The notes below the pieces were generated by a model. That model worked only from the letters and a program-made list of their open reading frames with translations. It had not been told where the DNA came from and did not search any database. Positions 1-64,000 of a stretch of 64,000 nt of DNA are shown piece by piece; the stretch's first letter is position 1, and each line of letters opens with the position of its first letter. The stretch spans positions 1 to 64,000 of the forward strand of contig JARQPW010000003.1 of NCBI GenBank assembly GCA_029577135.1, read 5' to 3'. The translations under genes were made by a program, and so were the position numbers. The DNA is from Acidimicrobiales bacterium. Its GTDB lineage: Bacteria; Actinomycetota; Acidimicrobiia; Acidimicrobiales; MedAcidi-G1.

Positions 1-189
1 GACGGACGAGACGCGGTGCTCGCCGGTCTCGAGGACAAGGCGCCGATCCGGCGACGTGCGGTCCTGGCCCTCGCTCCGTTCGAGGGGCCCGAGGTCGTCG
101 CCGCCCTCGAATGCGCCCTCGAGGACCGCGACTGGCAGGTCCGTCAGGCGGCCGAGGACCTGATGCGCCTCATCGGCCACACCGACTAG
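1..189 (+). CDS. HEAT-repeat protein, C-terminal end only
   Basis: Open in frame from the first base to a TAG at 187-189, so only the last 62 residues are visible. The text is helical and repetitive, with the HEAT-type pattern of short paired helices (VRQAAEDLMRLIG near the end, IRRRAVLALAPF before it). HEAT repeats are scaffolds for protein contacts; no catalytic domain is visible in this tail. The last bases are shared with the convergent mreB stop: the four bases CTAG at 186-189 contain both stop codons. The start and the rest of the protein lie outside the window. Confidence 0.7.
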   Translation, partial: DGRDAVLAGLEDKAPIRRRAVLALAPFEGPEVVAALECALEDRDWQVRQAAEDLMRLIGHTD

Positions 190-1190
190 CGGCGGGACTC
201 CATGAACATCACGCGCATCGCCTCGAACGACTCGATGCACTGACCCGCCCCGAGCACGACGCACTCCATCGGCGCATCGACATGGTGCACCGGCACCCCC
301 GTCTCCTCACCGAGGCGCACGTCCAGGCTGCGCAACAGGCTGCCTCCACCGACAAGGTGGATGCCCTGCACCAGCAGGTCCTGGGCGAGTTCCGGCGGCG
401 CCTGGGACAGGCAGGTCACCACCGACTCGATGATCGTCGACAGCGGCTCTTCGATGGCCCTGCGGATCTCTTGGGGCGTGAGGACCACCGTCTTGGGCAT
501 GCCCGTCATGAGTTCGCGGCCGCGCACCTCAGCCCGCATCTCGTTCGGAGTCGACGCCGCCGACCCGATGGTCATCTTGATTTCCTCCGCTGTGCGCTCG
601 CCGATCGCCAGTCCGTACTCGCGCCGCACGAAGGCCTGGATGTGGGCGTCCAGGTCGAACGAGCCGGTGCGCACGGCCTCCAACGCCACGACGCCACCCA
701 GCGACAACAGCGCCGACTCCGACGTGCCGCCTCCGATGTCGACGACCATGTTCCCGACCGGCTCGCTGATCGGCAGGTCGGCGCCGATCGCCGCCGCCAA
801 CGGCTGCTCGATCAACTGGGCATCCGCCGCACCGGAGCGCCGCGCCGCCTCGGTGACCGCACGCCGTTCCACGGCCGTGATCGCCGACGGCACGCAGATG
901 AGCACCTTCGGCCGGTTGAAGCGACTTACCCCCACCCGCTCGAGGAGCAGCCGCACCATGCGCTGCGTGACGTCGAAGTCGGTGATGGCACCCTTGCGCA
1001 GCGGCCGGACCGCCACGATGTGCGAGGGCGTCCGACCGATCATCTGCCAGGCGTCGCGGCCCATGGCGAGGACCTCGTTGTTGCGCTGGTTGATGGCGAG
1101 GACCGACGGCTCGGCCAGCACCACCCCCTCACCTCGCATGTAGACGAGTGTGTTGGCGGTCCCGAGGTCGATGGCGAGGTCGCGTGCCAT
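186..1190 (-). CDS. mreB: MreB, actin-like rod-shape protein
   Basis: 334 residues, close to the usual MreB length. Actin-fold signatures are in order: phosphate-1 loop DLGTANT from residue 8, phosphate-2 loop VDIGGGTSE in the middle, and the adenosine motif VGGGSLLR near the C terminus. MreB polymerises under the membrane and guides cell-wall synthesis. The ATG at 1190 is chosen because homology begins there (MARDLAIDLG); longer in-frame starts only add an Arg/Pro-rich extension. It follows the small membrane protein by one base (TGA-c-ATG), so translation is probably coupled. No mreC or mreD is adjacent, which is unusual for a cell-shape operon, and the role may be other than rod elongation. 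Confidence 0.93.
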   Translation of the reverse strand: MARDLAIDLGTANTLVYMRGEGVVLAEPSVLAINQRNNEVLAMGRDAWQMIGRTPSHIVAVRPLRKGAITDFDVTQRMVRLLLERVGVSRFNRPKVLICVPSAITAVERRAVTEAARRSGAADAQLIEQPLAAAIGADLPISEPVGNMVVDIGGGTSESALLSLGGVVALEAVRTGSFDLDAHIQAFVRREYGLAIGERTAEEIKMTIGSAASTPNEMRAEVRGRELMTGMPKTVVLTPQEIRRAIEEPLSTIIESVVTCLSQAPPELAQDLLVQGIHLVGGGSLLRSLDVRLGEETGVPVHHVDAPMECVVLGAGQCIESFEAMRVMFMESRR

Positions 1191-1191
1191 G

Positions 1192-1452
1192 TCAGTCCCG
1201 GTGCCCGTTCCGGTCTTCGCTCCCGCCGGACGAACCGCCCCGGTCCTCCTTGGGCAGCATGCGCATGCCGCCCGACTCGGAACCGCCCGTCTGGCGATAG
1301 TCGTGATGGCCACGCGACAGGGACTTGAGGGTGTTGCGGAACTCGTGGGGATCGTTCGTCCGTTCGCGCGGCCGGCTCACGAGCCACACCAGCAACGACC
1401 CGACGGCCGCCAAACCGACGGCACCGGCGAGGAAGAGCGGCGCCGAGCTCAC
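1192..1452 (-). CDS. Small single-pass membrane protein, unknown function
   Basis: 86 residues: one hydrophobic helix at about residues 4-26 (APLFLAGAVGLAAVGSLLVW), then a basic junction (SRPRER) and a hydrophilic Gly/Ser/Glu-rich tail. The pattern predicts an N-out anchor with a cytoplasmic tail. The GTG start overlaps the moaE stop as GTGA and the stop is one base before the mreB start, so the three genes are almost certainly co-transcribed and translationally coupled. I do not recognise the family. Its place directly before mreB makes a cell-envelope role possible, but that is context only. Confidence 0.7.
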   Translation of the reverse strand: MSSAPLFLAGAVGLAAVGSLLVWLVSRPRERTNDPHEFRNTLKSLSRGHHDYRQTGGSESGGMRMLPKEDRGGSSGGSEDRNGHRD

Positions 1453-1973
1453 GAGGACCCTCCGGCCGAGTCCGCGTCAGGATCCTCGAGATCCTCGAGG
1501 TCGACCACGTGCTGTGCGTCAGTGCCCCAGTACTCGCCCCCGTCCCAAGCCTCACGCTTCCAGATCGGCACGGTGGCCTTCAGGGAGTCGATGCAGAAGC
1601 GGTTCGAGGCGTAGGCGGCCTCACGGTGCGGCGACGACGTCACGACCACGACCGCCGGCTCGCCGATGGCGACGACGCCGGTCCGGTGCAACAGGGCCAC
1701 ACAACGCAGGTCGGGCCAGCGCCTCCGGGCCTCGACGGCGATCCGGTCCATCCTGGGCACCGCCTGCTCCTCGTAGGCCTCGTAGGCGAGTTCGGTCACG
1801 TCGGGCCGGTCCCGGGAATGGTCGCGGGCCGTCCCCCGGAAGACGACCACCGCCCCACAGTCCGGACGGCCCGCCCAGCGCGTTGCCTCCTCGACCGGCA
1901 GTCCCGCCGGGGAGAGGGCGACCCAGGTGTCGCCCTCCGGCGGGCGGAGTGGGGAAGGTTCGGCCGTGGACAT
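1449..1973 (-). CDS. moaE: Molybdopterin synthase catalytic subunit MoaE
   Basis: 174 residues. MoaE, with MoaD thiocarboxylate, converts precursor Z (cPMP) to molybdopterin. Family blocks are clear: GAVVVFRGTARDHS, then YEAYEEQA, LHRTGVV, SSPHREAAY, and the C-terminal KATVPIWKREAW with the two conserved lysines of the active site. The ATG at 1973 is preferred; the longer reading to 2075 overlaps the upstream epimerase. MoaD is not next to it, so it must be elsewhere. A MOSC-domain protein at 29685-30125 is the only other molybdenum-cofactor-related gene in the window. Confidence 0.92.
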   Translation of the reverse strand: MSTAEPSPLRPPEGDTWVALSPAGLPVEEATRWAGRPDCGAVVVFRGTARDHSRDRPDVTELAYEAYEEQAVPRMDRIAVEARRRWPDLRCVALLHRTGVVAIGEPAVVVVTSSPHREAAYASNRFCIDSLKATVPIWKREAWDGGEYWGTDAQHVVDLEDLEDPDADSAGGSS

Positions 1974-2026
1974 CGGCGCAATCGTACGACCCTGCCCGGA
2001 GCCCACCACCGGCAGGTCTGAGTCGG

Positions 2027-3079
2027 TCAGTCGTGCCCGTTCGCCGGATGGTCGCCGAGCCGGCGTAGCAGCCACGCGAAACCCGTCACCAGCCCGACCG
2101 CCAGCACGAGGGCGGCGCCGAGCGACAGGACCTGTCGGCTGCGGGCGTCAAGTTGGTCGAACGCCCCCGGCTCGTGCCCGGCGACGTACGCCTCCTCGTT
2201 GGAGTGCCTCGCCTTCCAGCCCAGTTGGCGCAGGCGATCGTTGGACACCACCCACGGATGGACCGTGTAGGGCTGGATCCCTGGCGGGGCGTCGGTCAGG
2301 CCCAGTGCCCAACGGAGCCGGGCGACGGCGGCACCCAGCGGCGCCGGCAGCCGCAGCCGCGGGACCGGCCCACCCAGTTCGGACATGAGCGGCGCAGGGA
2401 TCCAGCCGTCGGGCGCCACGTTCACCGGTCCGAGCGGCCGCCGGTCGACGACGACGACCACGGCCTCGGCCAGGTCGTCGGCATGGAGGAACTGGCCCAT
2501 CGGGTCGCTCTCCTCGCTCCGGATCGCCTTCGCCGAGGCCAACAGTCGGGCCAGGCCTCCCGGCTTCTCCTCGGCGACCGTCACGGCGGGTCGCAGCATC
2601 GTGGTCACCCGCTCCGGTCGGCCTCGCCCCCATTCCTCGGCTCGCCGCTCCAGGTCGGCCCGGCGGACCGCGAACCGGAATTCCGGGCACGGCTGCACCT
2701 CGGCCTCCTCGGTGAGCGGCACCGGGTTGTCGGGCCAGGCCCCGTAGACCATCGCCGTCGACAACACGACGAGGTGGGTGACCGCACTGTCGTCGAGGGC
2801 TGCCAGGAGGCGCTGGACGACGGCGGGGATCGCATGGCCCGGGTCGGCACCGACCTCCTGGGGCCGCAGTCCGGAGGCCAGGTGGACGACCGTGTCGGCG
2901 CCCGTGAAGAGCCGCCGCAGGTCAGTGACCGCCAAGTCGGCGGTCACGAGGTCGACGCCGGGCGCAGGCCGGACGCTCGACCGACGGTCGACGCCGACCA
3001 CCTCATGGCCGGCCTCGGCCAGGCGTGCGCAGACCCGCCTCCCCACGGCACCCGTCGAGCCCGTCACCACGACCTTCAC
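2027..3079 (-). CDS. NAD(P)-dependent epimerase/dehydratase (extended SDR) with C-terminal membrane anchor
   Basis: 350 residues. The N terminus is a Rossmann nucleotide-binding motif of the extended SDR type (VTGSTGAVGRRV), followed by VVHLAS at the usual distance. The catalytic Tyr region is MVYGAW, without an obvious YxxxK lysine, so the reaction is uncertain. Unlike ordinary soluble epimerases it ends in a hydrophobic helix (LGAALVLAVGLVTGFAWLL, about residues 322-340) and a short polar tail, which would tether the enzyme to the membrane. GTG start at 3079 with GGGAG about ten bases upstream. The substrate is unknown; nucleotide sugars or lipid-linked sugars are typical for the family. 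Confidence 0.8.
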   Translation of the reverse strand: MKVVVTGSTGAVGRRVCARLAEAGHEVVGVDRRSSVRPAPGVDLVTADLAVTDLRRLFTGADTVVHLASGLRPQEVGADPGHAIPAVVQRLLAALDDSAVTHLVVLSTAMVYGAWPDNPVPLTEEAEVQPCPEFRFAVRRADLERRAEEWGRGRPERVTTMLRPAVTVAEEKPGGLARLLASAKAIRSEESDPMGQFLHADDLAEAVVVVVDRRPLGPVNVAPDGWIPAPLMSELGGPVPRLRLPAPLGAAVARLRWALGLTDAPPGIQPYTVHPWVVSNDRLRQLGWKARHSNEEAYVAGHEPGAFDQLDARSRQVLSLGAALVLAVGLVTGFAWLLRRLGDHPANGHD

Positions 3080-3161
3080 CAGCTCGGCTCCCGCCGCGGA
3101 TCGCTGCCCGGCGGCCCCGCCGAAAACGCCGTCACGTGGACCGTCGCTCGGATCATGACCC

Positions 3162-3167
3162 TACGAT
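3162..3167 (+). promoter_or_regulatory. -10 hexamer of a leaderless transcript
   Basis: TACGAT lies six bases before the GTG start at 3174. With the usual spacing, transcription would begin at or next to the start codon, which explains the lack of a ribosome binding site. Confidence 0.55.
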
Positions 3168-3173
3168 GCCCCC

Positions 3174-4382
3174 GTGAGCGACCACGATCCACCCGGCGAC
3201 GACCCGAACGACCCGACTCCGTCGGATCCCTTCTCCGGCCTCCCCTTCGTGGGTGACCTGTTCCGGGCCATGGGTGCCGCCGGCCGGGGAGGCGACCCCG
3301 GGCGCCAGATCGCGATGTCGGTGGCCACCGGCGGCCGGAGCGAGCCCAACGTCGACCCCATGGAGCGCATCGAGTGGGAACGCCTCGTGCGCGTCGCCGA
3401 ACTGCAGGTCGCCGATCGCACCGGCCTCGACGTCGCCCGGGGGCATGCGCTCACGATCGAGCCCGTCACCAGGGCGGCCTGGGCATCACGCAGCGTCGAC
3501 GCCCTGCGCCCCCTCCTGGGGCGCCTCGCCGAGACCCTCAACGAGGGTCCGGCGTTCGACGACGTCCCCGAGGGACTCGAGAGCGATCCGACCGCCGCAT
3601 GGATGAAGGGGCTGATCTCCTCGATCAGCCCGCTCATCGCCGGGGTGATGACCGGCACGCTGGTCGGCCGGCTGGCGGCACGCAGCCTCGGCACCTACGA
3701 CCTCCCAATCCCGCGTTCCGACGACTCACTCCTCGTGGTCGCACCGAACGTGGCCGAATTCGGCAGCGAGTGGAACCTCCCGGCCGACGACCTGCGGCTG
3801 TGGGTATGCCTCCACGAGACAGTGCACCACGCCGTGCTCGGCGTGCCGCACGTGCGCGCTGCCCTCACCGACCTCCTCACCCGGCACGCCGGCGCCTTCC
3901 GCAACGACCCGTCCTCCCTCCGGGAACTCGTGGGTGACCTCGACCCGATGGCCGGCCCCGAGGCCCTCGTGGAACTACAACAGGTGATCAACCCCGAACT
4001 CGTCCTCAGTGCCGTCCGGTCGCCCGAACAGGAAGCGCTGCTCCCCCGCCTCGAGGCGCTGGTCGCCGTGGTGATCGGCTACTCCGACCACTTGATGGAC
4101 GAGATCGGTGGACGCCTCGTCACCAACTATCCGATGCTCACCGAGGCACTGCGGAGGCGGCGCGTCCAGACCGACGACGCCGACCGCTTCATCGAACGCA
4201 TCCTCGGCCTGAACCTCACCCAGGAACAGGTCGACCGGGGCACGGCGTTCGTCGCCGGCGTGGTCGATCGGGCCGGCGACGACGGGCTCCGCAGGCTCTG
4301 GGCCGACGAACGACACCTCCCCACGCCCAGCGAGGTCGACGCACCCGGACTGTGGCTGGCCCGCATCGCACTGGACGACTGA
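3174..4382 (+). CDS. Zincin-like metallopeptidase-family protein (DUF2342/Zincin_2)
   Basis: 402 residues. A zinc-protease HExxH motif is present at residues 214-218 (CLHETVHHAV). The whole layout matches the actinobacterial DUF2342 family, often labelled F420-biosynthesis-associated in genome annotations, for which no substrate is established. There is an acidic, Pro-rich N terminus, a hydrophobic stretch around residues 147-170 that may contact membrane, and a mostly helical C-terminal half. No signal peptide is seen. The start is a GTG with a -10 hexamer six bases upstream, so the message is probably leaderless. It converges with the MFS gene that ends at 4390. Confidence 0.82.
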   Translation: MSDHDPPGDDPNDPTPSDPFSGLPFVGDLFRAMGAAGRGGDPGRQIAMSVATGGRSEPNVDPMERIEWERLVRVAELQVADRTGLDVARGHALTIEPVTRAAWASRSVDALRPLLGRLAETLNEGPAFDDVPEGLESDPTAAWMKGLISSISPLIAGVMTGTLVGRLAARSLGTYDLPIPRSDDSLLVVAPNVAEFGSEWNLPADDLRLWVCLHETVHHAVLGVPHVRAALTDLLTRHAGAFRNDPSSLRELVGDLDPMAGPEALVELQQVINPELVLSAVRSPEQEALLPRLEALVAVVIGYSDHLMDEIGGRLVTNYPMLTEALRRRRVQTDDADRFIERILGLNLTQEQVDRGTAFVAGVVDRAGDDGLRRLWADERHLPTPSEVDAPGLWLARIALDD

Positions 4383-4389
4383 CCGACGA

Positions 4390-5742
4390 CTACGGGCTTT
4401 CGTCGCCCTTCTGGCCACGGTGCCAGAACCCCAGTTGACCGTCCGGCCGGTCCGAATGTTCCGGCGTCTGGATGCGGAGGATCCGGTCGAACACGCCCCC
4501 GTAGACGCCCATCACCAGCCACATGGCCACGAGGACGGAGACATAGCCCATCACGGGTCGCAGCGGCAGGACCGTCGGAACGAACGCTCCGACCGCCCAA
4601 CTCAACTGGAACCGCCCCTCGAACCGGGCGAACGAACGACCGTGGTTGGCGTCCGGGGCGTCACGCTGGACGAGCGAGTCGAACGCCAACTTGGCGGCCA
4701 CGGCACAACCGGCGACGGCGACAGCCATTGACACGGCCCCCTGCACTCCTGAGACCCAGACGGCGAAGGCCGCCGCTGCCATCACCAGGAACAGCGCACC
4801 GCCGATGATCCGCTCCTCGGTCAACCGGCGACGGAGGCGCGGCGCCGCGACCGCTCCCACCAACGCACCGATGCCGGCGCCGGCGAGGACGGCACCGAAG
4901 TGCCAGGCAGGCGCACCCGGCGTGCCGAAGACGTTCTCGCCCCGGGCCAGGCCGACGGCGGCACCTCCGGCTCGACCCACGCCCTCGAGCGCAACACCCT
5001 CCTCGCCGCCCCGGAAGGCGAAGGCCAGGAGGAACGTGATGAAGCCGACGGTTGCGCGAAGGACGGCAATGGCCACGGCGCCGTAGAGGATCCCGTGCCG
5101 CCGGAGGTCGGCCCGCTCACCAGCCGCCAGGGGCTCTTCGGCCACCGTGACCGCCTTGAGGCCGATCGCCAGGATGGCTGTGACGACGAAGCCCACGCAC
5201 GCCACCCGCGGCGGCCACTCATGGCCGACGAGCAGGGCCAGGCCGCCGATGCCCGCACCGACCATGCTGCTCACGGCACCCATCAGGGCCAGCTTCGAGT
5301 TGGCCCCGATGAGCTCGCCCTCCGTCCGGACGAGCCCGGGAACGACGGCGCTCTTGGCGACCGAGTAGCCCTTCTGGAGGACGAGGAAGCCGAAGGCCTC
5401 GGGGAACAGCAACAGCCCGTCGATGTGCTCGGACATGAGGTACGCCAGCAGCGCCCGGCCCAGGACCGTGAACACGATCATCAGCCGTCGGCCACCCCTG
5501 ATCCGGTCGACTGCCGGGCCGATCAGCGGCGTCACGACCGCGAAGGGGGCGATCGTGAGCACCAGGTAGAGGGCAACTCGCCAGCGTGCGGCACTCGGGT
5601 CGATCGAGAAGAAGATCGAGCCGGCGAGGGCCACCGCGACCATGGCGTCGCACATGGACGACATGCCGTGTGTCCGCGCCATCTGCGCAAACGGGCTAAC
5701 GGTCCCGTCTGGGTTGCGGGAGCGGGATGCGGAGGGTTCCAC
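4390..5742 (-). CDS. Major facilitator superfamily permease
   Basis: 450 residues with about 10-12 hydrophobic segments and the MFS loop between helices 2 and 3 (GPAVDRIRGGRRLMIV, the G-x-x-x-D-R-x-x-R-R type). It resembles the MFS_3 group of drug or macrolide efflux permeases, but no substrate can be read from the sequence. Cytoplasmic tail of about 25 residues, polar. The GTG start at 5742 has TAACCT seven bases upstream (5750-5755 on the forward strand), fitting a leaderless transcript. A second MFS protein of the same general kind is at 47661-49106. Confidence 0.85.
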   Translation of the reverse strand: MEPSASRSRNPDGTVSPFAQMARTHGMSSMCDAMVAVALAGSIFFSIDPSAARWRVALYLVLTIAPFAVVTPLIGPAVDRIRGGRRLMIVFTVLGRALLAYLMSEHIDGLLLFPEAFGFLVLQKGYSVAKSAVVPGLVRTEGELIGANSKLALMGAVSSMVGAGIGGLALLVGHEWPPRVACVGFVVTAILAIGLKAVTVAEEPLAAGERADLRRHGILYGAVAIAVLRATVGFITFLLAFAFRGGEEGVALEGVGRAGGAAVGLARGENVFGTPGAPAWHFGAVLAGAGIGALVGAVAAPRLRRRLTEERIIGGALFLVMAAAAFAVWVSGVQGAVSMAVAVAGCAVAAKLAFDSLVQRDAPDANHGRSFARFEGRFQLSWAVGAFVPTVLPLRPVMGYVSVLVAMWLVMGVYGGVFDRILRIQTPEHSDRPDGQLGFWHRGQKGDESP

Positions 5743-5749
5743 GACGCTC

Positions 5750-5755
5750 AGGTTA
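5750..5755 (-). promoter_or_regulatory. -10 hexamer of a leaderless transcript (MFS gene)
   Basis: TAACCT on the reverse strand, seven bases before the GTG at 5742. Confidence 0.45.
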
Positions 5756-5842
5756 GGAGCCGCCGGTCACCAACGTTCAGGTCCCCGTCGGTTCGTTCCG
5801 GACACCCGCACCCCGGATGGTGGCGGGCCGCCCGGGCCGGCT

Positions 5843-6592
5843 TCAACGGTTCCTCCACCACCGTTCGGTCGGCAGGTCGATGTCGAGGGCGGTCGGCGGG
5901 GCGAGGGCACTCACCGTGGCCCAGCCCTCGCGTAGGAGCGTCGAGTCGAAACCCGGGGGGAGCTCGCGACTGGTCGGAACGAGGTCGATGTCGATCCCGG
6001 TCTCGTCGCGCCCCCTGATCACCGTCTCGACGCCGCCCACGACCGCCAACCCCGCCTGTCGGAGGCCGAGCACCTCGTCTGGATCGACGTTCGGCACGTT
6101 CAGGTTGAGCAGCGTCGTTGCCGGCGCATCACACAGCCACTCCAGCAACGGTCGTGCCATCGCCGCCGCCGTCGACCAGCGCTGGGGAACCCCGTCGACC
6201 TGGCTGACGGCCAGCCCCGACCGGCCGTGGTAGCCGGCGACGAGGACGGCCGCCACCGTCGCCGAATGCAGGGTCGACCTCCCGGTGTTCGGGCCGTTGT
6301 TGATCCCCGACACCACCAGGTCGGGCGCCTCACCGAAGCCCCCCTGCATCGCCAGCATGACGACGAGTGCCGTCGGGGCGTGCACGGCATGGGCGTCCAG
6401 GCCGTCCATCGACACCCGCTCGATGCTCACCCGGTCGGGGTCGTCGAGGGGGCCGAGGGCTGCCGCCACGCCACTCTGGTCGTGGGCGGGCGCCGCCACG
6501 ACGGGTGTGTGGCCGGCCTCGCCGACGAGCCCGGCGAGCGCCACCAGCCCGGGCGAGTCGATGCCGTCGTCGTTGGTGACCAGAATCCGCAT
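5843..6592 (-). CDS. surE: SurE 5'/3'-nucleotidase
   Basis: 249 residues, the standard SurE length. SurE is a metal-dependent phosphatase that removes phosphate from nucleoside mono- and oligo-phosphates. The metal-site residues are all present: NDDG (D8, D9), HDQSG (S40) and SGINNGPN (N98/N99). The start MRILVTNDDG is typical for the family. Upstream, TAGACC is six bases before the ATG, a weaker version of the leaderless -10 seen elsewhere. It is followed on the same strand after 44 bases by nothing obviously linked; the PhoU-like gene precedes it. Confidence 0.93.
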   Translation of the reverse strand: MRILVTNDDGIDSPGLVALAGLVGEAGHTPVVAAPAHDQSGVAAALGPLDDPDRVSIERVSMDGLDAHAVHAPTALVVMLAMQGGFGEAPDLVVSGINNGPNTGRSTLHSATVAAVLVAGYHGRSGLAVSQVDGVPQRWSTAAAMARPLLEWLCDAPATTLLNLNVPNVDPDEVLGLRQAGLAVVGGVETVIRGRDETGIDIDLVPTSRELPPGFDSTLLREGWATVSALAPPTALDIDLPTERWWRNR

Positions 6593-6636
6593 GCAGAGGG
6601 TCTACACGGTCGGACCTGGGCGCGTGTGCCCCGGTC

Positions 6637-7305
6637 TCAGATGCGTGTGTCGTCGTCCTCGTCGAAGTAGTCGAGCCGGTCCACCGGCATTACGACTGCC
6701 GAGACGACGTTGAGGGAGTGCGCCGTGACCCGCTTGAGGAACCGGTAGAGCAGGGCCCGGGGAACGGCGACCACGGCCATCTCGGTGGAGTGGACCAGTT
6801 CGTTGATCCGGTCGTCGAACTCGCGACGCAACTCGTCGCCACGGTTGATGTAGGCACGGGCCCGGTCCTCGTCCCGGGTGGTGAGCAACTCGCCCATGAG
6901 GGCGATGCGGGACGAGAGCTCGTCGCGGTAGCCGAGCAGGCGGTCGAGGTCCGGCGCCTCGGCCAGGGACACGCCTTCGTCGGCGAGGTCGAAGATGTTC
7001 TTGTTGTAGTCGCCGATGCGCTCGAGGTCCTTCACCATGTTCATGAAGACCAGCACCTCGGGCGTGTCGACCCCGCCGTGCACCGAGGCGTGGACGACCA
7101 GCTCGCGTCGGATCTCCATCTCGGTGACGTTGATCTGACGGTCGGTTCGTCGAACCTCGTCGGCAACGGTCGCCACCGGCCCCCCGGTCAGGGCGTTCAT
7201 GGCCAGGTCGAACGTGTGGCGGGCATCGTTGATCATCCGCTGCACCTGGGCGTCGATGTGCTCGAGGCCGCCCTCCTCGGGCTTGCGGAAAAAGCTCATC
7301 ACCAT
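6637..7305 (-). CDS. PhoU-domain protein
   Basis: 222 residues, all helical, with two PhoU-type repeats. The metal-binding E/DxxxD patterns appear as DLERIGDYNKNI in repeat one and as STEMAVV and related helices in repeat two. PhoU proteins restrain phosphate uptake and signalling. It lies directly downstream of the Na/Pi cotransporter (37-base gap) on the same strand, so it probably gates that transporter, as PhoU-like partners of NptA-family carriers do, and not a Pst ABC system, which is not in the window. ATG at 7305 follows a GGGGG run. Confidence 0.87.
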   Translation of the reverse strand: MVMSFFRKPEEGGLEHIDAQVQRMINDARHTFDLAMNALTGGPVATVADEVRRTDRQINVTEMEIRRELVVHASVHGGVDTPEVLVFMNMVKDLERIGDYNKNIFDLADEGVSLAEAPDLDRLLGYRDELSSRIALMGELLTTRDEDRARAYINRGDELRREFDDRINELVHSTEMAVVAVPRALLYRFLKRVTAHSLNVVSAVVMPVDRLDYFDEDDDTRI

Positions 7306-7342
7306 GGGTGTCGCCCCCTTGTCGGGATTTCGGTTTCAGGTC

Positions 7343-8482
7343 TCATCGGAGGATCAGCACGCCGAGCAGCGGCACCACCACGAACATACCCACCGTGTAG
7401 GCAACGGCCATGCTGCGCCGATCCATGGCGAGGTCCGCCAGGCCCCTCGCCAGCCGGATCGGCACGTTTCGAAGGGCCCTCACGGGATAGAAGACCGCGA
7501 TCCCACTCAGGTTGAAGAGCGTGTGCACGATCGCCACCGTGACCGCAGCAGGACTCCCCGTGGCGAGCGAGGCCAACAGGGCCGTGACCGTGGTTCCCAC
7601 GTTGGCGCCCAGGGTCACCGGATAGATGTTCTCGAGGGTCAACACCCCGGAGGCGGCGAGCGGCACGAGGACGGACGTCGTGATTGACGACGACTGCACC
7701 GAGATCGTGATGACCATGCCGAGGAGGATCGCCACGACCCCGGAGCCGGCACTGAGAGCCCGGTTGATGGCGACCTCGACCCGGTCGGCGACCAGCAGTC
7801 GCATGTTCCTGGTGATGAAGGCCAGCGCCACGAAGATGAACGCCACCCCGATGCCGATGAGCAGGCCACCCAGAACGTCGCCGTGTGCGCCGAGGTTCTC
7901 CAGCAGGTCCCTGACCCAACCGGCGGGCATCTTGACGGCCTGCTTGAGTGGGCTCTTGAAGCTCGCACCCGAACTACCGATGACCTGGTCGGTGATCCAG
8001 CCGGCCGTCCGGGACAGGTAGCCGGTAGCGATCTCGAACGGCAGGAAGACGGCCACGGCCAGGATGTTGAAGAAGTCGTGGACCGTGGCGGCGGCGAAGG
8101 CCCGCCGGAACTCCTGGGCATGCCGCATGTGGGCGAGGGACACCAGCACGGCCGTGACCGTCGTCCCCACGTTGGCACCCATGACCATCGGCACGGCTTC
8201 ATCGACACCAATTACACCGCTGGCGACCAGGCCGACGATCACCGACGTGGAGACCGACGAGGACTGGACGAGGATGGTCGCCAGGAGGCCCACGAAGAAG
8301 CCACCGAGCGGATTCGACACACCTTCGAACAGGCCGTCGACGAAGTCCTTCCCGAGGTACTTGAAACCACCGCCGAGCAACTCGACGCCGGTCAGGAACA
8401 GGTAGAGAAGCGCCAGGACGATGACCGCCCGGACCGGGGTCGTGAACCCGCCTTCGCTCGTTCGCTGGGGAGTGTCGGTCAA
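7343..8482 (-). CDS. Na+/phosphate cotransporter (NptA/PNaS family)
   Basis: 379 residues, membrane throughout. The family's inverted duplication is obvious: repeat one has LVQSSSVSTSVIVG and GANVGTTVTAVL, repeat two has SVQSSSITTSVLVP and GANVGTTVTALL. The QSSS motifs line the substrate and sodium path. The carrier imports inorganic phosphate with Na+. It forms a pair with the PhoU-domain gene downstream. The start is a TTG at 8482 with AGGA seven bases upstream; an inverted repeat (arms 8482-8491 and 8553-8562) covers the leader. Confidence 0.9.
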   Translation of the reverse strand: MTDTPQRTSEGGFTTPVRAVIVLALLYLFLTGVELLGGGFKYLGKDFVDGLFEGVSNPLGGFFVGLLATILVQSSSVSTSVIVGLVASGVIGVDEAVPMVMGANVGTTVTAVLVSLAHMRHAQEFRRAFAAATVHDFFNILAVAVFLPFEIATGYLSRTAGWITDQVIGSSGASFKSPLKQAVKMPAGWVRDLLENLGAHGDVLGGLLIGIGVAFIFVALAFITRNMRLLVADRVEVAINRALSAGSGVVAILLGMVITISVQSSSITTSVLVPLAASGVLTLENIYPVTLGANVGTTVTALLASLATGSPAAVTVAIVHTLFNLSGIAVFYPVRALRNVPIRLARGLADLAMDRRSMAVAYTVGMFVVVPLLGVLILR

Positions 8483-8562
8483 CGAGGTTCCTGTACTGCA
8501 GATTCCGGCCGAGGCATCAGGCGCAATCTAGGAGGCCACGGAGGCACTGCACGGAACCTCGT
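8482..8562. repeat. Inverted repeat at the start of the Na/Pi transporter gene
   Basis: Arms ACGAGGTTCC at 8482-8491 and GGAACCTCGT at 8553-8562 are a perfect 10-base inverted repeat with a 61-base spacer. One arm touches the TTG start codon. It could be a pair of operator half-sites or a long hairpin in the leader. Function not known. Confidence 0.35.
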
Positions 8563-8717
8563 CTGAGCAGTGGGAAATATTCGGCGCATGCCCCGGCGGG
8601 GCGCCCGGTACGCACCCTTTACGCGGCCTTTCGCCCCTTTCTGGCATCAATGGCGCCCACAGGGCGGGAACCGACGACCTCACGGGGGAATCCCCGGGAA
8701 AGGGTGCAGCAGATCCG

Positions 8718-8963
8718 ATGCTGAACACACTCTGGATGCAGCGGGCACGATGCCAGGAGATCCCGCCGAACACATTCTTCCCCAGCGACGGGCTGGGCGT
8801 AGAGGTCGCAAAGGCCATCTGCGCCGAGTGCACGGTGGCCGACCACTGTCTCGAGTACGCACTCGTCCAGCGCATCGACCACGGCGTCTGGGGTGGATGC
8901 TCGGAGCGACAACGCCGCCGGATCAGGCGGGAACGTCGCCGACTCGAGGTGGAGGCTGCCTGA
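8718..8963 (+). CDS. WhiB-family iron-sulfur regulator
   Basis: 81 residues. Four cysteines in the WhiB arrangement bind a [4Fe-4S] cluster: C12, then C35-x2-C38-x5-C44 (AICAECTVADHC). The G-V-W-G-G turn (HGVWGGCSERQRRR) and the basic C terminus for DNA contact follow. An extra Cys directly after the turn is not usual. WhiB proteins are actinobacteria-specific and pair with the principal sigma factor. The second family member at 9643-9921 is on the other strand. The 155 bases before the start hold small GC hairpins (around 8598-8612 and 8680-8697) but no promoter I can fix. Confidence 0.92.
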   Translation: MLNTLWMQRARCQEIPPNTFFPSDGLGVEVAKAICAECTVADHCLEYALVQRIDHGVWGGCSERQRRRIRRERRRLEVEAA

Positions 8964-9092
8964 GGTTCCACCTGCCCACCAGCCGTTGACCAACCAGTTT
9001 CGGCCATTCACCGGGGGCGGTCCCCTCCCTGCCCCCGACCTGAACGGTCCCGGTACCCGACTCGGGCGCCGGGGCCGTTGCCGCGTCGGGGC

Positions 9093-9371
9093 TCAGTTGC
9101 GGCCGGTCTCTGCCTCGTCGTAGCCGAGGTCCCAGGAGATCAGCACGTTTTCGCGCTCGGCGTCACGGTTGATGCGCTCGCGGTTGCGGCGGAACTGGGG
9201 ATCGTGCGGCGGCAGCAGCATGAGCCGTGCGTTGATCCGGTCGCGGAAGGACTGGACCAGTACCCGGTCGCCGAACGTGGAGCGGATGTCCCAGTGGGGG
9301 GCCACCGGACCGAGGTAGACGACCATCACGTCGCCGACCGGCGGCTGTGGCTCGAGGTTGATGTCCGTCAT
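9093..9371 (-). CDS. Hypothetical protein, 92 residues
   Basis: Soluble and charged, with no signal peptide or membrane segment. Segments such as FGDRVLVQSFRDRINARL and RRNRERINRDAEREN suggest helices with alternating charge. I do not recognise the family. The ATG at 9371 (MTDINLEPQ) is chosen over a longer reading because AGGAG lies ten bases upstream and the extra N-terminal residues are low-complexity. It follows tatA on the same strand after a 49-base gap. Confidence 0.6.
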   Translation of the reverse strand: MTDINLEPQPPVGDVMVVYLGPVAPHWDIRSTFGDRVLVQSFRDRINARLMLLPPHDPQFRRNRERINRDAERENVLISWDLGYDEAETGRN

Positions 9372-9420
9372 GGACCGGGGCTCCTGGGTCGGTGGTCGGG
9401 AGCCGCGGAGTGTACCGAGG

Positions 9421-9606
9421 TCAGTCGGAGGAGTCCTCAGCGCGGTCGGCATCGGTGGCGCCCTCGGCCAGGCCCTTCTGGAGCTCCTTCTGGGCACGGC
9501 CCAGGTTGCGGGCCAACTTCGGGAGCTGACTGCCGCCGAACACCACGAGAGCCAGGACGATGACCCAGATCAGTTCATTGCCGCTGAGGAATGCGAGGAG
9601 TGACAT
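9421..9606 (-). CDS. tatA: TatA, twin-arginine translocase pore subunit
   Basis: 61 residues with the TatA plan: a short periplasmic N terminus, one membrane helix (ELIWVIVLALVVFGG), the hinge and FGGSQLPKLARNLG amphipathic helix, and an acidic tail (DADRAEDSSD). TatA oligomers open the membrane for folded proteins bearing an RR signal. No tatB or tatC is near; tatA alone between whiB genes is common in actinobacteria. ATG at 9606 with TACGCT six bases upstream suggests a leaderless message. Confidence 0.9.
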   Translation of the reverse strand: MSLLAFLSGNELIWVIVLALVVFGGSQLPKLARNLGRAQKELQKGLAEGATDADRAEDSSD

Positions 9607-9612
9607 GCCGAG

Positions 9613-9618
9613 AGCGTA
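9613..9618 (-). promoter_or_regulatory. -10 hexamer of a leaderless transcript (tatA)
   Basis: TACGCT on the reverse strand, six bases before the tatA ATG at 9606. Confidence 0.5.
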
Positions 9619-9642
9619 GCCCGATGGACGGGAGTGGCGTCC

Positions 9643-9921
9643 TCAGGCCGTGTCTGCTGCGGCCGCCGCCCTGGCCAGGGCCCGTTGTCGTCGGATGCGC
9701 CGGCGTTCCCGCTCGCTCATGCCGCCCCAGATGCCGAACTTCTCACCGTTCTGGAGGGCGTACTCGAGGCAGTCCTCGCGGACCACGCAGCCGCGACAGA
9801 CCTCCTTGGCTTCCCGGGTGCTGGCACCCCGCTCGGGGAAGAACAGGTCGGGATCCACGCCGAGGCAGTTCGAGAACTCCTGCCACGACATGTCGAGATC
9901 AGGTTTCGCATAGATGCCCAT
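9643..9921 (-). CDS. WhiB-family iron-sulfur regulator (WhiB2/WhmD-like)
   Basis: 92 residues. Cluster cysteines C19, C42, C45 and C51 (EVCRGCVVREDC) are followed by the GIWGG turn and ERERRRIRRQR basic tail. An N-terminal WQEFSNCLGVDPDLFFP block resembles the WhiB2/WhmD branch that governs septation in mycobacteria and streptomycetes; that assignment is by resemblance only. A 28-base near-perfect palindrome sits 59-86 bases upstream of the ATG and is the likely operator. Confidence 0.9.
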   Translation of the reverse strand: MGIYAKPDLDMSWQEFSNCLGVDPDLFFPERGASTREAKEVCRGCVVREDCLEYALQNGEKFGIWGGMSERERRRIRRQRALARAAAAADTA

Positions 9922-9979
9922 GTGGGTGAGCCTCCCGGCCGTCGGGTCGCGCGCGGGGCGTGACAGGGGCCTGTGGGGG

Positions 9980-10007
9980 TTGCAGTGATGTAATTACACC
10001 ACTGCAA
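9980..10007. promoter_or_regulatory. 28-base palindromic operator upstream of whiB
   Basis: Outer arms TTGCAGTG (9980-9987) and CACTGCAA (10000-10007) are perfect inverted repeats, and the core TGTAATTACA (9989-9998) is itself a perfect palindrome about the same centre. Only the pair 9988/9999 fails to match. The AT-rich core stands out from the GC-rich surroundings. Symmetry over three helical faces suggests a dimeric repressor or activator site for the whiB gene at 9643-9921. Confidence 0.65.
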
Positions 10008-10067
10008 TGACCCGAAAAGCAAGCCAAATCCCGCTTTCCACAGGCTTCGAGGGCCGGAACCCGTTGC

Positions 10068-12077
10068 CTAGCGCGATGTGCGCAGGGTCCGGCGCTGGTC
10101 CACGAAGTCGACCAGGACGTAGTCGCCGAGGTTCTGGTTCGTGGTGAAGAAGGCCCGGCCGCCGTTCATCTTCGTCACGGTCTCGATGAACCGCGTCAGG
10201 TACGGGGTGGCGTCGAGCATGAACACGTTGATCCGGATGCCGTCCCGGGTGCAGCGGCGCACCTCGGCGAGTGTCCGGTCCACGGTCTCCTGCGACGGCG
10301 GATAGTTGAACTGCGGGTAGCCCTGGTCGGTGATGTGGGCGGTGGGCTCACCATCGGTGACCATGATGATCTGCCGCGTACCGGTCTGGCGGGCCAGCAT
10401 CTGGCGTGCCAGGACGAGGCCGTGCTGCATGTTGGTGCCGTAGACGTAGTCCCAGGAGACCTCCGGGATGCGCTCCGGCTTGATCTCGCGTGCGACCTCG
10501 CTGAAGGTCACCACGCCGAGGTAGTCGCGGGGGAACTGGGTCGAGATCAGCGAGTGCAACGCCATGGCCACCTTCTTGGCAGGCAGGAAATTGTCGCGCA
10601 TCGGCATCGAGAGGGACAGGTCCAACATCAGCACCGTGGCGGCCTGCACGGTGGACTCGGTGCGCTCGACCTCGAAGTCGTCGGGCGTGAGCTGCACCGG
10701 CGTGCCAACGCCCCCACGGGTGACCGCATTGCGCAGGGTGCGCTCGATGTGGAGGTTGAAGGGGTCGCCGAACTCGTAGGTCTTGGTCGTGTACTCGCGC
10801 TCGTGGCCGACGCCGGACCGCTCCAGGTCGTGGCGGCCCGCCCGGTCGCGCAGGAGGCGGCGGTAGAGGTCGCCGAGGGCGTTCTGGCCGAGGCGGCGGA
10901 TGGCCCGGGGCGTCAGGTTCAACTGGCCCTCGTGGTTGTCGACGAGGCCCGCCTCCTCGAGCATCCGGGCCAGCTCGGACAGGCGTTCGAGACTCTCGGC
11001 CGACTGGTCGCCCAACAGGTCGCGCACCCGGTCGATGTCGACCTCGGCGAGCGCCCCGGGACTCGAAGCCCCCCGCAGCATCTGCTCCAACTGGTCCAGG
11101 TCGGCCAGTTCCTCGAACAGCTCCATGGCCTCACCCATGCCGATCGGTTCCTGTCCGGTCAGGTCGCGCGACTGCTCCCACCCCATCTGCGGAAACAACT
11201 CGCGCAGGTGGCCGCCCAACTGGTCCATCTGCCATTGCAGGTCCATGTCCCCGAGCAGCTGCTCGGACAGTTCCTGGAGCTGGGCCCGCTGTTCGGGCGT
11301 CATGGAGTTGAGCATCTGCTGCATTGCCGCCATCCGTCGGGCCATCACCTCGAGCAGCTCGTCGAGGGTCTGCGGGTTCTCGGGGAAGAAGTCGCCGAAG
11401 CGCTCCATGAACCCGTCGAAGTCGGGTACCTCGCCGGCCCGGTGCTGTTCGAGCATCCGGTTCAGCTCGGCGAGCATGTCCTTCATCCGGGCGATGTCCC
11501 CGGGTGAGAGGTCCTGCATGGCGCCAGCCATCTGGTCGACGGCCTGCTGCATCAACTCCCGGCGGAGTTCCTCGAGGAGGTCCTCGAAGCGTTCGGCGGC
11601 CTCGGCCGAGGTGAAGTCGTAGTCCATCAGGCCGCGGACCTGGCCGGCCAGATTTTCGTGCCCGAGCAGGTCGAGCTGCTCACGACGGCGCTGCGTCGAC
11701 TCGGCGACGACTTCGTCGCCGCCTTCCTCGAGGTCGTCGAGCGAACCCCGCTCGGTCTCCATTACCTCGCCGAGCGCGTCGCGGATCTCGTCGTAGACGC
11801 CGCCCAGGTCGTGCTGTTCGAGCATCTCCCGACGCTGCTGTCGCAGACGCTCGAGCATCTCCCGAAGGCCCTGGAGTCGCTCGCCGTCGACCTCGAGTCC
11901 GTCGTGGAGGATTCGGCGCAGGGCGGCGTTGGGGTCGCCGTGCTCGATCAGCTCGTCGCCCATGGCCTGGAGCAGGGCGTCGGCGTCGAGGTCCGGCACG
12001 GACTGGGTGCCGTCCCAGCGCGAGTAGGTGAAGCGCCTCGACTCCCGGCGGCGTCGCCGCCTGCCCCTCAGTCGCAT
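10068..12077 (-). CDS. VWA-domain protein, partner of a MoxR-type ATPase
   Basis: 669 residues. Residues 1-470 are long charged helices, with many Gln/Glu/Leu/Met heptad-like stretches that look like coiled coil. A von Willebrand A domain follows, with an intact metal site: DLSLS at residues 486-490 and TDGEPT later. VWA proteins of this type act with MoxR or Mg-chelatase-like AAA+ ATPases in assembly or metal insertion. The likely partner is at 16555-18060, 4.5 kb away, and not adjacent as usual. TACGGT at 12084-12089 is six bases before the ATG, supporting this start. Confidence 0.85.
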   Translation of the reverse strand: MRLRGRRRRRRESRRFTYSRWDGTQSVPDLDADALLQAMGDELIEHGDPNAALRRILHDGLEVDGERLQGLREMLERLRQQRREMLEQHDLGGVYDEIRDALGEVMETERGSLDDLEEGGDEVVAESTQRRREQLDLLGHENLAGQVRGLMDYDFTSAEAAERFEDLLEELRRELMQQAVDQMAGAMQDLSPGDIARMKDMLAELNRMLEQHRAGEVPDFDGFMERFGDFFPENPQTLDELLEVMARRMAAMQQMLNSMTPEQRAQLQELSEQLLGDMDLQWQMDQLGGHLRELFPQMGWEQSRDLTGQEPIGMGEAMELFEELADLDQLEQMLRGASSPGALAEVDIDRVRDLLGDQSAESLERLSELARMLEEAGLVDNHEGQLNLTPRAIRRLGQNALGDLYRRLLRDRAGRHDLERSGVGHEREYTTKTYEFGDPFNLHIERTLRNAVTRGGVGTPVQLTPDDFEVERTESTVQAATVLMLDLSLSMPMRDNFLPAKKVAMALHSLISTQFPRDYLGVVTFSEVAREIKPERIPEVSWDYVYGTNMQHGLVLARQMLARQTGTRQIIMVTDGEPTAHITDQGYPQFNYPPSQETVDRTLAEVRRCTRDGIRINVFMLDATPYLTRFIETVTKMNGGRAFFTTNQNLGDYVLVDFVDQRRTLRTSR

Positions 12078-12083
12078 GACGCG

Positions 12084-12089
12084 ACCGTA
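12084..12089 (-). promoter_or_regulatory. -10 hexamer of a leaderless transcript (VWA gene)
   Basis: TACGGT on the reverse strand, exactly six bases before the ATG at 12077. Confidence 0.55.
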
Positions 12090-12111
12090 GGGCCGAATCG
12101 GCGGGCGGGTC

Positions 12112-13146
12112 TCACCAGTCGGCGCCCTCGCCGGCCAGGCGGCGGGCCCGGACGATCAGGTCGAGCACCAGTTGGGCGATGAACTCGCTGGACTCGCGGG
12201 TCGGGTCCTCGGATTGGCGCACGTATACGCCCTCGAGCATGCAGGCCAACTTGAAGGTACTCATGGCGGCGTACCAGCCGAGGGCCTCGGGCTGGCGGCC
12301 GGAGCGCTCCGACCAGCGGGCCACCGCCTCGGCGCGCTTCGGCAGGTCCGGGTCGTCGTCGGACCAGCCCGCCAGCAGGTAGCCCAGGTCCATGAGGGGG
12401 TCCCCGACGGTGGCGTTCTCCCAGTCGACCACCGCCAGCAGTCGGGTCGGGACCTCCAGGGCGAACAGCACGTTGTGGCGGTTGAAATCGCCGTGCATGA
12501 CCCCAGGGACCGTCGTGGAGGGCCGGTTGGCGGCCAGCCATTCGGTGACCTCGTCGACGCCCGGCAACTCCCGATACCGGTAGGACTCGAGTTGCCCCCG
12601 CCAGCGGTCGACCTGGCGCTCGAGGAACCCATCGGGACGGCCCAGGTCCGCGATGCCGGCCGCCTCGTGGTCGACGGCCGCCAGGGCGCCGAGTGCGTCG
12701 AGCATCTCCTCGGCGATCCGCCTCGTCGCCGCCGGCCCGCCCAACTCAACGGGGACCGGTTCGCCGGCAACAAGGCCGTCCACGAACTCCATGACATAGA
12801 AGACCGCTCCCGTCACATCGGTATCGGTGCACAGGGCGACCGGCTCGGCGTGGGGCACACCGGTGCCGGCCAGCGCCCGCTGGAACCTGAACTCACGCTC
12901 CATGATCCGGTTGGCACCGTCGACCGACAACGGCACCGCCGCTGGCCGCCGTAGCACCCATCGCTCATCGCCCCGGTGCGCCACGAACACCTCGTTGGAC
13001 TCCCCGGCGGCGATGCGCTCGAAGCGAAGGTCGCGGCCACGTCCCAGGTCGGCGGCGTCGAACCAGCGGCGCAGCGGCCCGATGCGCAGCAGCCCCGGGA
13101 ACGGGTCGGGACCCATCTCGAGGCTGGTGCCGGCGGGCTCGCTCAC
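12112..13146 (-). CDS. Aminoglycoside-phosphotransferase-fold kinase
   Basis: 344 residues of the APH/choline-kinase fold. The catalytic loop HGDFNRHNVLF and the metal-binding DWENATVGDP are intact, and RWVLRRP supplies the N-lobe lysine-equivalent region. Members close to this form often phosphorylate small molecules or act beside acyl-CoA metabolism (the ACAD10-like branch), which would suit the divergent MaoC gene, but the substrate cannot be read. GTG start at 13146 is fixed by TACGGT six bases upstream; a longer open frame to 13236 would be non-coding. Confidence 0.82.
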   Translation of the reverse strand: MSEPAGTSLEMGPDPFPGLLRIGPLRRWFDAADLGRGRDLRFERIAAGESNEVFVAHRGDERWVLRRPAAVPLSVDGANRIMEREFRFQRALAGTGVPHAEPVALCTDTDVTGAVFYVMEFVDGLVAGEPVPVELGGPAATRRIAEEMLDALGALAAVDHEAAGIADLGRPDGFLERQVDRWRGQLESYRYRELPGVDEVTEWLAANRPSTTVPGVMHGDFNRHNVLFALEVPTRLLAVVDWENATVGDPLMDLGYLLAGWSDDDPDLPKRAEAVARWSERSGRQPEALGWYAAMSTFKLACMLEGVYVRQSEDPTRESSEFIAQLVLDLIVRARRLAGEGADW

Positions 13147-13152
13147 GCCGCG

Positions 13153-13158
13153 ACCGTA
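13153..13158 (-). promoter_or_regulatory. -10 hexamer deciding the start of the phosphotransferase gene
   Basis: TACGGT on the reverse strand, six bases before the GTG at 13146. It argues against the longer in-frame reading. Confidence 0.5.
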
Positions 13159-13257
13159 GCGACGGCCGGGCACGGGGTTCCGGTTGGCCGACCAGACCCG
13201 GCGGCCCGTAGCGTCACGCTCACCTCGACCGCACATTCCCGAGAAACGAGATCCTCC

Positions 13258-14109
13258 ATGCCGATCAACCCCGATGCCGCCGGATCAGTCGGCGAACCCA
13301 GCGAGTTCTCCTGGACGTCGAAGGACAGCCTGCTCTACGCCCTCGGCGTCGGAGCCGGCGTCGCCGACCCCACCGGCTTCGAACTCGAGTTCACGACCGA
13401 GAACAGCAACGGCGTCACGCAGGCCTCCCTGCCGACCCAGGTCGTGGTGATGGGTGGTGGCCGCACCCCGGGCTTCGGCGACTTCAACCCGATGTTCCTG
13501 CTCCACGCCGAGCAGCAGATCACCCTCCACCAGCCGCTGACCCCCGCCGGCACCGCCGTCGCCACCGGCAGGGTCGGCGAGATCTACGACAAGGGCAAGG
13601 CGGCGCTGGTCTACCTCGAGACCGACGTGGCCGACGCCGACGGCAACCCGTGGTGGAGCACCCGGGCCGGACTGTTCATCGGCGGCGAGGGCGGATGGGG
13701 CGGCGACCGCGGCCCGGCCAACACCTGGGAACTCCCCGACCGCGACGCCGACCAGGTGGTGACGTATCCGACCCGCACCGACCAGGCCCTGCTCTACCGG
13801 CTCAACGGCGACCGCAACCCGCTGCACTCCGACCCGACCTTCGCCGCCGGAGCCGGCTTCGACGCACCGATCCTCCACGGCCTGTGCACCTACGGGTTCA
13901 CCGGCCGGGCACTGCTCCACGCCGCCTGCGGCTCCGACACGGCCCGGTTCGCAGGCATGGGCGGCCGCTTCAAGTCGCCGGTGACGCCCGGCGAGACCCT
14001 CGAGGTGCACCTCTGGGAGACCGGAGGCGACAATGACGAGGTCCTGTTCCAGACCCGGGCCACCGACGACCGCGTGGTGTTCGACGGCGGCGTGCTCACC
14101 AGGCACTGA
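13258..14109 (+). CDS. MaoC-type enoyl-CoA hydratase 2 (double hot-dog)
   Basis: 283 residues, the usual length of a two-hot-dog hydratase. The C-terminal half carries the hydratase-2 signature YRLNGDRNPLHSDP with catalytic Asp/His, followed by PILHGLCTYGF. Such enzymes hydrate trans-2-enoyl-CoA to the R-3-hydroxyacyl-CoA in fatty-acid or steroid breakdown. The N-terminal half is the substrate-tunnel hot-dog. ATG at 13258 begins where homology starts (MPINPDAAG); a TAGCGT at 13209-13214 may be its -10 with a short leader. The GH1-like gene follows after 12 bases. Confidence 0.88.
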   Translation: MPINPDAAGSVGEPSEFSWTSKDSLLYALGVGAGVADPTGFELEFTTENSNGVTQASLPTQVVVMGGGRTPGFGDFNPMFLLHAEQQITLHQPLTPAGTAVATGRVGEIYDKGKAALVYLETDVADADGNPWWSTRAGLFIGGEGGWGGDRGPANTWELPDRDADQVVTYPTRTDQALLYRLNGDRNPLHSDPTFAAGAGFDAPILHGLCTYGFTGRALLHAACGSDTARFAGMGGRFKSPVTPGETLEVHLWETGGDNDEVLFQTRATDDRVVFDGGVLTRH

Positions 14110-14121
14110 CCGGCAACAACC

Positions 14122-15339
14122 GTGGCGCTGCCCGAGGGCTTCCGCTGGGGCGCCACCGCCTCTTCGGTGTCGGCCGACGGCGTGGCCCCCACCGCCGACT
14201 GGTCCACGTGGGAGCGCGACGGCCTGGCGCCCCGTTCCGGAGCCGGCGGCGGCTTCACCAGCGACTACGCCGACGACCTCGATCTGGCGGCACGGATCGG
14301 GCTGACCGACGTCCGGGTCACCGTCGAGTGGGCCCGGATCGAGCCGCGCCCCGGGGTCGTCGATTCCGGCGTCGTCGACCACTACCGCGAGGTCCTGGGA
14401 GCTGCCCGCGAGGCTGGCCTGGAACCCTGGGTGACGTTGCACCACACGTCGCTTCCCGGCTGGTTCGCGGAGGACGAGCGGGGCTTCCGGGACGCCTCGT
14501 CCCGCACCCGGTTCTGGGCCCGCCACGTCGACCGCACCGCCGAGCAGTTCGACGACCTGGCCGCCGGCTGGGCGCCCATCGAGGACCCGATCGGCTGGGC
14601 GCTGCGGGGCTTCCTGCTCGGCACCCGCCCGCCCGGCAGGCGCGACCCGGAGCGGGCCCGGGAGGCGATCGGGGGCGTCGTCGAGGCGGCCTTCGATGCC
14701 TGGCGGCTGCTCGCCTCCGGACGCCAGCCGGTCATGGCGGTGCTGGGGATGCCGAGCGTGGTTCCGGTCGATGCCGAAGCCCGCGGCGAGGCCCGCCTGT
14801 GGGAGTCGGTGCTGTGGGACACGTGGCTGCGGGCGCTCGGCGACGGCGAGTTCGGCCTCCCCTGGAAGGCGACCATCGACCGACCCGACCTACAGGGCGT
14901 CGTGGACGTGGTCGGTGTCGTGGCCGACCACCCGGTCGGCATCGACCGCCACGGCGGCTTCCAACCGTACCCGTCCGACGGCCGCACGGACGGCAGTGGC
15001 TTCTGCCCGGTGCCCGAGGAGCTGGGCTTCGTGCTGCGCCGTGTCCACGATGCACTGCCCGACCATGACCTCGTGGTCGCCGCCACGGGCGTCGGCACCA
15101 CCGACGACGACTGGCGCGACGAACTCCTCACCGCCACCATCGACCAGGTCGAGTCGGCGGTCTCCGACGGAGTGCCCGTGACCGGCCTCTTCCACGACTC
15201 GCTGGTCGACGGCTACGAGTGGACCCGCGGCTTCGACGCCCCCCGGGGCCTCGTGACCAGGGACCGCCGCCTCAAGGAGAGCGGCCGCAACCTCAGCCAA
15301 CGAATCACCGGCCACCCCCCGGACGCGTCGCTGAGCTAA
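14122..15339 (+). CDS. Glycoside hydrolase family 1-like protein lacking the catalytic nucleophile
   Basis: 405 residues with the GH1 barrel order: N-terminal LPEGFRWGATASS, helix TSDYADDLDLAARIG, EWARIEPRPG, and the late YEWTRGFDAPRGLV that corresponds to the family's W-x-x-G-y-x-x-R-f-G-L-V block. The acid/base motif W-x-T-x-N-E-P reads W-A-P-I-E-D-P (residues 150-156), so Glu is Asp. The nucleophile motif T-E-N-G reads A-A-T-G (320-323), so the catalytic Glu is absent. It is probably not a retaining glycosidase; a sugar-binding or structural role is more likely. GTG start, 12 bases after the MaoC gene. Confidence 0.72.
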   Translation: MALPEGFRWGATASSVSADGVAPTADWSTWERDGLAPRSGAGGGFTSDYADDLDLAARIGLTDVRVTVEWARIEPRPGVVDSGVVDHYREVLGAAREAGLEPWVTLHHTSLPGWFAEDERGFRDASSRTRFWARHVDRTAEQFDDLAAGWAPIEDPIGWALRGFLLGTRPPGRRDPERAREAIGGVVEAAFDAWRLLASGRQPVMAVLGMPSVVPVDAEARGEARLWESVLWDTWLRALGDGEFGLPWKATIDRPDLQGVVDVVGVVADHPVGIDRHGGFQPYPSDGRTDGSGFCPVPEELGFVLRRVHDALPDHDLVVAATGVGTTDDDWRDELLTATIDQVESAVSDGVPVTGLFHDSLVDGYEWTRGFDAPRGLVTRDRRLKESGRNLSQRITGHPPDASLS

Positions 15340-15346
15340 ATCAGGC

Positions 15347-16201
15347 TCACGAACCCGTTTCGTCGAGGACCATGAGGTAGCCGTCGTCCATCGTCGGCGC
15401 CACGGTGTCCCTACCGACGGGAAGCGGAGACCCGACATGGCGGAACCGCCCGTCCGACTGGGGCCACTCGATCAGGCTCTCGTCGGTCTCAGGTCCGAGC
15501 CACACACACCCCTCGGCCCTCCCTGCCAACTCTCCGGGCAGGCCGTCGAACCCGACCCGGCCGTGGTCCAGGACCACCACCCGGTCGAACGACGCCTCGA
15601 CATCGTCGGTCTGGTGCGTCGACACGATCACCGTGGCCGTCCTGGCGGCGACGGCCAGCACCCGCACGAGGCTGATCCTCTCGTGCGGGTCGAGACCGGC
15701 GAAGGGCTCGTCGAGCAGCACCAGCCCGGGTTGGTCCAGCAGGGCCACGGCGATCCCCAGCCTGCGACGCATACCACCCGACAGCTTGCCGACCTTCTTG
15801 TCGCGCTCGTCGGCAAGGTTGACCCGCTCGAGCGCCCGAACGACCCCGTCGAACCGCTCACCGCTCGGGATGCCCCGCAGCAGCGCCACGTAGTCGAGGA
15901 ACTCGAAAGCACTGAAATGATCGTAGAACGCCAGTTGTTGCGGCAGATAGGTCAACGACCGGCGCACCGCGACCAGATCGTCGCACGGATCGACGCCGGC
16001 CACCGTGAACCGGCCCTCGTCGGGCACCAGCACCGTGGCCAACATCCGCAACAGCGTCGTCTTCCCCGCACCGTTCGGCCCGACCAGACCCACCAGCCCC
16101 ACATCGAACCCGGCCGAGAACCCGTCCACCGCACACACCGACCGATACCGCTTCGTCAAACCAGAAACGACAAGCTTCTGACAAGACCCACTTGGCAACA
16201 T
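15347..16201 (-). CDS. ABC transporter ATP-binding protein
   Basis: 284 residues with a full nucleotide-binding domain: Walker A GPNGAGKTT, Q-loop YLPQQ, signature LSGGMRRRLG, Walker B LVLLDEPFAGLD and H-loop STHQTDD. A C-terminal extension of about 70 residues is typical of drug or lipid exporters of the CcmA type. The ATG at 16201 is preceded by a very strong ribosome site (GGAGGATGAGGAGGT) and shares its A with the stop of the upstream membrane gene (TGATG), so the two are translated together. No full-size permease is present; the 103-residue neighbour is too short for a normal one. Confidence 0.87.
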   Translation of the reverse strand: MLPSGSCQKLVVSGLTKRYRSVCAVDGFSAGFDVGLVGLVGPNGAGKTTLLRMLATVLVPDEGRFTVAGVDPCDDLVAVRRSLTYLPQQLAFYDHFSAFEFLDYVALLRGIPSGERFDGVVRALERVNLADERDKKVGKLSGGMRRRLGIAVALLDQPGLVLLDEPFAGLDPHERISLVRVLAVAARTATVIVSTHQTDDVEASFDRVVVLDHGRVGFDGLPGELAGRAEGCVWLGPETDESLIEWPQSDGRFRHVGSPLPVGRDTVAPTMDDGYLMVLDETGS

Positions 16202-16512
16202 CAGGACCTCCTCATCCTCCAGGCCAACCGGTCCCAGAAGTCGGAGACCAGCAGTCCAATGACCATTACAACGAAACCGCCTCCATAGACCCGATGCGCG
16301 AAGTCCCACCGATCGTGCAACGGATCCGTCAAAACGAGCATCGGATACAGGGCGGAAAGCGCGACCAGGACAGCCAGCATCACCGGCACAACGCCCGCGC
16401 TGCCGCGGATCTCCACATGTGCGTTCTCGAACACCGAGTGGACGAGGAGTGCCAACGCTGCAAAGGCGAGGGCTTCGATCGTCATCGAGTCCGCAGGCAC
16501 GGAAGCCAACAT
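16201..16512 (-). CDS. Small membrane protein coupled to an ABC ATPase
   Basis: 103 residues with three hydrophobic stretches: IEALAFAALALLVHSVF, VVPVMLAVLVALSALYPMLV and YGGGFVVMVIGLLVS. It ends in a basic tail (WRMRRS). The stop overlaps the ATG of the ABC ATPase by one base. It may be a reduced permease or the remains of a longer one: a normal ABC-2 permease would need about six helices. Its DNA is visibly less GC-rich than the flanking MoxR gene, which may mean separate origin. I do not recognise the family. Confidence 0.65.
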   Translation of the reverse strand: MLASVPADSMTIEALAFAALALLVHSVFENAHVEIRGSAGVVPVMLAVLVALSALYPMLVLTDPLHDRWDFAHRVYGGGFVVMVIGLLVSDFWDRLAWRMRRS

Positions 16513-16554
16513 CGGGAGACCCGGCGGCCCGGGTACCCATATGCAAACGATGCG

Positions 16555-18060
16555 TCAGGTGCGGGCCTGGTAGCGGGTTCTCGGGCCGGCGGAGTGCTTG
16601 TTGAGGCGCTTCGACAGGTGCAGCCCCTCGAGGATCAACTCGACGGCGCTGGCGACCACGGCCGGGCCGCTGTCGTCCTCGTCGGCGAGCAGGGCGTCGA
16701 TGGCCGACTGCAGCGCCGGGATCTCGTCGGCCACCAGCACCGCGTAGGCGGCCGACCCCATGTCCTCGCCGGTCGAGACGCCCTCGTGCTCGTCGAAAGC
16801 CTCGACGATCGCCCGGTGCGTCCCACCGGGCACCTGCTCCCGGAACACCGACAGCACCGCCGACGCCACGATGCGCTGGAGGATCTCGGCGTCGCGGTCC
16901 TCGTCGAGGCTCTCGACCTCGACCTTGCCCGACATCGAGGCGGCCACCGCGTCGAGGTCGGACACCCGCGGCACCGCCACCACCTCCTCGGTCCGCAGCG
17001 CCCGGCGGACGGCATTGGCCACGACCGCCTCCAGGTTCGTGACGCTCAGCCGCACCGACACGCCCGACCGCTGGTTGAGGTGCGGGCTGCGACGGGCCTC
17101 CTGGCTGATCGTGGCCACCACCCGTGCCATGAAGTCGGGCACGACGACGGTGAGGTCGGCCACGGTCGGGACCGTCGCCTCCTGCTCGACGATGTCCATC
17201 TCGACCTCGACGTCGAACGGATAGTGGGTACGGATCTGCGAGCCGAAACGGTCCTTGAGCGGCGTGATGATGCGGCCCCGGTTCGTGTAGTCCTCGGGGT
17301 TCGCCGAGGCGAACATGACCACATCGAGCGGCAGGCGGATCTTGTAGCCCCGGATCTGGACGTCGCGCTCCTCGAGCACGTTGAGCAGGCCCACCTGGAT
17401 CCGCTCCGCCAGGTCGGGCAGCTCGTTGATGGCGAAGATGCCCCGGTTGGTGCGCGGCACCAGCCCGTAGTGGAGGGTGAGCTCATCGGACAGGTAGCGG
17501 CCCTCGGCGACCTTGATGGGATCGACCTCGCCGATCAGGTCGGCGATCGACGTGTCGGGCGTGGCCAGCTTCTCGCCGTAGCGGTCGTCACGGTGCACCC
17601 AGTCGAGCGGCGTGTCGTCGCCGTACTCGGCGAGCAGGTCGCGCGCGTGGCGAGACACCGGGTTGTACGGATCGTCGTTGATCTCGGAGCCGGCCACGAT
17701 CGGCATCCACTCGTCGAGCAGGCCGGTCAGGCTGCGGATGAGACGGGTCTTGGCCTGGCCCCGCTCACCCAGGAAGATCACGTCGTGGCCCGCCAACAGG
17801 GCATTCTCGAGCTGCGGCAGGACGGTGTTCTCAAAACCCAGCACCTCGGGGAACAGCGGCTCGCCCGCCCGGATGCGGGCCACGGCGTTGCGCTGCAGTT
17901 CCTCCTTGACCGGCACCGACTCCCAACCGGTCGCCCGGAGCCCACCGATGGTGGTGGGCTGCGTCGTTGCGGCACGTACGGCGTTCAGGCCCCTGAAAGC
18001 GGCGAGGAACTTCGCCGAGGCACCGCCCCGGACTTTGCCGGCGGTCATGGGGCGCGTCAC
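16555..18060 (-). CDS. MoxR/magnesium-chelatase-like AAA+ ATPase
   Basis: 501 residues. AAA+ elements: Walker A-like GERGQAKTR, Walker B AINELPDL, sensor region ANPEDYTNRGRIITPLKDRF, typical of the ChlI/MoxR branch. These ATPases remodel partners through VWA-domain proteins and are used for metal insertion or complex maturation; the VWA protein at 10068-12077 is the obvious candidate. The C-terminal third is a helical lid. Start GTG at 18060 has TAGCGT six bases upstream; an ATG four codons later (18048) is a second choice. Confidence 0.85.
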   Translation of the reverse strand: MTRPMTAGKVRGGASAKFLAAFRGLNAVRAATTQPTTIGGLRATGWESVPVKEELQRNAVARIRAGEPLFPEVLGFENTVLPQLENALLAGHDVIFLGERGQAKTRLIRSLTGLLDEWMPIVAGSEINDDPYNPVSRHARDLLAEYGDDTPLDWVHRDDRYGEKLATPDTSIADLIGEVDPIKVAEGRYLSDELTLHYGLVPRTNRGIFAINELPDLAERIQVGLLNVLEERDVQIRGYKIRLPLDVVMFASANPEDYTNRGRIITPLKDRFGSQIRTHYPFDVEVEMDIVEQEATVPTVADLTVVVPDFMARVVATISQEARRSPHLNQRSGVSVRLSVTNLEAVVANAVRRALRTEEVVAVPRVSDLDAVAASMSGKVEVESLDEDRDAEILQRIVASAVLSVFREQVPGGTHRAIVEAFDEHEGVSTGEDMGSAAYAVLVADEIPALQSAIDALLADEDDSGPAVVASAVELILEGLHLSKRLNKHSAGPRTRYQART

Positions 18061-18066
18061 GACCGC

Positions 18067-18072
18067 ACGCTA
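18067..18072 (-). promoter_or_regulatory. -10 hexamer of a leaderless transcript (MoxR gene)
   Basis: TAGCGT on the reverse strand, six bases before the GTG at 18060. Confidence 0.5.
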
Positions 18073-18124
18073 CATAAACCTGTTCGCCACTACCAGCCGC
18101 GGGTGGGCCGGGCTGCACGGCCGG

Positions 18125-18130
18125 TACGGT
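18125..18130 (+). promoter_or_regulatory. -10 hexamer for the GH2-like gene
   Basis: TACGGT eight bases before the ATG at 18139; it fixes this start and separates the gene from the long open frame that runs in from upstream. Confidence 0.5.
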
Positions 18131-18138
18131 CCCCGCCG

Positions 18139-20223
18139 ATGGAACTGACCGGGCCCTGGCACGCCCACCCCGCCGACAACGCCCTCAGGCGCACCTTCCC
18201 GGACGACGACCTCGACGACGGCGGCTGGCCCGAGGTCCCGGTGCCCGGGCACTGGCGCCGGCACCCCGACTTCGCCGACGAGGACGGACCGCTGCTGTAC
18301 CGCACCCGGTTCGAGGCCGAGGCACCCGACGAGGGCCGCCGCACGTGGCTGGAACTGGACGGCGTCTTCACCCTCGGGGACGTCTGGCTGGACAACTCCT
18401 ACCTCGGCGCCACCGAGGGATACTTCTTCACCCACGCCCTCGAGGTCACGCACCAACTCCGGAACCGAACCGAGCACCTGCTGGCCGTCGAGGTCACCAG
18501 CCCGCCGACCCTGGGACGCTCCGGGCAGCGCACCCTGACCGGCGCCGCCCAGGGCGCCTGGAACCCCGGCGGCATCTGGCAGCCGGTGCGCCTCCGGGAG
18601 ACCGGTCCCGTGCCATTCCGCTACGTCCGGGTCGTTTGCACCGATGCCTCCCCGACCGTCGCCACGCTGGCCCTGCGCGCCGTCGTCGACACCGACCGGC
18701 CACGCGAGGTTGTCTTCCACACGACCGTGCTTGGCGTCGACCACCGCCACCAACAGCCCCTGGCCGCCGGCGAGAACCGCGTCGAGTGGACCGTGCGGGT
18801 GCCCCGACCCCGGCTGTGGTGGCCGTACGAACTCGGCGACCAGCCCCTGTTCGACGTGACCCTCACCGTCACCACCGAGGACAGCGTGGTGAGCGACCGG
18901 GCCACCCGCCGCATCGGGTTCCGCTCGATCCGGATGCGCGACCACCTCTGGCGGATCAACGGCGAGCGGCTGTTCCTGCGCGGCGCCATCGTCCCTCCGC
19001 TGCGCCGCGACCTGGCCGATGTCACCCCCGAATCCGCCGCCGCCGACGTGGCCCTCGCCCGCCACACCGGCCTCAACCTGCTGCGCGTCGCCGCCCATGT
19101 CTCGCACCCGGCCCTCTACGACGCCGCCGACGAGGCCGGGATGCTCGTCTGGCAGGACCTGCCGCTGCGGGGCGAGTACCACCGCTCGGTCCGCGGCCAG
19201 GCCATGCGCCAGGCCCGCGAGATGGTCGACCTCCTCGGCCACCACCCCTCGGTCGTCGTCTGGTGCGGCCACGACGCCCCCGACCCCGTCGACACCACCC
19301 GCCCGGCGCCGAGCCTGCTCGAGCAGCAGCGGCCCAACTGGAACCGCACCGTGCTCGACCGCTCGGTCCGACGGGCACTGCGCCGTGCCGACCCCTCCCG
19401 CCCGGTCGTCGCCCACACCGGCGTGCTCCCGAGCCCGCCCGTCGTCGAGGACGCCGCCGCCCACCTCCGGTTCGGCTGGTACGGCGGCCGTGCCGACGAC
19501 CTGGCCGAGCTCCTGCGCCGCTCCTCCCGGGCGGGCGGGTTCGTGGCGGCCTTCGGCGCCCACTCGGTGCCCGACATCGACCCGGAGCTCCTGGGCCTCG
19601 ACCCCGACCGGTGGCCACTGCCCGACTGGAGCCGGCTCACCGGCGACCCCGACGGCGAACTCGAGGTCCTGCTGGGGCTCTTCCCCCCGGACGACCACGC
19701 CGACCTCGCCACCTGGGCCGACGCCACCCGCCTCCACCAGGCCGAGGTGCTACGCCTCCAGGTCGAGGCCTTGCGGCGCCGCAAGTACCGGCCCTGCGGG
19801 GGGTTCGCCATCGACCGCCTGTTCGACGGCGAACCGTGCGTCAGCGGCTCGCTCCTCGACCACGACCGGCGGCCCAAGCCGGCCCACGCCGCCGCCACCG
19901 CCGCCTGCACCACGACGATCGTCGTCGCCGACCCGCTGCCCGCCCGCCTCCGCGGGGGCGCCACGCTGCTCACCGACGTCGCCGTCGTCCACGACGGGCG
20001 GGAGGCCCTCGGCACCACACGTGTCGATGCGATCCTCGAGATCGCCGGCGACACCCTCACCTGGGCCTGGGAGGGCGACGTCGGAGCCGACTCGTCCGTC
20101 CACGTGGGTCGCATCGAGTGGCCGCTCGGAAATGCACAGGGGGACGTCGTACTCGCACTGGTACTTTCGGCAGGCGGCGTCAGCGCCGCCAACCGGTACA
20201 CCTCCACCGTCGCGGGCGTCTGA
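18139..20223 (+). CDS. Glycoside hydrolase family 2-like protein without catalytic glutamates
   Basis: 694 residues in the GH2/beta-mannosidase order: jelly-roll sugar-binding domain (WLELDGVFTLGDVWLDN), immunoglobulin-like domain (residues about 160-265), then a TIM barrel (INGERLFLRGAIVPP; HPALYDAADEAGMLVWQDLP). In active enzymes the acid/base motif is W-C-G-N-N-E; here it is W-C-G-H-D-A (375-380). The nucleophile S-E-F-G reads A-A-F-G (470-473). Both catalytic Glu are Ala, so hydrolysis is not expected. It may bind glycans or act as a scaffold. A hairpin plus T-run at 20250-20270 closes the gene. Confidence 0.75.
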   Translation: MELTGPWHAHPADNALRRTFPDDDLDDGGWPEVPVPGHWRRHPDFADEDGPLLYRTRFEAEAPDEGRRTWLELDGVFTLGDVWLDNSYLGATEGYFFTHALEVTHQLRNRTEHLLAVEVTSPPTLGRSGQRTLTGAAQGAWNPGGIWQPVRLRETGPVPFRYVRVVCTDASPTVATLALRAVVDTDRPREVVFHTTVLGVDHRHQQPLAAGENRVEWTVRVPRPRLWWPYELGDQPLFDVTLTVTTEDSVVSDRATRRIGFRSIRMRDHLWRINGERLFLRGAIVPPLRRDLADVTPESAAADVALARHTGLNLLRVAAHVSHPALYDAADEAGMLVWQDLPLRGEYHRSVRGQAMRQAREMVDLLGHHPSVVVWCGHDAPDPVDTTRPAPSLLEQQRPNWNRTVLDRSVRRALRRADPSRPVVAHTGVLPSPPVVEDAAAHLRFGWYGGRADDLAELLRRSSRAGGFVAAFGAHSVPDIDPELLGLDPDRWPLPDWSRLTGDPDGELEVLLGLFPPDDHADLATWADATRLHQAEVLRLQVEALRRRKYRPCGGFAIDRLFDGEPCVSGSLLDHDRRPKPAHAAATAACTTTIVVADPLPARLRGGATLLTDVAVVHDGREALGTTRVDAILEIAGDTLTWAWEGDVGADSSVHVGRIEWPLGNAQGDVVLALVLSAGGVSAANRYTSTVAGV

Positions 20224-20249
20224 CACCCCGGCGCCAACAGGTGGCTTAC

Positions 20250-20270
20250 CCCCGACGGGGCCGTTTTTTT
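20250..20270 (+). terminator. Possible intrinsic terminator after the GH2-like gene
   Basis: A short hairpin (CCCC-gac-GGGG, 20250-20260) is followed by seven T at 20264-20270. T-runs are rare in this GC-rich sequence, which makes it believable although the stem is short. Confidence 0.45.
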
Positions 20271-20315
20271 CTCGTCAGCGCCGGACGACCCGGCAACCGC
20301 GATCTGGAGGAATCC

Positions 20316-20615
20316 ATGGCACAGACCACCGGCGAGCGCTACCGCGTCGCCCCGGTCCACCACCGCGGCAGGGAATGGCCGTTCCCGCTGAACCTCTACC
20401 AGACCTCCGTCGGCCGCAAGTGGGTGATGGCACTCACCGGCATCGGGCTGATCGGCTTCGTCCTGGCCCACATGGTCGGCAACCTGCACGTGTACAAGGG
20501 CCCGGCCCGAATGCACGAATACGCCGATGGTGCCAAGCGACTCGGCGTAGTCGCGGTTCATCAGCGCGATGAAATCGGATCTCCTTCAGGGCTGAGAGCA
20601 GCCCGGTTTGGTTGA
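20316..20615 (+). pseudogene. sdhC: Truncated succinate dehydrogenase cytochrome b subunit (canonical SdhC)
   Basis: The first 75 or so residues are a normal SdhC of the cytochrome b558 type: LNLYQTSVGRKWVMALTG, first membrane helix with HMVGNLHVY, and GPARMHEYADGAKRLG. The reading then changes to VVAVHQRDEIGSPSG and stops at residue 99, where the family continues with four more helices to about 220 residues. The ATG at 20316 has an ideal GGAGG five bases upstream. So the 5' end of a native sdh operon survives, but the rest was lost when the different sdh genes that follow replaced it. The product cannot hold heme or quinone. Confidence 0.8.
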
Positions 20616-20696
20616 GCATTCCCTTCTTGGCCCACATAGGATCCTCTGTCCTATGGCGGAAGTGTCTCAAGAACAAGAAAGTTTCTCCGGCCAAGC
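20543..20696. other. Junction between broken sdhC and the incoming sdh operon
   Basis: From about 20543 the sdhC homology ends and the base composition drops. The stretch to the next gene has no recognisable product on either strand; no inverted repeats, target duplication or transposase were seen. I read it as the scar of recombination. Confidence 0.45.
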
Positions 20697-21494
20697 GTGG
20701 TACGCCAGATGACGGCGGTGACGGAGACACCGGTCGACATCCGCACCGGCAGTCGATGGCTTGACACCCTGAGAACGGATCGTTGGTGGGTGGAGCCTCT
20801 CGTCACCGTCGGCGTCCTCTCGGCCTTCGTCGTGTATGGCACGTTTGTAGCCTTCGTCAACACGGACTACTTCGTGGACCCGTATCTTTCCCCCTTCTTC
20901 TCACCATGCCTGGCGTCGAACTGTGAGGAGGCGACCTGGGACCTCTTCGGCACTCACTGGGGCTTCTCCCCCGCCCTTCTGATCCTCCCCTTCCCGCTCG
21001 GGTTTCGCCTGACCTGCTACTACTACCGAAAGGCCTACTACCGGTCGTTTCTATGGTCCCCGCCAGCCTGCGCGGTCAGTGACTTCCGCTCCTCCTACAC
21101 CGGTGAGACGAAGTTCCCGCTGATTCTCCAGAACGTCCACCGCTACTTCTTCTTTCTGGCCCTGCCCTTCCCGATCATCCTGCTCTACGACGCTCTCCGG
21201 GCGTTCCGGTTCGAAGGGGAGTTCGGGATGGGCCTCGGCACGTTGATCCTGCTCGCCAATGCGGTGCTGCTGGGCTTGTACACGCTGTCCTGCCACTCTT
21301 GCCGTCATCTGGTCGGTGGAGGAATCAACCTGCTTTCCCAAGCGCCGATCCGCCGTCGTCTTTGGGGCGTGTCGACAAGGTTGAACGCCCGGCACATGCA
21401 GTACGCGTGGGTCAGCCTCTTCGGCGTCCTGATCGCCGACCTTTATGTTCGACTCCTCGCCAACGGCGTGTTCAGCGACCCGAGATTCTTCTGA
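20697..21494 (+). CDS. Membrane anchor subunit of an Sdh1-type succinate dehydrogenase
   Basis: 265 residues with about five membrane helices (near 33-52, 89-107, 149-167, 180-198, 237-255). It is unlike ordinary SdhC/D and matches the plan of the mycobacterial Sdh1 anchor (Rv0249c type). A cluster of ligands C-H-S-C-R-H lies at residues 199-204, and a second Cys pair at 71 and 76. In mycobacterial Sdh1 a Rieske-type [2Fe-2S] centre replaces heme in the membrane; this motif could serve that role (inference). Start is GTG at 20697 or ATG at 20709; neither has a clear ribosome site. The stop overlaps the sdhA start (TGATG). Lower GC than the flanks. Confidence 0.78.
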   Translation: MVRQMTAVTETPVDIRTGSRWLDTLRTDRWWVEPLVTVGVLSAFVVYGTFVAFVNTDYFVDPYLSPFFSPCLASNCEEATWDLFGTHWGFSPALLILPFPLGFRLTCYYYRKAYYRSFLWSPPACAVSDFRSSYTGETKFPLILQNVHRYFFFLALPFPIILLYDALRAFRFEGEFGMGLGTLILLANAVLLGLYTLSCHSCRHLVGGGINLLSQAPIRRRLWGVSTRLNARHMQYAWVSLFGVLIADLYVRLLANGVFSDPRFF

Positions 21495-23290
21495 TGGCAG
21501 ATTTCGAGACTCACCAGTACGACGTCGTTGTGGTTGGTGCGGGCGGCGCAGGACTCCGTGCGGCAATCGAGGCATCGGCCGAGGGAGCGCGTACCGCGCT
21601 GGTCTGCAAATCGTTGTTGGGCAAGGCCCATACCGTCATGGCGGAGGGCGGCATCGCGGCGGCTATGGGCAACGTGTACCCGGAGGACAACTGGAAGGTC
21701 CACTTCCGGGACACCATGCGCGGCGGGAAGATGATGAATGACTGGCGGATGGCACAGATCCATGCCCAGGAAGCTCCGGAGCGGGTCCATGAACTGGAGA
21801 GGTGGGGTGCCCTCTTCGACCGAACGGATGACGGCCGGATCCTCCAACGGGATTTTGGCGGCCACCGTTACGCAAGGCTTGCTCACGTCGGGGACCGAAC
21901 GGGACTCGAGATGATCCGCACCCTCCAGAACAATGCGGTACACCGGGGAATTGACGTATTCATGGAGTGCACGATCACCAGGCTCCTGACCTCGGAGGCC
22001 GGAATCTCTGGCGCGTTCGGTTACTGGCGCGAGTCGGGCCGTTTCGTGGCCTTCAGCGCCCCGGCGGTCGTTCTGGCAACCGGAGGAATCGGCAAAGCAT
22101 TCAAGGTCACCTCGAACTCGTGGGAGTACACGGGCGATGGGCACTTTCTGGCCCTCACCGTAGGCGCCGACCTGATCGACATGGAGTTCGTCCAGTTCCA
22201 CCCGACCGGTATGGTCTGGCCCCCGTCGGTGCGGGGGATTCTTGTTACCGAGGGGGTACGGGGAGACGGTGGGGTCCTGAGGAACTCGTTGGGCGACCGC
22301 TTCATGTTCGAATACATCCCAGAGATGTTCCGAACGGAGACGGCAGAGACCGAGGAAGAGGCGGATCGGTGGTATACGGACAAGAAGAATGCACGTCGGA
22401 CCCCTGACTTGCTCCCGCGCGATGAGGTGGCTCGAGCAATCAACTCTGAGGTCAAGGCCGGTCGCGGCTCGCCCCATGGCGGCGTGTTTCTCGACATCTC
22501 GAGCCGAAGGGACGCCGACTACATTCGACGACGACTGCCATCGATGTACCACCAGTTCAAGGAATTGGCCGACATCGACATCACGACCGCACCCATGGAG
22601 GTGGGTCCCACCTGTCATTACATGATGGGTGGCGTACGTGTGGATCCTGAGACCCAGCAGTCGACCGTTCCCGGACTGTTCGCGGCCGGCGAGGTGGCGG
22701 GAGGCATGCACGGTGCCAACCGCCTGGGTGGGAACTCGCTGTCGGATCTCGTTGTTTTCGGGATGCTCGCCGGGCGGCATGCCGCCGAGCACTCGACTGC
22801 ATCGGGAAGCCCGGCTCCGGTCCCGGAGGAGGTGTTGGACGGTCATGCTGAAGAGGCCCTGGCACCGTTCAACGAACACGGGGAGGAGAACCCTTACTCG
22901 ATCCAGAACGACCTCCAGGAGTGCATGAGCAGTCTCGTCGGCATCATCAGAACGGAGTCCGAGATGCTGGAGGCGCTGGACCGTCTCAAGGTGTTCAAGG
23001 AACGGTTGGCTCGGGTGCATGTGGAAGGCCACCGCCAGTACAACCCGGGCTGGCATCTAGCTCTCGATCTCAGGTCTTTGCTAACGGTGTCCGAGTGCAT
23101 CGCCCGCGCCGCTCTCGAAAGGCAGGAGAGTCGTGGCGCCCAGACCCGCGACGATTTTCCGACCACCGACGACCAATGGGGCAAGCGGCGGGTCGTCATC
23201 CGCCAGCAGGACGGGGAGGTGGTGGTCTCTCAGGAACCCTTGTCGGAGATGCCCGAGGAACTTCGACAACTGGTGGAGGAGGAAGGATGA
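21494..23290 (+). CDS. sdhA: Succinate dehydrogenase flavoprotein subunit (Sdh1 type)
   Basis: 598 residues. FAD-binding N terminus VVVGAGGAGLRAAIEA, the HTVMAEGG block whose His carries covalent FAD in the family, substrate-site FHPTGMVWP, and GANRLGGNSLSD near the end of the capping region. It oxidises succinate to fumarate and passes electrons to SdhB. ATG at 21494 shares one base with the stop of the anchor gene; its own stop overlaps sdhB by ATGA. Length and order (anchor, A, B) fit the mycobacterial Sdh1 operon and not the canonical one whose sdhC remnant precedes it. DNA is visibly less GC-rich than neighbours. Confidence 0.93.
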   Translation: MADFETHQYDVVVVGAGGAGLRAAIEASAEGARTALVCKSLLGKAHTVMAEGGIAAAMGNVYPEDNWKVHFRDTMRGGKMMNDWRMAQIHAQEAPERVHELERWGALFDRTDDGRILQRDFGGHRYARLAHVGDRTGLEMIRTLQNNAVHRGIDVFMECTITRLLTSEAGISGAFGYWRESGRFVAFSAPAVVLATGGIGKAFKVTSNSWEYTGDGHFLALTVGADLIDMEFVQFHPTGMVWPPSVRGILVTEGVRGDGGVLRNSLGDRFMFEYIPEMFRTETAETEEEADRWYTDKKNARRTPDLLPRDEVARAINSEVKAGRGSPHGGVFLDISSRRDADYIRRRLPSMYHQFKELADIDITTAPMEVGPTCHYMMGGVRVDPETQQSTVPGLFAAGEVAGGMHGANRLGGNSLSDLVVFGMLAGRHAAEHSTASGSPAPVPEEVLDGHAEEALAPFNEHGEENPYSIQNDLQECMSSLVGIIRTESEMLEALDRLKVFKERLARVHVEGHRQYNPGWHLALDLRSLLTVSECIARAALERQESRGAQTRDDFPTTDDQWGKRRVVIRQQDGEVVVSQEPLSEMPEELRQLVEEEG

Positions 23291-24036
23291 GCGAGGCCGT
23301 GACCCTGCGGATCTGGCGTGGTGATGCAGAGGGCGGTGAGTTCCGCGAGTACCAGACCTCGACCAGCGAGGGTGAGGTGATCCTCGACGTCATTCACCGG
23401 ATCCAGGCTGAACAGGCGAACGACCTGGCGGTGCGTTGGAACTGTAAGGCCGGCAAGTGTGGATCCTGTAGCGCCGAGGTAGATGGCAAACCCTGCCTCC
23501 TGTGTATGACCCGAATGGATCTGTTCGAAACGGATGAGACGATCACCGTTGCCCCACTGAAAGCCTTCCCGGTGAGCCGGGATCTGGTCACCGACGTGTC
23601 GCTCAACTATGAACTAGCCAAGAAGGTGCCGCCGTTCAACCCGGTACCTCCTGAACCCGACGGCACGTACCGGATGCAGCAGATCGACATCGAACGCGTC
23701 CAGGAGTTCCACAAGTGCATCGAGTGCTTCCTCTGCCAGAACGTGTGCCATGTGATCAGGGACCACGACGACAACAAGAAGCACTTCGCCGGGCCCCGTC
23801 TGTTTATCCGAGTCGCGTCTCTCGACATGCATCCGCTAGACGCCACCGATAGGAAGGACCTGCTAGCCGACGAGTTGGGCTTGGGCATGTGCAACATTAC
23901 GAAATGCTGCACCGAGGTCTGCCCTGAGAACATCAGAATCACCGACAACGCGATCATTCCCCTCAAGGAACGCGTTGTCTCGAGGCGGTACGACCCGGTG
24001 GTCTGGCTGGGGAGGAAACTGCGGAGCAGGACCTGA
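23287..24036 (+). CDS. sdhB: Succinate dehydrogenase iron-sulfur subunit (Sdh1 type)
   Basis: 249 residues. The N-terminal ferredoxin domain binds [2Fe-2S] through CKAGKCGSC plus a later Cys (PCLLC). The C-terminal domain binds [4Fe-4S] and [3Fe-4S] through CIECFLCQNVC and CNITKCCTEVCPE. It carries electrons from the flavin to the membrane subunit. ATG overlaps the sdhA stop (ATGA). The same lower-GC composition and the same order as in mycobacterial Sdh1 show that the three genes arrived together. The composition change ends within the next few hundred bases. Confidence 0.93.
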   Translation: MSEAVTLRIWRGDAEGGEFREYQTSTSEGEVILDVIHRIQAEQANDLAVRWNCKAGKCGSCSAEVDGKPCLLCMTRMDLFETDETITVAPLKAFPVSRDLVTDVSLNYELAKKVPPFNPVPPEPDGTYRMQQIDIERVQEFHKCIECFLCQNVCHVIRDHDDNKKHFAGPRLFIRVASLDMHPLDATDRKDLLADELGLGMCNITKCCTEVCPENIRITDNAIIPLKERVVSRRYDPVVWLGRKLRSRT

Positions 24037-24528
24037 CCTGCCAGGGGTTGGAGGAACCTGCCTGCGACGGCCCCAACTTCGTATGGGAGCCTCGGATGTC
24101 GCCTCGTCTGCGACGGGGCCGACACTGCGCCCCTCCGTTGTCGCTTCGCGCTGGCCTCTGAGGGCCCTGTGTGGGCATGTCCTTCTGCGCATGACCGCAG
24201 GGGCTGGATGGCCTCCCACCCGGCGCGGCCCTGGAGGGAAGCCAGCGAACGCGAGCACGGTTGACGAAACAGGGCCACGGTGCGACAGCGACTGTGGTCA
24301 CTTCGCCCAAGGGTTGGGGGGCTGATCGACACGGTCTCATGTCGACGAGCGACGGGAGGCTGAACGTGCGATCCATCCGGTTCGAGGGACGCTGTCGAAC
24401 CCCGCCCAGCGGGTGAGCCCGAGGTCCCGGTACCGAGCCGGTCCCCTCACGTTCTCGCAACCGACGCCCTGCTGGGCCTTGGAGAACGGCTGACGCGAGA
24501 CGACCCGATACGGACCTTGACAACGAGC
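24037..24528. other. Gene-poor gap after the sdh operon
   Basis: No open frame here has recognisable homology or a good start on either strand. Local structure includes a hairpin with arms GGTTCGA (24379-24385) and TCGAACC (24395-24401), and a repeated CTGCGACGG near 24062 and 24107. It may hold remnants of the replaced sdhA/sdhB or of the donor flank, but I could not align either. No tRNA or known RNA was recognised. Confidence 0.4.
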
Positions 24529-24559
24529 GGCGCCCTTCCCATCCACCGGGTAGGGCGCC
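24529..24559. terminator. Hairpin terminator between sdhB and the hydrolase gene
   Basis: Perfect 8-base arms GGCGCCCT (24529-24536) and AGGGCGCC (24552-24559). No long T-run, as is usual for GC-rich actinobacteria. It can serve both converging transcripts. Confidence 0.55.
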
Positions 24560-24579
24560 GTTTCGCGTGTGCGCTCCCG

Positions 24580-25407
24580 TCAGCCCGCCAGGTGGGCGAG
24601 CACCTTCGGCAGCAACTCGGCCGCGCAGGCGTCCGGGACCTCGTGCCCGAGGCCCTCCACCAGCCAGAGGTCAGCGCCGGGAATGCCCTCAGCGAGGGCG
24701 ATGCCGTGCTCGACGGGAAGCACTGGGTCGGCGGTGCCGTGGACGACCAGGGTCCGGGTCCCGATGTCGCCCAGCCGGTCGAGGCGCGACGGCGACGAGT
24801 TGACGGCGGGGCCGTGCCCGGTCTCAGGGAACCAGCAGCGGGTCACATCGGCATCGGCGACGAGCACCGCCGCCGCCTCGTCGAACGGGTAGCGGGGGCC
24901 GGCGAAGAGCCGGTCGAGGCCGACGATCCACGCCACCTTCTCGGCATGGCCAACGGGCGGTGCCGAGAAAAGGCGTTCGGTGATCTGGTCGATCAACCGG
25001 TTCTCCGGAGGTGGGAGGCGCTCATCGCCGAGTCCGGGCGTAGAGCAGAGCAGCGTCATCGAACACACCCGGTCGGGGTGGTCGAGGGCCATGACCTGGG
25101 CGACCATCCCGCCCATCGAGCGGCCGACCAGGTGTGCGGAGTCGACGCCCTCGCCATCGAGCACACGGCAGGCGTCGGCCGCCAGGTCGTCGAGCGTGTA
25201 GCCGACGTCCGAGGGCAGCTTGGCGGAGAGACCGCAGTCGCGGGTGTCGAACCGCACCACCCGATGGCCGGCTTCGACGAGCGGATCCACGAATGTGGGG
25301 GTCCACCGGGTGCACTGGGCGTCGGCGCCCGACAACAGCAGTACCGGGTCGCCGTCGACCGGCCCGAAGGCCTCGACGTGCAGTTCGACAGACGTCCCGT
25401 CACCCAT
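24580..25407 (-). CDS. Alpha/beta-hydrolase
   Basis: 275 residues with a complete triad: nucleophile elbow GRSMGG (S97), Asp in VVHGTADPVLP, and His in EGLGHEVPD. The oxyanion-hole strand PVLLLSGADAQ lies before the first helix. A lid region with ERLFSAPPVGHAEK follows the Ser. Substrates of this branch are usually small esters or lactones; the true one is unknown. ATG at 25407 is chosen because TACCCT is eight bases upstream and homology begins there; the longer open reading overlaps the divergent thioesterase gene. Confidence 0.85.
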   Translation of the reverse strand: MGDGTSVELHVEAFGPVDGDPVLLLSGADAQCTRWTPTFVDPLVEAGHRVVRFDTRDCGLSAKLPSDVGYTLDDLAADACRVLDGEGVDSAHLVGRSMGGMVAQVMALDHPDRVCSMTLLCSTPGLGDERLPPPENRLIDQITERLFSAPPVGHAEKVAWIVGLDRLFAGPRYPFDEAAAVLVADADVTRCWFPETGHGPAVNSSPSRLDRLGDIGTRTLVVHGTADPVLPVEHGIALAEGIPGADLWLVEGLGHEVPDACAAELLPKVLAHLAG

Positions 25408-25415
25408 GGGTCGGG

Positions 25416-25421
25416 AGGGTA
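25416..25421 (-). promoter_or_regulatory. -10 hexamer for the alpha/beta-hydrolase gene
   Basis: TACCCT on the reverse strand, eight bases before the ATG at 25407; it faces the divergent hexamer at 25449-25454. Confidence 0.45.
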
Positions 25422-25448
25422 GCCACACCGATCCGCCGGGACGAGGGC

Positions 25449-25454
25449 TAGCGT
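25449..25454 (+). promoter_or_regulatory. -10 hexamer of a leaderless transcript (thioesterase)
   Basis: TAGCGT seven bases before the ATG at 25462. Confidence 0.5.
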
Positions 25455-25461
25455 CCTCCCG

Positions 25462-25884
25462 ATGCCCGAGTGCCACCGACACCCCGTCAAGGTCCGCTTC
25501 TACGAGCTCGACCCCTACGGGCACCTCAACCACTCCGTGTACGTGCAGCTCTTCGAGACCGGCCGCATCGAGCTGCTCGACTCGGTGGGGCTCGGACTCC
25601 ACGACCTCGAGGAGCAGGGCTACCGGTTCGTCGTCTCCCGCATCGAGACCCGGTTCCTCAGGTCGGCCGTGGGCGGCGACTCCCTCGTCATCGAGACCGG
25701 GGTGGTCGAGAACCGGCGGGCCTCCTCGCGGTGGGGCCAGCGGATCCTGCGCGGCGACGAGGTGCTCGCCACCCAGGAGGTGGTCGCTGCGGTGACCGAC
25801 ACCGACGGGAAGCCGGTGCGCTCCCCCGCCTTCATCGGCGAGGCGCTCGGCCCCTTCACCATCGAGCAGGACTCAGCATCCTGA
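25462..25884 (+). CDS. Acyl-CoA thioesterase, 4HBT/YbgC-like hot-dog
   Basis: 140 residues, one hot-dog fold. The active-site block ELDPYGHLNHSVY places the catalytic Asp at residue 17 and the conserved H21/N23/H24. It hydrolyses acyl-CoA thioesters; chain-length preference is not readable. The stop overlaps the next start (TGATG), so it is coupled to the DUF368 transporter, an odd partnership. Leaderless -10 seven bases before the ATG. Confidence 0.88.
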   Translation: MPECHRHPVKVRFYELDPYGHLNHSVYVQLFETGRIELLDSVGLGLHDLEEQGYRFVVSRIETRFLRSAVGGDSLVIETGVVENRRASSRWGQRILRGDEVLATQEVVAAVTDTDGKPVRSPAFIGEALGPFTIEQDSAS

Positions 25885-26792
25885 TGCCCGCAGAAGGGAA
25901 CCCGGCGACCCGGGTCGCCCAGGGCGCCCTCATGGGTGCGGCCAACATCGTGCCGGGCGTCTCGGGCGGGACCCTCGCCCTCATGTTCGGGATCTACGAA
26001 CGCCTCATCGCGGCCATCAGCGACGGGGCCCGGTCCCTGGTCCGGTTCGCCCGAGGCGACGTCCGGGGAGGCATCGACCGCCTGAAGTCGGTCGAGTGGG
26101 GGCTCCTGCTGCCGCTGGCGGGCGGTGCGCTCGTCACCGTCGTCGTACTCGCCGGCCTGATCGAATCCGGGCTGGAGGACCAACCCGAGGCGATGGCCGG
26201 GCTGTTCCTCGGCCTCGTGGTGGCATCGATCGCGGTGTCGTGGCGGCTCCCGAACTGGGACGGTCCCCGACTGGCCCTGATGTCGGCCGTCGGCGTCGTC
26301 CTGTTCGCAGCCCTCGGATGGCAGACGGGTCCGGTAGCAGACCCCTCGCCCCCCGTGCTGTTCGTGGCCGGCGCGGTCGCCATCTGCGCCATGATCCTGC
26401 CCGGACTGTCCGGCTCGTTCCTACTGCTCATGTTCGGCATGTACGAGGCCGTCCTGGCCGTGATCGACGAACGGATGATCGGCGACGCCATCGTGTTCGC
26501 CGTGGGCGCCGTGTTCGGGCTGGCACTGTTCGCCTCGCTGCTGACCCGACTCCTCGAGCGGCACCACGACACGATGTTGGCTGTGCTCATCGGCCTCATG
26601 GTCGGCTCACTGCGGGTGCTGTGGCCCTGGCCCAACGGCGTTGGCGTCATCGGCGAGACCGCCGACACGTCGATCTCGGGCACCGGCCTCGAGTGGCCCC
26701 CGACCGGAGATCTCCCGGTACCTCTACTCCTGGCCGCAGCAGCGTTCGCCGTCGTCCTGGCCGTCGACCGCCTCGCCCGCAACCGCCCCTGA
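25884..26792 (+). CDS. DUF368 membrane protein, PopT-type polyprenyl-phosphate transporter
   Basis: 302 residues, about eight to ten membrane segments. The family's internal duplication is visible: NIVPGVSGGTLALMFGIYE near the N terminus and MILPGLSGSFLLLMFGMYE in the second half. DUF368 proteins (PopT) are reported to recycle undecaprenyl phosphate across the membrane for cell-wall synthesis, beside the DedA-type UptA proteins. It is translationally coupled to the thioesterase. Its stop codon and that of the convergent gene lie inside one palindrome (26787-26804). Confidence 0.85.
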   Translation: MPAEGNPATRVAQGALMGAANIVPGVSGGTLALMFGIYERLIAAISDGARSLVRFARGDVRGGIDRLKSVEWGLLLPLAGGALVTVVVLAGLIESGLEDQPEAMAGLFLGLVVASIAVSWRLPNWDGPRLALMSAVGVVLFAALGWQTGPVADPSPPVLFVAGAVAICAMILPGLSGSFLLLMFGMYEAVLAVIDERMIGDAIVFAVGAVFGLALFASLLTRLLERHHDTMLAVLIGLMVGSLRVLWPWPNGVGVIGETADTSISGTGLEWPPTGDLPVPLLLAAAAFAVVLAVDRLARNRP

Positions 26793-26804
26793 CCAGGGTC
26801 AGGG
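26787..26804. terminator. Palindrome spanning two convergent stop codons
   Basis: Arms CCCTGACC (26787-26794) and GGTCAGGG (26797-26804), separated by two bases. It includes the TGA of the DUF368 gene and the TGA of the reverse gene ending at 26799. Probably a compact bidirectional terminator with a small loop. Confidence 0.4.
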
Positions 26805-27734
26805 CATCTGGGGCTGGTTGAGCTCCAGCCAGGCGTGGCCGGTTCGGCCGTCGTCGGCCCTCACCGACACGAGGCCACGGGGGAACCGCGACTGCCGGCC
26901 GTCGTCCGGGTGCGTGAGCAGCAGTGGCACCCACGCAACGGGCTCGTAATCGAGCTGCAGGTCGCCCAACTCCAGCGAGCCCGACGCCGGAATACCCTCG
27001 GGTCCGAGGTTCGGCATCGACGCCACCCGATACTCGGCGGCCAAACCGTCCGGCGACGACCGGTAGCCGATGCCGCCGTCCCGGCCGACCACCTGCACGG
27101 CGTGGAACCGCTCGCCGTCCTCGAGCCGTCCCGAGAACCAGGTCCAGCCGTCGGCCCACCAGTCGCGAACGCCCCACGAGTGGTCCCGTTGGCCCCACCC
27201 GTCGAGTTCGATGCGGCGGTCGCCCACGAACACCTCGCCCACCACCCGGCAGGGGATCTCGTAGCGGGTGGCCACCCCGTAGTGGAAGGCCCACGGCCCA
27301 CCCGATGCGTCGCCGTCGGTCTCCCACCCGAGGTCGAGTCCCACGGGGACCCGGTCGCCCCGCAGCCCACCGGGTCCGGCCCGATAGGCGTCGGTCGGGT
27401 CGTCAACGGCAACGCCGAAGGCCTCGACGCCGACGCTGAAGTGGTCGAGTGGCGCCTCGACGATCAGGTCTGCCCAAAGGCCCGAGGCGCGGATCTCTAG
27501 GCCCGGCTCCAACGGCAACGGCGCCTCGTGCTCGACCACGAAGACCGTCGGCCCGCCCACCTCGACCAGGCAGCACCAGAACCACGAGACGCCCAGTTCC
27601 GGGTAGAGGCCCAGGCGCACGTATCCGCCGGTGCGGCCTTCGGGGTCGAACCAGTCAAGGTAGTACGACTCGTTCCAGAGCCGCTGCCCGTCCGACCCGT
27701 GTCGGCGCTCGTCAGCGGGGGCGGTCTCGTGCAT
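26799..27734 (-). CDS. AttH/CrtC-like lipocalin-fold protein, function unknown
   Basis: 311 residues, rich in beta strands. The block GWGQRDHSWGVRDWW resembles the G-x-R-D-x-S-W-G motif of the hydroxyneurosporene-synthase-like (CrtC/AttH) superfamily, which has two lipocalin-like domains and binds hydrophobic ligands. No signal peptide, so it is probably cytoplasmic. It begins four bases after the stop of the 377-residue gene and so forms the third member of an operon with the swivelling-domain protein. No reaction can be assigned. Confidence 0.65.
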   Translation of the reverse strand: MHETAPADERRHGSDGQRLWNESYYLDWFDPEGRTGGYVRLGLYPELGVSWFWCCLVEVGGPTVFVVEHEAPLPLEPGLEIRASGLWADLIVEAPLDHFSVGVEAFGVAVDDPTDAYRAGPGGLRGDRVPVGLDLGWETDGDASGGPWAFHYGVATRYEIPCRVVGEVFVGDRRIELDGWGQRDHSWGVRDWWADGWTWFSGRLEDGERFHAVQVVGRDGGIGYRSSPDGLAAEYRVASMPNLGPEGIPASGSLELGDLQLDYEPVAWVPLLLTHPDDGRQSRFPRGLVSVRADDGRTGHAWLELNQPQMP

Positions 27735-27738
27735 CGGC

Positions 27739-28872
27739 TCAGTTCCCGCCGGGGGGATCGTCGGGCGGTTCGTACGGGGGAAACGGGTCAGCGTCGGGGT
27801 CGTGCTCCGGGGGCTCGATGTCGGCAGTCACCAGCGGATACAGGTCGGCCGGCGTGTCGCGGGGACAGGTCCAGTCGATCCGGTCGGCCACCCCGGCGAT
27901 CTGGGCGAACGGCCGCAGGAACGTGAAGTACACGTAGGCGCCGCAGGCGATCTGTTCGTCCCGGTCCATGCCGACGACGGCCCGATAGTGCGCCTTCTGG
28001 GCGGCCCTCGCCGCTGCTGCGGTCGCGACCAGTTCGTCGTCGCCCACCGGCTCCAGGCGCCCGCCTTCGGTCGTGTAGAGGGCGAACCCGGAGAGGTGTT
28101 CCAGGTAGTCCTCCGGAACCGACACCGTGGTCCCGAAGTCGGTGACCGAGAGGTCGACGCCCTCGTCGATGACCAGTGCCGCCGTGAGGCCCGCGTGGGG
28201 CACGTCGGCCGCAATCCCTGACCACCAGAAGTCGCTGCGCCCCATCCGGAAGAAGTCGCGCACGATCATCTGACGGCCGTCCGCCAGGTGGTAGGGGCCT
28301 GTGTCGCCGTGGCCGACCCTGGTGTCGAAGTAGAGCAGGAACAGGTGGTTGACCAGGGTGGCGTTCGCCCGTCTGAGCACAGCCCGCCGCCCGTCACCGA
28401 CCGGCGTCACCCCGGCGGCCAATTCGGCCTGCGTCGCCTCGTCGAAGGCGTCGATCCGATTGCCGGCGTCAGCAGCGTGGAGCAGGCCACCACCCCGGTA
28501 GGACCGGGAGACACGGGACCAGAAGTCGAGCACCGTGTCGGTCCGCTCGACGGTGTCGAGCGACGGATCCACCATCCCCATGACGTTGCGGCCGATCAGG
28601 AAGAAATTTGCAACGCCCCAGAGGAACACCGAATCCGCCTGGCAACCCGGCCGGCGTGCCCTGGCGCCGATCTCCTCGGGCGACATCGCCGCCGCGATCA
28701 CCTCAATGGCCGCCGGATAGCGGAGGAACGCCTCGATGCACGACACGACCACGTACTGTTGCACCGGGATCAACTGCGAGGCGTAGGAGGTGCGCTCCCG
28801 CATCAGCACCTTGGACACGGCGTTGACCTCGGCAATCAGGCCGTTGACCCGCTCCCGCGGTCCGGGGTTCAC
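27739..28872 (-). CDS. Conserved protein of unknown function, 377 residues
   Basis: Mostly helical, soluble, with Trp/Tyr/His-rich blocks (MGRSDFWWSGIAADVPHAG; HLFLLYFDTRVGHGDTGPYH) that look like a ligand pocket. The C-terminal 25 residues are Pro/Asp-rich. GTG start overlaps the stop of the swivelling-domain gene (GTGA), so the two are made together, probably as partners. I do not recognise the family. Being coupled to a phosphohistidine domain, it could be the acceptor of a phosphoryl or acyl group, but this is inference. Confidence 0.65.
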   Translation of the reverse strand: MNPGPRERVNGLIAEVNAVSKVLMRERTSYASQLIPVQQYVVVSCIEAFLRYPAAIEVIAAAMSPEEIGARARRPGCQADSVFLWGVANFFLIGRNVMGMVDPSLDTVERTDTVLDFWSRVSRSYRGGGLLHAADAGNRIDAFDEATQAELAAGVTPVGDGRRAVLRRANATLVNHLFLLYFDTRVGHGDTGPYHLADGRQMIVRDFFRMGRSDFWWSGIAADVPHAGLTAALVIDEGVDLSVTDFGTTVSVPEDYLEHLSGFALYTTEGGRLEPVGDDELVATAAAARAAQKAHYRAVVGMDRDEQIACGAYVYFTFLRPFAQIAGVADRIDWTCPRDTPADLYPLVTADIEPPEHDPDADPFPPYEPPDDPPGGN

Positions 28873-29210
28873 CCGTCGATCCGGCGGATCACGCCGCTGC
28901 CGTCCAACTCGACCTCGGTGCCGTCGGCGGGCTCGTCGTCGATGACGGCCGCTACCACCCCGGGAACCTGGAACTCGCGGCTGACGATGCCGATGTGGCT
29001 GCGGATCGTGCCCCCGGTGCACACCACACCCGCCAACTCCTCGAAGATCGGGGAGAGGAAGGTCGCCCCGGCATCCCGGATCACCGCGACGATCCCCTCG
29101 GCGCCCGTGTCCATCAGGTCGAGCACGTCGTCGGGCCCCTCGAGTCGCCGCCAGGTGCCCGGCGTCGGACCGAAGCCGAACGTCGGGTCACCGCTGCCGA
29201 TCTCCTGCAC
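28869..29210 (-). CDS. Stand-alone PEP-utiliser swivelling (phosphohistidine) domain
   Basis: 113 residues matching only the mobile domain of PEP synthase or pyruvate phosphate dikinase: GVVCTGGTIRSHIGIVSRE, with the phosphoryl-carrying His about residue 72, then FQVPGVVA. The ATP-grasp and PEP-binding domains that normally flank it are absent here and in neighbouring genes. The GTG at 29210 is preferred to one at 29249 because TACGGT lies seven bases upstream. First gene of a three-gene coupled operon. Confidence 0.78.
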   Translation of the reverse strand: MQEIGSGDPTFGFGPTPGTWRRLEGPDDVLDLMDTGAEGIVAVIRDAGATFLSPIFEELAGVVCTGGTIRSHIGIVSREFQVPGVVAAVIDDEPADGTEVELDGSGVIRRIDG

Positions 29211-29217
29211 GGCCGGG

Positions 29218-29223
29218 ACCGTA
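29218..29223 (-). promoter_or_regulatory. -10 hexamer deciding the start of the swivelling-domain gene
   Basis: TACGGT on the reverse strand, seven bases before the GTG at 29210. Faces the divergent hexamer at 29263-29268. Confidence 0.45.
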
Positions 29224-29262
29224 GCCCCGGCGCCTTCGGAGGGGCACACCCGTCCGACTCCC

Positions 29263-29268
29263 TAGGCT
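29263..29268 (+). promoter_or_regulatory. -10 hexamer of a leaderless transcript (SCP2 gene)
   Basis: TAGGCT six bases before the GTG at 29275. Confidence 0.5.
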
Positions 29269-29274
29269 GCCGCG

Positions 29275-29664
29275 GTGGCCGAGCTCCCCCCGCTCTCAGA
29301 TGCGTGGATCACCGCCCTGGACGACGTCGCACGCAGGCACGACGGGCTCCTCGGCATGGCCTCCACGGTCACCCTGAGCCTCGAGTACCGGGTCGCCGAC
29401 GGCCCCACCTGGCACATCGCACTCGGCGGCGGCGAGGCCCGTGTCCGGCCCGGACCGGCGGAGGCGCCCGACGTGACGTTCTCGACGGATCGGGCCACGG
29501 CCACGGGCCTGATGGCCGGTGCCATCGACCCCCTCGATGCGGTGATCACCGGCGACCTCTCGATCGTGGGCGACCCCCGGGGCCTGGTCGGGCACCATGA
29601 CCTGCTGGCGACCCTGGGCGACGTGTTCGCCGACGTCCGGGCCGCCACCGTTGACGGAACCTGA
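29275..29664 (+). CDS. SCP2 sterol-carrier-like domain protein
   Basis: 129 residues forming one SCP2 domain: strand TVTLSLEYRV, WHIALGGGEARV, then the helix block PDVTFSTDRATATGLMAG and LSIVGDPRG. SCP2 domains bind lipids or acyl-CoAs in a hydrophobic tunnel. Alone it is a carrier, not an enzyme. Leaderless GTG start. The MOSC gene follows after 20 bases but has its own -10 hexamer. Confidence 0.78.
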   Translation: MAELPPLSDAWITALDDVARRHDGLLGMASTVTLSLEYRVADGPTWHIALGGGEARVRPGPAEAPDVTFSTDRATATGLMAGAIDPLDAVITGDLSIVGDPRGLVGHHDLLATLGDVFADVRAATVDGT

Positions 29665-29670
29665 GCGGAC

Positions 29671-29676
29671 TACGGT
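29671..29676 (+). promoter_or_regulatory. -10 hexamer of a leaderless transcript (MOSC gene)
   Basis: TACGGT eight bases before the ATG at 29685, directly after the SCP2 stop. Confidence 0.45.
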
Positions 29677-29684
29677 CCCGCAAC

Positions 29685-30125
29685 ATGGCCGAAGCCGGAA
29701 CCCTCCTGACCGTGTGGATCAAGCCCGCACGCGGTGAGCCCATGGCCGCGGTCGACAGCGCCGAGTTGCTCGCCGACTCCGGCCTCGTCGGCAACTCCGA
29801 CCTGGGCGGCGACCGCCAGGTCACGATCCTCTCCGTTGAACGCTGGAGGGACGTCGAAGCAGACCTGGGCCGGACCGTCGAGCCGTCGAGCCGTCGGGCG
29901 AACCTGTTCGTCGACGGCGTGGAACTCGTCGGCACCACCGGCCGAACCCTGCAGGTGGGCGATGCACGAATCGAGATCCGTGGCGAGACCCGGCCCTGCT
30001 TCCAGATGGACGTTGAAGTCGAAGGCCTCCAGAATGCTCTCGACGCCGACTGGCGCGGTGGTGCCTACGGCGTGGTGCTGGGCGACGCCGTGGTCAGCGT
30101 CGGCGACGCGGTCTCCTGGGAATAG
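29685..30125 (+). CDS. MOSC-domain protein
   Basis: 146 residues, a single MOSC beta barrel. Key features are the GDRQVTILSVERW strand pair, RRANLFVDGVEL and the conserved Cys in ETRPCFQMD, the residue thought to handle sulfur or the molybdenum cofactor. Stand-alone MOSC proteins transfer or guard sulfur for Moco enzymes or reduce N-hydroxylated compounds with partners; which applies is unclear. With moaE it suggests that the organism uses molybdenum enzymes. It converges with mdh. Confidence 0.85.
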   Translation: MAEAGTLLTVWIKPARGEPMAAVDSAELLADSGLVGNSDLGGDRQVTILSVERWRDVEADLGRTVEPSSRRANLFVDGVELVGTTGRTLQVGDARIEIRGETRPCFQMDVEVEGLQNALDADWRGGAYGVVLGDAVVSVGDAVSWE

Positions 30126-30141
30126 CCGCTTCCCGGGGCGC

Positions 30142-31131
30142 CTAGATCAGGCCCAGGTCCCGGACGGTGTCTCGCTCCTCAGCCAACTCGGCCACGGAGA
30201 CGTCGATGCGGCCTCGGGAGAACCCGTCGATCTCGAGCCCCTGCACGATCGACCACCCACCATCCGAACAGGTCACCGGGAACGACGAGATGAGGCCCTC
30301 CGGCACGCCGTAACTGCCGTCCGACGGCACGGCCATCGAGACCCAGTCGCCGTCCGGGGTGCCGAGCACCCAGTCATGGACGTGGTCGATTGCCGCATTG
30401 GCTGCCGAGCCGGCACTCGATGCGCCACGCGCCTCGATGATGGCGGCACCGCGCTGCTGCACGGTCGGGATGAACTCGCCCTCCAGCCACGCCTGGTCGT
30501 CGATCGCCGCAGCGGCGGTCTGGGCGCCCACCTCGCAGTGGAACAGGTCGGGGTACTGGGTGGCCGAGTGGTTGCCCCAGATCGTCATCCTCCGGACCTC
30601 GGAGAGCGGCACACCGAGCCGGCGGGCCACCTGGGAAAGGGCCCGGTTGTGGTCGAGCCGGGTCATGGCGGTGAACCGCTCATTGGGCACGTCCGGGGCG
30701 TTGTGCATGGCGATCAGCGAGTTGGTGTTGGCCGGGTTGCCGACCACCAGCACGCGCAGGTCATCGGCGGCATGTTCGTTGAGCGCCCGACCCTGCACCG
30801 TGAAGATGGCACCGTTGGCCTCGAGCAGGTCCTTGCGCTCCATGCCCTTGGTGCGGGGCCGTGAGCCGACCAACAGCGCCACGCCGGTGCCGTCGAACGC
30901 CACGTTCGGGTCGTCGCTGAGCACCATCGAGTCGACCAGCGGGAAGGCGCAGTCGTCGACCTCCATCGCCACGCCCTCGAGGGCGCCCATGGCGGGCGGG
31001 ATCTCGAGCAGTTGGAGGACAAGCGGCTGGTCGGAGCCCAGCAGTTGGCCGCTGGCGATGCGAAAGACGAGGGCGTAGCCGATCTGGCCGGCGGCGCCGG
31101 TGACGGTGACTCGGACGGGGGTGGGGCTCAC
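30142..31131 (-). CDS. mdh: Malate dehydrogenase
   Basis: 329 residues, type 2 malate dehydrogenase. NAD site [12 protein letters not shown], substrate-binding arginines in [25 protein letters not shown], and the catalytic His in [11 protein letters not shown]. It interconverts malate and oxaloacetate in the TCA cycle. GTG start at 31131 with AGGAG six bases upstream. It ends a reverse-strand set that also holds icd and sucCD, although two ABC exporter genes lie between it and icd. Confidence 0.94.
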
Positions 31132-31258
31132 GTGGGCTCCTGGGACTTGGACACGGGGACCCGGCAAGGCTACCGACGGGCCCACAGGCGGTCACATCCG
31201 GCAGGCGGTGACATCCGTCCCCTCAAGCGACCCCGGTCAGCAGCCGGGAACCGTCCCC

Positions 31259-33124
31259 TCACCGGTCGCGGGTGCCCCCCAGCCACGATTCGTGGAGGCC
31301 CGAGTAGACGCCGCCGGCGGCGACCAGGTCGGCGTGGCTGCCACGCTCGACGACGTGGCCGTCGTCGAAGACGAGAACCAGGTCGGCCTGCTCGGCGGTC
31401 GAGAGGCGGTGGGCGACGCTGATCGTGGTGCGGCCCTCCGAGAGCCTCGCCAACGCCTGCTCGAGCGCCCGTTCGGTCTCGGGATCGACCGCCGACGTGG
31501 CCTCGTCCAGGATCAGCAGGCCCGGGTCGGCCAGGTGCGCACGGGCCAGGGCGACCAACTGCCGTTCGCCCACCGACAACGACTCGCCCCGCTCGCCGAC
31601 CGGGGTGTCGATCCCTGCGGGAAGCGATGCCACCCATTCGTCCAGCCCGAGCGCGACGAAGGCGGCGACGGCATCCGCTGCCGTCGCCCCCGGTCGGCCG
31701 TAGCGGACGTTCTCGCAGACGGTGGCGTCGAACAGGAACCCGTCCTGGGGAACCATGCGAACCGCCGAGCGCCGGGCGTCGGCATCAACCAGACGCAGGT
31801 CGACGCCGCCGACGAGCACCCGGCCCGCCGTCGGATCGGCCAGGCGGGCGACCATCTTGGCGAACGTCGTCTTGCTCGAACCGGTCTCGCCCACCACGGC
31901 AACCGAGGCGCCGGGCGGAATCTCGACGTCGATACCGTGCAGGACCAGGCCACCTTCCCGGTAGTGGAACTCGAGGTCCTCGGCACGAACCCCCAGGGAA
32001 CCCTCCGGCAGCGGGAGCCCCTGCCCGGGTTCCACCAGGTCCGGCTCGGTGTCGAGCACGTCGAGGATCTTCCACCAACCCGCCAGCGCCGTCTGTGTCT
32101 GGTCGAGCACCTCCCCCAACTGGGTGATCGGCGCCACGAACAGGTTGGCGAGGAACATGAAGGCGACCAGCTCGCCGGAACTCACGCCCCAGGCGTCGCC
32201 CCACCAGACGCCGGTGGCGATCACGGTCGCGATGGCGGCCATCCCGACGACGTCGGTGAGCGGCAGGACGAGGGCGAAGTAGCGCATGGCGCGCATCTGC
32301 TGCCGATACTGCTGGTCGACGGCCTCGTGCAGGTCGTCGCGGTTCACCTCGCGCTGCCCGTACGCGCGGATGACGTCCATGCCGAGCACCGACTCGGAGA
32401 CCCGGGCCAGAGTCTCGGAGACACAGGTCCGCAACCGGTCGTAGGCACGGAGCTGGCCCCGCTGGACGCTGCGCAGGACCGGCAGCAGTGGCACGTGGAC
32501 CAGCAGCGTGACCAGGGCCAACTGCCACGAGAACACCAGCATGATCGCCAGGACCGCCACGATCTGGACGGCGCTGATGATCCAGGAGACCGCCCCCCAC
32601 TGGGCGAACTTGTTGAGCGCCTCGACATCACTCGTGACGCGTGCCGTGAGCACACCCTTCCGGGAGGCGGTGTGCTCGGCGAGGCTCAGCCGGTGGAGGT
32701 GGGCGAAGGTCCGGACCCGGAGCCCGTAGAGCACGTTCTCGGCGGTGCGCGTCAGGCGCAGGTAGGTGACCCGCTCGAGCGAGATGCCGATCACCAGGAG
32801 ACCCGCCGCAATACCGGTGAGTGCCGCCACGACGCCCATCCGGATGTCGCCGTCGAGCACCCCCCGGTCGAGAACCATCTGGATCGTGAGTGGGATGAGC
32901 AACTTCCCCGCTGCCACCGCCAGCGCCATCAACGCCGTCAGGAGCAGCCCGGAGCGGAGTTCCGGTGACGCCGCCAACCCCCGCCGGAGCACCGCCAGCG
33001 ACCCGGCCCCCTCGATCCCGGAAAGCGACTGGGCGTCGTGTTCCCCCCACGGGCCGACGACATCGGCGCCCTCGAGTGCCTCGACGGCTGCGCCCGTGTC
33101 CTCTCCGGGAAAGTGGGTGCTCAT
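31259..33124 (-). CDS. ABC exporter, half-transporter with the consensus ATP site
   Basis: 621 residues: an N-terminal six-helix exporter domain (about 55-350) and a C-terminal ATPase. Walker A is GETGSSKTT (Ser where Gly is usual), Walker B LLILDEATSAVD is intact with catalytic Glu, H-loop VAHRLS, but the signature reads LSVGERQ and not LSGGQ. The start ATG overlaps the stop of the preceding half-transporter (ATGA), so they form a heterodimer. In such pairs one of two ATP sites is degenerate: the one completed by this LSVGE signature. Cargo unknown; lipids and drugs are typical. Confidence 0.9.
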   Translation of the reverse strand: MSTHFPGEDTGAAVEALEGADVVGPWGEHDAQSLSGIEGAGSLAVLRRGLAASPELRSGLLLTALMALAVAAGKLLIPLTIQMVLDRGVLDGDIRMGVVAALTGIAAGLLVIGISLERVTYLRLTRTAENVLYGLRVRTFAHLHRLSLAEHTASRKGVLTARVTSDVEALNKFAQWGAVSWIISAVQIVAVLAIMLVFSWQLALVTLLVHVPLLPVLRSVQRGQLRAYDRLRTCVSETLARVSESVLGMDVIRAYGQREVNRDDLHEAVDQQYRQQMRAMRYFALVLPLTDVVGMAAIATVIATGVWWGDAWGVSSGELVAFMFLANLFVAPITQLGEVLDQTQTALAGWWKILDVLDTEPDLVEPGQGLPLPEGSLGVRAEDLEFHYREGGLVLHGIDVEIPPGASVAVVGETGSSKTTFAKMVARLADPTAGRVLVGGVDLRLVDADARRSAVRMVPQDGFLFDATVCENVRYGRPGATAADAVAAFVALGLDEWVASLPAGIDTPVGERGESLSVGERQLVALARAHLADPGLLILDEATSAVDPETERALEQALARLSEGRTTISVAHRLSTAEQADLVLVFDDGHVVERGSHADLVAAGGVYSGLHESWLGGTRDR

Positions 33125-34888
33125 CCGACCGCCCCCTCATAGGCCCGCAACAGCGCCGCATAGGCCGGAACGCCCAGGAGTTCGCCATGGGGGCCCTCGG
33201 CGGAGATACGGCCGTCCTCGAGGAACAGGACCCGGTCGGCGAGTCGGATCGTGGCCAGGCGGTGGGCGACCACGAGCAGCGTGTGCCCACCCTCGGACCG
33301 GAGGTTGCCGAGAATCGCCGTCTCGACCACCGGATCGACGGCGGACGTGGCGTCGTCGAGCAGGAGCACCCGGGGTCGGCGCAGGAGTGCCCTCGCCAGG
33401 GCGAGGCGCTGGCGCTGGCCGCCCGAGAGAGTGACGCCGCGCTCGCCGACCACGGTATCGAGTCCGGCCGGGAGGTCGCCGACGAAGTCTTCGGCTGCCA
33501 CGAGCCGCAGCACACGTGCGAGTTCGTCGTCGGCGACCTCCCGGTCGAAGACCAGGTTGCGGCGAACGGTGTCAGCGAACAGGTACGTCTCCTGGAAGAC
33601 CGGCGCCACCACGTCGGGAATGCCGTCGGCGCCGAGTTCGGAGACGTCGACACCCCCCAGCGTGATACGGCCGCCGGTCGCCGGCATCAGCCCGGAGAGG
33701 AGGTCGAAGAGGGTGCTCTTGCCCGAGCCGGTCGCTCCGACCAGGGCGACCGACTCGCCGGCAGCGACCCGGGCGGTCAGGCCGTCGAGTACCGGAGGAC
33801 CATCGTCGTACGTGAACGAGACACCCTCGAACGCCACCTCCACGGCTGCCGGGACCGGGGGTGGATCGGTCGGCCGGTCCTCGACACCGGTCGAGCAGAC
33901 CCCGTCCAGGCGGTCCATGGACACCACCGACCGGGGCATCTCCTGGAAGAAGAAGCCCAGAATCTCCATCGGGACTGCCAACAGGTTGAACAGGGCCATC
34001 GAGCGGACCACGTCCCCCACCGATGCGGAGCCCTGGTCGACCAGCCAGGAACCGAGGAGCAACACAACCAGGATCCCCAGGTTCGGCAGGGCGTAGACGA
34101 ACGGCAGGTACACTGCCCGCAGCCGGCCGATCTCTACCCGCTCGACGCGGAGGACGTCGGAGGCCTCGGCCAGTCGCTCCACCTCGTCGTCCTCGCGGCC
34201 GAGCGTCTTCACGACGAGGACGCCGTCGAGGCTCTCGTGGGCAATCCCCGACACCACGCCCACCGCCGCCTGGGCCCTCGCCGCCGGAGCCTCCACCGAC
34301 CGGGTGTACTGCTGGTTGAGCACCGCCAGCACCGGAAACAGGACGAGTGCCACGAGGGCGAAGAGCGGATGGACCACCAGCAGGCTGACGAGCGACAACA
34401 CGACGAGTGCCACCACGGACATCGAGTACGCGATGGGCATCAACATCGAAGCAGCGGTCTCGACGTCGGCGTCGGCGTGGGCGAGGAGCTGCCCGGCGGG
34501 GCGGGAGCGGTGGAACGACATCGGGGCGTCGAGGTAGTGGTCGAGGATGGCGAGGCGCCAGGTGCGCTGGGTCCGTGCGACGGCCGTGAAGTTGAAGAAC
34601 CGCCGCACCATCATCGAGACGCCCCGTACGACGCCGACCGCCGCGATTGCGGCGGCAGCGGCGAGTGCCGTGTCGCGGTCGACGCCCCCACCGTCGAGGC
34701 CCGGGAAGATCAGTTCGTCGGTGACGCGCCCCAGCACGACCGTGTAGCCGACGACCGCCACGGCGAAGACGTTTGCCCCGGTGATGCCGAGGAGGTACGG
34801 CAGGGGGTGCGCACGGAAGGACCGCAGGACGAGGCGGCCACCGCGCCGGAAGATGCCCTCCACCCGGGTCGACGCCGGACCGGGGCCG

Positions 34889-34902
<14 letters not shown>
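33121..34902 (-). CDS. ABC exporter, half-transporter with the degenerate Walker B
   Basis: 593 residues. Exporter transmembrane domain at about 35-320, then an ATPase with canonical Walker A (GATGSGKST), canonical signature (LSGGQRQR) but Walker [12 protein letters not shown], where the catalytic Glu is Asp. This fits the degenerate half of a heterodimeric exporter such as TM287/288, with the neighbour at 31259-33124 as partner. The open frame begins with TTG at 34902, overlapping the icd stop by 14 bases; a GTG at 34863 is an alternative start. Confidence 0.87.
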
Positions 34903-36085
<1,183 letters not shown>

Positions 36086-36092
36086 GGGTTCG

Positions 36093-36098
36093 ACCCTA
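36093..36098 (-). promoter_or_regulatory. -10 hexamer of a leaderless transcript (icd)
   Basis: TAGGGT on the reverse strand, seven bases before the ATG at 36085; shows that icd has its own promoter although folD lies just upstream. Confidence 0.5.
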
Positions 36099-36131
36099 CC
36101 GAGCGTGCGTTCCGGCTGGACGGGCGGAAAG

Positions 36132-36989
36132 TCAGACGAGTGAGCGCTCGGCGGCCTCGACGGTGTTTCGGAGCAGCATCGCCACCGTCGTCGGCCCCAC
36201 GCCGCCCAGCCGGGGCGTGATCCACGACGCCACCTCGCCGACCGACTCGTCGACGTCGGCAAGGAGCTTCTTGCCCTCCCAGGAGAGTCCGCCGCTCACG
36301 ACGACGGCACCGGGCTTCACCATGTCGGGCGTGACGAAGCCCGGGATCCCCACCGCGGCGACGACGATGTCGGCCTCCCGGGTGTGGTCGGCCAGGTCGG
36401 GGACGGCCGAGTGCACGACCGTGACGGCCGCGTTGGCGCCGGGGGCCTTGGTGGTGAGCAGCAGCGCCAGCGGGCGGCCCAGCGTCGGTCCCCGACCGAT
36501 GACCACGATGTGCTTCCCGGACACCTCGATGCCGTAGTGCACGAACATGGCCTGGATGCCGGCCGGGGTGCACGGCACCGGCCCTTCCTCCTGGAGAACC
36601 AGCTTGCCGAGGTTGGTGGGGTGGAGGCCGTCGGCGTCCTTGCCCGGGTCCATGGCGGACAGGGCGGCGTTGAAGTCGAAGCCCGACGGAACCGGATGCT
36701 GGATGATGTACCCGTCGACCGCGGGGTCCTCGTTGAAGGTGGCAACGGCATCGTCCAACGCCGCCGGCGAGGCATCGGCGGGCACGCTGATGTGCTGCGA
36801 CGTGAACCCGACGCTCTCGCAGGTCTCGTGCTTCTTGCGGACGTAGCCGGCGCTGGCGCCGTCGTCACCCACGAGGATCGTGCCGAGACCCGGCGTGACC
36901 CCCCTGGCGGCGAGCGCTTCGACCCGGGCGCGGACATCATCGAGCACGGCCTCGGCGACCGGCCCACCAGCGAGCAGTTGTGCGGTCAT
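36132..36989 (-). CDS. folD: FolD, methylene-THF dehydrogenase/cyclohydrolase
   Basis: 285 residues, the usual length. The catalytic Lys region [26 protein letters not shown], the NADP loop [11 protein letters not shown] and [12 protein letters not shown] are all in place. It interconverts 5,10-methylene-THF and 10-formyl-THF, the formyl donor used by PurN and PurH encoded just upstream. ATG at 36989 is preceded by TAGCGT eight bases away. It lies downstream of purH with a 58-base gap. Confidence 0.94.
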
Positions 36990-36997
36990 GGCGGGGC

Positions 36998-37003
36998 ACG
37001 CTA
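36998..37003 (-). promoter_or_regulatory. -10 hexamer for folD
   Basis: TAGCGT on the reverse strand, eight bases before the ATG at 36989. Confidence 0.45.
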
Positions 37004-37047
37004 TCCCTCGATGGCCCCCGGCGGGTCGGTCCTTCGACCGGGTCCGG

Positions 37048-38586
37048 TCAGTGACGGAAGTGGCGTCGGCCGGTGAACACCATGGCCAGACCGGCCTCGT
37101 CAGCGGCCGCAATGACCTCGTCGTCGCGTACCGAACCGCCCGGCTGGATGACCGCCGTGGCACCGGCGTCGATGACGGCATCGAGGCCGTCGCGGAACGG
37201 AAAGAAGGCGTCGCTGGCGCAGGCGCCGCCGACGGCCCGACCTTCGGCCTTCTCCGCGGCGATACGGGCGGCGTCACGCCGATTCTGCTGGCCAGCCCCG
37301 ATGCCGACGGCCTGGCGGTCTTTGACGAGCACGATGGCGTTCGAGGTCACCCTGGCCGCCACCTTCCACGCCAAGGCGAGGTCGGCCCACTCAGAGTCGG
37401 TGGGTTCTCGGTCGGTTACCACCCTCCAGGCCGGCGGGTCATCATCGACCTGGTCGACGGTCTGGACGAGTAGCCCTCCGTCGATACTGCGTAAATCCAG
37501 GATCCAGTCGGCTCGCCCGGGGGGTGGGCCTTCAAGGATCCTCAGGTTGGCCCGGGCTCGGAGGGCCTCGAGGGCCTCAGGTTCGTAGGCCGGGGCCACG
37601 ACTACCTCGGTGAACACCTCGGAGAGCGGTTCGGCAACCGCCATGGTGACCAGTCGGTTGAGAGCCACGATTCCACCGAAGGCGGAGACGGAATCACAGC
37701 CGTGAGCTGCCTGGTAGGCGTCGGAGATGTTCTCGGCCACGGCCACCCCGCACGGGTTGGCATGCTTGACGACCACTGCGGCTGGCTCATCGCCCAGTTC
37801 GTTCACCAGGCGCCAGGCGGCCTCAGTGTCGAAGACGTTCAGGTAGGACAAGGCCTTGCCACCGTGGAGGATTGCTGCATCCCACCAACCGGTCAGGTCG
37901 ACGGCCCACCGGTACCGGGCTCCTGCTTGGTGGGGGTTCTCCCCGTAACGAAGTTCGTCGACCCGCTCCAGGCTTAGGTGCAGGGTGTCGGGAAGGACGG
38001 CGGCGGAGCCGGAGTCAGTGTCGGAAACCGGGAGGCCGGAATCGAACCAAGCCATAATTGACGCGTCGTAGGCAGCGGTATGGGAAAAAGCCCTACGGGC
38101 CAGGGCCAGTCGAGTGGATTCGGACAGGAGGTTGCCTGACCGCAACTCATCTAGAAGGCCCGGATAGTCGCTCGGGTCGACAACCACCCCCACGTGTGCA
38201 TGGTTCTTGGCCGCCGCCCGCACCATGGCCGACCCGCCGATGTCGATCATCTCGACGCCCGGCCATTCGGCGAACGGGTAGAGATTGGCTACCACCAGGT
38301 CGATCGGGGCGATTCCCCGGGACTCCAGGTCGGCCATGTGGTCGGGGTCGGACCGGTCGGCCAGGATCCCGCCGTGGATCGCCGGGTGGAGTGTCTTGAC
38401 CCGTCCGCCCAGCATCTCGGGAGCGCCGGTGACCTGGGCGACCTCGGTGACGGGCACGCCCTCGTCGGCCAGCAGCGAGGCGGTGCCCCCGCTGGATACG
38501 ACCTCCCAGCCGAGGTCGACGAGGCCACGGGCCAGGTCGACGATGCCGGCCTTGTCGTGGACGGAAAGCAGGGCGCGGGGACTCAC
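37048..38586 (-). CDS. purH: PurH, AICAR formyltransferase/IMP cyclohydrolase
   Basis: 512 residues, bifunctional. The N-terminal MGS-like cyclohydrolase domain has SVHDKAGIVDLA, SSGGTASLL and GGRVKTLHPAIHGG; the formyltransferase domain has VVKHANPCGVAV with the catalytic Lys-His and ends VFTGRRHFRH. It carries out the last two steps of IMP synthesis. GTG start overlaps the purN stop (GTGA), so PurN and PurH are made together. Some of the 3' half (about 37300-38160) is less GC-biased than its neighbours but the family motifs are unbroken. Confidence 0.95.
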   Translation of the reverse strand: MSPRALLSVHDKAGIVDLARGLVDLGWEVVSSGGTASLLADEGVPVTEVAQVTGAPEMLGGRVKTLHPAIHGGILADRSDPDHMADLESRGIAPIDLVVANLYPFAEWPGVEMIDIGGSAMVRAAAKNHAHVGVVVDPSDYPGLLDELRSGNLLSESTRLALARRAFSHTAAYDASIMAWFDSGLPVSDTDSGSAAVLPDTLHLSLERVDELRYGENPHQAGARYRWAVDLTGWWDAAILHGGKALSYLNVFDTEAAWRLVNELGDEPAAVVVKHANPCGVAVAENISDAYQAAHGCDSVSAFGGIVALNRLVTMAVAEPLSEVFTEVVVAPAYEPEALEALRARANLRILEGPPPGRADWILDLRSIDGGLLVQTVDQVDDDPPAWRVVTDREPTDSEWADLALAWKVAARVTSNAIVLVKDRQAVGIGAGQQNRRDAARIAAEKAEGRAVGGACASDAFFPFRDGLDAVIDAGATAVIQPGGSVRDDEVIAAADEAGLAMVFTGRRHFRH

Positions 38587-39158
38587 TCGGTTGCTCCCAC
38601 GACCTGTGGGGCTTCGAGCAATCGTCGGATCGTGTCGACGTAGAGCCGACGCTCGACCGCCTTGATGCGCTCGTGCAGGCTCGCCACGTCGTCGTCCGAC
38701 AGGACGGGCACGGTCTCCTGGGCCAGGATCGGCCCGGAGTCGACCTCGAGTTCGGCGTAGTGGACGGTGCAGCCGGTCACCTGCACCCCGTGGGCGAGGG
38801 CCTCGTCGACGGCGCGCCAGCCGGGGAACGCCGGCAACAGGGACGGGTGGGTGTTGAGGATCCGGCCGGCGAAGCGCTCGTAGATGGGCTGTTCGAGGAT
38901 GGTGCCGAACCCGGCCATGGCGATCAGGTCGATGTCGACAGCCTCGAGTTCAGCAGTGAGCTTCTCGGTGTAGGCGGTGCGGTCGAAGTCGTCGCCGAAC
39001 GAGTCACGCTCGACGACCGAGGTGGGGATGCCGTGCCCTTCGGCGACCTCGATCGCCCGGCAGGGGCGGTCGGCGACGACGAACGAGACCGGCAGTCCGG
39101 CGTCGGCCATGGCGTCGAGGATCGTCCCCGTGCCCGAGACCAGTACCGCGAGGCGCAT
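38583..39158 (-). CDS. purN: PurN, phosphoribosylglycinamide formyltransferase
   Basis: 191 residues. Catalytic Asn and His are in ILNTHPSLLPAFPG, and the Asp in ELEVDSGPILAQE. It transfers formyl from 10-formyl-THF to GAR, the third purine step. The family's N-terminal loop is VSGTGTILDA. The ATG at 39158 is fixed by TACGGT seven bases upstream; further in-frame starts lie inside the promoter. Coupled to purH by a GTGA overlap. Confidence 0.92.
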   Translation of the reverse strand: MRLAVLVSGTGTILDAMADAGLPVSFVVADRPCRAIEVAEGHGIPTSVVERDSFGDDFDRTAYTEKLTAELEAVDIDLIAMAGFGTILEQPIYERFAGRILNTHPSLLPAFPGWRAVDEALAHGVQVTGCTVHYAELEVDSGPILAQETVPVLSDDDVASLHERIKAVERRLYVDTIRRLLEAPQVVGATE

Positions 39159-39165
39159 AGCGGCG

Positions 39166-39171
39166 ACCGTA
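39166..39171 (-). promoter_or_regulatory. -10 hexamer of a leaderless transcript (purN-purH)
   Basis: TACGGT on the reverse strand, seven bases before the purN ATG. Confidence 0.5.
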
Positions 39172-39214
39172 CCAGCGGGGGTCGGCACGGCAATCCCGGA
39201 AATGGCAGTGGTTC

Positions 39215-40099
39215 TCAGAGTTCCGCGACGATCTCCACCATGAGCTCGCCGGCCTCGGTGGGGTTCAGCCCCACCTTGACGCCGGCCTCCCTGAGGGCCT
39301 CCATCTTGGCGTCGGCGGTGCCCTTGCCTCCCGAGACGATGGCTCCGGCATGGCCCATCTTCTTGCCCGGAGGGGCCGTCACGCCCGCCACGTAGGCGGA
39401 CACCGGCTTGGTCATGTGGTCACGGATGAAGGCCGCCGCCGCCTCTTCGGCGGAGCCGCCGATCTCACCGATCATCATGACGGCCTTCGTATCGGGATCG
39501 GCCTCGAACGCCTCGAGGCAGTCGATGAACGTCGTGCCTGGGACGGGATCGCCACCGATGCCGACGCAGGTCGTGCAGCCGATGCCCTTCTCCTTGAGCT
39601 CGTAGAGCGCCTGGTAGGTGAGGGTGCCGGACCGGCTCACGATGCCGACGGGGCCGCCGGCGAGGGCGATGTGGCCGGCGGTGATGCCGATGTTGCAACG
39701 ACCCGGCGAGATGATCCCGGGGCAGTTGGGGCCCAGCATCCGGACGCCGGGGAAGTCCCGCTTCAGCAGGTTGTAGAAGCGGGCCTCGTCGTGGGCCGGC
39801 ACTCCCTCGGTGATGGCGACGATGAACTCGACGCCCCCCTCGGCGGCCTCGATGACGGCATCGTGGACGCCGGGGGCGGGGATGAAGATGCACGAGGCGG
39901 TGGCGCCGGTGGCCTCGACGGCGTCGCCGACGTTGGCGAACACGGGCACGCCGTCGACATCGGTGCCGGCCTTCCTCGGGTTCGTGCCGGCGACGACCTG
40001 CGTGCCGTAGTCCCGGTTGAGGAGGCCGTAGTAGCGACCCTGGCTGCCGGTCAGCCCCTGGTAGACGACCCGGGTGGTCTCGTCGACGAAGATGCTCAT
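39215..40099 (-). CDS. sucD: Succinyl-CoA synthetase alpha subunit
   Basis: 294 residues. CoA-binding N terminus [24 protein letters not shown], and the active-site His in [12 protein letters not shown], which is phosphorylated during catalysis. With SucC it converts succinyl-CoA to succinate and makes ATP or GTP. The ATG overlaps the sucC stop (ATGA). It is followed by purN, which has its own promoter. Confidence 0.95.
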
Positions 40100-41256
40100 G
40101 CTTCCGCCCCTTCGCCCGCATCCGCCAGGGCGACGGCCATTCGTGCGGCTTCGAGCATCGTCGGCGCCATCTGCAACGACTCCGAGAGGTGGGCGTCGAG
40201 GATCCTCCGGCCCTCGTCGGCATTCGTGCCGTCGAGTCGGATCACGATCGGCGACCCGATGGCGACCCGGCGTAGCGCCTCGACGATGCCGTTGGCGACC
40301 TCGTCACCCCGGGTGATGCCGCCGAAGATGTTGATGAAGATGGACCGGACCGAAGGGTCGTTGTTGATGACCTCGAGCGCTCCGGCCATGACATCGGCGT
40401 TGGCGCCGCCACCGATGTCGAGGAAGTTGGCCGGGCTGCCACCCACCTGGTTGACGACGTCGACCGTCGACATGGCGAGGCCGGCGCCGTTGGCGATCAC
40501 CCCGACCGACCCGTCGAGGCCGACGTACTGGAGGCCCTTGGCGTGGGCAGCGGTCTCGCGCTCGTCGCGGGTCTGGGTCCCGTCGAACTCGGCATAGGAC
40601 TCGTGGCGGAACACCGAGTTGTCGTCGAGCGTGACCTTGGCGTCGAGGACGTGGACCCGGCCGTCTTCGGTGAGGATCAGGGGGTTGATCTCGACGAGGT
40701 CGGCGTCGCCGTCCACGTACGACTCGTAGAGCATGCCGAGGATGTCGACGGCGCCCTCGACGGCCGCCTCGGGCAGGCCGGCTGCCGCCACCCAGTCGCG
40801 TGTCGTGGCCTCGTCGAGGCCGTCGACGGGGTCAACCCAGATCTTGGCGATGGCGTCGGGGTTCTCGTCGGCGACCGCCTCGATCTCCACGCCGCCCTCG
40901 ACGGAGAGCATCCCGAGGTGCTTCTTGGCGGACCGGTCGAGGGTGAACGAGGCGTAGTACTCCTCGGCGATGTCAGAGGCCTGTTCGATCCAGACCCGGC
41001 CCACGACGTGGCCAGAGATGTCGAGGCCGAGGATGTTTCCGGCATGTTCGCGGACGTCGTCGATGGTTTCGGCGAACTTGACCCCGCCGGCCTTGCCCCG
41101 CCCTCCGGTGTGGACCTGGGCCTTGACCATGACGGGTGTGCCGAGCCGCTCGGCGGCCGCCACCGCCTCGTCCACGGTGAAGGCGACCTCCCCCGGGGAG
41201 ATGGGCATGCCGTACCCGGCGAAGAACTGCTTGCCCTGGTACTCGAAGAGGTCCAC
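40096..41256 (-). CDS. sucC: Succinyl-CoA synthetase beta subunit
   Basis: 386 residues, ATP-grasp fold. N-terminal LFEYQGKQFFAGYGMP, VKAQVHTGGRGKAGGV for nucleotide binding, EINPLILTEDGRVHVLDAK for the metal, and a C-terminal GGANADVMAGA / NIFGGITRGDEVA ligase domain. It gives the nucleotide-binding half of the TCA ligase. GTG start at 41256 with GGGAG upstream. It is the first gene of the reverse-strand TCA/purine run. Confidence 0.95.
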   Translation of the reverse strand: MDLFEYQGKQFFAGYGMPISPGEVAFTVDEAVAAAERLGTPVMVKAQVHTGGRGKAGGVKFAETIDDVREHAGNILGLDISGHVVGRVWIEQASDIAEEYYASFTLDRSAKKHLGMLSVEGGVEIEAVADENPDAIAKIWVDPVDGLDEATTRDWVAAAGLPEAAVEGAVDILGMLYESYVDGDADLVEINPLILTEDGRVHVLDAKVTLDDNSVFRHESYAEFDGTQTRDERETAAHAKGLQYVGLDGSVGVIANGAGLAMSTVDVVNQVGGSPANFLDIGGGANADVMAGALEVINNDPSVRSIFINIFGGITRGDEVANGIVEALRRVAIGSPIVIRLDGTNADEGRRILDAHLSESLQMAPTMLEAARMAVALADAGEGAEA

Positions 41257-41388
41257 CCGTGTCTCCCGTGGTCGTGCAGCCCGGGCGTCGCCCGCCCCGC
41301 CGATGCAGCGATACTAGGCAGGCGCTGCATCGGCCCATCCACCCGGATGGCGTTGCAGCCGTCACACCCGCCAAGCATCGGAGGATCC

Positions 41389-41871
41389 GTGCCCGTCGCC
41401 CAAGGCGTCACGATCGACACCCGGCGAGCCGTCATCATCGGCCTGGCGGGCATCGCCTCGGCGATCGGCATCCTGGTGCTGATGCTCTGGATGGCCGGCA
41501 CCGACGGCACCATCGAGGTGCGCCTCGGCGACAGCGACTTCCGGGGCATCGACGCCGCCAACCTGTCGACCGAGATCGCCGACAACGGACCGGTGGCGTT
41601 CCCCGACCTGGTCGGCCGGGACCGCCCGATCTGGGTGGCGCACGGCGGCTCCGACCCGGCGACCGGCTGGTCCTCCTTCTTCGCCCGGGTTCCCGGGAAG
41701 AGCGCCGACTGCCTCGTGCAGTGGGACGCCGATCGGGAGGTCTTCGTCGACTCGTGCGACGCCACCACCACCTTCCCACCCGATGGCGACGGCCTCGAGC
41801 AGTTGGCCTGGCGGGTCCTCGACGGCGAACTGCGCATCTTGATCAACGCCCCTGGCGAGACCGGGGGGTGA
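41389..41871 (+). CDS. Membrane-anchored Rieske-fold-like protein without cluster ligands
   Basis: 160 residues: a membrane helix at about 12-33 (AVIIGLAGIASAIGILVLML) and an outer domain. The C-terminal part reads like a Rieske domain: C-L-V-Q-W-D at the place of the family's G-C-x-V block, F-V-D-S-C-D-A-T-T-T-F at the place of C-P-C-H-G-S-x-F, then a terminal strand VLDGELRILI. The two disulfide cysteines are kept (15 residues apart), but all four iron ligands (two Cys, two His) are replaced. So it should not carry [2Fe-2S]. GTG at 41389 with GGAGG upstream. Assignment by pattern only. Confidence 0.6.
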   Translation: MPVAQGVTIDTRRAVIIGLAGIASAIGILVLMLWMAGTDGTIEVRLGDSDFRGIDAANLSTEIADNGPVAFPDLVGRDRPIWVAHGGSDPATGWSSFFARVPGKSADCLVQWDADREVFVDSCDATTTFPPDGDGLEQLAWRVLDGELRILINAPGETGG

Positions 41872-41875
41872 GCGC

Positions 41876-42589
41876 ATGACCGACCGCATCTACCTGCGCG
41901 ACGCCGACCTGCGGTCCTTCCAGGCCACGGTCGTGGCGTTCGACGACGACCGCATCGAACTGGACCGCACCGCCTTCTACGCCACCAGTGGCGGCCAGCC
42001 CCACGACACCGGCCACCTGGTGTGGGCCACCGGCGCCGCCCAGGTCCTCGACGTGCGCTCCGACGCCGACCGGGTGCTCCACACGCTCGCCGGACCGATC
42101 CCCGAGGTCGGCACGACCGTGACGGGCGAGGTCGACGACGGGCGCCGACGCCACATGATGCGCACCCACACCGCCATGCACATCCTCTGCGGGGTCATCT
42201 GGCGGGACTGGTTGCGGGTGGTGACCGGAGGGAACATGGATGCCCTGGCTGGTCGCATGGACTTCGAGTTCGCCGAACTGCCGGAGGGGTTCGCCGGGCA
42301 CCTCGAGGAGCTCTGCAACGCCGAGATCGATGCCGATCGACCGGTCGAGGTCTCGTTCCTGCCGCGGGACGAGGCGGTGCTGGACCGCGACCTGATCCGC
42401 ACCAAGGTGAACCTGATCCCCGACTACGTCACCGAGATCCGCGTCGTGGACATCGTCGGCCTCGACAAGCAGGCCGACGGCGGCACGCACGTCTCGTCGA
42501 CCGGCCAGGTGGGACGCATCGAGGTCACCAAGACGGAGTCGAAGGGCAAGGGATTCAAACGTGTCCGCTTCGTGCTGCACGAGGAGTGA
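41876..42589 (+). CDS. AlaX-like misacylated-tRNA deacylase (Thr/Ala-tRNA synthetase second additional domain)
   Basis: 237 residues. The editing-domain zinc motif HTAMH is at residues 98-102, and the second motif is D-G-G-T-H at 201-205, where Cys is normal. The N-terminal FYATSGGQPHDTG block is typical of AlaX proteins, which remove Ser or Gly from wrongly charged tRNA-Ala in trans. Asp can bind zinc, so activity may be kept. The ATG is four bases after the preceding stop. Confidence 0.83.
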   Translation: MTDRIYLRDADLRSFQATVVAFDDDRIELDRTAFYATSGGQPHDTGHLVWATGAAQVLDVRSDADRVLHTLAGPIPEVGTTVTGEVDDGRRRHMMRTHTAMHILCGVIWRDWLRVVTGGNMDALAGRMDFEFAELPEGFAGHLEELCNAEIDADRPVEVSFLPRDEAVLDRDLIRTKVNLIPDYVTEIRVVDIVGLDKQADGGTHVSSTGQVGRIEVTKTESKGKGFKRVRFVLHEE

Positions 42590-42655
42590 ATGCAGGCCCC
42601 CACAAGACCGTGATGGCATGCTGTGGGTCGACCGCGACCCCCAAGGAGCGCCGTA

Positions 42656-42868
42656 ATGAGCAGTGCCACATTCGAATGCGCAAAGTGCCGCCACCGGGAG
42701 GCCGAGACCGGTGAGATCCGCACCACTGGCGGCGGAGCATCCCGGTACCTGAACGTCCAGAACCAGAAGTTCGGCTACGCGGCCTGTGCGTCGTGCGGCT
42801 ACACCGAGTTCTACAGAATGGACGGTGGCGGTAAGGGAAGGATGATCCTCGACGCCTTGACCAACTGA
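42656..42868 (+). CDS. Zn-ribbon nucleic-acid-binding protein (DUF2082 type)
   Basis: 70 residues with two CxxC knuckles: FECAKCRH at the N terminus and YAACASCGYTEFY later, with the GEIRTTGGG and NVQNQKFGY linker that marks PF09855-like proteins. Small Zn-ribbon, probably contacts RNA or DNA; no process is known. ATG at 42656 has AAGGAG eight bases upstream. Monocistronic in appearance, between the AlaX and acyltransferase genes. Confidence 0.82.
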   Translation: MSSATFECAKCRHREAETGEIRTTGGGASRYLNVQNQKFGYAACASCGYTEFYRMDGGGKGRMILDALTN

Positions 42869-42881
42869 TCAGACCCCGACG

Positions 42882-44450
42882 ATGCATGATCAGGAGGTGG
42901 CCCCGTCCGGATCTGGGCCGGCGCGCCGTTGGCACGACCTCGACGCCCTGCGGGGCTTCGCCATGCTGCTCGGCATCGGCCTGCACGCTGCGCTGGCCTT
43001 CTTCCCCTCGTTCTGGCCGGTGCAGGACAGGGGCGCCAGCGACGGTGGCGGGTTCGACTGGTTCCTGCACGCCGTCCATGGCTTTCGGATGCCTGTGTTC
43101 TTCCTGCTCAGCGGGTTCTTCACGGCGATGCTCTGGCGGCGACGCGGAACGGTGGCGCTTGTCGCCCATCGGGCACGCAGGATCGTCCTGCCTCTCGCAC
43201 TTGGCATGGTCACGATCGTCCCGGCGGTGGATTGGGTCTCCGAACGAGCGGTGGAGGGGAGTATCGACAACTGGGCGATGGGCGCCGCAAAGGAAGGCGA
43301 CATCTGGCTTCCGGTCCTGTTGGACCAACCTGATGCCGTCCCGGTGGCGGTGGCCAACGGCGCCGACGTGGACGTTCGTGGCGACGATAAGGGCACACCA
43401 CTGCACCTCGCCGCCTTCATGGACGTGCCTGACGTGGTACAGGCATTGCTGGACGCCGGGGCCGACTACCGCCTGACAAACAAGGACGGCTCCACCCCAC
43501 TGGTGGTGGCCGTATGGGTCGGCTCGGACCGGGTCGCCGACGTGCTCGTGGAGGGTGGTGCCGCCGACATCCGGGCCGACGGCCAGCAGTGGCATGAAGT
43601 CGAATGGTTCGGCGATGGAGCCGCATTCAAGCGCCTGGTCCTCGAACCCGAAGTCGAAGACGAGACCGGCCTCGACTCGTGGATCGACCAGTTCCACCAC
43701 CTCTGGTTCCTCTGGTTCCTCTGCTGGCTGGTGGCCGGCTTCGCCCTGGTCGCACCGCTGGCCGCTGAGGTGGGCAAGGGCATCACCTCGGCGAAGGTCC
43801 GGAGGCGCCTGCTCTGGATCGCATTCCCGTTGACTCTGGTCCTCCAGGCGCGGATGGGGGACTCGGGCTCCTACGAGGTCTTTGGCCCGGACACCTCGAC
43901 GGGCCTCCTTCCCGCAGCCCACGTGCTCCTCTACTACGCGGTGTTCTTTAGCTACGGCGCCGCCGTGTTTGGCGCCCGCACCGACGACGGGGATGCGCTA
44001 ATCGACCGTCTCGGCCAGCACTGGCGGATCGTTCTTCCGGCGACCGTAGTGATATTCCTGATGGCGATTGACACCACCTTCGGCGACGATCCGGACCGGT
44101 GGGCCTCCGTGGTCCTCCAGGTGCTCTACGTCTGGGGTATGACGTTCGGGCTGATCGGCCTGTTCCGTCGACTCCTCTCCGGCGAGCGCTACTGGGTGCG
44201 CTACCTGTCCGACGCCTCCTACTGGATGTACCTCCTCCACCTGCCGCTCGTGATCCTCGCCCAGGACTGGATCCGCGACTGGGACATCCCCCGGATCCCG
44301 AAGTTCCTGGCGATCTGCTGGGGCGTGAGCGGCCTGCTCCTGCTCACCTACCGCTACCTGGTGCGCTACACCCCCATCGGCACCCTGTTGAACGGCTCCC
44401 GGTCGCGTCCGGACCGCACCTCGCCATCACCGGTGCCGCTGACCACCTGA
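42882..44450 (+). CDS. Acyltransferase family 3 with ankyrin repeats inserted between membrane helices
   Basis: 522 residues. Ends match a membrane acyltransferase of the OafA/OpgC type: DLDALRGFAMLLGIGLHAAL (catalytic-type His35) and helices at about 66-86 and 100-116, then from 274 onward the remaining helices ending YLLHLPLVILAQDW. Between them, residues about 150-235 are ankyrin repeats (KGTPLHLAAFMDVPDVVQAL, KDGSTPLVVAVWVGSDRVAD). The family has a short loop there. The protein would acylate a surface glycan while offering a protein-binding face, by orientation in the cytoplasm. ATG at 42882. Confidence 0.82.
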   Translation: MHDQEVAPSGSGPARRWHDLDALRGFAMLLGIGLHAALAFFPSFWPVQDRGASDGGGFDWFLHAVHGFRMPVFFLLSGFFTAMLWRRRGTVALVAHRARRIVLPLALGMVTIVPAVDWVSERAVEGSIDNWAMGAAKEGDIWLPVLLDQPDAVPVAVANGADVDVRGDDKGTPLHLAAFMDVPDVVQALLDAGADYRLTNKDGSTPLVVAVWVGSDRVADVLVEGGAADIRADGQQWHEVEWFGDGAAFKRLVLEPEVEDETGLDSWIDQFHHLWFLWFLCWLVAGFALVAPLAAEVGKGITSAKVRRRLLWIAFPLTLVLQARMGDSGSYEVFGPDTSTGLLPAAHVLLYYAVFFSYGAAVFGARTDDGDALIDRLGQHWRIVLPATVVIFLMAIDTTFGDDPDRWASVVLQVLYVWGMTFGLIGLFRRLLSGERYWVRYLSDASYWMYLLHLPLVILAQDWIRDWDIPRIPKFLAICWGVSGLLLLTYRYLVRYTPIGTLLNGSRSRPDRTSPSPVPLTT

Positions 44451-44470
44451 TCCCTGCCGGCGCTCCCCGC

Positions 44471-45130
44471 TCAGGCGGCGACCACGGTGATCGTTCCGCT
44501 CATGGAGCCGTGGATACCGCAGAAGTAGCCGTACGTCCCCGGTTCGTCGATCACGATCTCCGCTGAACCACCACCCGTGATCGTGCCGGTGTCGAAGGCG
44601 CCGCTGTCGGCGGAGGCGGTGTGTGACGCACCGTCGCTGTTGACGAATTCGATGGTCTGGCCGACGGTCACCTCCACCGGATCACCGAAGGAAAACCCCG
44701 AGATCGTGATGGTGACCTTCTCGGCAGGGGCCTCGGTGGTCGTCGTCGTGGTGGACGTGGTGGACGTGGTGGACGTCGTGGACGTCGTCGTCGTGGGCGG
44801 CTCCGTCGTCGTGGTGGTCGTGGGCGGCTCCGTCGTCGTGGTGGGCGGCTCCGTCGTCGTGGACGTCGTCGTGGTGGGCGGCTCCGTCGTCGTGGACGTC
44901 GTCGTGGTGGGCGGCTCCGTCGTCGTGGTGGGCGGCTCCGTCGTCGTGGTGGGCGGCTCCGTCGTGGTCGTGGGCGGCTCAGTCGTGGTCATGGACGGCG
45001 GCTCAGTCGTGGTCATGGGCGGCTCAGTCGTGGTCATGGACGGCGGCTCCGTCGTCGTGGCCTCGCCGCCACAGGCCGCCGACACGAGCAGGGCGACGGC
45101 GAGCACCGGGCCGATCGCGAAACGTCGCAT
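44471..45130 (-). CDS. Cupredoxin (plastocyanin-like) lipoprotein with Thr/Pro-rich repeat linker
   Basis: 219 residues. Signal peptide with lipobox LLVSAAC (lipid on Cys20), then residues 25-133 made of TTTTEPP-like repeats, then a blue-copper domain. Type-1 copper ligands are His170 (ASHTA), Cys204, His207 and Met210 (CGIHGSM). It is an extracytoplasmic electron carrier held off the membrane on a long, probably glycosylated stalk. TAGCGT six bases upstream of the ATG. The stalk length will vary between strains because its DNA is a tandem repeat. Confidence 0.88.
   Translation of the reverse strand: MRRFAIGPVLAVALLVSAACGGEATTTEPPSMTTTEPPMTTTEPPSMTTTEPPTTTTEPPTTTTEPPTTTTEPPTTTTSTTTEPPTTTTSTTTEPPTTTTEPPTTTTTTEPPTTTTSTTSTTSTTSTTTTTTEAPAEKVTITISGFSFGDPVEVTVGQTIEFVNSDGASHTASADSGAFDTGTITGGGSAEIVIDEPGTYGYFCGIHGSMSGTITVVAA
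44732..45058 (-). repeat. Tandem coding repeat for the TTTTEPP stalk
   Basis: Units of about 21 bases (ggctccgtcgtcgtggtgggc on the forward strand is typical) and shorter variants repeat across 44732-45058 and encode E-P-P-T-T-T-T. Some copies have SMTTTEPP or TSTT variants. Prone to slippage; not a CRISPR because there are no unique spacers. Confidence 0.85.
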
Positions 45131-45136
45131 GGCGCG

Positions 45137-45142
45137 ACGCTA
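45137..45142 (-). promoter_or_regulatory. -10 hexamer of a leaderless transcript (cupredoxin gene)
   Basis: TAGCGT on the reverse strand, six bases before the ATG at 45130. Confidence 0.5.
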
Positions 45143-45227
45143 GTCAGGCCCCCGAGGCCCTGCCCGGGTCGAACGACGAACATGGGCCGAGACTCGTGCA
45201 CGCCAGCCGGTGCGCGATGATCAGCGC

Positions 45228-46004
45228 ATGCGACTCGAAGGGAAGGCTGCGCTGGTCACCGGCGGGGCACAGGGCATCGGGCGCGAGAGCGCCCTGCTGT
45301 TCGCCGCCGAGGGGGCACGGGTCGCCGTCGTCGACCTGAACCTCGACGGCGCCACCGCCGTGGCCGGCGAGATCACGGCGGCCGGTGGCGAGGCGATCGC
45401 ACTCGGTGCGGACGTGTCGGTCGACGCCGACGCCGCCGCCATGGTCGCCGGTGCCGAGGGGGCCTTCGGGGCCCTCCACGTCCTGTTCAACAATGCCGGA
45501 ATCATGCACCACGACGACGGCGACGCCCAGCAGACCTCCGACGAGGTCTGGCAGCGGACCATCGACGTCAACCTGAAGGGCGTCTGGCTGGGGTGCCGCC
45601 ACGGCATCCCCGCAATCCGGCGGGCCGGCGGTGGCTCGATCATCAACACGGCCAGCTTCGTCGCCATCGTCGGAGCGGCCACGCCGCAGATCGCCTACAC
45701 GGCGTCGAAGGGCGGCGTCCTGGCGATGACCCGGGAACTGGCAGTCGTCCACGCCCGGGAGGGCATCCGCGTCAACGCCCTCTGCCCCGGCCCGCTGCGC
45801 ACCGAACTCCTCATGTCGTTCCTCGACACCGAGGAGAAGAAGCAGCGCCGCCTGGTCCACGTCCCGATGGGCCGCTTCGGCGAGGCCGGCGAGATGGCGC
45901 AGGCCGCCCTGTGGCTGGCCTCCGACGAGTCCTCCTACACCACGGGCACGGACTTCGTGGTCGACGGCGGCCTGACCGCCGCCTACGTCACACCCGAGGG
46001 CTGA
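45228..46004 (+). CDS. Short-chain dehydrogenase/reductase
   Basis: 258 residues, classical SDR. Cofactor motif VTGGAQGIGRE with an acidic VVDLN that points to NAD, NNAGIM, catalytic Ser in INTASF, and YTASK with the catalytic Tyr-Lys. The VNALCPGPLRTELL block follows. Substrate unknown; 3-oxoacyl or alcohol groups are typical. ATG at 45228 (MRLEGKAAL) preferred over a GTG six codons earlier; GATGAT lies six bases upstream. Confidence 0.9.
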   Translation: MRLEGKAALVTGGAQGIGRESALLFAAEGARVAVVDLNLDGATAVAGEITAAGGEAIALGADVSVDADAAAMVAGAEGAFGALHVLFNNAGIMHHDDGDAQQTSDEVWQRTIDVNLKGVWLGCRHGIPAIRRAGGGSIINTASFVAIVGAATPQIAYTASKGGVLAMTRELAVVHAREGIRVNALCPGPLRTELLMSFLDTEEKKQRRLVHVPMGRFGEAGEMAQAALWLASDESSYTTGTDFVVDGGLTAAYVTPEG

Positions 46005-46021
46005 CGGGCGGATCCCCCCGC

Positions 46022-47068
46022 CTACGCGGAGTCGGGCAGGTCCAGGAACAGCGCCTGTAGCAGGAGTGCCTCGTTGGGATTCCGGACCAGTTCCCCGCCG
46101 ACCTCGGTGATCCGCGCCGTGGCATCCATCGCCGAGGACCGACCGCCGACCGCCAGGTCCCGGTAGCGGCGGGCCAGCGTCGCCAGGCCGAAGCGGAGTT
46201 CGTCGTCGCGGAAGCGACGAACCTCGCGTCGCTGCCGCTCATCGAGCTGGCGTCGGCCCGACCCCCGGGTCCCGAAGGCCTTCTCCTGCTCGGCCATTTC
46301 GACGGTCTCCTGCTCGTGGCGGGCGGTGAGGGATCGCTGGCCGTCGTCGATCAGCGAACGCAACTCCTCCACCAGAAGCGCGACGGCGGCGCCGGTGCCG
46401 TCGATCCGGTCCGGCACGGACCACCAGGCGTCGCGACGACCCTGCAGGGTCGGATCGTCGGCGAGGAGGCGGGCCCGGTCGAGGCTGCCGGCCGAGGCGC
46501 CCGCCAGGTGGGCCGCACGTTCCGGATCCACGCCATCAGCGACGAGGACAGCGACGACCGCCTCGTCGGCCAGGGGTGGCAGGTCCACGCGCACACAGCG
46601 TGAGGCGATCGTGACGTGCTCCGCCGGAACCTCCTCGGCCAACAGGACGAACACCACCGTGGCCGGCGGCTCCTCGATCGTCTTGAGGAGGCTGGCGGCG
46701 GATTCAGGCTCGGCGGTGTCGAAGCGGTCGATGACCATCACCTTTCGTTCGGCCTCGATCGGCGACCGGGAGGCCTCGACGGTGATCCCCTCGGCGTCGG
46801 CCACCAGCAGTGCCCGACCGGTCGGCGACACCCAGACCAGGTCGGGATGCCGGCCGGCGCCGGCCAGGCGGCGGTGCCGGGCGGCGGCGTCACCCTCCGT
46901 CCCCCTGGCGAGGATCGAGCCGGCGAACGCCCGGGCTGCCGTGGCACGGCCCGCTCCCGGTGGCCCGACGAACAGGTAGGCGTGCACGGGTGAGGCAGCG
47001 GTGGAACGCAGGAAACCGACCGCCTCCGCCTGTCCGACGACGGTCGCCCAGAGTTCCTCGTCGGTCAT
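46022..47068 (-). CDS. holB: DNA polymerase III delta-prime subunit
   Basis: 348 residues. AAA+ clamp-loader domain with GPPGAGRAT (P-loop Lys replaced by Arg, acceptable because delta-prime does not hydrolyse ATP), ESAASLLKTIEEPPATVVF and the SRC motif (ASRCVRVD). It is the stator of the clamp loader. The zinc site seen in other delta-prime subunits is not obvious. ATG overlaps the tmk stop (ATGA), the usual tmk-holB pairing. A C-terminal charged helix (EMAEQEKAFGTRGSGRRQ) leads into the collar domain. Confidence 0.87.
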   Translation of the reverse strand: MTDEELWATVVGQAEAVGFLRSTAASPVHAYLFVGPPGAGRATAARAFAGSILARGTEGDAAARHRRLAGAGRHPDLVWVSPTGRALLVADAEGITVEASRSPIEAERKVMVIDRFDTAEPESAASLLKTIEEPPATVVFVLLAEEVPAEHVTIASRCVRVDLPPLADEAVVAVLVADGVDPERAAHLAGASAGSLDRARLLADDPTLQGRRDAWWSVPDRIDGTGAAVALLVEELRSLIDDGQRSLTARHEQETVEMAEQEKAFGTRGSGRRQLDERQRREVRRFRDDELRFGLATLARRYRDLAVGGRSSAMDATARITEVGGELVRNPNEALLLQALFLDLPDSA

Positions 47069-47664
47069 GCCAGCCGTTCGGCGACCGCCGCCTGCAGGCG
47101 TCGGGCGACCTCGTCGATCGAGCCACTGCCGTCGACGACGAGCCAACGCTGCGGATCGGCAGCGGCGAGGTCCCGGTACGCCTCGGCTACCCGGGCGTGG
47201 AACTCTTCGCCCGCCTGTTCGATCCGGTCCAGGGAACCCTCCAGCCTCGACGCGGCAGTGGCAGCATCGACGTCGAGCAACACGACGAGGTCGGCTTCGA
47301 CACCGTCGACGGCGAACGCCGACACGGCGGCAACGGCAGCTACGCCCAGGCCGCGGCCGGCACCCTGGTAGGCGAGCGAGGACCCGATGTAGCGGTCGGT
47401 GACGACGTCGTTCCCCCCGGCGAGTGCCGGTGCGACGACCCGGTCGACGTGCTGGGCGCGGGCTGCGGCCATGAGCAGCGCCTCGGCCCGATCGCACGGG
47501 GCATCACCGTCGGTGCCCAGGAGGAGGTTGCGGATCTGCTCTCCCAGCTGGGTCCCGCCCGGCTCCCGGGTGAACACCGCGCCGAGGGCCTCGGCCAGCC
47601 TCTGGGCCTGGGTGGTCTTCCCGGATCCCTCGCTCCCTTCGACGGCGATCAGCCGACCCCTCAT
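47065..47664 (-). CDS. tmk: Thymidylate kinase
   Basis: 199 residues. P-loop EGSEGSGKTT, substrate FTREPGGTQLGE, and the LID region DRYIGSSLAYQGAGRG. It phosphorylates dTMP to dTDP for DNA synthesis. ATG overlaps the stop of the upstream MFS gene, and its stop overlaps holB, so MFS-tmk-holB are translationally coupled. Confidence 0.94.
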   Translation of the reverse strand: MRGRLIAVEGSEGSGKTTQAQRLAEALGAVFTREPGGTQLGEQIRNLLLGTDGDAPCDRAEALLMAAARAQHVDRVVAPALAGGNDVVTDRYIGSSLAYQGAGRGLGVAAVAAVSAFAVDGVEADLVVLLDVDAATAASRLEGSLDRIEQAGEEFHARVAEAYRDLAAADPQRWLVVDGSGSIDEVARRLQAAVAERLA

Positions 47665-49106
47665 GTGCGCTCCTCGGACAGGTCGCCGGCCCGCAGCGAC
47701 GCCACGGCCACGACCCCGGCGACCAGAATGATGGCGGAGGCCATCCAGAGGGTCAAACGGACGCCGGGCACGTAGACGTCAATGCCGAACACCTCGATGT
47801 TCCGGTCCCAGAACCGCTTCGAGAGGCGGTCGAGGGTCTCCTCGAGCAACGGCCCGAGGGCCAGGGCGAACAGCACGCAGGTACGGACGAGGGTGTAGAG
47901 GGTCGCGAAGATGCGGCCACGCATGTCGTCGCCCACGTTCTCGTGGAGCAGCGTGAACCCCAGGACGTAGACGGTCCCGGCGCAGATCCCGATCCCGAAG
48001 ACCATCGTCACCGTGACGTGGATCCGGATGAACGACGCAGAGGCCGCGAGGAAGAACGCAGCAGCGACCAGCGCCCACGTGAAGACCCGGGTCTTGTTCA
48101 GACGGCGCTGGCCGAACGAGATGAGCCCCACACCCGTCGCCACGCCGAGGCCGAGCGCGGTGATGAAGTAGCCGTACCCCGACTTGCCGGCATCGAGGAG
48201 GTCGGTCGCGTAGATGGCGCCGAGCGGAACGAGCATGCCACCGCCGATCAGCCCGGTGGCGAGGCCCATGTTGACCGTCCGCACGACGGGGTTCTGGAAG
48301 GCGAACCTCCAGCCTTCGCGGAGTTCGTCGAGTGGGTGGGCCAGTTCCCGGCCCTGCGACCTGGCCGCCGCCCGTTCGTCCTTGGATCGGATGGGAAGCG
48401 GCAGTGTGAAGATCAGGAAGGCGGCGACGAGGAAGGTGAGCGAGTTGGCGTAGAACGCCAGGCCCTCCTCATGGAGCCTCAAGCCATCGGCCCAGGCCGA
48501 GCTGAAGAGGGCGGTGGAGAGCCGGCCGAACACCACCATCAGGGCTGCGCCCAACGGGAACGTGCCGTAGGCCGCCACCACCGACAGGGAGTTGGCGGTG
48601 GTGAGGTTCTCCTCGGGAACGAGGTTCGGGACCGAGGCCTCCTTCGCCGGCGACCACAGCATCGTGAACGCCTCGAGCACCAGCGAAGCCAGGACCAGGC
48701 CCCAGATCGTGTCGACGAACGGCAGCGAGATCATCACCAACGCCCGGCACACGTCACAGGTCACCATCACCCGCTTGCGGTCCCAGCGATCGACAAGCAC
48801 GCCGGCGATCGGACCGAAGAAGAAGCCCGGAACGATCCGTGCCGCCAGCACCATGCTCAGCGCGGCACCCTCGGACCCCGAACCGATGCGGATGGCGAGC
48901 AGGCTGATCGCAAGGAGACCCAGCCAGTCTCCGGTGGCCGACACCACCTGGGCCAACCAGAGCCGGAAGAACTCGGGGGATCCGAACATCCGCACGTGGA
49001 GCGCCTCGCGGACGACCTCCTCGGGCTGTGTCAGGTCCGCACGGAACCTCGACCTCCGCCGCTTCCCGCGTCCGGGCGTGGCGGACCCGCCGGTCTCTTC
49101 GGTCAC
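47661..49106 (-). CDS. Major facilitator superfamily permease (MFS_3 type)
   Basis: 481 residues, a basic N terminus (GKRRRSRFRADL), then about 12 helices. The loop GVLVDRWDRKRVMV is the MFS helix 2-3 motif, and SPAKEASVPNLVPEENL is typical of macrolide-efflux-like permeases. Substrate unknown. GTG start at 49106 with TAGAGT six bases upstream. It heads an operon with tmk and holB, a common actinobacterial linkage. Confidence 0.87.
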   Translation of the reverse strand: MTEETGGSATPGRGKRRRSRFRADLTQPEEVVREALHVRMFGSPEFFRLWLAQVVSATGDWLGLLAISLLAIRIGSGSEGAALSMVLAARIVPGFFFGPIAGVLVDRWDRKRVMVTCDVCRALVMISLPFVDTIWGLVLASLVLEAFTMLWSPAKEASVPNLVPEENLTTANSLSVVAAYGTFPLGAALMVVFGRLSTALFSSAWADGLRLHEEGLAFYANSLTFLVAAFLIFTLPLPIRSKDERAAARSQGRELAHPLDELREGWRFAFQNPVVRTVNMGLATGLIGGGMLVPLGAIYATDLLDAGKSGYGYFITALGLGVATGVGLISFGQRRLNKTRVFTWALVAAAFFLAASASFIRIHVTVTMVFGIGICAGTVYVLGFTLLHENVGDDMRGRIFATLYTLVRTCVLFALALGPLLEETLDRLSKRFWDRNIEVFGIDVYVPGVRLTLWMASAIILVAGVVAVASLRAGDLSEERT

Positions 49107-49112
49107 ACCAGC

Positions 49113-49118
49113 ACTCTA
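49113..49118 (-). promoter_or_regulatory. -10 hexamer of a leaderless transcript (MFS-tmk-holB)
   Basis: TAGAGT on the reverse strand, six bases before the GTG at 49106. Confidence 0.45.
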
Positions 49119-49158
49119 GGTGAGGCTCGGCGCGTGTTCCCAGAAGCCGCTCGACTAC

Positions 49159-52100
49159 TCAGGACGTCCGCCGCCTTGGGTTCCTGGCCGGGCCCTTCGC
49201 CCGACGCTCGGCGAGGAGTTCGGCGGCCCGTTCGTCGCTGAGTTCCTCGACGGAATCCCCTCGCCGCAACGAGGCGTTGGTCTCGCCGTCGGTGACGTAG
49301 GGCCCGAACTGCCCGTTCTTCAGGACGATGGCCTTCCCACTGTGGGGATCGGTGCCGAGTTCACGAAGCGGCGGCTTGGCCCTGGCACGTCCATACTTCT
49401 TGGGCTGGGCGAGAATGACCAGGCACTCCTCGAGGGTGATCGTGAGCAGTTGTTCCTCGTTGTCGAGGCTTCGGCTGTCGGACCCCTTCTTGAGGTACGG
49501 GCCGAACCTGCCGTTCTGCACGGTGACCTCGACCCCGTCGGCCGGATCGACGCCGACGGTGCGCGGCAGGCTCAGCAACTCGAGCGCCTGATCAAGGGTG
49601 ATGCGCTCGAGCGTCATCGTCTGGAAGAGCGAGGCGGTCCTGGGCTTGGGCTGGGACTCCAGCTCGGCGATCCGGTCCAGCTCTGCGACCGCCTCGTCGA
49701 CGGACACAAACTCGTCCAACACCGTGAACAACGCCTCGAGGTTCTCGATGCGGTCCTCCTCGTCGGCTTCCCGCAACCCGTCCAGGTAGCCGGACGCCTC
49801 GAGGGTGGCCCGAAGGACGGCGGAGGCACCCTCGCCGGCCCGCCCACGCATCTCTTCGCGCAGTGTCAGGAAGGACCGGATCCCCTTCGCCGCGGTGCCG
49901 GTCACGCCGGCCTCCTCCGCCCGCCCGAAGGCTGCGGCGAGCCCGATCCCGTGCTTCGCGGCGAAGCCGTCGAGGCACTCGAGGGCACCCTTGCCGACGC
50001 CCCGCTTCGGCGTGACGATCGCACGTCGGAAGGCCTCATCGTCGGGCTCGGCGGCAATGGCCCCCGCGTAGGCGAGGGCGACTCGCAGTTCCTTCTTGTG
50101 GAGCGGCTGGGCGAGGAGGTGGCCACCAGGCGATGACGGCGACGGCCACGTGGGGAACCGGCCCAGCGAGACGTACGGCCCGAACTTCCCGGCCTTGGCG
50201 ATCACCGGGAGGCCGGTCTCGGGGTCGTCGCCCAGGACCTGCTCGGTCGGCGTGTCGAGGAACTGGATCGCCCGCTCGACGCTGAGCTCGTCGGGGGCGA
50301 GGTCGTCGGGGATCGACGCCGTCCGATCACCCACCTCGACGTAGGCGCCGAACTTGCCGTAGCAGGCGATCACGGGCACACCCTCGTCCGTGGTGCCCAG
50401 CGGCACGGTGCTCACGCCCTTGGGGTCGATGTCGCCCAGCCGGGTGGTGACCTTGGCCTTGAGGCCGATGTCTCCCTCAGAGCCGAAGTAGAAGGCATGC
50501 AGCCACGGCACGGCCTCTGCAGCTCCGTTGGCAATCTCGTCGAGGTCGGCCTCCATCGCAGCCGTGAAGTCGTAGTCGATGAGCCGGGGGAAGTGCCGCT
50601 CGAGCAGCGTGGTCACGGCGAACGCGCTGAGCGTCGGCACAAGCGCCGAGCCCTTCCGCCACACGTAGTCCCGATTCTGGATGGTCTCCATGGTCGAGGC
50701 GTAGGTGGACGGGCGACCGACCCCGAGCTCCTCGAGTCGCTTCACGAGCGACGCCTCGGTGAAGCGGGACGGGGTTTGCGTGGTGTGCCCGTCGGGGACG
50801 GCGTCGGTGACGGCGACCGCATCGCCGCTCGCCAGTTCGGGGAGCACCGACTGCTGACCGCCGTTGGTTGATGATCCGTCCCGGGTCTCCTCGGCGGTCT
50901 CGACGTAGACCCGGCGAAAGCCCTGGTGCGTGATCACGGTGCCGCTGGCACCGAGGAGCAACTGTCGGTCACCCGCTGCACCGGAGAAGCGCACCTGGAC
51001 GGTCTCGCCCACCGCGTCGGTCATCTGAGAGGCGACGGTGCGCTGCCAGATCATCTCGTAGACACGGGCTTCGGTGGACGGGAGTTCGCCGGCCACCTCG
51101 TCGGGGTGCCGGAAGCGGTCACCGGCCGGCCGGATCGCCTCGTGGGCCTCCTGGGCGCTGCGAACCTTCCTGTCGTAGGTGCGCGGCGCGTCGGGAAGGA
51201 ACGCCCGGCCCAACCGCTCGGCGACCTCCGCCCGCGCAGCACGCAGTGCGGTGTCCGAGAGCGTCGTGCTGTCGGTCCGCATGTAGGTGATGTAGCCCTT
51301 CTGGTACAGGCCCTGGGCGGCGTGCATGGCGAGCGACGACGACAGCTTGAGCCTGCGGCCGGCCTCCTGCTGGAGGGTCGACGTGATGAACGGCGCAGCG
51401 GGACGTCGCCGGTAGGGTTTCGACTCGACCGAGGCGACCTCGACCGAGGCACCGCCCAGGCCGTCGGCCAGTTCGGTGGCCGTCGCCTCGTCGAGCACGA
51501 CGACCTCGTTCTTCAGGAGGCCGTCGTCGCCGAAGTCGCGACCTGCGGCGACACGCCGTCCGTCGACCTCGACGAGGGACGCCCCGAACGTGGTTCCGTC
51601 ACCAGCAACCAGCGTCAGGTCCAGGTCCCAGTAGCCGGCGGCCACGAAGGCCATGCGCTCCCGTTCCCGCTCGACCACGATCCTCGTGGCGACGGACTGC
51701 ACCCGCCCGGCCGAGAGGCCCGTGGTGATCTTCCGCCAGAGCACCGGTGAGATCTCGTAGCCGTAGAGGCGGTCGAGGATGCGGCGGGCCTCCTGGGCGT
51801 CGACGAGGCGGCGGTCGATCTCACGGGTCTCCTCGAGCGCACGCTTGATCGCCCCCGGGGTGATCTCGTGGAACACCATCCTCTTGACCGGAACCTTCGG
51901 GTTGAGCACCTCGAGCAGGTGCCAGGCGATGGCCTCGCCCTCACGGTCCTCATCCGTGGCGAGGAAGAGCTCGTCGGCGTCTGCCAGGAGCTTCTTCAAG
52001 GTCCGGATCTGGTCCTTCTTCTGCGGGCTGACGACGTAGAGCGGCTTGAAGTCGTTGTCGACGTCGATGCCGAGGCTGGCCCAGGGCTCGCCCTTGTAGG

Positions 52101-52239
52101 CGGCCGGGACATCGGCGGCCCGTACCGGTAGGTCGCGGATGTGTCCGATCGACGACTCGACGACGTAACCCTTGCCCAGGTAGCCGGCGATCGTCTTCGC
52201 CTTGGCGGGCGATTCGACGATGACGAGTGCGTAGCTCAT
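49159..52239 (-). CDS. topA: DNA topoisomerase I with an inserted UvrD/PcrA 2B-like domain
   Basis: 1026 residues. Toprim domain (VESPAKAKTI; ATDEDREGEAI), active-site Tyr319 in YITYMRTDST, gate domains to about 600, then C-terminal repeats (GKFGAYVEVGD, GKFGPYVSLG). At residues about 713-862 (DNA 49654-50103) the text changes to the UvrD-type helicase subdomain 2B: EPDDEAFRR, TPKRGVGKGALE, ASGYLDGL, RIENLEALF. TopA resumes at KPRTASLFQTMTLERITLDQA with two more repeats (GRFGPYLKKG, GQFGPYVTDG). The frame is unbroken. It relaxes negative supercoils. No Zn fingers, as in other actinobacteria. ATG 37 bases after nhaA. Confidence 0.95.
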   Translation of the reverse strand: MSYALVIVESPAKAKTIAGYLGKGYVVESSIGHIRDLPVRAADVPAAYKGEPWASLGIDVDNDFKPLYVVSPQKKDQIRTLKKLLADADELFLATDEDREGEAIAWHLLEVLNPKVPVKRMVFHEITPGAIKRALEETREIDRRLVDAQEARRILDRLYGYEISPVLWRKITTGLSAGRVQSVATRIVVERERERMAFVAAGYWDLDLTLVAGDGTTFGASLVEVDGRRVAAGRDFGDDGLLKNEVVVLDEATATELADGLGGASVEVASVESKPYRRRPAAPFITSTLQQEAGRRLKLSSSLAMHAAQGLYQKGYITYMRTDSTTLSDTALRAARAEVAERLGRAFLPDAPRTYDRKVRSAQEAHEAIRPAGDRFRHPDEVAGELPSTEARVYEMIWQRTVASQMTDAVGETVQVRFSGAAGDRQLLLGASGTVITHQGFRRVYVETAEETRDGSSTNGGQQSVLPELASGDAVAVTDAVPDGHTTQTPSRFTEASLVKRLEELGVGRPSTYASTMETIQNRDYVWRKGSALVPTLSAFAVTTLLERHFPRLIDYDFTAAMEADLDEIANGAAEAVPWLHAFYFGSEGDIGLKAKVTTRLGDIDPKGVSTVPLGTTDEGVPVIACYGKFGAYVEVGDRTASIPDDLAPDELSVERAIQFLDTPTEQVLGDDPETGLPVIAKAGKFGPYVSLGRFPTWPSPSSPGGHLLAQPLHKKELRVALAYAGAIAAEPDDEAFRRAIVTPKRGVGKGALECLDGFAAKHGIGLAAAFGRAEEAGVTGTAAKGIRSFLTLREEMRGRAGEGASAVLRATLEASGYLDGLREADEEDRIENLEALFTVLDEFVSVDEAVAELDRIAELESQPKPRTASLFQTMTLERITLDQALELLSLPRTVGVDPADGVEVTVQNGRFGPYLKKGSDSRSLDNEEQLLTITLEECLVILAQPKKYGRARAKPPLRELGTDPHSGKAIVLKNGQFGPYVTDGETNASLRRGDSVEELSDERAAELLAERRAKGPARNPRRRTS
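49654..50103 (-). other. UvrD/PcrA subdomain 2B-like insert inside topA
   Basis: About 150 residues line up along their length with the 2B region of UvrD/PcrA helicases: ANP-DDxxxRR-x-x-PKRGxG, the xLS-x-A helix, AAKxxxxF, xSGYxxxL and RLENLxE. The rest of a helicase (motifs I-VI) is absent. The left border follows a Pro/Ser/Gly linker (residues 694-712), and the right border runs directly into normal TopA. Confidence 0.8.
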
Positions 52240-52276
52240 GTCGTGGGTCCCGGTGTGGCCATGGTGACCATTGTTG

Positions 52277-53653
52277 TCACGTTCCCGGTGGCGGGTGGTC
52301 GACGTCGGCGGCGGGTTGGATGTCCGCCGGCCTCGACCTGTAGAGGATCATGGATCCGATGACCGCCGCGACCACCGAGGCGACCAGCACACCGATCTTT
52401 GCCTCGTCCTGGAGCATGACGCTGTCGTAGGCGAGGCCTGTGACGAACAACGAGACCGTGAAACCGATGCCGGCCATGGCGGAGATACCGAAGATGTGGC
52501 GCGGCGCAGCACCTGCCGGTAGTGCGCTGAGGCCGAATCGGACGGCTACCAGCGTGAAAAGGGCGACGCCGGCGATCTTGCCGGCCACCAGGCCGAACAC
52601 GACTCCAAGGGTCACCGCCGAACCGGCGGCATCGCCCAGCGAGTCGCCGCTGATCTCGATGCCCGCATTCGCCAGGGCAAACCCGGGGATGATGACGAGG
52701 CTCGTCAGCGGGTGCAGGAGGTGTTCGATGCGCTCGGCGACCGACACCGACTCGCTGAGCAGGAACCCGGCCCGACGCACGGACTCGGCGTCGACGTCCC
52801 CCTCGATGATCGGCTGCACCGCCTCGACGGCGTGGTCCGGACCGGTCAGTGGCCGGGCGGGTGCCAGGAGGCCCATCGCCACGCCGGCAAGGGTGGCGTG
52901 GATGCCCGACTCGAACGTGGCATACCAGAGCACCAGGCCGAGCCCGACGTAGACGGGCGTGAACCACACCCGCAACCTGGTCAACGATCGGACGGCGAAG
53001 AGGACCGCTGCGACGAGGAGCAGCCATTCGGTGGCGAGTTCGCCGGTGTAGAAGATGGCGATCACGACAATGGCGCCGATGTCGTCGACGATCGCCAGGG
53101 TCAGGAGGAACACCTTCAGTGGAGTCGTCACGCGGCTCCCGAGCAGCGACAGGATGGCGACGGCGAAGGCGATGTCGGTCGCCATGGGGATTCCCCATCC
53201 GGCGGCGGCATCGCCGCCCGGGTTGAAGGCGAAGAAGATGAGTGCGGGCACGACCATGCCACCGAGTGCGGCCACGGCGGGGAGGAGCGCAGCCCGCCGC
53301 CCACGCAGCTCGCCCGCGACCAACTCCCGCTTGATCTCGAGGCCGACCACGAAGAAGAAGAGGACCATCAGGACGTCGTTGACGAAGTCGACGAGCGTCA
53401 GCGGTCGACCATCGTGCTCGAGCGAGAACCAGTTGCCCACCGAGAACTCGATCTCGGAGTGCCAGAAGGCCTGGTAGCCGGCCGACCAGGGGGAGTTGGC
53501 CCACACGAGGGCGACGACCGTCGCAGCGACCAGGACGATGCCGCCGGCCGCCTCGATGCTTAGGAAGCGCAGCATCGGCCGCCCGATGACTCGGGCGAGT
53601 GGTCGGTCGCTGCCGAGCCAGGTCAGCGAAGTGGGTGGAGTGCGTCGGGCCAT
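52277..53653 (-). CDS. nhaA: Na+/H+ antiporter NhaA
   Basis: 458 residues, longer than E. coli NhaA. The family's paired Asp are in TLAIVDDIGAIVVIAIFYT, with FFFVVGLEIKREL and GIPMATDIAFAVA. About 11-12 membrane segments. It exports Na+ in exchange for protons. ATG at 53653 (MARRTPPTSL) is preferred to an upstream reading that enters the RsbW-like gene. It precedes topA by 37 bases on the same strand. Confidence 0.93.
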   Translation of the reverse strand: MARRTPPTSLTWLGSDRPLARVIGRPMLRFLSIEAAGGIVLVAATVVALVWANSPWSAGYQAFWHSEIEFSVGNWFSLEHDGRPLTLVDFVNDVLMVLFFFVVGLEIKRELVAGELRGRRAALLPAVAALGGMVVPALIFFAFNPGGDAAAGWGIPMATDIAFAVAILSLLGSRVTTPLKVFLLTLAIVDDIGAIVVIAIFYTGELATEWLLLVAAVLFAVRSLTRLRVWFTPVYVGLGLVLWYATFESGIHATLAGVAMGLLAPARPLTGPDHAVEAVQPIIEGDVDAESVRRAGFLLSESVSVAERIEHLLHPLTSLVIIPGFALANAGIEISGDSLGDAAGSAVTLGVVFGLVAGKIAGVALFTLVAVRFGLSALPAGAAPRHIFGISAMAGIGFTVSLFVTGLAYDSVMLQDEAKIGVLVASVVAAVIGSMILYRSRPADIQPAADVDHPPPGT

Positions 53654-53723
53654 ACGTGATTCGGGTCGTCTCGGTGTAGTGAGCGTCGGGCACCGTAGTG
53701 GTCGTGACGCGCGGTGCCACCGA

Positions 53724-54185
53724 TCAGGTCTCGTCCCCGGTGGTGAGGAAGCGGATGACGAGGCGCACAGCGGTGCCGTCGACACTCGTCTCGATGGTGG
53801 TCTCGTCGGCCAGCCGACGCATCAGCGAGAGGCCCAGGCCCGACTCGAACTCGAGGCGTTCCGGCGATTCGGCGTCGGGAAGGGGGCGGACATCGTCGGG
53901 CTTGAAGCCGGCGCCACGGTCGTTCACCTCGATCTCGATCTGCTCGGCCGCAAGGTTGCAGCGAACGACGATCCGGTCCTCGACCCCTGAAGCGGTCTGG
54001 GCGTCGATGGCGTTGGTCGTCGCCTCCGAGACCGCCAGGCGGAGGTCTGCGATCCGTTCGGCGTCGAGGCTGGAATCGACCGCCGCCGCCTCGCCGACGA
54101 CGGTGCGGACCAACTGGAGGTACTCCGTCCTTGCGGGGATCAGGAGCTCGACGACTCCCTCCGCGATCGCTCCCTTCGCCGTCAC
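53724..54185 (-). CDS. RsbW-like anti-sigma / HATPase_c_2 protein
   Basis: 153 residues, GHKL ATP-binding fold: N-box LRLAVSEATTNAID, G1 VNDRGAGFKP, and a G2-type region ESGLGLSLMRRL. Such proteins bind a sigma factor or phosphorylate a STAS antagonist. GTG start overlaps the stop of the STAS gene (GTGA), giving the classic antagonist-kinase pair. No sigma-B gene follows, so the target sigma factor is elsewhere. Confidence 0.88.
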   Translation of the reverse strand: MTAKGAIAEGVVELLIPARTEYLQLVRTVVGEAAAVDSSLDAERIADLRLAVSEATTNAIDAQTASGVEDRIVVRCNLAAEQIEIEVNDRGAGFKPDDVRPLPDAESPERLEFESGLGLSLMRRLADETTIETSVDGTAVRLVIRFLTTGDET

Positions 54186-54523
54186 GCCGACGCACCCACC
54201 GCAGCGTCCACGGACCCGTGCAACTCGAACACCCGGTCCAGGTCGCACAACTCGAAGACCCGTTGGAGCCTGGGTTCCGGGCACACCAGGACCAGTTCAC
54301 CATCGTGGCTCCGGACCCGACGCAGGGCGCCGATCACCGCTCCCAGGCCGGTGGAGTCGATGAAGTCGACGGCGGCAAGGTCGAGCACGAGCCGGGCGTC
54401 GCCAGCGGCGACCAGTTGCGCCACCTCCTGGCGGAGCCTGGGGGCGCCGGCCATGTCGAGGTCGCCTCGGAGCACCAGAACGGTCCACGGGTTCCGCGAG
54501 ATGTGATGGAACTCGAGGTGCAC
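54182..54523 (-). CDS. STAS-domain anti-sigma factor antagonist
   Basis: 113 residues, one STAS domain with the phosphorylation site VDFIDSTGLGAV; the Ser is in place. When unphosphorylated it should bind the RsbW-like protein encoded next and free its sigma factor. GTG start at 54523. Follows the TadE-like gene by 45 bases. Confidence 0.9.
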   Translation of the reverse strand: MHLEFHHISRNPWTVLVLRGDLDMAGAPRLRQEVAQLVAAGDARLVLDLAAVDFIDSTGLGAVIGALRRVRSHDGELVLVCPEPRLQRVFELCDLDRVFELHGSVDAAVGASA

Positions 54524-54568
54524 GTGGATCCCTCCGCCTCGGTTGCTGCACGATGGTCGACGCCCACG

Positions 54569-54985
54569 CTACCGAACGGGTGCACCCGTCTGAGGCCACA
54601 CCCGGCGGGAATCGACGGCCTCTCGGCGCATCGTGGCCGACGCCGTGACCGGAATCTCGGGCAGGAGAGCGCCCACCAACGGCACGTCGGTCGGATCCCG
54701 GTAGGTGACGGCGACCGTGGCGAGGTCCCCGTCGATGCGACGGTCGACATCGGTGGCGCCCGGCGACAGCCCCGACGAACCCACCACGGCCTCCCACACC
54801 CGCTCGAGGTCGCCACCCACCGCAGCGACCCTGACGCCCTCCCGGGCAGCGTGGTGGACGAGCACGAGGCTGCGCACCACGAGCCCAACCTGGACGAGGA
54901 AGAGGGCCAGCACGATGAGGACCGGTACGACGAGCACCAGTTCGATCGTCGCCTGGCCCCGCTCGTCCCGTAGCCGACGGCGCAC
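54569..54985 (-). CDS. TadE-like minor pilin
   Basis: 138 residues with a pseudopilin N terminus RGQATIELVLVVPVLIVLAL (the Glu of class IV pilins is present) and a polar C-terminal domain. TadE proteins are processed minor components of the Flp/Tad pilus. GTG at 54985 directly abuts the stop of the Flp-like gene at 54986, so they are co-translated. No TadF or second TadE is present. Confidence 0.87.
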   Translation of the reverse strand: MRRRLRDERGQATIELVLVVPVLIVLALFLVQVGLVVRSLVLVHHAAREGVRVAAVGGDLERVWEAVVGSSGLSPGATDVDRRIDGDLATVAVTYRDPTDVPLVGALLPEIPVTASATMRREAVDSRRVWPQTGAPVR

Positions 54986-55228
54986 CTACCCGACCTTGTT
55001 GATGAGCGAGTTCAGGACCCGGTCGAACAGCCGCGTGATGCGGTCGGTCCCGGTCGCCCAACTGGTGACGAGAATGGCGATCGTCGCTGCGCCGAGGATG
55101 AGTAGCACGTACTCGGCGGTGGTCTGGCCGCGGTCGTCGAGGCCGCTCTCCTGATTCCGTCGTTGCTGGAACGTCGCGAGTCGGCAGTGGACGGGGACCA
55201 CGACCCACCGCAGGATGGCTCGTTGCAT
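54986..55228 (-). CDS. Flp-like pilin (DUF4244 type)
   Basis: 80 residues: a basic leader of about 33 residues, processing motif G-Q-T-T-A-E-Y, then the hydrophobic helix VLLILGAATIAILVTSWA and a short tail (RITRLFDRVLNSLINKVG). It would be the major pilin of the Tad pilus after cleavage at Gly by a prepilin peptidase, which is not encoded in this window. ATG at 55228. Confidence 0.82.
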   Translation of the reverse strand: MQRAILRWVVVPVHCRLATFQQRRNQESGLDDRGQTTAEYVLLILGAATIAILVTSWATGTDRITRLFDRVLNSLINKVG

Positions 55229-55301
55229 GGACACCTCCCGGGTGTCGGATGGCGAAGGCGACAAAGCCGCGAGAACAGGGCGCGAGGAGGGGGCACAGGC
55301 C

Positions 55302-56075
55302 TCAGAGGCCCAACTCGAGGTTGCCGAGGGCGTCGAGCACCATCGGGACGACCGACAGGAGGATGAAGGCGGGCATGACACAGAGGGCGAGGGGGAAGAG
55401 CATCAGGACCGGCACCTTCCTGGCCCGGGTCTCGGCCCGACGACGGGCCGTGGCCCGCAGGTCGGCGGCCGCCGCCTCGAGGGCGGGGCCGATGGGCGCA
55501 CCGAGGCGGAGCGAACCGACGAGAGCCGAGACCAGCGGACGACCCGCCTCGCCGAGCAGCGGGCGCAGCCCTTCGACCTCCTGTGCCAGGGGCGCCCCCC
55601 GATCCGACCGGTCGAGCGCCTCCCCGAGTGCCACCGACACGGGCCCCCGGCCGCGGGATGCAGCCTCGGAGAGGGCGTTCCCGACCGGGAGCCCGGCGAC
55701 CACGCCCATCCGGACGAGGCCGACGACCCACGGGAGCTCGGCCAGCACCGCACGGTCGCGCCGACGCCCGTCGAGCCGGCGACGAATGGCCGGAAGGGCA
55801 CCGACCAGCGATCCCACCACGACTGCCGGGACGGGATGCACGACGAACGACCCGAGGACGACCAGGCAGACGGCCCCGACACGCCGATCGGCGGCCCGAT
55901 CCTCGGATGCGCCCCTACGCACGAGCCGGCCCAGGCGGGCGACCGGGTCGTCGCGTGGCGACCGGGGCACGGCACCCGGGGTCGCCGACGGCGCCGGGTG
56001 CCGGGACGGGGTGGCCCCCACCCTCGCCGCGACGACCAGGACGCCGAGGGCCCAGGCGGCGGCGATCAGCCCCAT
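55302..56075 (-). CDS. TadC-like pilus platform protein
   Basis: 257 residues, type II secretion F-domain membrane protein: helix near residues 2-18, central cytoplasmic region with AELPWVVGLVRMGVVAGLPVGNAL, and C-terminal helices VLMLFPLALCVMPAFILLSVVP. With TadB it forms the inner-membrane platform. ATG at 56075 shares a base with the TadB stop (TGATG). Confidence 0.85.
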   Translation of the reverse strand: MGLIAAAWALGVLVVAARVGATPSRHPAPSATPGAVPRSPRDDPVARLGRLVRRGASEDRAADRRVGAVCLVVLGSFVVHPVPAVVVGSLVGALPAIRRRLDGRRRDRAVLAELPWVVGLVRMGVVAGLPVGNALSEAASRGRGPVSVALGEALDRSDRGAPLAQEVEGLRPLLGEAGRPLVSALVGSLRLGAPIGPALEAAAADLRATARRRAETRARKVPVLMLFPLALCVMPAFILLSVVPMVLDALGNLELGL

Positions 56076-56773
56076 CAGGCGGCACCGGAACGGGTGATGC
56101 GCCACATCCACCAGAGGCCGACGGCGTCGAGGCCGAGACCCAGCAACACGAGGAGCGGGCTGGCCCCGCTGAGGAAGCCCCCGGAACGGAACGGCGACGT
56201 GAGCACGGCGAACCCGAGGGGGGCCAGGCAGACCACGGCCGCCGATGCCCGTGCCTGCGTGGCCAGGGCACGCGACTCGGCCGCCACAGCCTCCTCGTCC
56301 CGCATCGAGTCGGCGACCGAGGTGAGCAGGGCGACCGGCTCGCCGCCCGCCACCAGCGCCAGGTCGACCACTGCCACGACGAGCCCCACCCTGGTCCCGG
56401 GGCGACGGGACTCCCAACGCCGAAGCGCCTCGCCGATGGGCGCCCCCACATCGACGTCGCCGGCGACCTGCCGCAGGTCCCTGGCCAGGGGGCCTTCGAG
56501 GCGGCCGGCGTCGACGAGTGCCTCCGTCAGGGTGGCGCCGCTGTGGAGCGAACGGGCCAGGTCATCGACGAAGTCCGGGAGGGCGGCGTCGATCCGGCGT
56601 GGCGACGACCGCCACCTGTCGATCCACGCCTCGCCGGGCCGGGTCGCGCCGGGTCGGGTCGCGCCGGACCCCGTGGTCGCGTCCACCGGCAGGGTTCGTA
56701 CCACCGCCCTCGGGGGAACCAGCGCGAGGACGATGGCAAGGAGCGCTCCGGCAGCCGACCAGACCGGAGTCAT
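56075..56773 (-). CDS. TadB-like pilus platform protein
   Basis: 232 residues, second T2SF platform subunit: N-terminal helix (SAAGALLAIVLALVPP), the cytoplasmic helices PDFVDDLARSLHSGATLTEAL and C-terminal helices (PLLVLLGLGLDAVGLWWMW). ATG at 56773 overlaps the TadA stop (ATGA), which decides it over a GTG three codons earlier. Confidence 0.85.
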   Translation of the reverse strand: MTPVWSAAGALLAIVLALVPPRAVVRTLPVDATTGSGATRPGATRPGEAWIDRWRSSPRRIDAALPDFVDDLARSLHSGATLTEALVDAGRLEGPLARDLRQVAGDVDVGAPIGEALRRWESRRPGTRVGLVVAVVDLALVAGGEPVALLTSVADSMRDEEAVAAESRALATQARASAAVVCLAPLGFAVLTSPFRSGGFLSGASPLLVLLGLGLDAVGLWWMWRITRSGAA

Positions 56774-57900
56774 CGTCCCCACCTGCCAGAGGGGGGCTGC
56801 GCGTGGATCGGCCCGCCGTCGACGACCACCGACCGGAACGGGGGCTGCTCCCCCGGGGGGCGTACCTCGACAACGTCGGACACCAGCCGGGAGGCCCCCT
56901 GCCGGGTCATGTGGACCACGAGGTCGACGCTTCCGGCGACGAGTGCTTCCGCAACCCCTGGCGAGAGGCCCGGTGACGCAAGCAGGACCATGGTGGACAG
57001 GCGCCGCAGCGCATCCGTTGCGCTGTTTGCGTGGCAGGTCGAGAGGGAGCCGTCGTGGCCCGTGTTGAGAGCCTGGAGCATGTCGAAGGCCTCGGCGCCG
57101 CGGACCTCGCCGACGACGATCCGGTCGGGCCGCATCCGCAGCGCATTGCGGACGAGGTCACGGACCGTGACCTCGCCGACCCCCTCGCAGTTCGGAGGCC
57201 GGGCCTCGAGGCGCACGACATGCGGTGTGGCGAGCGCCAACTCGGCGGCATCCTCCACGGTGATCAGCCGCTCCGTGGGATCCACCGCCGAGGTCAGTGC
57301 CGCAAGGAGGGTCGTCTTGCCCGAGCCGGTGGCTCCGCTGACGATGATGTTCGCCCGGTCGGCGACCATGTGCCCGAGGAGCACGGCGACCTCCGGGGCG
57401 GCCAGGTCGGCCAGGGTGAACCGGCGCTCGCCGAAGCGGCGGATCGTCACGCACGGGCCGTCGATGGCAATCGGGGGCACGACGACATTCACCCGCGAGC
57501 CGTCTGCCAGCCGGGCGTCCACCCAGGGGCTGGAGCGGTCGACCCGGCGCCCGCTGGGGGCGATGACCCGTTCGACCAGGCGCTGGACCTCGGCGTCGTC
57601 GAGTCGGATGTCGGTGGCCTCGAGACGCCCCGAACGCTCGATGAAGACGGGACCCGGCCCGTTGACCATCACCTCGCTCACCGCCGGATCCGACAGCAGC
57701 GGCTGGAGCGGGCCGAGCCCGGTGATGCGGGCCATGACGGCTGCGACGGCTGCGTCGCGCGCCCCGACGCCGAGGAGCGGCTCCCGGCGTGCCACCAGGG
57801 CCTCGACGATGGCCGTCTGGTCGCCACCCGGCGCAGCCGCCAGGAGGTCGAGTGCCTCGGCGTGCACGGAGGCGGCCAGACCGGTGGCCACGGCGCTCAC
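56770..57900 (-). CDS. tadA: TadA/CpaF pilus assembly ATPase
   Basis: 376 residues, secretion ATPase. N2 domain with DPAVSEVMVNGPGPVFIER, Walker A GATGSGKTTLL, Asp box ITVEDAAEL, Walker B MRPDRIVVGEVRG and the His box GHDGSLSTCHANSA. It drives pilus extension. Smaller than many TadA proteins because the N-terminal helical domain is reduced. GTG at 57900 overlaps the CpaE-like gene (GTGA). Confidence 0.92.
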   Translation of the reverse strand: MSAVATGLAASVHAEALDLLAAAPGGDQTAIVEALVARREPLLGVGARDAAVAAVMARITGLGPLQPLLSDPAVSEVMVNGPGPVFIERSGRLEATDIRLDDAEVQRLVERVIAPSGRRVDRSSPWVDARLADGSRVNVVVPPIAIDGPCVTIRRFGERRFTLADLAAPEVAVLLGHMVADRANIIVSGATGSGKTTLLAALTSAVDPTERLITVEDAAELALATPHVVRLEARPPNCEGVGEVTVRDLVRNALRMRPDRIVVGEVRGAEAFDMLQALNTGHDGSLSTCHANSATDALRRLSTMVLLASPGLSPGVAEALVAGSVDLVVHMTRQGASRLVSDVVEVRPPGEQPPFRSVVVDGGPIHAQPPSGRWGR

Positions 57901-58559
57901 GTGCCCTCCCCGACACCCCGGAACAGCGACCGGGGAACCCGTCGTGCGAGCAGCCCGGAGTCGACCGCCCGGGCGATCGCCGGGTCGAGGGGGATGCGCA
58001 TCGTCACCGGCGATCCCACGACCGCCTCGACATCGGGCCGACCGAGTGCCCGTCCCGGCTCGACGACGAGGGCGACCTCCGTCGGACGCCGCACCTGGGC
58101 GGGGAGGCGTCGGAGGGACAGGTAACAGGCCCGGGTGACGAGGATCGACCGGGCGGCCCGTCCGACCAGGGCGTCGAGGAGTGCGTCGGGGACCCGGGAG
58201 GTGCCGAGGTCGCCGGCATCGACGACGAGCGGGTCGTCGCACTGCACCAGGTGGTCAGCGAGGGCGACTACACGCTCCGCCTCCGCCAGGTGCCAACCCG
58301 AGGTGCCGAGGGCGACCAGTCGGATGCCCCCGGGAACGTCGACGGCGAGCCGCTCGAGCGCTTCGGGGCCCGGGCCGCCGACCGCCGAGCACCAGTCGGT
58401 GATGCCCGGCCCGGCTCCCTCCACCCCGAGCACCGCCGGCAGGTCGCCGGCGAGGTCGATGAGGAGCGGACGACCACCCCGACGGGCGACGGCGAGGGCC
58501 AGCCCCGCGGTCACCACGGTGGTTCCCGATCCGCCCTTGAGCGACCAGCACACGTTCAT
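57897..58559 (-). CDS. CpaE/TadZ-like MinD-family localisation protein
   Basis: 220 residues. MinD/ParA-type start NVCWSLKGGSGTTVVTAGL: the signature Lys (SLKGG) is kept, but the P-loop Lys is replaced (GSGTT), so ATP hydrolysis is unlikely, as in some atypical TadZ proteins. A second motif LVVDAGDLGTSRVP follows. It probably positions the Tad machinery. First gene of the tad operon; ATG at 58559. Confidence 0.8.
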   Translation of the reverse strand: MNVCWSLKGGSGTTVVTAGLALAVARRGGRPLLIDLAGDLPAVLGVEGAGPGITDWCSAVGGPGPEALERLAVDVPGGIRLVALGTSGWHLAEAERVVALADHLVQCDDPLVVDAGDLGTSRVPDALLDALVGRAARSILVTRACYLSLRRLPAQVRRPTEVALVVEPGRALGRPDVEAVVGSPVTMRIPLDPAIARAVDSGLLARRVPRSLFRGVGEGT

Positions 58560-58710
58560 TCGGTTCTCCCTGCGCGCGGCATCCATCGGGGAAGGCCAGG
58601 GGGAGGCAGGGGAACCGGGGGAAAAATCCGCCCGGAGGCGAACGGTCGGCGGAGCCGAGCCGTGCCCGACACGTTAGCGATCGCGTCCCTGACCACCAAC
58701 GGGGTCCCCC

Positions 58711-58716
58711 TAGGCT
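58711..58716 (+). promoter_or_regulatory. -10 hexamer of a leaderless transcript (HAD gene)
   Basis: TAGGCT seven bases before the ATG at 58724. Confidence 0.5.
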
Positions 58717-58723
58717 CGCCCAC

Positions 58724-59551
58724 ATGGAAGCCGCCTTCTTCGACCTGGACCGGACGGTCATCGCCCGGGCATCGCTGGCGGCCTACGGTCCGGTGCTGCG
58801 CAAGGAGGGCTACCTCAGCGTGCCGATGGCGCTCCGGGCCGCCTGGGGACAGGTCGTGTACCGCTTCTTCGGTGCCGACGACGAGTCGATCGACCGGGCA
58901 CGTCGTACGGCCCTGCGCCTGGCCGCCGGCTGGGAGCAGGACGGACTGCGAAGGATCGCCCGCAACCACCTGGCGGAGGTCATCGAGCCGATCGTCTACG
59001 ACGAGGCGCTCGAACTCATCGAGCAGCACCGGGAGGAGGGCCGCCTGGTCGTCCTCGTCTCGGCTGCACCCGTGGAGATCGTCGAGCCACTGGCCACCCA
59101 TCTCGGCATCGACGAGTTCGTGGCCACCACGCCGGAGGTCGACCCGGAGGGCCGCTACACCGGCGAGGTCGAGTTCTCGGCCCACGGCGAGGGCAAGGCC
59201 GAAGCGATGTCCCGGCTGGCCGAGGACCGTGGCCTCGACCTGGGGGCGTCGTGGGCCTATTCGGACTCGGTGAGCGACCTGCCCATGCTCGAGGCGGTCG
59301 GCAACCCGGTGGTCGTGAACCCCGACCGCCAGCTGCGTCGCCTCGCCGAGGATCGTGGATGGCCGGTGCTCGAGTTCGACCGACCCGTGGCGCTCGGCGA
59401 ACGCATCCCGCTGGATCGCAGGTGGGGGGCGGTCACCGCCCTGACGCTCGTGCTCGCGCTGGTGGTGTGGGCCGGCGTTCGCCGCGCCCGATGGGGCTCC
59501 CGGGCCACGGAGGCCGGGGGCTCCGGGGTCAGATCGAGCGGACCTTCTTGA
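58724..59551 (+). CDS. HAD-IB family phosphatase with C-terminal membrane helix
   Basis: 275 residues. Catalytic DLDRT at residues 7-11, motif II VSAAPVE, Lys-containing GEGKAEAM, and motif IV YSDSVSDLPML. This is the SerB/HAD-IB layout with a C1 helical cap, used for phosphoserine or lipid phosphates. A hydrophobic stretch near the end (AVTALTLVLALVVWAGV) should anchor it in the membrane, so a lipid-phosphate substrate such as lysophosphatidic acid or similar is possible (inference). Confidence 0.85.
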   Translation: MEAAFFDLDRTVIARASLAAYGPVLRKEGYLSVPMALRAAWGQVVYRFFGADDESIDRARRTALRLAAGWEQDGLRRIARNHLAEVIEPIVYDEALELIEQHREEGRLVVLVSAAPVEIVEPLATHLGIDEFVATTPEVDPEGRYTGEVEFSAHGEGKAEAMSRLAEDRGLDLGASWAYSDSVSDLPMLEAVGNPVVVNPDRQLRRLAEDRGWPVLEFDRPVALGERIPLDRRWGAVTALTLVLALVVWAGVRRARWGSRATEAGGSGVRSSGPS

Positions 59552-59612
59552 CCGCCACGGCGATCAGGGCACCGAGCACGGTCAGCATCAGCAGCTTCTT
59601 CACGGTGGCCAT
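59529..59612 (-). CDS. Very small basic membrane peptide, 27 residues
   Basis: ATG at 59612 encodes M-A-T-V-K-K, a hydrophobic helix (LLMLTVLGALIAVAV) and K-K-V-R-S-I, then TGA. The 3' end overlaps the HAD gene by 23 bases in convergent order. Lys pairs on both sides of one helix are typical of small membrane proteins, and similar peptides are seen in actinobacterial genomes, but no ribosome site is evident. Tentative. Confidence 0.4.
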   Translation of the reverse strand: MATVKKLLMLTVLGALIAVAVKKVRSI

Positions 59613-59672
59613 GATACGCAGCGCCGGTCGGGACGCGCACCGGCGGGGATGGTGAGCGGAGCGTCGTCCCGT

Positions 59673-59678
59673 TAGCGT
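59673..59678 (+). promoter_or_regulatory. -10 hexamer for tRNA-Sec
   Basis: TAGCGT seven bases before the first base of the tRNA, so transcription would start at or very near the mature 5' end. Confidence 0.5.
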
Positions 59679-59685
59679 CGGTCCC

Positions 59686-59781
59686 GGAGGTGTCTGAGTA
59701 CCTGGTGGGCTCCCCCGCCTTCAAAGCGGGTGGGACGGGCGATCCCCGTCCGGCGGGTTCGATTCCCGTCCACCTCCGCCA
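59686..59781 (+). tRNA. selC: Selenocysteine tRNA (anticodon UCA)
   Basis: 96 bases ending in CCA. Anticodon arm CCCGC-CTTCAAA-GCGGG gives anticodon UCA. The variable arm is long (GGACGGG / CCCGTCC with a CGAT loop), the D stem is extended (about 6 pairs), and there are eight acceptor positions (GGAGGTGT facing CCACCTCC, the last pair mismatched). T arm GCGGG-TTCGATT-CCCGT. This is the tRNA-Sec layout and not tRNA-Ser or tRNA-Leu. It lets UGA be read as selenocysteine with SelA/SelB, not in this window. Confidence 0.92.
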
Positions 59782-59825
59782 ATCCGGCCCCGGCGGGGAG
59801 CCGACCGGCCGATGCGTCCGGCGGC

Positions 59826-60764
59826 TCAGACGGCCAGCAGGTCGCGGGCGCCGGTGTCGGTGCTCGGGTGCCGCAACTTCGACATGGCCCGTGCCTCGAT
59901 CTGGCGGATGCGCTCACGGGTGAGGTTGAAGTGCTCACCGACCTCCTCGAGGGTGCGCGGATCACCGCGGTCGAGACCGAAGCGGAGCTTCAGGATCTCG
60001 CGCTCGCGCTCGTCCAGCGGGGCGAGCAGGCGGCTGATCTCCTCGGGGAGCAGCGCCGTGGCGGCCCGCTCGAACGGCGACTCGGCCGCCCGGTCCTCGA
60101 CGACGTCGCCCAACTCGGCGTCGCCGTCCTCGCGCAGCGGCTCGCTGAGCGACAACGGCTCGGCGGCGAAGCGGAGGGCTTCGGTGACCTTCTCCTCGGG
60201 CATCTCGACCTCGGCGGCCAGCTCGGACAGCGTGGCCGGCCGTCCGTACTTGTGCTCGAGGCGGGAACGGGCCTTCTGGAGGCGGGCCAGCGTGTCACCG
60301 GCGTGTACCGGAAGCCGGATTGTGCGTCCGGTGTTGGCGATGCCGCGGGTGATGGCCTGGCGGATCCACCAGGTGGCATAGGTCGAGAACTTGAAGCCCT
60401 TGCGCCAGTCGAACTTCTCGACGGCGTGCATCAGGCCGAGGTTGCCCTCCTGGATGAGGTCCAGCAGCGGGAGTCCGGACGCCTGGTACTTCTTGGCGAT
60501 CGAGACGACGAGCCGGAGGTTCGACTGGACGAAGGTCCGCTCCGCCTCGTCGCCGTGCCGGATCGCCCGACGGAGTTCGCGCCGCTTGGCGGGGGCCAGG
60601 TTGTCGCCGGCCCTGGCCATCTCGGCCTTGGCCTCGACACCGCCCTCGATCTGCTGGGCGAGCCGGACCTCGCCCTCCTTGGTCAGGAGGGGGTACTGGC
60701 CGATGTCGGTGAGATACAGCCGGACTAGGTCTTCCTCGTCCCGTTCGACCCGATCCTTCGCCAA
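59826..60764 (-). CDS. rpoD: Principal-type sigma-70 factor (RpoD/SigA family)
   Basis: 312 residues from a TTG at 60764. Region 1.2 (DLVRLYLTDIGQYPLL), 2.3-2.4 (FDWRKGFKFSTYATWWIRQAI), 3 (RPATLSELAAEVEM), 4.2 (TLEEVGEHFNLTRERIRQIE) are complete, including the -10 and -35 reading helices. I prefer TTG because GGAGGAG lies eight bases upstream and the earlier in-frame residues (to a GTG at 60929) look non-coding; TAGCGT near 60904 would be the -10 with a leader of about 130 bases. It lacks a long region 1.1, so it may be principal or a close HrdB-like paralogue. Confidence 0.88.
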   Translation of the reverse strand: MAKDRVERDEEDLVRLYLTDIGQYPLLTKEGEVRLAQQIEGGVEAKAEMARAGDNLAPAKRRELRRAIRHGDEAERTFVQSNLRLVVSIAKKYQASGLPLLDLIQEGNLGLMHAVEKFDWRKGFKFSTYATWWIRQAITRGIANTGRTIRLPVHAGDTLARLQKARSRLEHKYGRPATLSELAAEVEMPEEKVTEALRFAAEPLSLSEPLREDGDAELGDVVEDRAAESPFERAATALLPEEISRLLAPLDEREREILKLRFGLDRGDPRTLEEVGEHFNLTRERIRQIEARAMSKLRHPSTDTGARDLLAV

Positions 60765-60983
60765 CCTCGCCTCTCCTCCGTTGTCGGGAAGCCCCCCTGC
60801 GGCGGCCCCCTCCGTTGACTCCCCGGGACGCTCGCCGGACCCCTCGACGTCCTCTCGGACACACCTCAGGCCGCTCCGGCGTCGCCCTCGCCGTTCGTCG
60901 GCCACGCTATCGACGGCCCTGCCGACCACAACTCGCGAACGTGACCATCGTCACGAGTCGGCGAATGTCCCGGTCAGCCCCGG

Positions 60984-62675
60984 TCAGCCCCGGTAGCGGT
61001 TGACGACGGGCAGCCGCCGGTCCCGGCCGAACCCCTTGCGGGTGACCCGGGCGCCGTGCGGCGTCTGACGGCGCTTGTACTCGGCACCGTCGACGAGGCG
61101 CACGACCCGGTCGACCAGCTCGGCGTCGAACCCCGAGGCCACAAGCTCGGCCCTGGTGCGGTCGCCCTCGATGTAGGCCTCGAGCAGCGGGTCGAGTACG
61201 TCGTAGGGCGGCAGGCTCTGGTCGTCGCGCTGATCAGGCCGCAACTCGGCCGACGGCGGCTTGGCGAGGATCGTGTCGGGGATCACCGGACCCCCGCCGG
61301 AGAGCACCTCCTGCACGTTGCGCCAGCGGCACAGGTCGAACACCGTCGTTTTGTAGACGTCCTTGATGGAGGCGTAGGCACCGACGGTGTCTCCGTAGAG
61401 GGTCGAGTAGCCGACAGCCGACTCGCTCTTGTTGCCCGTGGTCAGGACCAGCCAGCCGTGGGCATTGGAGAGCGCCATGAGAAGCACGCCCCGGATGCGG
61501 GCCTGCAGGTTCTCGTCCACCAGACCGTCGCCGAGGTCGCCGACCGACGCATCGAGCATGCCGCGCAGCGCCGCATGGGCATCCTCGATGGGAATGGTCC
61601 GGCCGTCGAGTCCCTGTTCGGCGATGAGCGACTCGGCGTCGGCGATCGAGTGGTCGCTCGAGTAGCGGGACGGCATGAGCACGGCGTGGACGTGCTCGGG
61701 ACCGAGGGCGTCGGCGGCGATCGTGGCGACGAGTGCGGAGTCGACGCCACCGGACAGGCCGATGCAGATGTCGGTGAAGCCGCTCTTGACGACGTAGTCG
61801 CGCGTGGCGGTGACGAGTGCGCCGTACAGCTCGGCCATCGGCTCGAGGGGTGGAATGGGCGGCGGCACCGCATGGTCGGCACGGTCGACCGTCCCGGACA
61901 CCTCCACGACGGGGAGACCGGCTCCTGGGGCCGACACCACGGGGACGTCGATGTCGACCACCACGATCGCCTCGTCGAACCGGGGCGCCCGGGCCACGAT
62001 CGTGCCCGACGGGTCGGCCACCATCGACCCGCCGTCGAAGACGAGTTCGTCCTGACCGCCCACCAGGTTGACGTACACGAGGGGGCGGCCGGAAGAGGTG
62101 GCAGTGGCGACGACGGTGGCCTCCCGTTCGGCCAACTTGCCCTGGCGGTACGGCGAGCCGTTGATCGTCACCAGAAGTTCGGCGCCACCCTCGAGCAGCC
62201 GGTCGACCGGTCCGTCGGCCACCCAGAGGTCCTCGCAGACGGCCACCCCGACGCGGACTCCGCCGATCCGGTACAGCTCCTGCGGCTCGGTGCCGGCCCG
62301 GAAGTGTCGGGCCTCGTCGAACACGCTGTAGTTGGGGAGTTGGCGCTTGTGGTACACGCCGGCCACGGCGCCGTCGCGGCAGACGGCGACGGCGTTGTGG
62401 ACGCTGCCGTCCGGTCCGGGGTCGGCGAATCCGAGCACCAGAGCGCACCCGCCGCTCTCGGCGGCGAGCGTCTCCATGGCAGCACGGCTGTCGGCCACGA
62501 ACCGCGGCTTGAGCACGAGGTCCTCGAGCGGGTAGCCGGTGAGCACCATCTCCGGGAAGACGGCCAAGTCACAGTCGGCGACCTCGCCCAGGGCGGAGCG
62601 GACGCGCGCCACGTTGCCGTCGAGATCTCCGACGACGCTGTTCACCTGGATCAGCGCGACCCGCAGGCGGTTCAT
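60984..62675 (-). CDS. nadE: Glutamine-dependent NAD+ synthetase
   Basis: 563 residues: an N-terminal nitrilase-type glutaminase (Glu in FPEMVLTGYP, Lys in YHKRQLPNY, Cys in VAVCEDLW) and a C-terminal synthetase with the PP-loop LSGGVDSAL, TTGNKSESAVGY and DVYKTTV. Ammonia from glutamine is channelled to deamido-NAD. Complete triad, so it should use glutamine. ATG at 62675 has TACGCT seven bases upstream. It converges at a distance with nothing; the glnII terminator lies just upstream. Confidence 0.95.
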   Translation of the reverse strand: MNRLRVALIQVNSVVGDLDGNVARVRSALGEVADCDLAVFPEMVLTGYPLEDLVLKPRFVADSRAAMETLAAESGGCALVLGFADPGPDGSVHNAVAVCRDGAVAGVYHKRQLPNYSVFDEARHFRAGTEPQELYRIGGVRVGVAVCEDLWVADGPVDRLLEGGAELLVTINGSPYRQGKLAEREATVVATATSSGRPLVYVNLVGGQDELVFDGGSMVADPSGTIVARAPRFDEAIVVVDIDVPVVSAPGAGLPVVEVSGTVDRADHAVPPPIPPLEPMAELYGALVTATRDYVVKSGFTDICIGLSGGVDSALVATIAADALGPEHVHAVLMPSRYSSDHSIADAESLIAEQGLDGRTIPIEDAHAALRGMLDASVGDLGDGLVDENLQARIRGVLLMALSNAHGWLVLTTGNKSESAVGYSTLYGDTVGAYASIKDVYKTTVFDLCRWRNVQEVLSGGGPVIPDTILAKPPSAELRPDQRDDQSLPPYDVLDPLLEAYIEGDRTRAELVASGFDAELVDRVVRLVDGAEYKRRQTPHGARVTRKGFGRDRRLPVVNRYRG

Positions 62676-62682
62676 GGATGGG

Positions 62683-62688
62683 AGCGTA
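62683..62688 (-). promoter_or_regulatory. -10 hexamer of a leaderless transcript (nadE)
   Basis: TACGCT on the reverse strand, seven bases before the ATG at 62675. Confidence 0.5.
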
Positions 62689-62722
62689 CCGACGGGGTTC
62701 CCGGGCGGCCGTGCCCGGACGC

Positions 62723-62756
62723 GTCACGGCCCCGGGGCGGACTCCGGGGCCGTGAC
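62723..62756 (-). terminator. Strong GC hairpin terminator after glnII
   Basis: Perfect 13-base arms GTCACGGCCCCGG (62723-62735) and CCGGGGCCGTGAC (62744-62756) around an 8-base loop, without a T-run. It lies between glnII and nadE on the same strand and so should end the glnII message before nadE starts. Confidence 0.7.
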
Positions 62757-62772
62757 GACTCTGGGTGGGGCC

Positions 62773-63786
62773 CTAGGCGAGGGCTTCGCAGCAGGTGTTC
62801 GTGATCAACTGGGTGACCACGTAGGGGTCCATGTTGGCGTTCGGGCGACGGTCCTCGATGTAGCCCCTGCCCTCGAGGTGGACCTGCCAGGGGATGCGCA
62901 CCGAGGCACCGCGGTCGGAGACGGCATAGTTGTACGCGTCGTAGCGTTGCGTCTCGTGGAGCCCGGTGAGGCGCTCCTCGGATCCGAGGCCGTAGCCGGC
63001 GAGGTGCTCCTCGATCTTGCCCTCGGCGCCCAGCGCCTCGCAGGCGGCGATGATGGGGTCGTAGCCCTCTCGCATGGCACGGGTCGAGAAGTTGGTGTGG
63101 GCACCGGCGCCGTTCCAGTCGCCCTTGATGGGCTTGGCGCTGAGCGTGGCATCGACCCGGTAGTTCTCGGCGATGCGGTACAGGAGGTAGCGGGCGACCC
63201 AGAGGTGGTCGCTGACCGACACCGGGTCCTCGGGTCCGATCTGGAACTCCCACTGTCCGAGCATGACTTCGGCGTTGGTGCCCGAGATGTTCAGTTCGGC
63301 GTCGATGCACGCCTGGGTGTGGTCCTCGACGATGTCGCGACCGGCGATCTCGATGGCGCCGACACCACAGTAGTAGGGGCCCTGCGGGGCGGGGTAGCCC
63401 TCGATCGGCCAGCCCAGCGGGCGGTTCTCCTGGAAGAACGTGTACTCCTGTTCGATTCCGAACCAGGGCTCCTGGTCGGCGTACTTCTCGTACGTCTCGA
63501 CGCAGGCAGCACGGGTGTTCGTCGGGTGCGGCGTCAGGTTGCCGTCCGGGAGGCAGACGTCGGCGAGCACGAGGACGTCGTCACCGCCACGGATCGGGTC
63601 GGGGCAACTGAACACCGGGCGCAGCACGCAGTCGGAGTTGTCGCCCGGCGCCTGGTTGGTGCTCGAGCCGTCGAATCCCCAGATCGGGAACTCGGTCGTG
63701 CCGGCGTCGATGATCTTGGTCTTCGAGCGGACGTACGGCAGGGGCTTCGTGCCGTCGATCCAGATGTATTCGGCCCTGATCGCCAT
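62773..63786 (-). CDS. glnII: Glutamine synthetase type II
   Basis: 337 residues, the eukaryote-like GSII found in actinobacteria and rhizobia. Beta-grasp N terminus AEYIWIDGTKPLPYVRSK, WGFDGSSTNQAPGDNSD, metal-site FGIEQEYTFF and GTNAEVMLGQWEFQIG, ATP-site DWNGAGAHTNFST, NRGASVRIP-like DRGASVRIP. It makes glutamine from glutamate and ammonia. ATG at 63786 has TGGAG about ten bases upstream. A PHO-box-like direct repeat lies 130 bases further upstream, suggesting phosphate/nitrogen cross-control. Confidence 0.95.
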   Translation of the reverse strand: MAIRAEYIWIDGTKPLPYVRSKTKIIDAGTTEFPIWGFDGSSTNQAPGDNSDCVLRPVFSCPDPIRGGDDVLVLADVCLPDGNLTPHPTNTRAACVETYEKYADQEPWFGIEQEYTFFQENRPLGWPIEGYPAPQGPYYCGVGAIEIAGRDIVEDHTQACIDAELNISGTNAEVMLGQWEFQIGPEDPVSVSDHLWVARYLLYRIAENYRVDATLSAKPIKGDWNGAGAHTNFSTRAMREGYDPIIAACEALGAEGKIEEHLAGYGLGSEERLTGLHETQRYDAYNYAVSDRGASVRIPWQVHLEGRGYIEDRRPNANMDPYVVTQLITNTCCEALA

Positions 63787-63910
63787 TGGTGTCAGTCTCC
63801 AGGTCGGGTGTGCGGCAGACAGCTTGGGCTTCCGCTGCTTCGATGTCGGGCCCGGAGGGGTCACCGGGCCGGACACACGATGCCACATCGGCAGTTTCCC
63901 TGCTGTTGCC

Positions 63911-63932
63911 CTTGTGTGAACGGTCTGTGAAC
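63911..63932 (-). promoter_or_regulatory. PHO-box-like direct repeat upstream of glnII
   Basis: Two copies of GTTCAC (reverse strand; forward GTGAAC at 63916-63921 and 63927-63932) are spaced exactly 11 bases. PhoP-type OmpR-family regulators in actinobacteria bind 11-base direct repeats beginning GTTCAC, and PhoP/GlnR competition at glnII is known in streptomycetes. Which regulator acts here is not shown. Confidence 0.5.
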
Positions 63933-63981
63933 GGATGAAAGCCCTTTGGCGCGCTGAATCTCCGTGGCGCATGATGGTCCC

Positions 63982-64000
63982 GTGGAAAACGACGCCGACC
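63982..64000 (+). CDS. Start of an unknown gene running off the window
   Basis: GTG at 63982 begins E-N-D-A-D, with CATGAT six bases upstream in the leaderless arrangement common in this window. Only six codons are visible, so nothing can be said of the product. It is divergent from glnII. Confidence 0.3.

Follow-up and report, generated by a model that had tools for sequence, protein, structure and literature searches.

The window analyzed here is a stretch of 64,000 nucleotides (GCA_029577135.1, JARQPW010000003.1:1-64000) from the 2.35 Mb assembly of a marine bacterium, whose closest named relatives are Acidimicrobiales/Actinomycetota MAGs. It encodes homologues of two glycosidase families, GH1 and GH2, within the gene order VWA (minus strand), APH-like kinase, MaoC-like, GH1 (plus), ABC ATPase (minus), MoxR (minus), GH2 (plus) and succinate dehydrogenase (Table 1). 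By domain content, the locus contains a paired MoxR AAA+ gene and VWA gene, with the MoxR gene divergent from GH2 and separated from it by 78 bp. The GH2 start was placed at 18139, within a longer stop-to-stop frame. No signal peptide is apparent by inspection of either glycosidase homologue, as the GH fold begins at the N-terminus in both models, and a scan of the region for promoters and terminators yielded nothing above chance.

Table 1. Coordinates of the GH1-like and GH2-like genes, their substituted catalytic positions and the neighboring genes, counted from the first nucleotide of the window.
Feature	Position	Strand	Basis
Protein with a VWA domain, presumed to partner the MoxR ATPase	10068..12077	-	VWA_2 match; order constant across loci
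GH1-like protein, 405 aa, GTG start, lacking the catalytic Glu pair	14122..15339	+	
E154-D155, in place of the GH1 Asn-Glu acid/base motif	14581..14586	+	Alignment with catalytic GH1s
A321, GH1 nucleophile position	15082..15084	+	Alignment
ORF for an ABC-transporter ATPase, an insertion in the GH1-MoxR interval	15347..16546	-	
MoxR-type AAA+ ATPase, conserved neighbor	16555..18060	-	AAA_5 match
GH2-like protein, 694 aa, lacking the catalytic Glu pair	18139..20223	+	Pfam GH2 domains
D379-A380, in place of the GH2 Asn-Glu (acid/base)	19273..19278	+	Orthologue and structure alignments
A471, GH2 nucleophile position	19549..19551	+	Orthologue and structure alignments

Both the (β/α)8 fold and the profile place the first protein in GH1: Pfam PF00232 matches at 91.8 bits against a cut-off of 22.6, and the AlphaFold (AF2) model (pLDDT 95.1) finds its best fold match in 1vff (TM 0.88). 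The family signatures (T-x-N-E-P at the acid/base, I/V-T-E-N-G at the nucleophile) are missing, however. Twenty catalytic GH1 paralogues from the order of the window bacterium have T-x-N-E-P and [TI]-E-[NS]-G at the positions where the window protein has P-I-E-D-P and A-A-T-G, and the acid/base columns hold N and E in 25/25 aligned catalytic GH1s. In a phmmer alignment to 1vff, the Glu of ITENG lies opposite A321. In SGR_2426 of Streptomyces griseus, the acid/base is Glu168 and the nucleophile Glu318 (PMC12369401); its chain 9u98, which has Gly at position 318, aligns there with A321. The residues with which GH1 enzymes bind the glycone (Gln, His, Asn, Tyr and Trp) are largely exchanged as well (Q17S, N154E, Y269D, W359D and N364G), with H108, E366 and W367 retained in the window genus.

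The second protein has the jelly-roll, Ig-like and TIM-barrel domains of GH2. The GH2_N2 and GH2 domains score over their cut-offs; the barrel (PF02836) reaches 17.1 bits, below its cut-off of 21. Its AF2 model (pLDDT 91.5) best matches 6byc, a GH2 exo-β-mannanase, at TM 0.79 with most of the length covered. Orthologues mostly read WCGHNEP and FVSEFGAQ, and the catalytic Glu pair of acid/base and nucleophile is replaced here by A380 and A471. These align with the mutated positions of XacMan2A chains 6byi and 6byg, described as the E477A acid/base mutant and the E575A nucleophile mutant, respectively. All four substitutions (D155, A321, A380 and A471) and both ORF coordinates are as reported in a preliminary description of this DNA, and its view that the catalytic Glu positions are substituted agrees with the alignments to the solved enzymes 1vff, SGR_2426 and XacMan2A as well as to intact orthologues. 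Its motif YEWTRGF was misplaced, being found at residues 365-371 of the GH1 protein rather than in GH2. Searches of the source genome with PF00232 and PF02836 matched these two loci only, and a catalytic paralogue that might serve as a partner was not found. A second, partial GH2-like copy covering residues 407-694 at 85% identity is present in a congener (G002:C63:7711-8574).

In a survey of Acidimicrobiales, the order VWA-(GH1)-MoxR-GH2 is preserved in 93/98 loci having both MoxR and GH2, and a VWA-GH1-MoxR-GH2 frame is also present in other orders of the class Acidimicrobiia. Some genomes of the window family (f1) encode GH2 and lack GH1, and neither gene was matched in the listed genomes of genus g3, so that GH1 can be dispensed with and the two glycosidase genes do not form an obligate pair. 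MoxR and VWA also occur at three loci (L127-L129) with no GH2 seen nearby. Downstream of GH2 and on the same strand, the succinate dehydrogenase flavoprotein gene sdhA is found in 31/35 loci of the order with enough flanking sequence; across most of the order, MoxR-VWA genes have a succinate dehydrogenase operon nearby (e.g. L100, L107 and L125). The ABC ATPase, which had been cited as a supporting neighbor, offers no evidence of partnership. At this position it is common to the window and a single congener (G001) and is missing in most congeners, so we rejected it as a functional partner, regarding it as a variable insertion without a place in the conserved frame. The GH1-MoxR gap is a variable spot, holding the ABC ATPase in the window and G001 and a different 2.2 kb stretch in L064 (6152-8413), and being empty in L065-L067.

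Among 145 GH2 orthologues surveyed, 64 are intact, 28 lack the nucleophile, 10 lack the acid/base and 43 lack both. Within family f1, both Glu are absent from 30/30 members examined, and the 16 GH1 orthologues of this family are likewise substituted throughout, apart from a nucleophile-position Glu in one genome (G008). That protein (L044), which reads VDDP with AECG, is the sole member of the disarmed GH1 clade to have this Glu. Being common to every orthologue found in the window family, the substituted state is beyond chance. Across the order, both Glu are retained in 5/56 GH1 matches scored, a set that includes a few fragments and doubtful cases (e.g. G296 and G158). All five genomes with a live GH1 also have a live GH2, and the live GH1 occupies the syntenic locus in four of them and a separate contig in the fifth (G101). 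GH1s at the VWA-MoxR locus in the other orders of the class are intact for the most part and retain NEP together with the glycone-site Q, Y and W. For this reason, the ancestral state of both genes at this locus was most likely catalytic.

The losses in the two genes are not tightly coupled across genomes, in keeping with the earlier proposal of separate events in two families. GH1 is disarmed beside an intact GH2 in approximately 10 genomes, and in two genomes of another order an intact GH1 accompanies a GH2 that is disarmed (L252) or has lost its acid/base (L251). A rule by which GH2 is disarmed only if GH1 is disarmed holds in the Acidimicrobiales sample (5/5), but it is broken by L252 and L251; loss of the catalytic residues in one gene thus does not require their loss in the other. 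The L252 GH2 (2332-4578) reads HDAP...SAFG and groups with the mostly intact GH2s of the class level (97, starred), and its state is an independent, convergent copy of that in the window. In a GH2 tree built after removing the motif columns, supported branches force at least 13 switches between live and disarmed states in each of two builds. One clade of disarmed GH1s (n=33) includes the window protein; once the f62 pair and the disarmed groups outside this clade are taken in, supported branches of the GH1 tree force at least 2 changes and the parsimony count is 3. Parsimony is blind to gain versus loss, although the outgroups are live.

Despite the loss of the catalytic residues, both window ORFs are intact and both genes remain under purifying selection. 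Within the window genus, dN/dS (NG86) of GH1 (0.14-0.18) and GH2 (0.16-0.27) is similar to that of the neighboring MoxR (0.10-0.16) and APH-like (0.17-0.30) genes. Over chosen pairs, median GH2 values are 0.166 (f1) and 0.118 (others) for disarmed copies versus 0.171 for live copies, and those of GH1 are 0.157 and 0.109 versus 0.184, all of them rough values because several live pairs are near synonymous saturation. This rough NG86 comparison gives no sign of relaxed selection on the disarmed copies. In the preliminary description, intact orthologues together with high divergence in the window were to be taken as decay; the intact orthologues do exist, but disarmed copies show no increase in dN/dS. 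The preference expressed there for a selected function over decay is also favored by the intact ORFs, conserved synteny and newly conserved residues. Both proteins combine homology to enzymes, loss of the catalytic residues and retention of the gene by selection, which are the marks of a pseudoenzyme.

The pockets of the two proteins have changed well beyond the catalytic pair. Live GH2 copies share 133 columns with a conservation of at least 95%, and mean retention of these columns in disarmed copies is 0.88-0.89, which indicates that the fold is kept. Nucleophile loss is tied most closely to three columns: 344, where Q is lost, 379, where N becomes D, and 345, where W becomes G. On supported branches, N379D accompanies nucleophile loss in approximately 7 of 9-10 independent pairs; for the same pairs, absence of Q344 is concordant in 6.4-7.1 and absence of W345 in 5.1-6.6. 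A sign test on this recurrence gives a median p of 0.016-0.06, which is optimistic because the columns were chosen by a scan of the same data. N379D nonetheless carries independent weight, since the classical Asn of clan GH-A occupies this position. Many nucleophile-less GH2 forms retain E380 (HDEP). Members of the window family have A, T, G, S, N or V at this position and keep D379.

For GH1, the columns fixed in all live copies and lost in the disarmed clade belong mainly to the glycone site (F109, N154, E155, Y269, E321, W359 and N364). Conversely, the disarmed clade has 15 columns with a conservation of at least 85% whose residues are almost missing from catalytic GH1s. The new residues include D155, G158, R162 and W227 (each 33/33), G364 (31/33), D359 (30/33) and R375 (29/33), and 32/33 members have E or D at position 154. 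Pocket membership was judged from strand ends in the AF2 models and from known GH1/GH2 active-site positions; in the GH1 model, D155, D269 and D359 map to the ends of strands 4, 6 and 8 or to positions directly beyond them. The loss of Q17, F109, N154, Y269, W359 and N364 argues against plain retention of glycan binding.

Based upon these features, we consider it probable that the two proteins are cytosolic pseudo-glycosidases with repurposed pockets, which descend from catalytic GH1 and GH2 enzymes and act as putative ligand-responsive or structural adaptors. Classical retaining double-displacement hydrolysis is excluded for the window proteins because their nucleophiles are missing, and both probably now have another job. 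According to this scenario, an ancestral VWA-GH1-MoxR-GH2 locus of the Acidimicrobiia would have encoded catalytic GH1 and GH2 glycosidases, both of which have lost the catalytic Glu pair while remaining under purifying selection with a predicted fold that is normal. GH1 has exchanged its sugar-binding residues for a conserved acidic set consisting of E/D154 and D155 (end of strand 4), D269 (after strand 6) and D359 (end of strand 8), and GH2 has gained D379 and lost W345. The remodeled pockets may bind a ligand but leave it uncut, and both proteins would serve as ligand-responsive or structural adaptors, most plausibly tied to the adjacent MoxR-VWA pair; such pairs act in a chaperone-like manner elsewhere (PMC10585395, PMC9976466). 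It is the genomic context that suggests an adaptor or ligand-sensing role, and the connection to MoxR-VWA is one of synteny. This synteny may reflect no more than a slowly scrambling block, as most genomes have the succinate dehydrogenase operon just as near. Glycan sensing, the example initially proposed, would be a plausible function.

The acidic dyads could also support other chemistry. An alternative we regard as unlikely is that both proteins are still enzymes, having dropped the nucleophile and turned the strand-4 pair into an acidic dyad (E/D154-D155 in GH1, D379-E380 in nucleophile-less GH2). GH20 hexosaminidases use an Asp-Glu pair. The dyads would resemble those of the substrate-assisted GH84 (Asp-Asp) and GH20 (Asp-Glu) hexosaminidases, or might provide an acid or a metal site with which some other reaction is carried out; as precedent, the double-Asp motif of GH84 (Asp174-Asp175) operates by neighboring-group participation (PMC4263850). 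The invariant D155 and nearly invariant acidic residue at 154 would fit such a site, as would the repeated coupling of N379D to nucleophile loss, the many GH2 forms keeping E380 and a dN/dS as low as that of live forms. By position, E154-D155 of GH1 would fit the hexosaminidase dyad. The window GH2, however, has D379-A380 only, the general acid at 380 being gone throughout its family while D379 stays, and the acidic dyad is not a general endpoint of GH1 loss, as independent losses outside the main clade do not converge on it. It is similarly unlikely that nucleophile loss plus a gained acid beside the strand-4 acid/base, recurrent in GH2 and present in the main GH1 clade, signals the evolution of another mode of catalysis or of one new ligand site common to both, with the two clan GH-A glycosidases of the locus converted in parallel to a different chemistry.

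Less likely still is a purely structural role, in which the barrels would serve as scaffolds or subunits, either for the MoxR-VWA machinery or in the maturation of respiratory complexes, with no part played by the pocket. The conserved gene order and the downstream sdhA would be expected under such a role, and in E. coli, RavA-ViaA associates with fumarate reductase (PMC10585395). Yet the new pocket residues D155, D359 and D379 are under selection, which suggests that the pocket matters, and MoxR and VWA at L127-L129 have no GH2 seen nearby. Neutral decay, by which two dispensable genes would be eroding in the streamlined genomes of pelagic bacteria and to which the 2.35 Mb genome and the absence of GH1 or both genes from several family members might point, is highly improbable and was rejected, because dN/dS of the disarmed copies (0.11-0.17) equals that of live copies, the ORFs are intact, the disarmed state is uniform over whole families with new invariant residues, and parallel changes occur in relatives with larger genomes.

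Pseudo-glycosidases are already known, including Klotho and the chitinase-like proteins, and the natural examples named in a review are animal and protozoan proteins (PMC7828330). Like the window GH1, α/β-Klotho has a GH1 fold without a functional catalytic pair, which in Klotho is kept for binding; its repeats bind sugar-mimicking FGF motifs (PMC7828330). The Klotho domains are extracellular and arranged in tandem in animals, whereas the bacterial proteins are single-domain, presumably cytosolic and have conserved pocket residues of their own, and we do not claim a common origin of the loss. The nearest solved sequences and folds of the GH1-like protein, SGR_2426 (a GH1 β-1,2-glucan-associated β-glucosidase) and 1vff (a Pyrococcus horikoshii β-glycosidase), are catalytic, unlike the window protein, which lacks both Glu and most glycone-binding residues. 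Similarly, XacMan2A and other GH2 β-mannosidases are nearest to the GH2-like protein; XacMan2A is catalytic, whereas the window GH2 has lost the acid/base and nucleophile as well as W345 and N379 of its live orthologues. The AAA+/VWA pair of the window is of the same kind as RavA-ViaA and NorQ-NorD by domain content, and the MoxR-VWA papers we found do not describe GH1/GH2 pseudo-glycosidases as conserved neighbors. Our literature search, which drew mostly on papers outside subscription journals, found neither bacterial GH1/GH2 pseudo-glycosidases nor this locus, and the word "inactive" is absent from the text of a 2025 GH2 subfamily paper.

Live, half-disarmed and fully disarmed orthologues of one gene thus occur at the same locus within one bacterial class. 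This range of states, with at least 13 switches between them and the changes that recur alongside, makes it testable how an enzyme turns into a non-enzyme and what its non-catalytic function is. If the parallel conversion to a different chemistry were true, live, intermediate and converted orthologues would all still be extant. In addition, automatic β-glucosidase or β-mannosidase labels would be incorrect for these genes in many marine MAGs.

Two further features of the region were observed. Window positions 13700-16080, comprising GH1 and most of the ABC ATPase, are 98-100% identical to congener G001, with flanks at 75-94%, and this segment appears to be a recent recombination tract. Furthermore, nucleotide homology to all five compared congener loci ends at 20527 and returns near 24.26-24.59 kb in the four that reach that far. 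The intervening 20528-24256 carries an sdhC-like frame without homology beyond approximately 70 codons. A succinate dehydrogenase operon comes next, and its SdhA shares only about 26% identity with the SdhA of the congeners. This interval could be either a xenologous replacement or an assembly join.

Follow-up and report, generated by a model that had tools for sequence, protein, structure and literature searches.

Background

Phosphoryl transfer through the His of a swivelling domain is the work of a moving part inside large enzymes such as PPDK, PEP synthase and RPH, and has more recently been split over two proteins. Two-component dikinases phosphorylate phenols in this way, via the swivel His (PMC12167813). 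The kinase VadK of M. tuberculosis autophosphorylates on His422 and is proposed to take part in regulating the methylcitrate cycle (PMC13400623). The 25-hydroxysteroid kinase (25-HSK) is a phosphotransferase that works as a 43-kDa monomer by a sequential mechanism; no phospho-enzyme was detected for it, and the tertiary phosphoester that it makes then loses its phosphate by elimination (PMC8449060).

We analyse here a locus in which, judging by sequence, the moving swivel is a protein of its own, with a partner from an undescribed family. Literature searches gave no description of this three-gene module. The swivel always has its partner nearby and often, too, a protein related to an enzyme which strips alcohols of phosphate; together they suggest a multi-part machine of a new kind that would activate small molecules.

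A three-gene operon

The window is the whole stretch of DNA that was analysed, 64,000 nucleotides long. The features that concern us are the following:

28869..29210, minus strand: gene 1 (P0001), a stand-alone PEP-utiliser mobile, or swivel, domain of 113 aa with a GTG start (PF00391; start chosen by comparison)
28995..28997, minus strand: codon of the conserved swivel His of gene 1, residue 72 of the 113-aa form, in the motif CTGGTIRSH
28869..28872, minus strand: GTGA overlap between the stop of gene 1 and the start of gene 2, from the sequence and translations
27739..28872, minus strand: gene 2 (P0002), 377 aa, GTG start, of an undescribed family; putative substrate or acceptor partner of the swivel
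27735..27738, minus strand: four-base gap between genes 2 and 3, from the sequence
26799..27734, minus strand: gene 3 (P0003), 311 aa, AttH/CrtC-like, DUF7065 and DUF7064, with 25-phosphosteroid lyase as best Foldseek match
30142..31185, minus strand: malate/lactate dehydrogenase gene (PF02866/PF00056), given for context only

The three-gene arrangement put forward by the sequence-only reading is real, with all three genes on the minus strand, joined by the GTGA overlap and the four-base gap, and from this spacing we infer that they are co-expressed. The malate/lactate dehydrogenase ORF cluster is present in 25 of the 40 neighbourhoods compared, and is often syntenic with the module in relatives.

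Gene 1 is a lone swivel domain

Gene 1 scores 30.2 bits against PF00391, above the cut-off of 23.1 (E 3.5e-7), and, when the PDB is searched with a profile of 26 of its relatives, PEP synthase matches at 1.9e-9 and rifampin phosphotransferase at 1.8e-6; the domain is therefore not a chance match. A longer reading of 126 aa, from 29249, is also open, and the 113-aa form is favoured because the starts of the relatives mostly sit a few residues before the domain.

The sequence-only reading had predicted this 113-residue mobile domain together with its His, and had named a His that is not conserved in orthologues as an observation that would count against it. All 68 distinct relatives, sequences that score above 90 bits in a purpose-built profile, retain the Ser-His, and S, H, R and P are invariant in 26/26 members of a wider set that includes plasmid copies. 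The motif itself departs from the published T/SxxGGxxxH (PMC12167813): when positions are counted from the His backwards, its first Gly is kept, its second is Thr, and a Cys stands at the T/S position. Across the relatives, Thr or another residue likewise replaces the second Gly.

These residues bear on a rival explanation, by which the gene 1 His would stay unphosphorylated in this lineage and genes 1 and 2 would make up an enzyme whose swivel-derived domain plays some other part, catalytic or structural. The altered Gly motif would agree with such a role, as would the many family genomes that have no PPDK_N and the invariant residues that gene 2 has of its own (Y40, R185, R205, W217 and Y315, with D245 nearly so). 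However, the Ser-His of gene 1, the Arg that follows it and the Pro are conserved as in active swivels, and an ATP-grasp kinase is linked to related modules; we consider this explanation unlikely.

Gene 2 is its constant partner

In each of the 64 loci compared, no more than about 1.5 kb separates genes 1 and 2, and gene 1 is directly upstream of 67 of the 70 gene-2 ORFs that these loci contain; for the remaining three, it is divergent, divergent at a distance of about 1.2 kb, or just downstream. The 64 loci represent 62 genomes, since G245 and G259 are counted twice, and a broken gene in G262 contributes two pieces to the 70 ORFs; the count leaves out G251, G156 and G110, where no locus was used, a weak match in G009, L145/L146, the plasmid loci and copies at contig edges (L079, G019 and a second piece in G002). 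Several pairs can share one locus, with four in G245 and three in G259. Gene 3 is found beside 37 of the 70 gene-2 ORFs and is missing beside the other 33. Rare co-occurrence had been named as a second observation that would tell against an operon of three genes found together in other genomes: the first two are linked throughout, whereas the attachment of the third is looser.

The 377-residue product of gene 2 had been called unknown, and the searches agree. Pfam gives no family for it, and NCBIfam no more than two matches, both insignificant; its sequence finds nothing in the PDB at E<=1 with A1, and one chance-level match (0.26) with A2. Its AlphaFold (AF2) model is confident, with a pLDDT of 89.5 and a pTM of 0.90, and has no Foldseek match in the PDB at E<=0.001; VIA yields a single row, at Z 2.2 for residues 144-291. 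On these results we assign no fold, which does not prove that the predicted fold is new. By these comparisons, gene 2 belongs to an undescribed family.

Two other proposals about gene 2 were rejected. The first makes it a diverged RPH/HpeH substrate domain: fold comparison by itself leaves this relation undecided, and the rejection is carried by hhalign, which gives a probability of 0.2% for the gene 2 profile against four RPH/RedH-like proteins of the same genome. The second reads the in-frame TGA codons of some gene 2 relatives as recoding; in the four that were read out, these codons are the C-terminal stops. Because gene 2 is not related to RPH-like proteins, its putative role as acceptor is read from its position only.

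Gene 3 has the fold of a phosphate-eliminating lyase

Gene 3 matches PF23212/PF23213 (DUF7064/DUF7065) above cut-off, and scores 28.7 bits against the NCBIfam Rv3169 family (NF053593), far below the curated cut-off of 150 bits. The AttH/CrtC-like lipocalin fold first suspected from its sequence is borne out by its AF2 model (pLDDT 92.2), whose best Foldseek match is 25-phosphosteroid lyase (25-PSL), with an E-value of 2.6e-12; VIA aligns 260 residues of the two at Z 23.7, rmsd 3.2 and 19-20% identity. Sequence search also puts 25-PSL first, with a weak E-value of 0.017 that covers profile positions 2-54 only.

A tentative alternative is that gene 3, while of the AttH/CrtC fold, works as a hydratase, an isomerase or a carrier and has no more than a loose connection with the pair. 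This bears on gene 3 alone and can stand together with the main reading of genes 1 and 2. The Z of AttH, pericyclases and kievitone hydratase is 23-26, tied with or above that of 25-PSL, and, besides the gene-2 ORFs to which gene 3 is not adjacent, many copies in relatives keep only part of the gene. Yet Foldseek ranks 25-PSL first by E-value, none of the other strong matches is as high in identity, and gene-3-like proteins recur, adjoining the pair in Methylibium and in Rhodococcus sp. 008, and a protein labelled c15 with a short PPDK in G387.

Plasmid and some paralogous versions carry a kinase

Genes 1 and 2 are fused in Rhodococcus pRB98 and pA, and a triple fusion of gene 1, gene 2 and c15, seen once, is found in R. 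opacus B4 pROB02; these are catabolic plasmids. An ATP-grasp/swivel kinase without PEP domain occurs in the same locus in L076, L080, L121, L122, L124, L126 and L171. In Rhodococcus, G261, G259 and G464, the kinases near the pair are short PPDKs of the VadK type, without PEP domain, and with a protein of about 200 aa beside or near them. The gene row in Rhodococcus sp. 008 reads gene 2, gene 1, c15, gene-3-like, kinase, and c15 stands beside a strong match to such a short kinase in 9 of 25 phylum loci. Some of the neighbourhoods of relatives were drawn from rough ORF picks by codon composition, some of them on the wrong strand (e.g. L073, L074). The sequence-only reading had the ATP-grasp and PEP domains missing: none was found in the neighbouring ORFs of the window that were scanned, but the kinase adjoins the pair in these other versions.

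Since the short kinase already carries a swivel His, the need for a second swivel is not obvious, which speaks against the mechanism proposed below. As a guess from length and gene order, c15 may be of the Rv1126c family. A relative of c15 in the window genome (G000:C38) was considered as the missing piece and rejected: it is taken as a housekeeping paralogue because, in the relatives whose neighbourhoods were read, it lies between dapB-like and dapA-like genes (names given by eye from translations), and because it is also present in genomes that lack the pair.

The same loci allow a regulatory phosphorelay to be weighed, in which gene 1 would be a His phosphorelay domain and gene 2 its protein target or a sensor, so that metabolism is regulated and no small molecule is phosphorylated. 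VadK, a short PPDK of this kind, is reported to be a kinase with a regulatory role (PMC13400623), weak helix-turn-helix-like matches are seen in c15 and in its fused copy, and the locus often adjoins malate dehydrogenase in the class. Such a relay nevertheless appears doubtful: the neighbours of the plasmid and paralogous loci are catabolic (biotin carboxylase, CoA ligase, thiolase, phosphatase, aldehyde dehydrogenase), the loci with four and three pairs look like substrate diversification, and gene 3 is enzyme-like.

The phosphoryl donor

No PPDK_N or PEP-binding domain was found by Pfam in the eight neighbouring ORFs of the window that were scanned, and the only PPDK-type ATP-grasp found in the window genome is in a full-length PPDK; no short ATP-grasp/swivel kinase was found there. 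For this genome, the proposal that a donor acts in trans is thus supported, and the local lack of a donor is, as far as the sequence tells, genuine.

Ten of the 15 pair-bearing family genomes that are at least 90% complete have no PPDK_N, the PPDK-type ATP-grasp, so the ATP route cannot be general. Pair and PPDK_N are not associated in the family (6 genomes with both, 21 with the pair only, 4 with PPDK_N only and 6 with neither; n=37, Fisher p 0.41), G019 being counted as a pair genome, and G030 as a PPDK_N genome, on fragments. Ten sequenced relatives have a PPDK that lacks its ATP-grasp half and keeps the His and the PEP-binding half; this form is also present without the pair, in G006 and G011.

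Proposed mechanism

We propose that the operon encodes the acceptor side of a phosphotransferase for small molecules, one built from several components, in which the His receives its phosphoryl group in trans and gene 3 possibly removes the phosphate by elimination; we give this main reading a probability of about one half. Gene 1 would be a free swivel whose His carries the phosphoryl group. Gene 2, as dedicated partner, would bind a hydroxyl-bearing substrate, putatively an alcohol or a phenol, and receive the swivel. Gene 3, where present, may act on the phosphorylated product and, by analogy with 25-PSL, eliminate phosphate to leave an alkene; phosphorylation followed by elimination would amount to an energy-driven dehydration of an alcohol. 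As to the donor, the dedicated VadK-like short PPDK, with its small partner c15, would charge the His in plasmid and paralogous versions; in many sister genomes, what is left is the PPDK without ATP-grasp, which could be charged by PEP; the donor in the window genome is presumably also supplied in trans.

What carries the main reading, at the level of sequences and models, is the swivel with its His, the constant linkage, the fusions, the kinase linked elsewhere and the fold of gene 3. On the other side are the altered Gly motif, the 33/70 gene-2 ORFs without gene 3, and the other AttH-fold enzymes that match gene 3 equally by Z. The sequence-only reading had left the choice between a new phosphotransfer and a lipid-modifying system: the analogy favours phosphotransfer, because the nearest solved relative of gene 3 by Foldseek is a phosphate-eliminating lyase, and nothing specific to lipid modification was found. 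As a whole, that reading is partly right: it keeps its lone His-bearing swivel, linked partner, gene 3 fold and trans donor, and is corrected in that gene 3 is a looser member and that the wider system does have an ATP-grasp partner.

A bolder version, which we think improbable, is a PEP-driven, Enzyme-I-like network: the PPDK without ATP-grasp would load its swivel His from PEP and pass the group to orphan swivels such as gene 1, and on to an alcohol bound by gene 2, with gene 3 eliminating the phosphate. If true, dehydration chemistry would be driven by a cascade that resembles the PTS but has neither HPr nor a sugar permease.

On the main reading, the operons are a candidate acceptor module for kinases related to VadK. 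Their link to a protein like 25-PSL suggests that alcohols may be dehydrated by a general, energy-driven route, and the presence of copies on catabolic plasmids that the module may help to break down pollutants or lignin.

Comparison with known systems

With HpeHI, CreHI, PpsAB and the one-chain RPH (PMC12167813), the module shares a swivel with catalytic His and, in its plasmid versions, a separate ATP-grasp protein; the link of Rhodococcus plasmid modules to biotin carboxylase, CoA ligase and phosphatase genes also recalls the phosphorylate-carboxylate-dephosphorylate logic of the Hpe pathway. Unlike them, its swivel is free or fused N-terminal to its partner, rather than placed C-terminal to a substrate domain of the RPH type; gene 2 is unrelated to RPH-like proteins, the motif is altered, and no ATP-grasp is near the window genes.

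The short PPDKs near the pair elsewhere, with their protein of about 200 aa, resemble VadK (Rv1127c) with its operonic partner Rv1126c, although the window genome shows no such kinase; the available part of the VadK description does not describe a lone swivel or a gene-2 protein (PMC13400623). As in PTS Enzyme I, PPDK and PEP synthase, there is a swivel His motif, and the PPDK without ATP-grasp of sister genomes has an Enzyme-I-like content, swivel plus PEP-binding; a difference is that gene 1 is itself a swivel.

Finally, the fold of gene 3 and the logic of kinase then lyase are those of the 25-HSK/25-PSL tandem of Sterolibacterium denitrificans (PMC8449060; PDB 9fzn, 9g2i, 9g4c). The two differ in that 25-HSK works with no detected phospho-enzyme while a swivel His is present here, and gene 3 is only about 20% identical to 25-PSL.

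The operon and its proteins

The three genes are consecutive, with spacing that leaves no space for separate promoters between them:

29210..28869, minus strand: gene 1, stand-alone swivel domain, 113 aa, GTG start
28872..27739, minus strand: gene 2, undescribed partner family, 377 aa, GTG start, GTGA overlap with gene 1
27734..26799, minus strand: gene 3, AttH/CrtC-like protein, 311 aa, ATG start, four bases after gene 2

The overlap, the four-base spacing and the translations bear out the coupled arrangement proposed by the sequence-only reading. The source genome is 2.35 Mb long (68 contigs, 93% complete), and the closest named relatives by sequence are Acidimicrobiaceae/Actinomycetota MAGs.

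Gene 1 scores 30.2 bits against the Pfam PEP-utiliser mobile domain (cut-off 23.1), and its Ser-His is present in 68 of 68 distinct sequences: the lone mobile domain is real, and its His is kept in orthologues. Four motif residues (S, H, R and P) are invariant in a set of 26 sequences that includes plasmid copies, and in the PDB a profile of gene 1 relatives picks up PEP synthases, rifampin phosphotransferase and Enzyme I.

For gene 2, a Pfam scan yields no family. AlphaFold models it with confidence (mean pLDDT 89.5, pTM 0.90), showing helices, a strand-containing middle, and helices again; Foldseek finds no PDB match with E <= 0.001, and the VIA comparison returns one row, at Z 2.2. Between distant members of the family, Y40, R185, G192, P193, R205, W217, P253 and Y315 never change, and R51, R95 and D245 hardly ever do; such residues would fit a site for an anion or phosphate.

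Gene 3 carries the Pfam domains DUF7065 and DUF7064, and its model is confident (pLDDT 92.2). The top five Foldseek rows are 25-phosphosteroid lyase (25-PSL; E 2.6e-12 to 1.1e-11), which a sequence profile also ranks first, weakly (E 0.017, positions 2-54). In VIA, 25-PSL aligns at Z 23.7 (rmsd 3.2, 260 aligned, 20% identity), and AttH, pericyclases and kievitone hydratase at Z 23-26. Since all of these give similar Z, the modelled fold family, the AttH/CrtC type already suspected, is firm, but the reaction is not.

Conservation and linkage

Among relatives, gene 2 is present in 32 of 61; across the class it is in 39 of 296 genomes, and across the phylum in 6 of 396. The expectation that all three genes co-occur holds for genes 1 and 2, linked throughout the 64 loci compared, and more loosely for gene 3: a gene-3-like ORF, sometimes partial, follows 37 of the 70 gene-2 ORFs. 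Gene 1 is directly upstream of 67 of the 70; it is divergent from gene 2 in G046, divergent at about 1.2 kb in G297, and just downstream in the second G245 locus. A malate/lactate dehydrogenase gene recurs in 25 of 40 neighbourhoods, so the module looks mostly inherited vertically in this class, and frequently lost.

Locus L073 (G245:C425) holds four pairs and L074 (G259:C397) three, the latter adjoining a biotinyl-type protein and an acyl-CoA synthetase (names assigned by eye); this looks like expansion for several substrates. In L092 (G262:C1), genes 2 and 3 are each broken across two frames, by either decay or sequencing error.

Possible phosphate donors in the window's lineage

The window's genome has one protein with the PPDK-type ATP-grasp domain (PPDK_N), a full PPDK. 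Four further large swivel proteins, akin to RedH/RPH/PRK08296 models (L113 on G000:C4, L115 and L117 on G000:C2, L116 on G000:C34), have no detectable PPDK_N and raise, like gene 1, the question of how they are charged.

PPDK_N is absent from 10 of the 15 pair-bearing family genomes that are at least 90% complete. Relatives have shorter PPDK frames, with swivel and PEP-binding domain only. Ten were compared, from G001, G002, G005, G006, G007, G008, G013, G017 and G021 in the family and G048 in the order:

L172 (G001:C77), L173 (G002:C35), L174 (G005:C44), L175-L181: PPDK without the ATP-grasp half

In all ten, the PPDK alignment starts at about residue 380-430 of the frame, and both the swivel His and CGEH, a motif of the PEP-binding half, are kept; the residue ahead of the His is Ser in eight of them and differs in L176 (Gly) and L178 (Cys). 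In the two frames scanned with TIGR01828, the match begins at position 339 or 359 and continues to the end, leaving the ATP-grasp part out. The controls G003 and G004 share the genus of the window's genome and, like it, have full-length PPDK.

Because the short frames keep the swivel His and CGEH but not the ATP-grasp, the donor in much of the family may be PEP, by way of the ATP-grasp-less PPDK. Both PPDK forms also occur in genomes without the pair, so a partnership with it is not proven.

Fusions and short kinases in other lineages

A plasmid tblastn with a paralogous gene-2 protein as query gave nine records, of which six were examined, unannotated Novosphingobium pSA1 among them. Genes 1 and 2 are fused in one copy each on Rhodococcus oxybenzonivorans pRB98 and R. 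pyridinivorans pA, and a 793-aa protein of R. opacus B4 pROB02 joins gene 1, gene 2 and c15, a third partner family. In Rhodococcus sp. 008, gene 2, gene 1, c15, a gene-3-like protein and a short PPDK (ATP-grasp and swivel, no PEP domain) stand in a row; in G464, gene 2, gene 1, c15 and short PPDK form a single block. Paralogous chromosomal loci of G261 and G259 also have an ATP-grasp and swivel protein, with no PEP domain, near the pair, and c15 adjoins a strong short-PPDK match in 9 of 25 phylum loci. The ATP-grasp reported missing is indeed absent from the eight neighbouring window ORFs scanned, but a short PPDK does lie near the pair in plasmid and paralogous loci.

In Methylibium petroleiphilum PM1, gene-3-like, gene 2, gene 1 and c15 lie near genes of a methylmalonyl-CoA-mutase-type enzyme, which we take to serve 2-hydroxyisobutyrate. 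By length and gene order, our guess is that c15 is the Rv1126c family.

Three side observations concern these genes. The clusters L121 and L122 (pRB98 and pA), catabolic, with three gene-2 copies each, also hold short PPDK, biotin carboxylase, CoA ligase, thiolase and a tyrosine-type phosphatase; a ketone or phenol pathway that parallels Hpe is probable. In L149 (G387:C16, a 7.5-Mb actinobacterial genome), a gene-3-like protein, c15 and short PPDK are adjacent, with neither gene 1 nor gene 2 in the stretch examined. The window's genome has a c15 relative at G000:C38:14816-15421 (L131, L148). It has one match apiece in 49 of the 61 relatives, and in those whose neighbourhood was read it is flanked by dapB-like and dapA-like genes.

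Proposed mechanism and comparison with known systems

The module is best read as a novel form of the split swivel-type phosphotransferases, with an undescribed partner family; the open-licence papers searched hold no description of it. The earlier proposal of a phosphotransfer or lipid-modifying system was half right: phosphotransfer is the likelier of the two, and the window operon is not an isolated oddity. We propose that a phosphorylated donor would charge the gene 1 His, which would pass phosphate to an alcohol or phenol held by gene 2; gene 3 would then remove it from the phosphoester by elimination.

There are precedents in the literature. The swivel His of HpeHI is essential (PMC12167813), and 25-hydroxysteroid kinase with the proposed 25-phosphosteroid lyase amounts to an ATP-dependent dehydration (PMC8449060; PMC11061730). 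The short PPDK near the pair is of the same kind as VadK, described as autophosphorylating on His422, with solubility improved by co-expression of its operonic partner Rv1126c (PMC13400623); the PPDK orthologue without its ATP-grasp half is the mirror image of VadK. Finally, the neighbours in pRB98, pA and G261 (biotin carboxylase and CoA ligase, with phosphatase and thiolase in addition on the two plasmids) recall the Hpe order: phosphorylate, carboxylate, dephosphorylate (PMC12167813).
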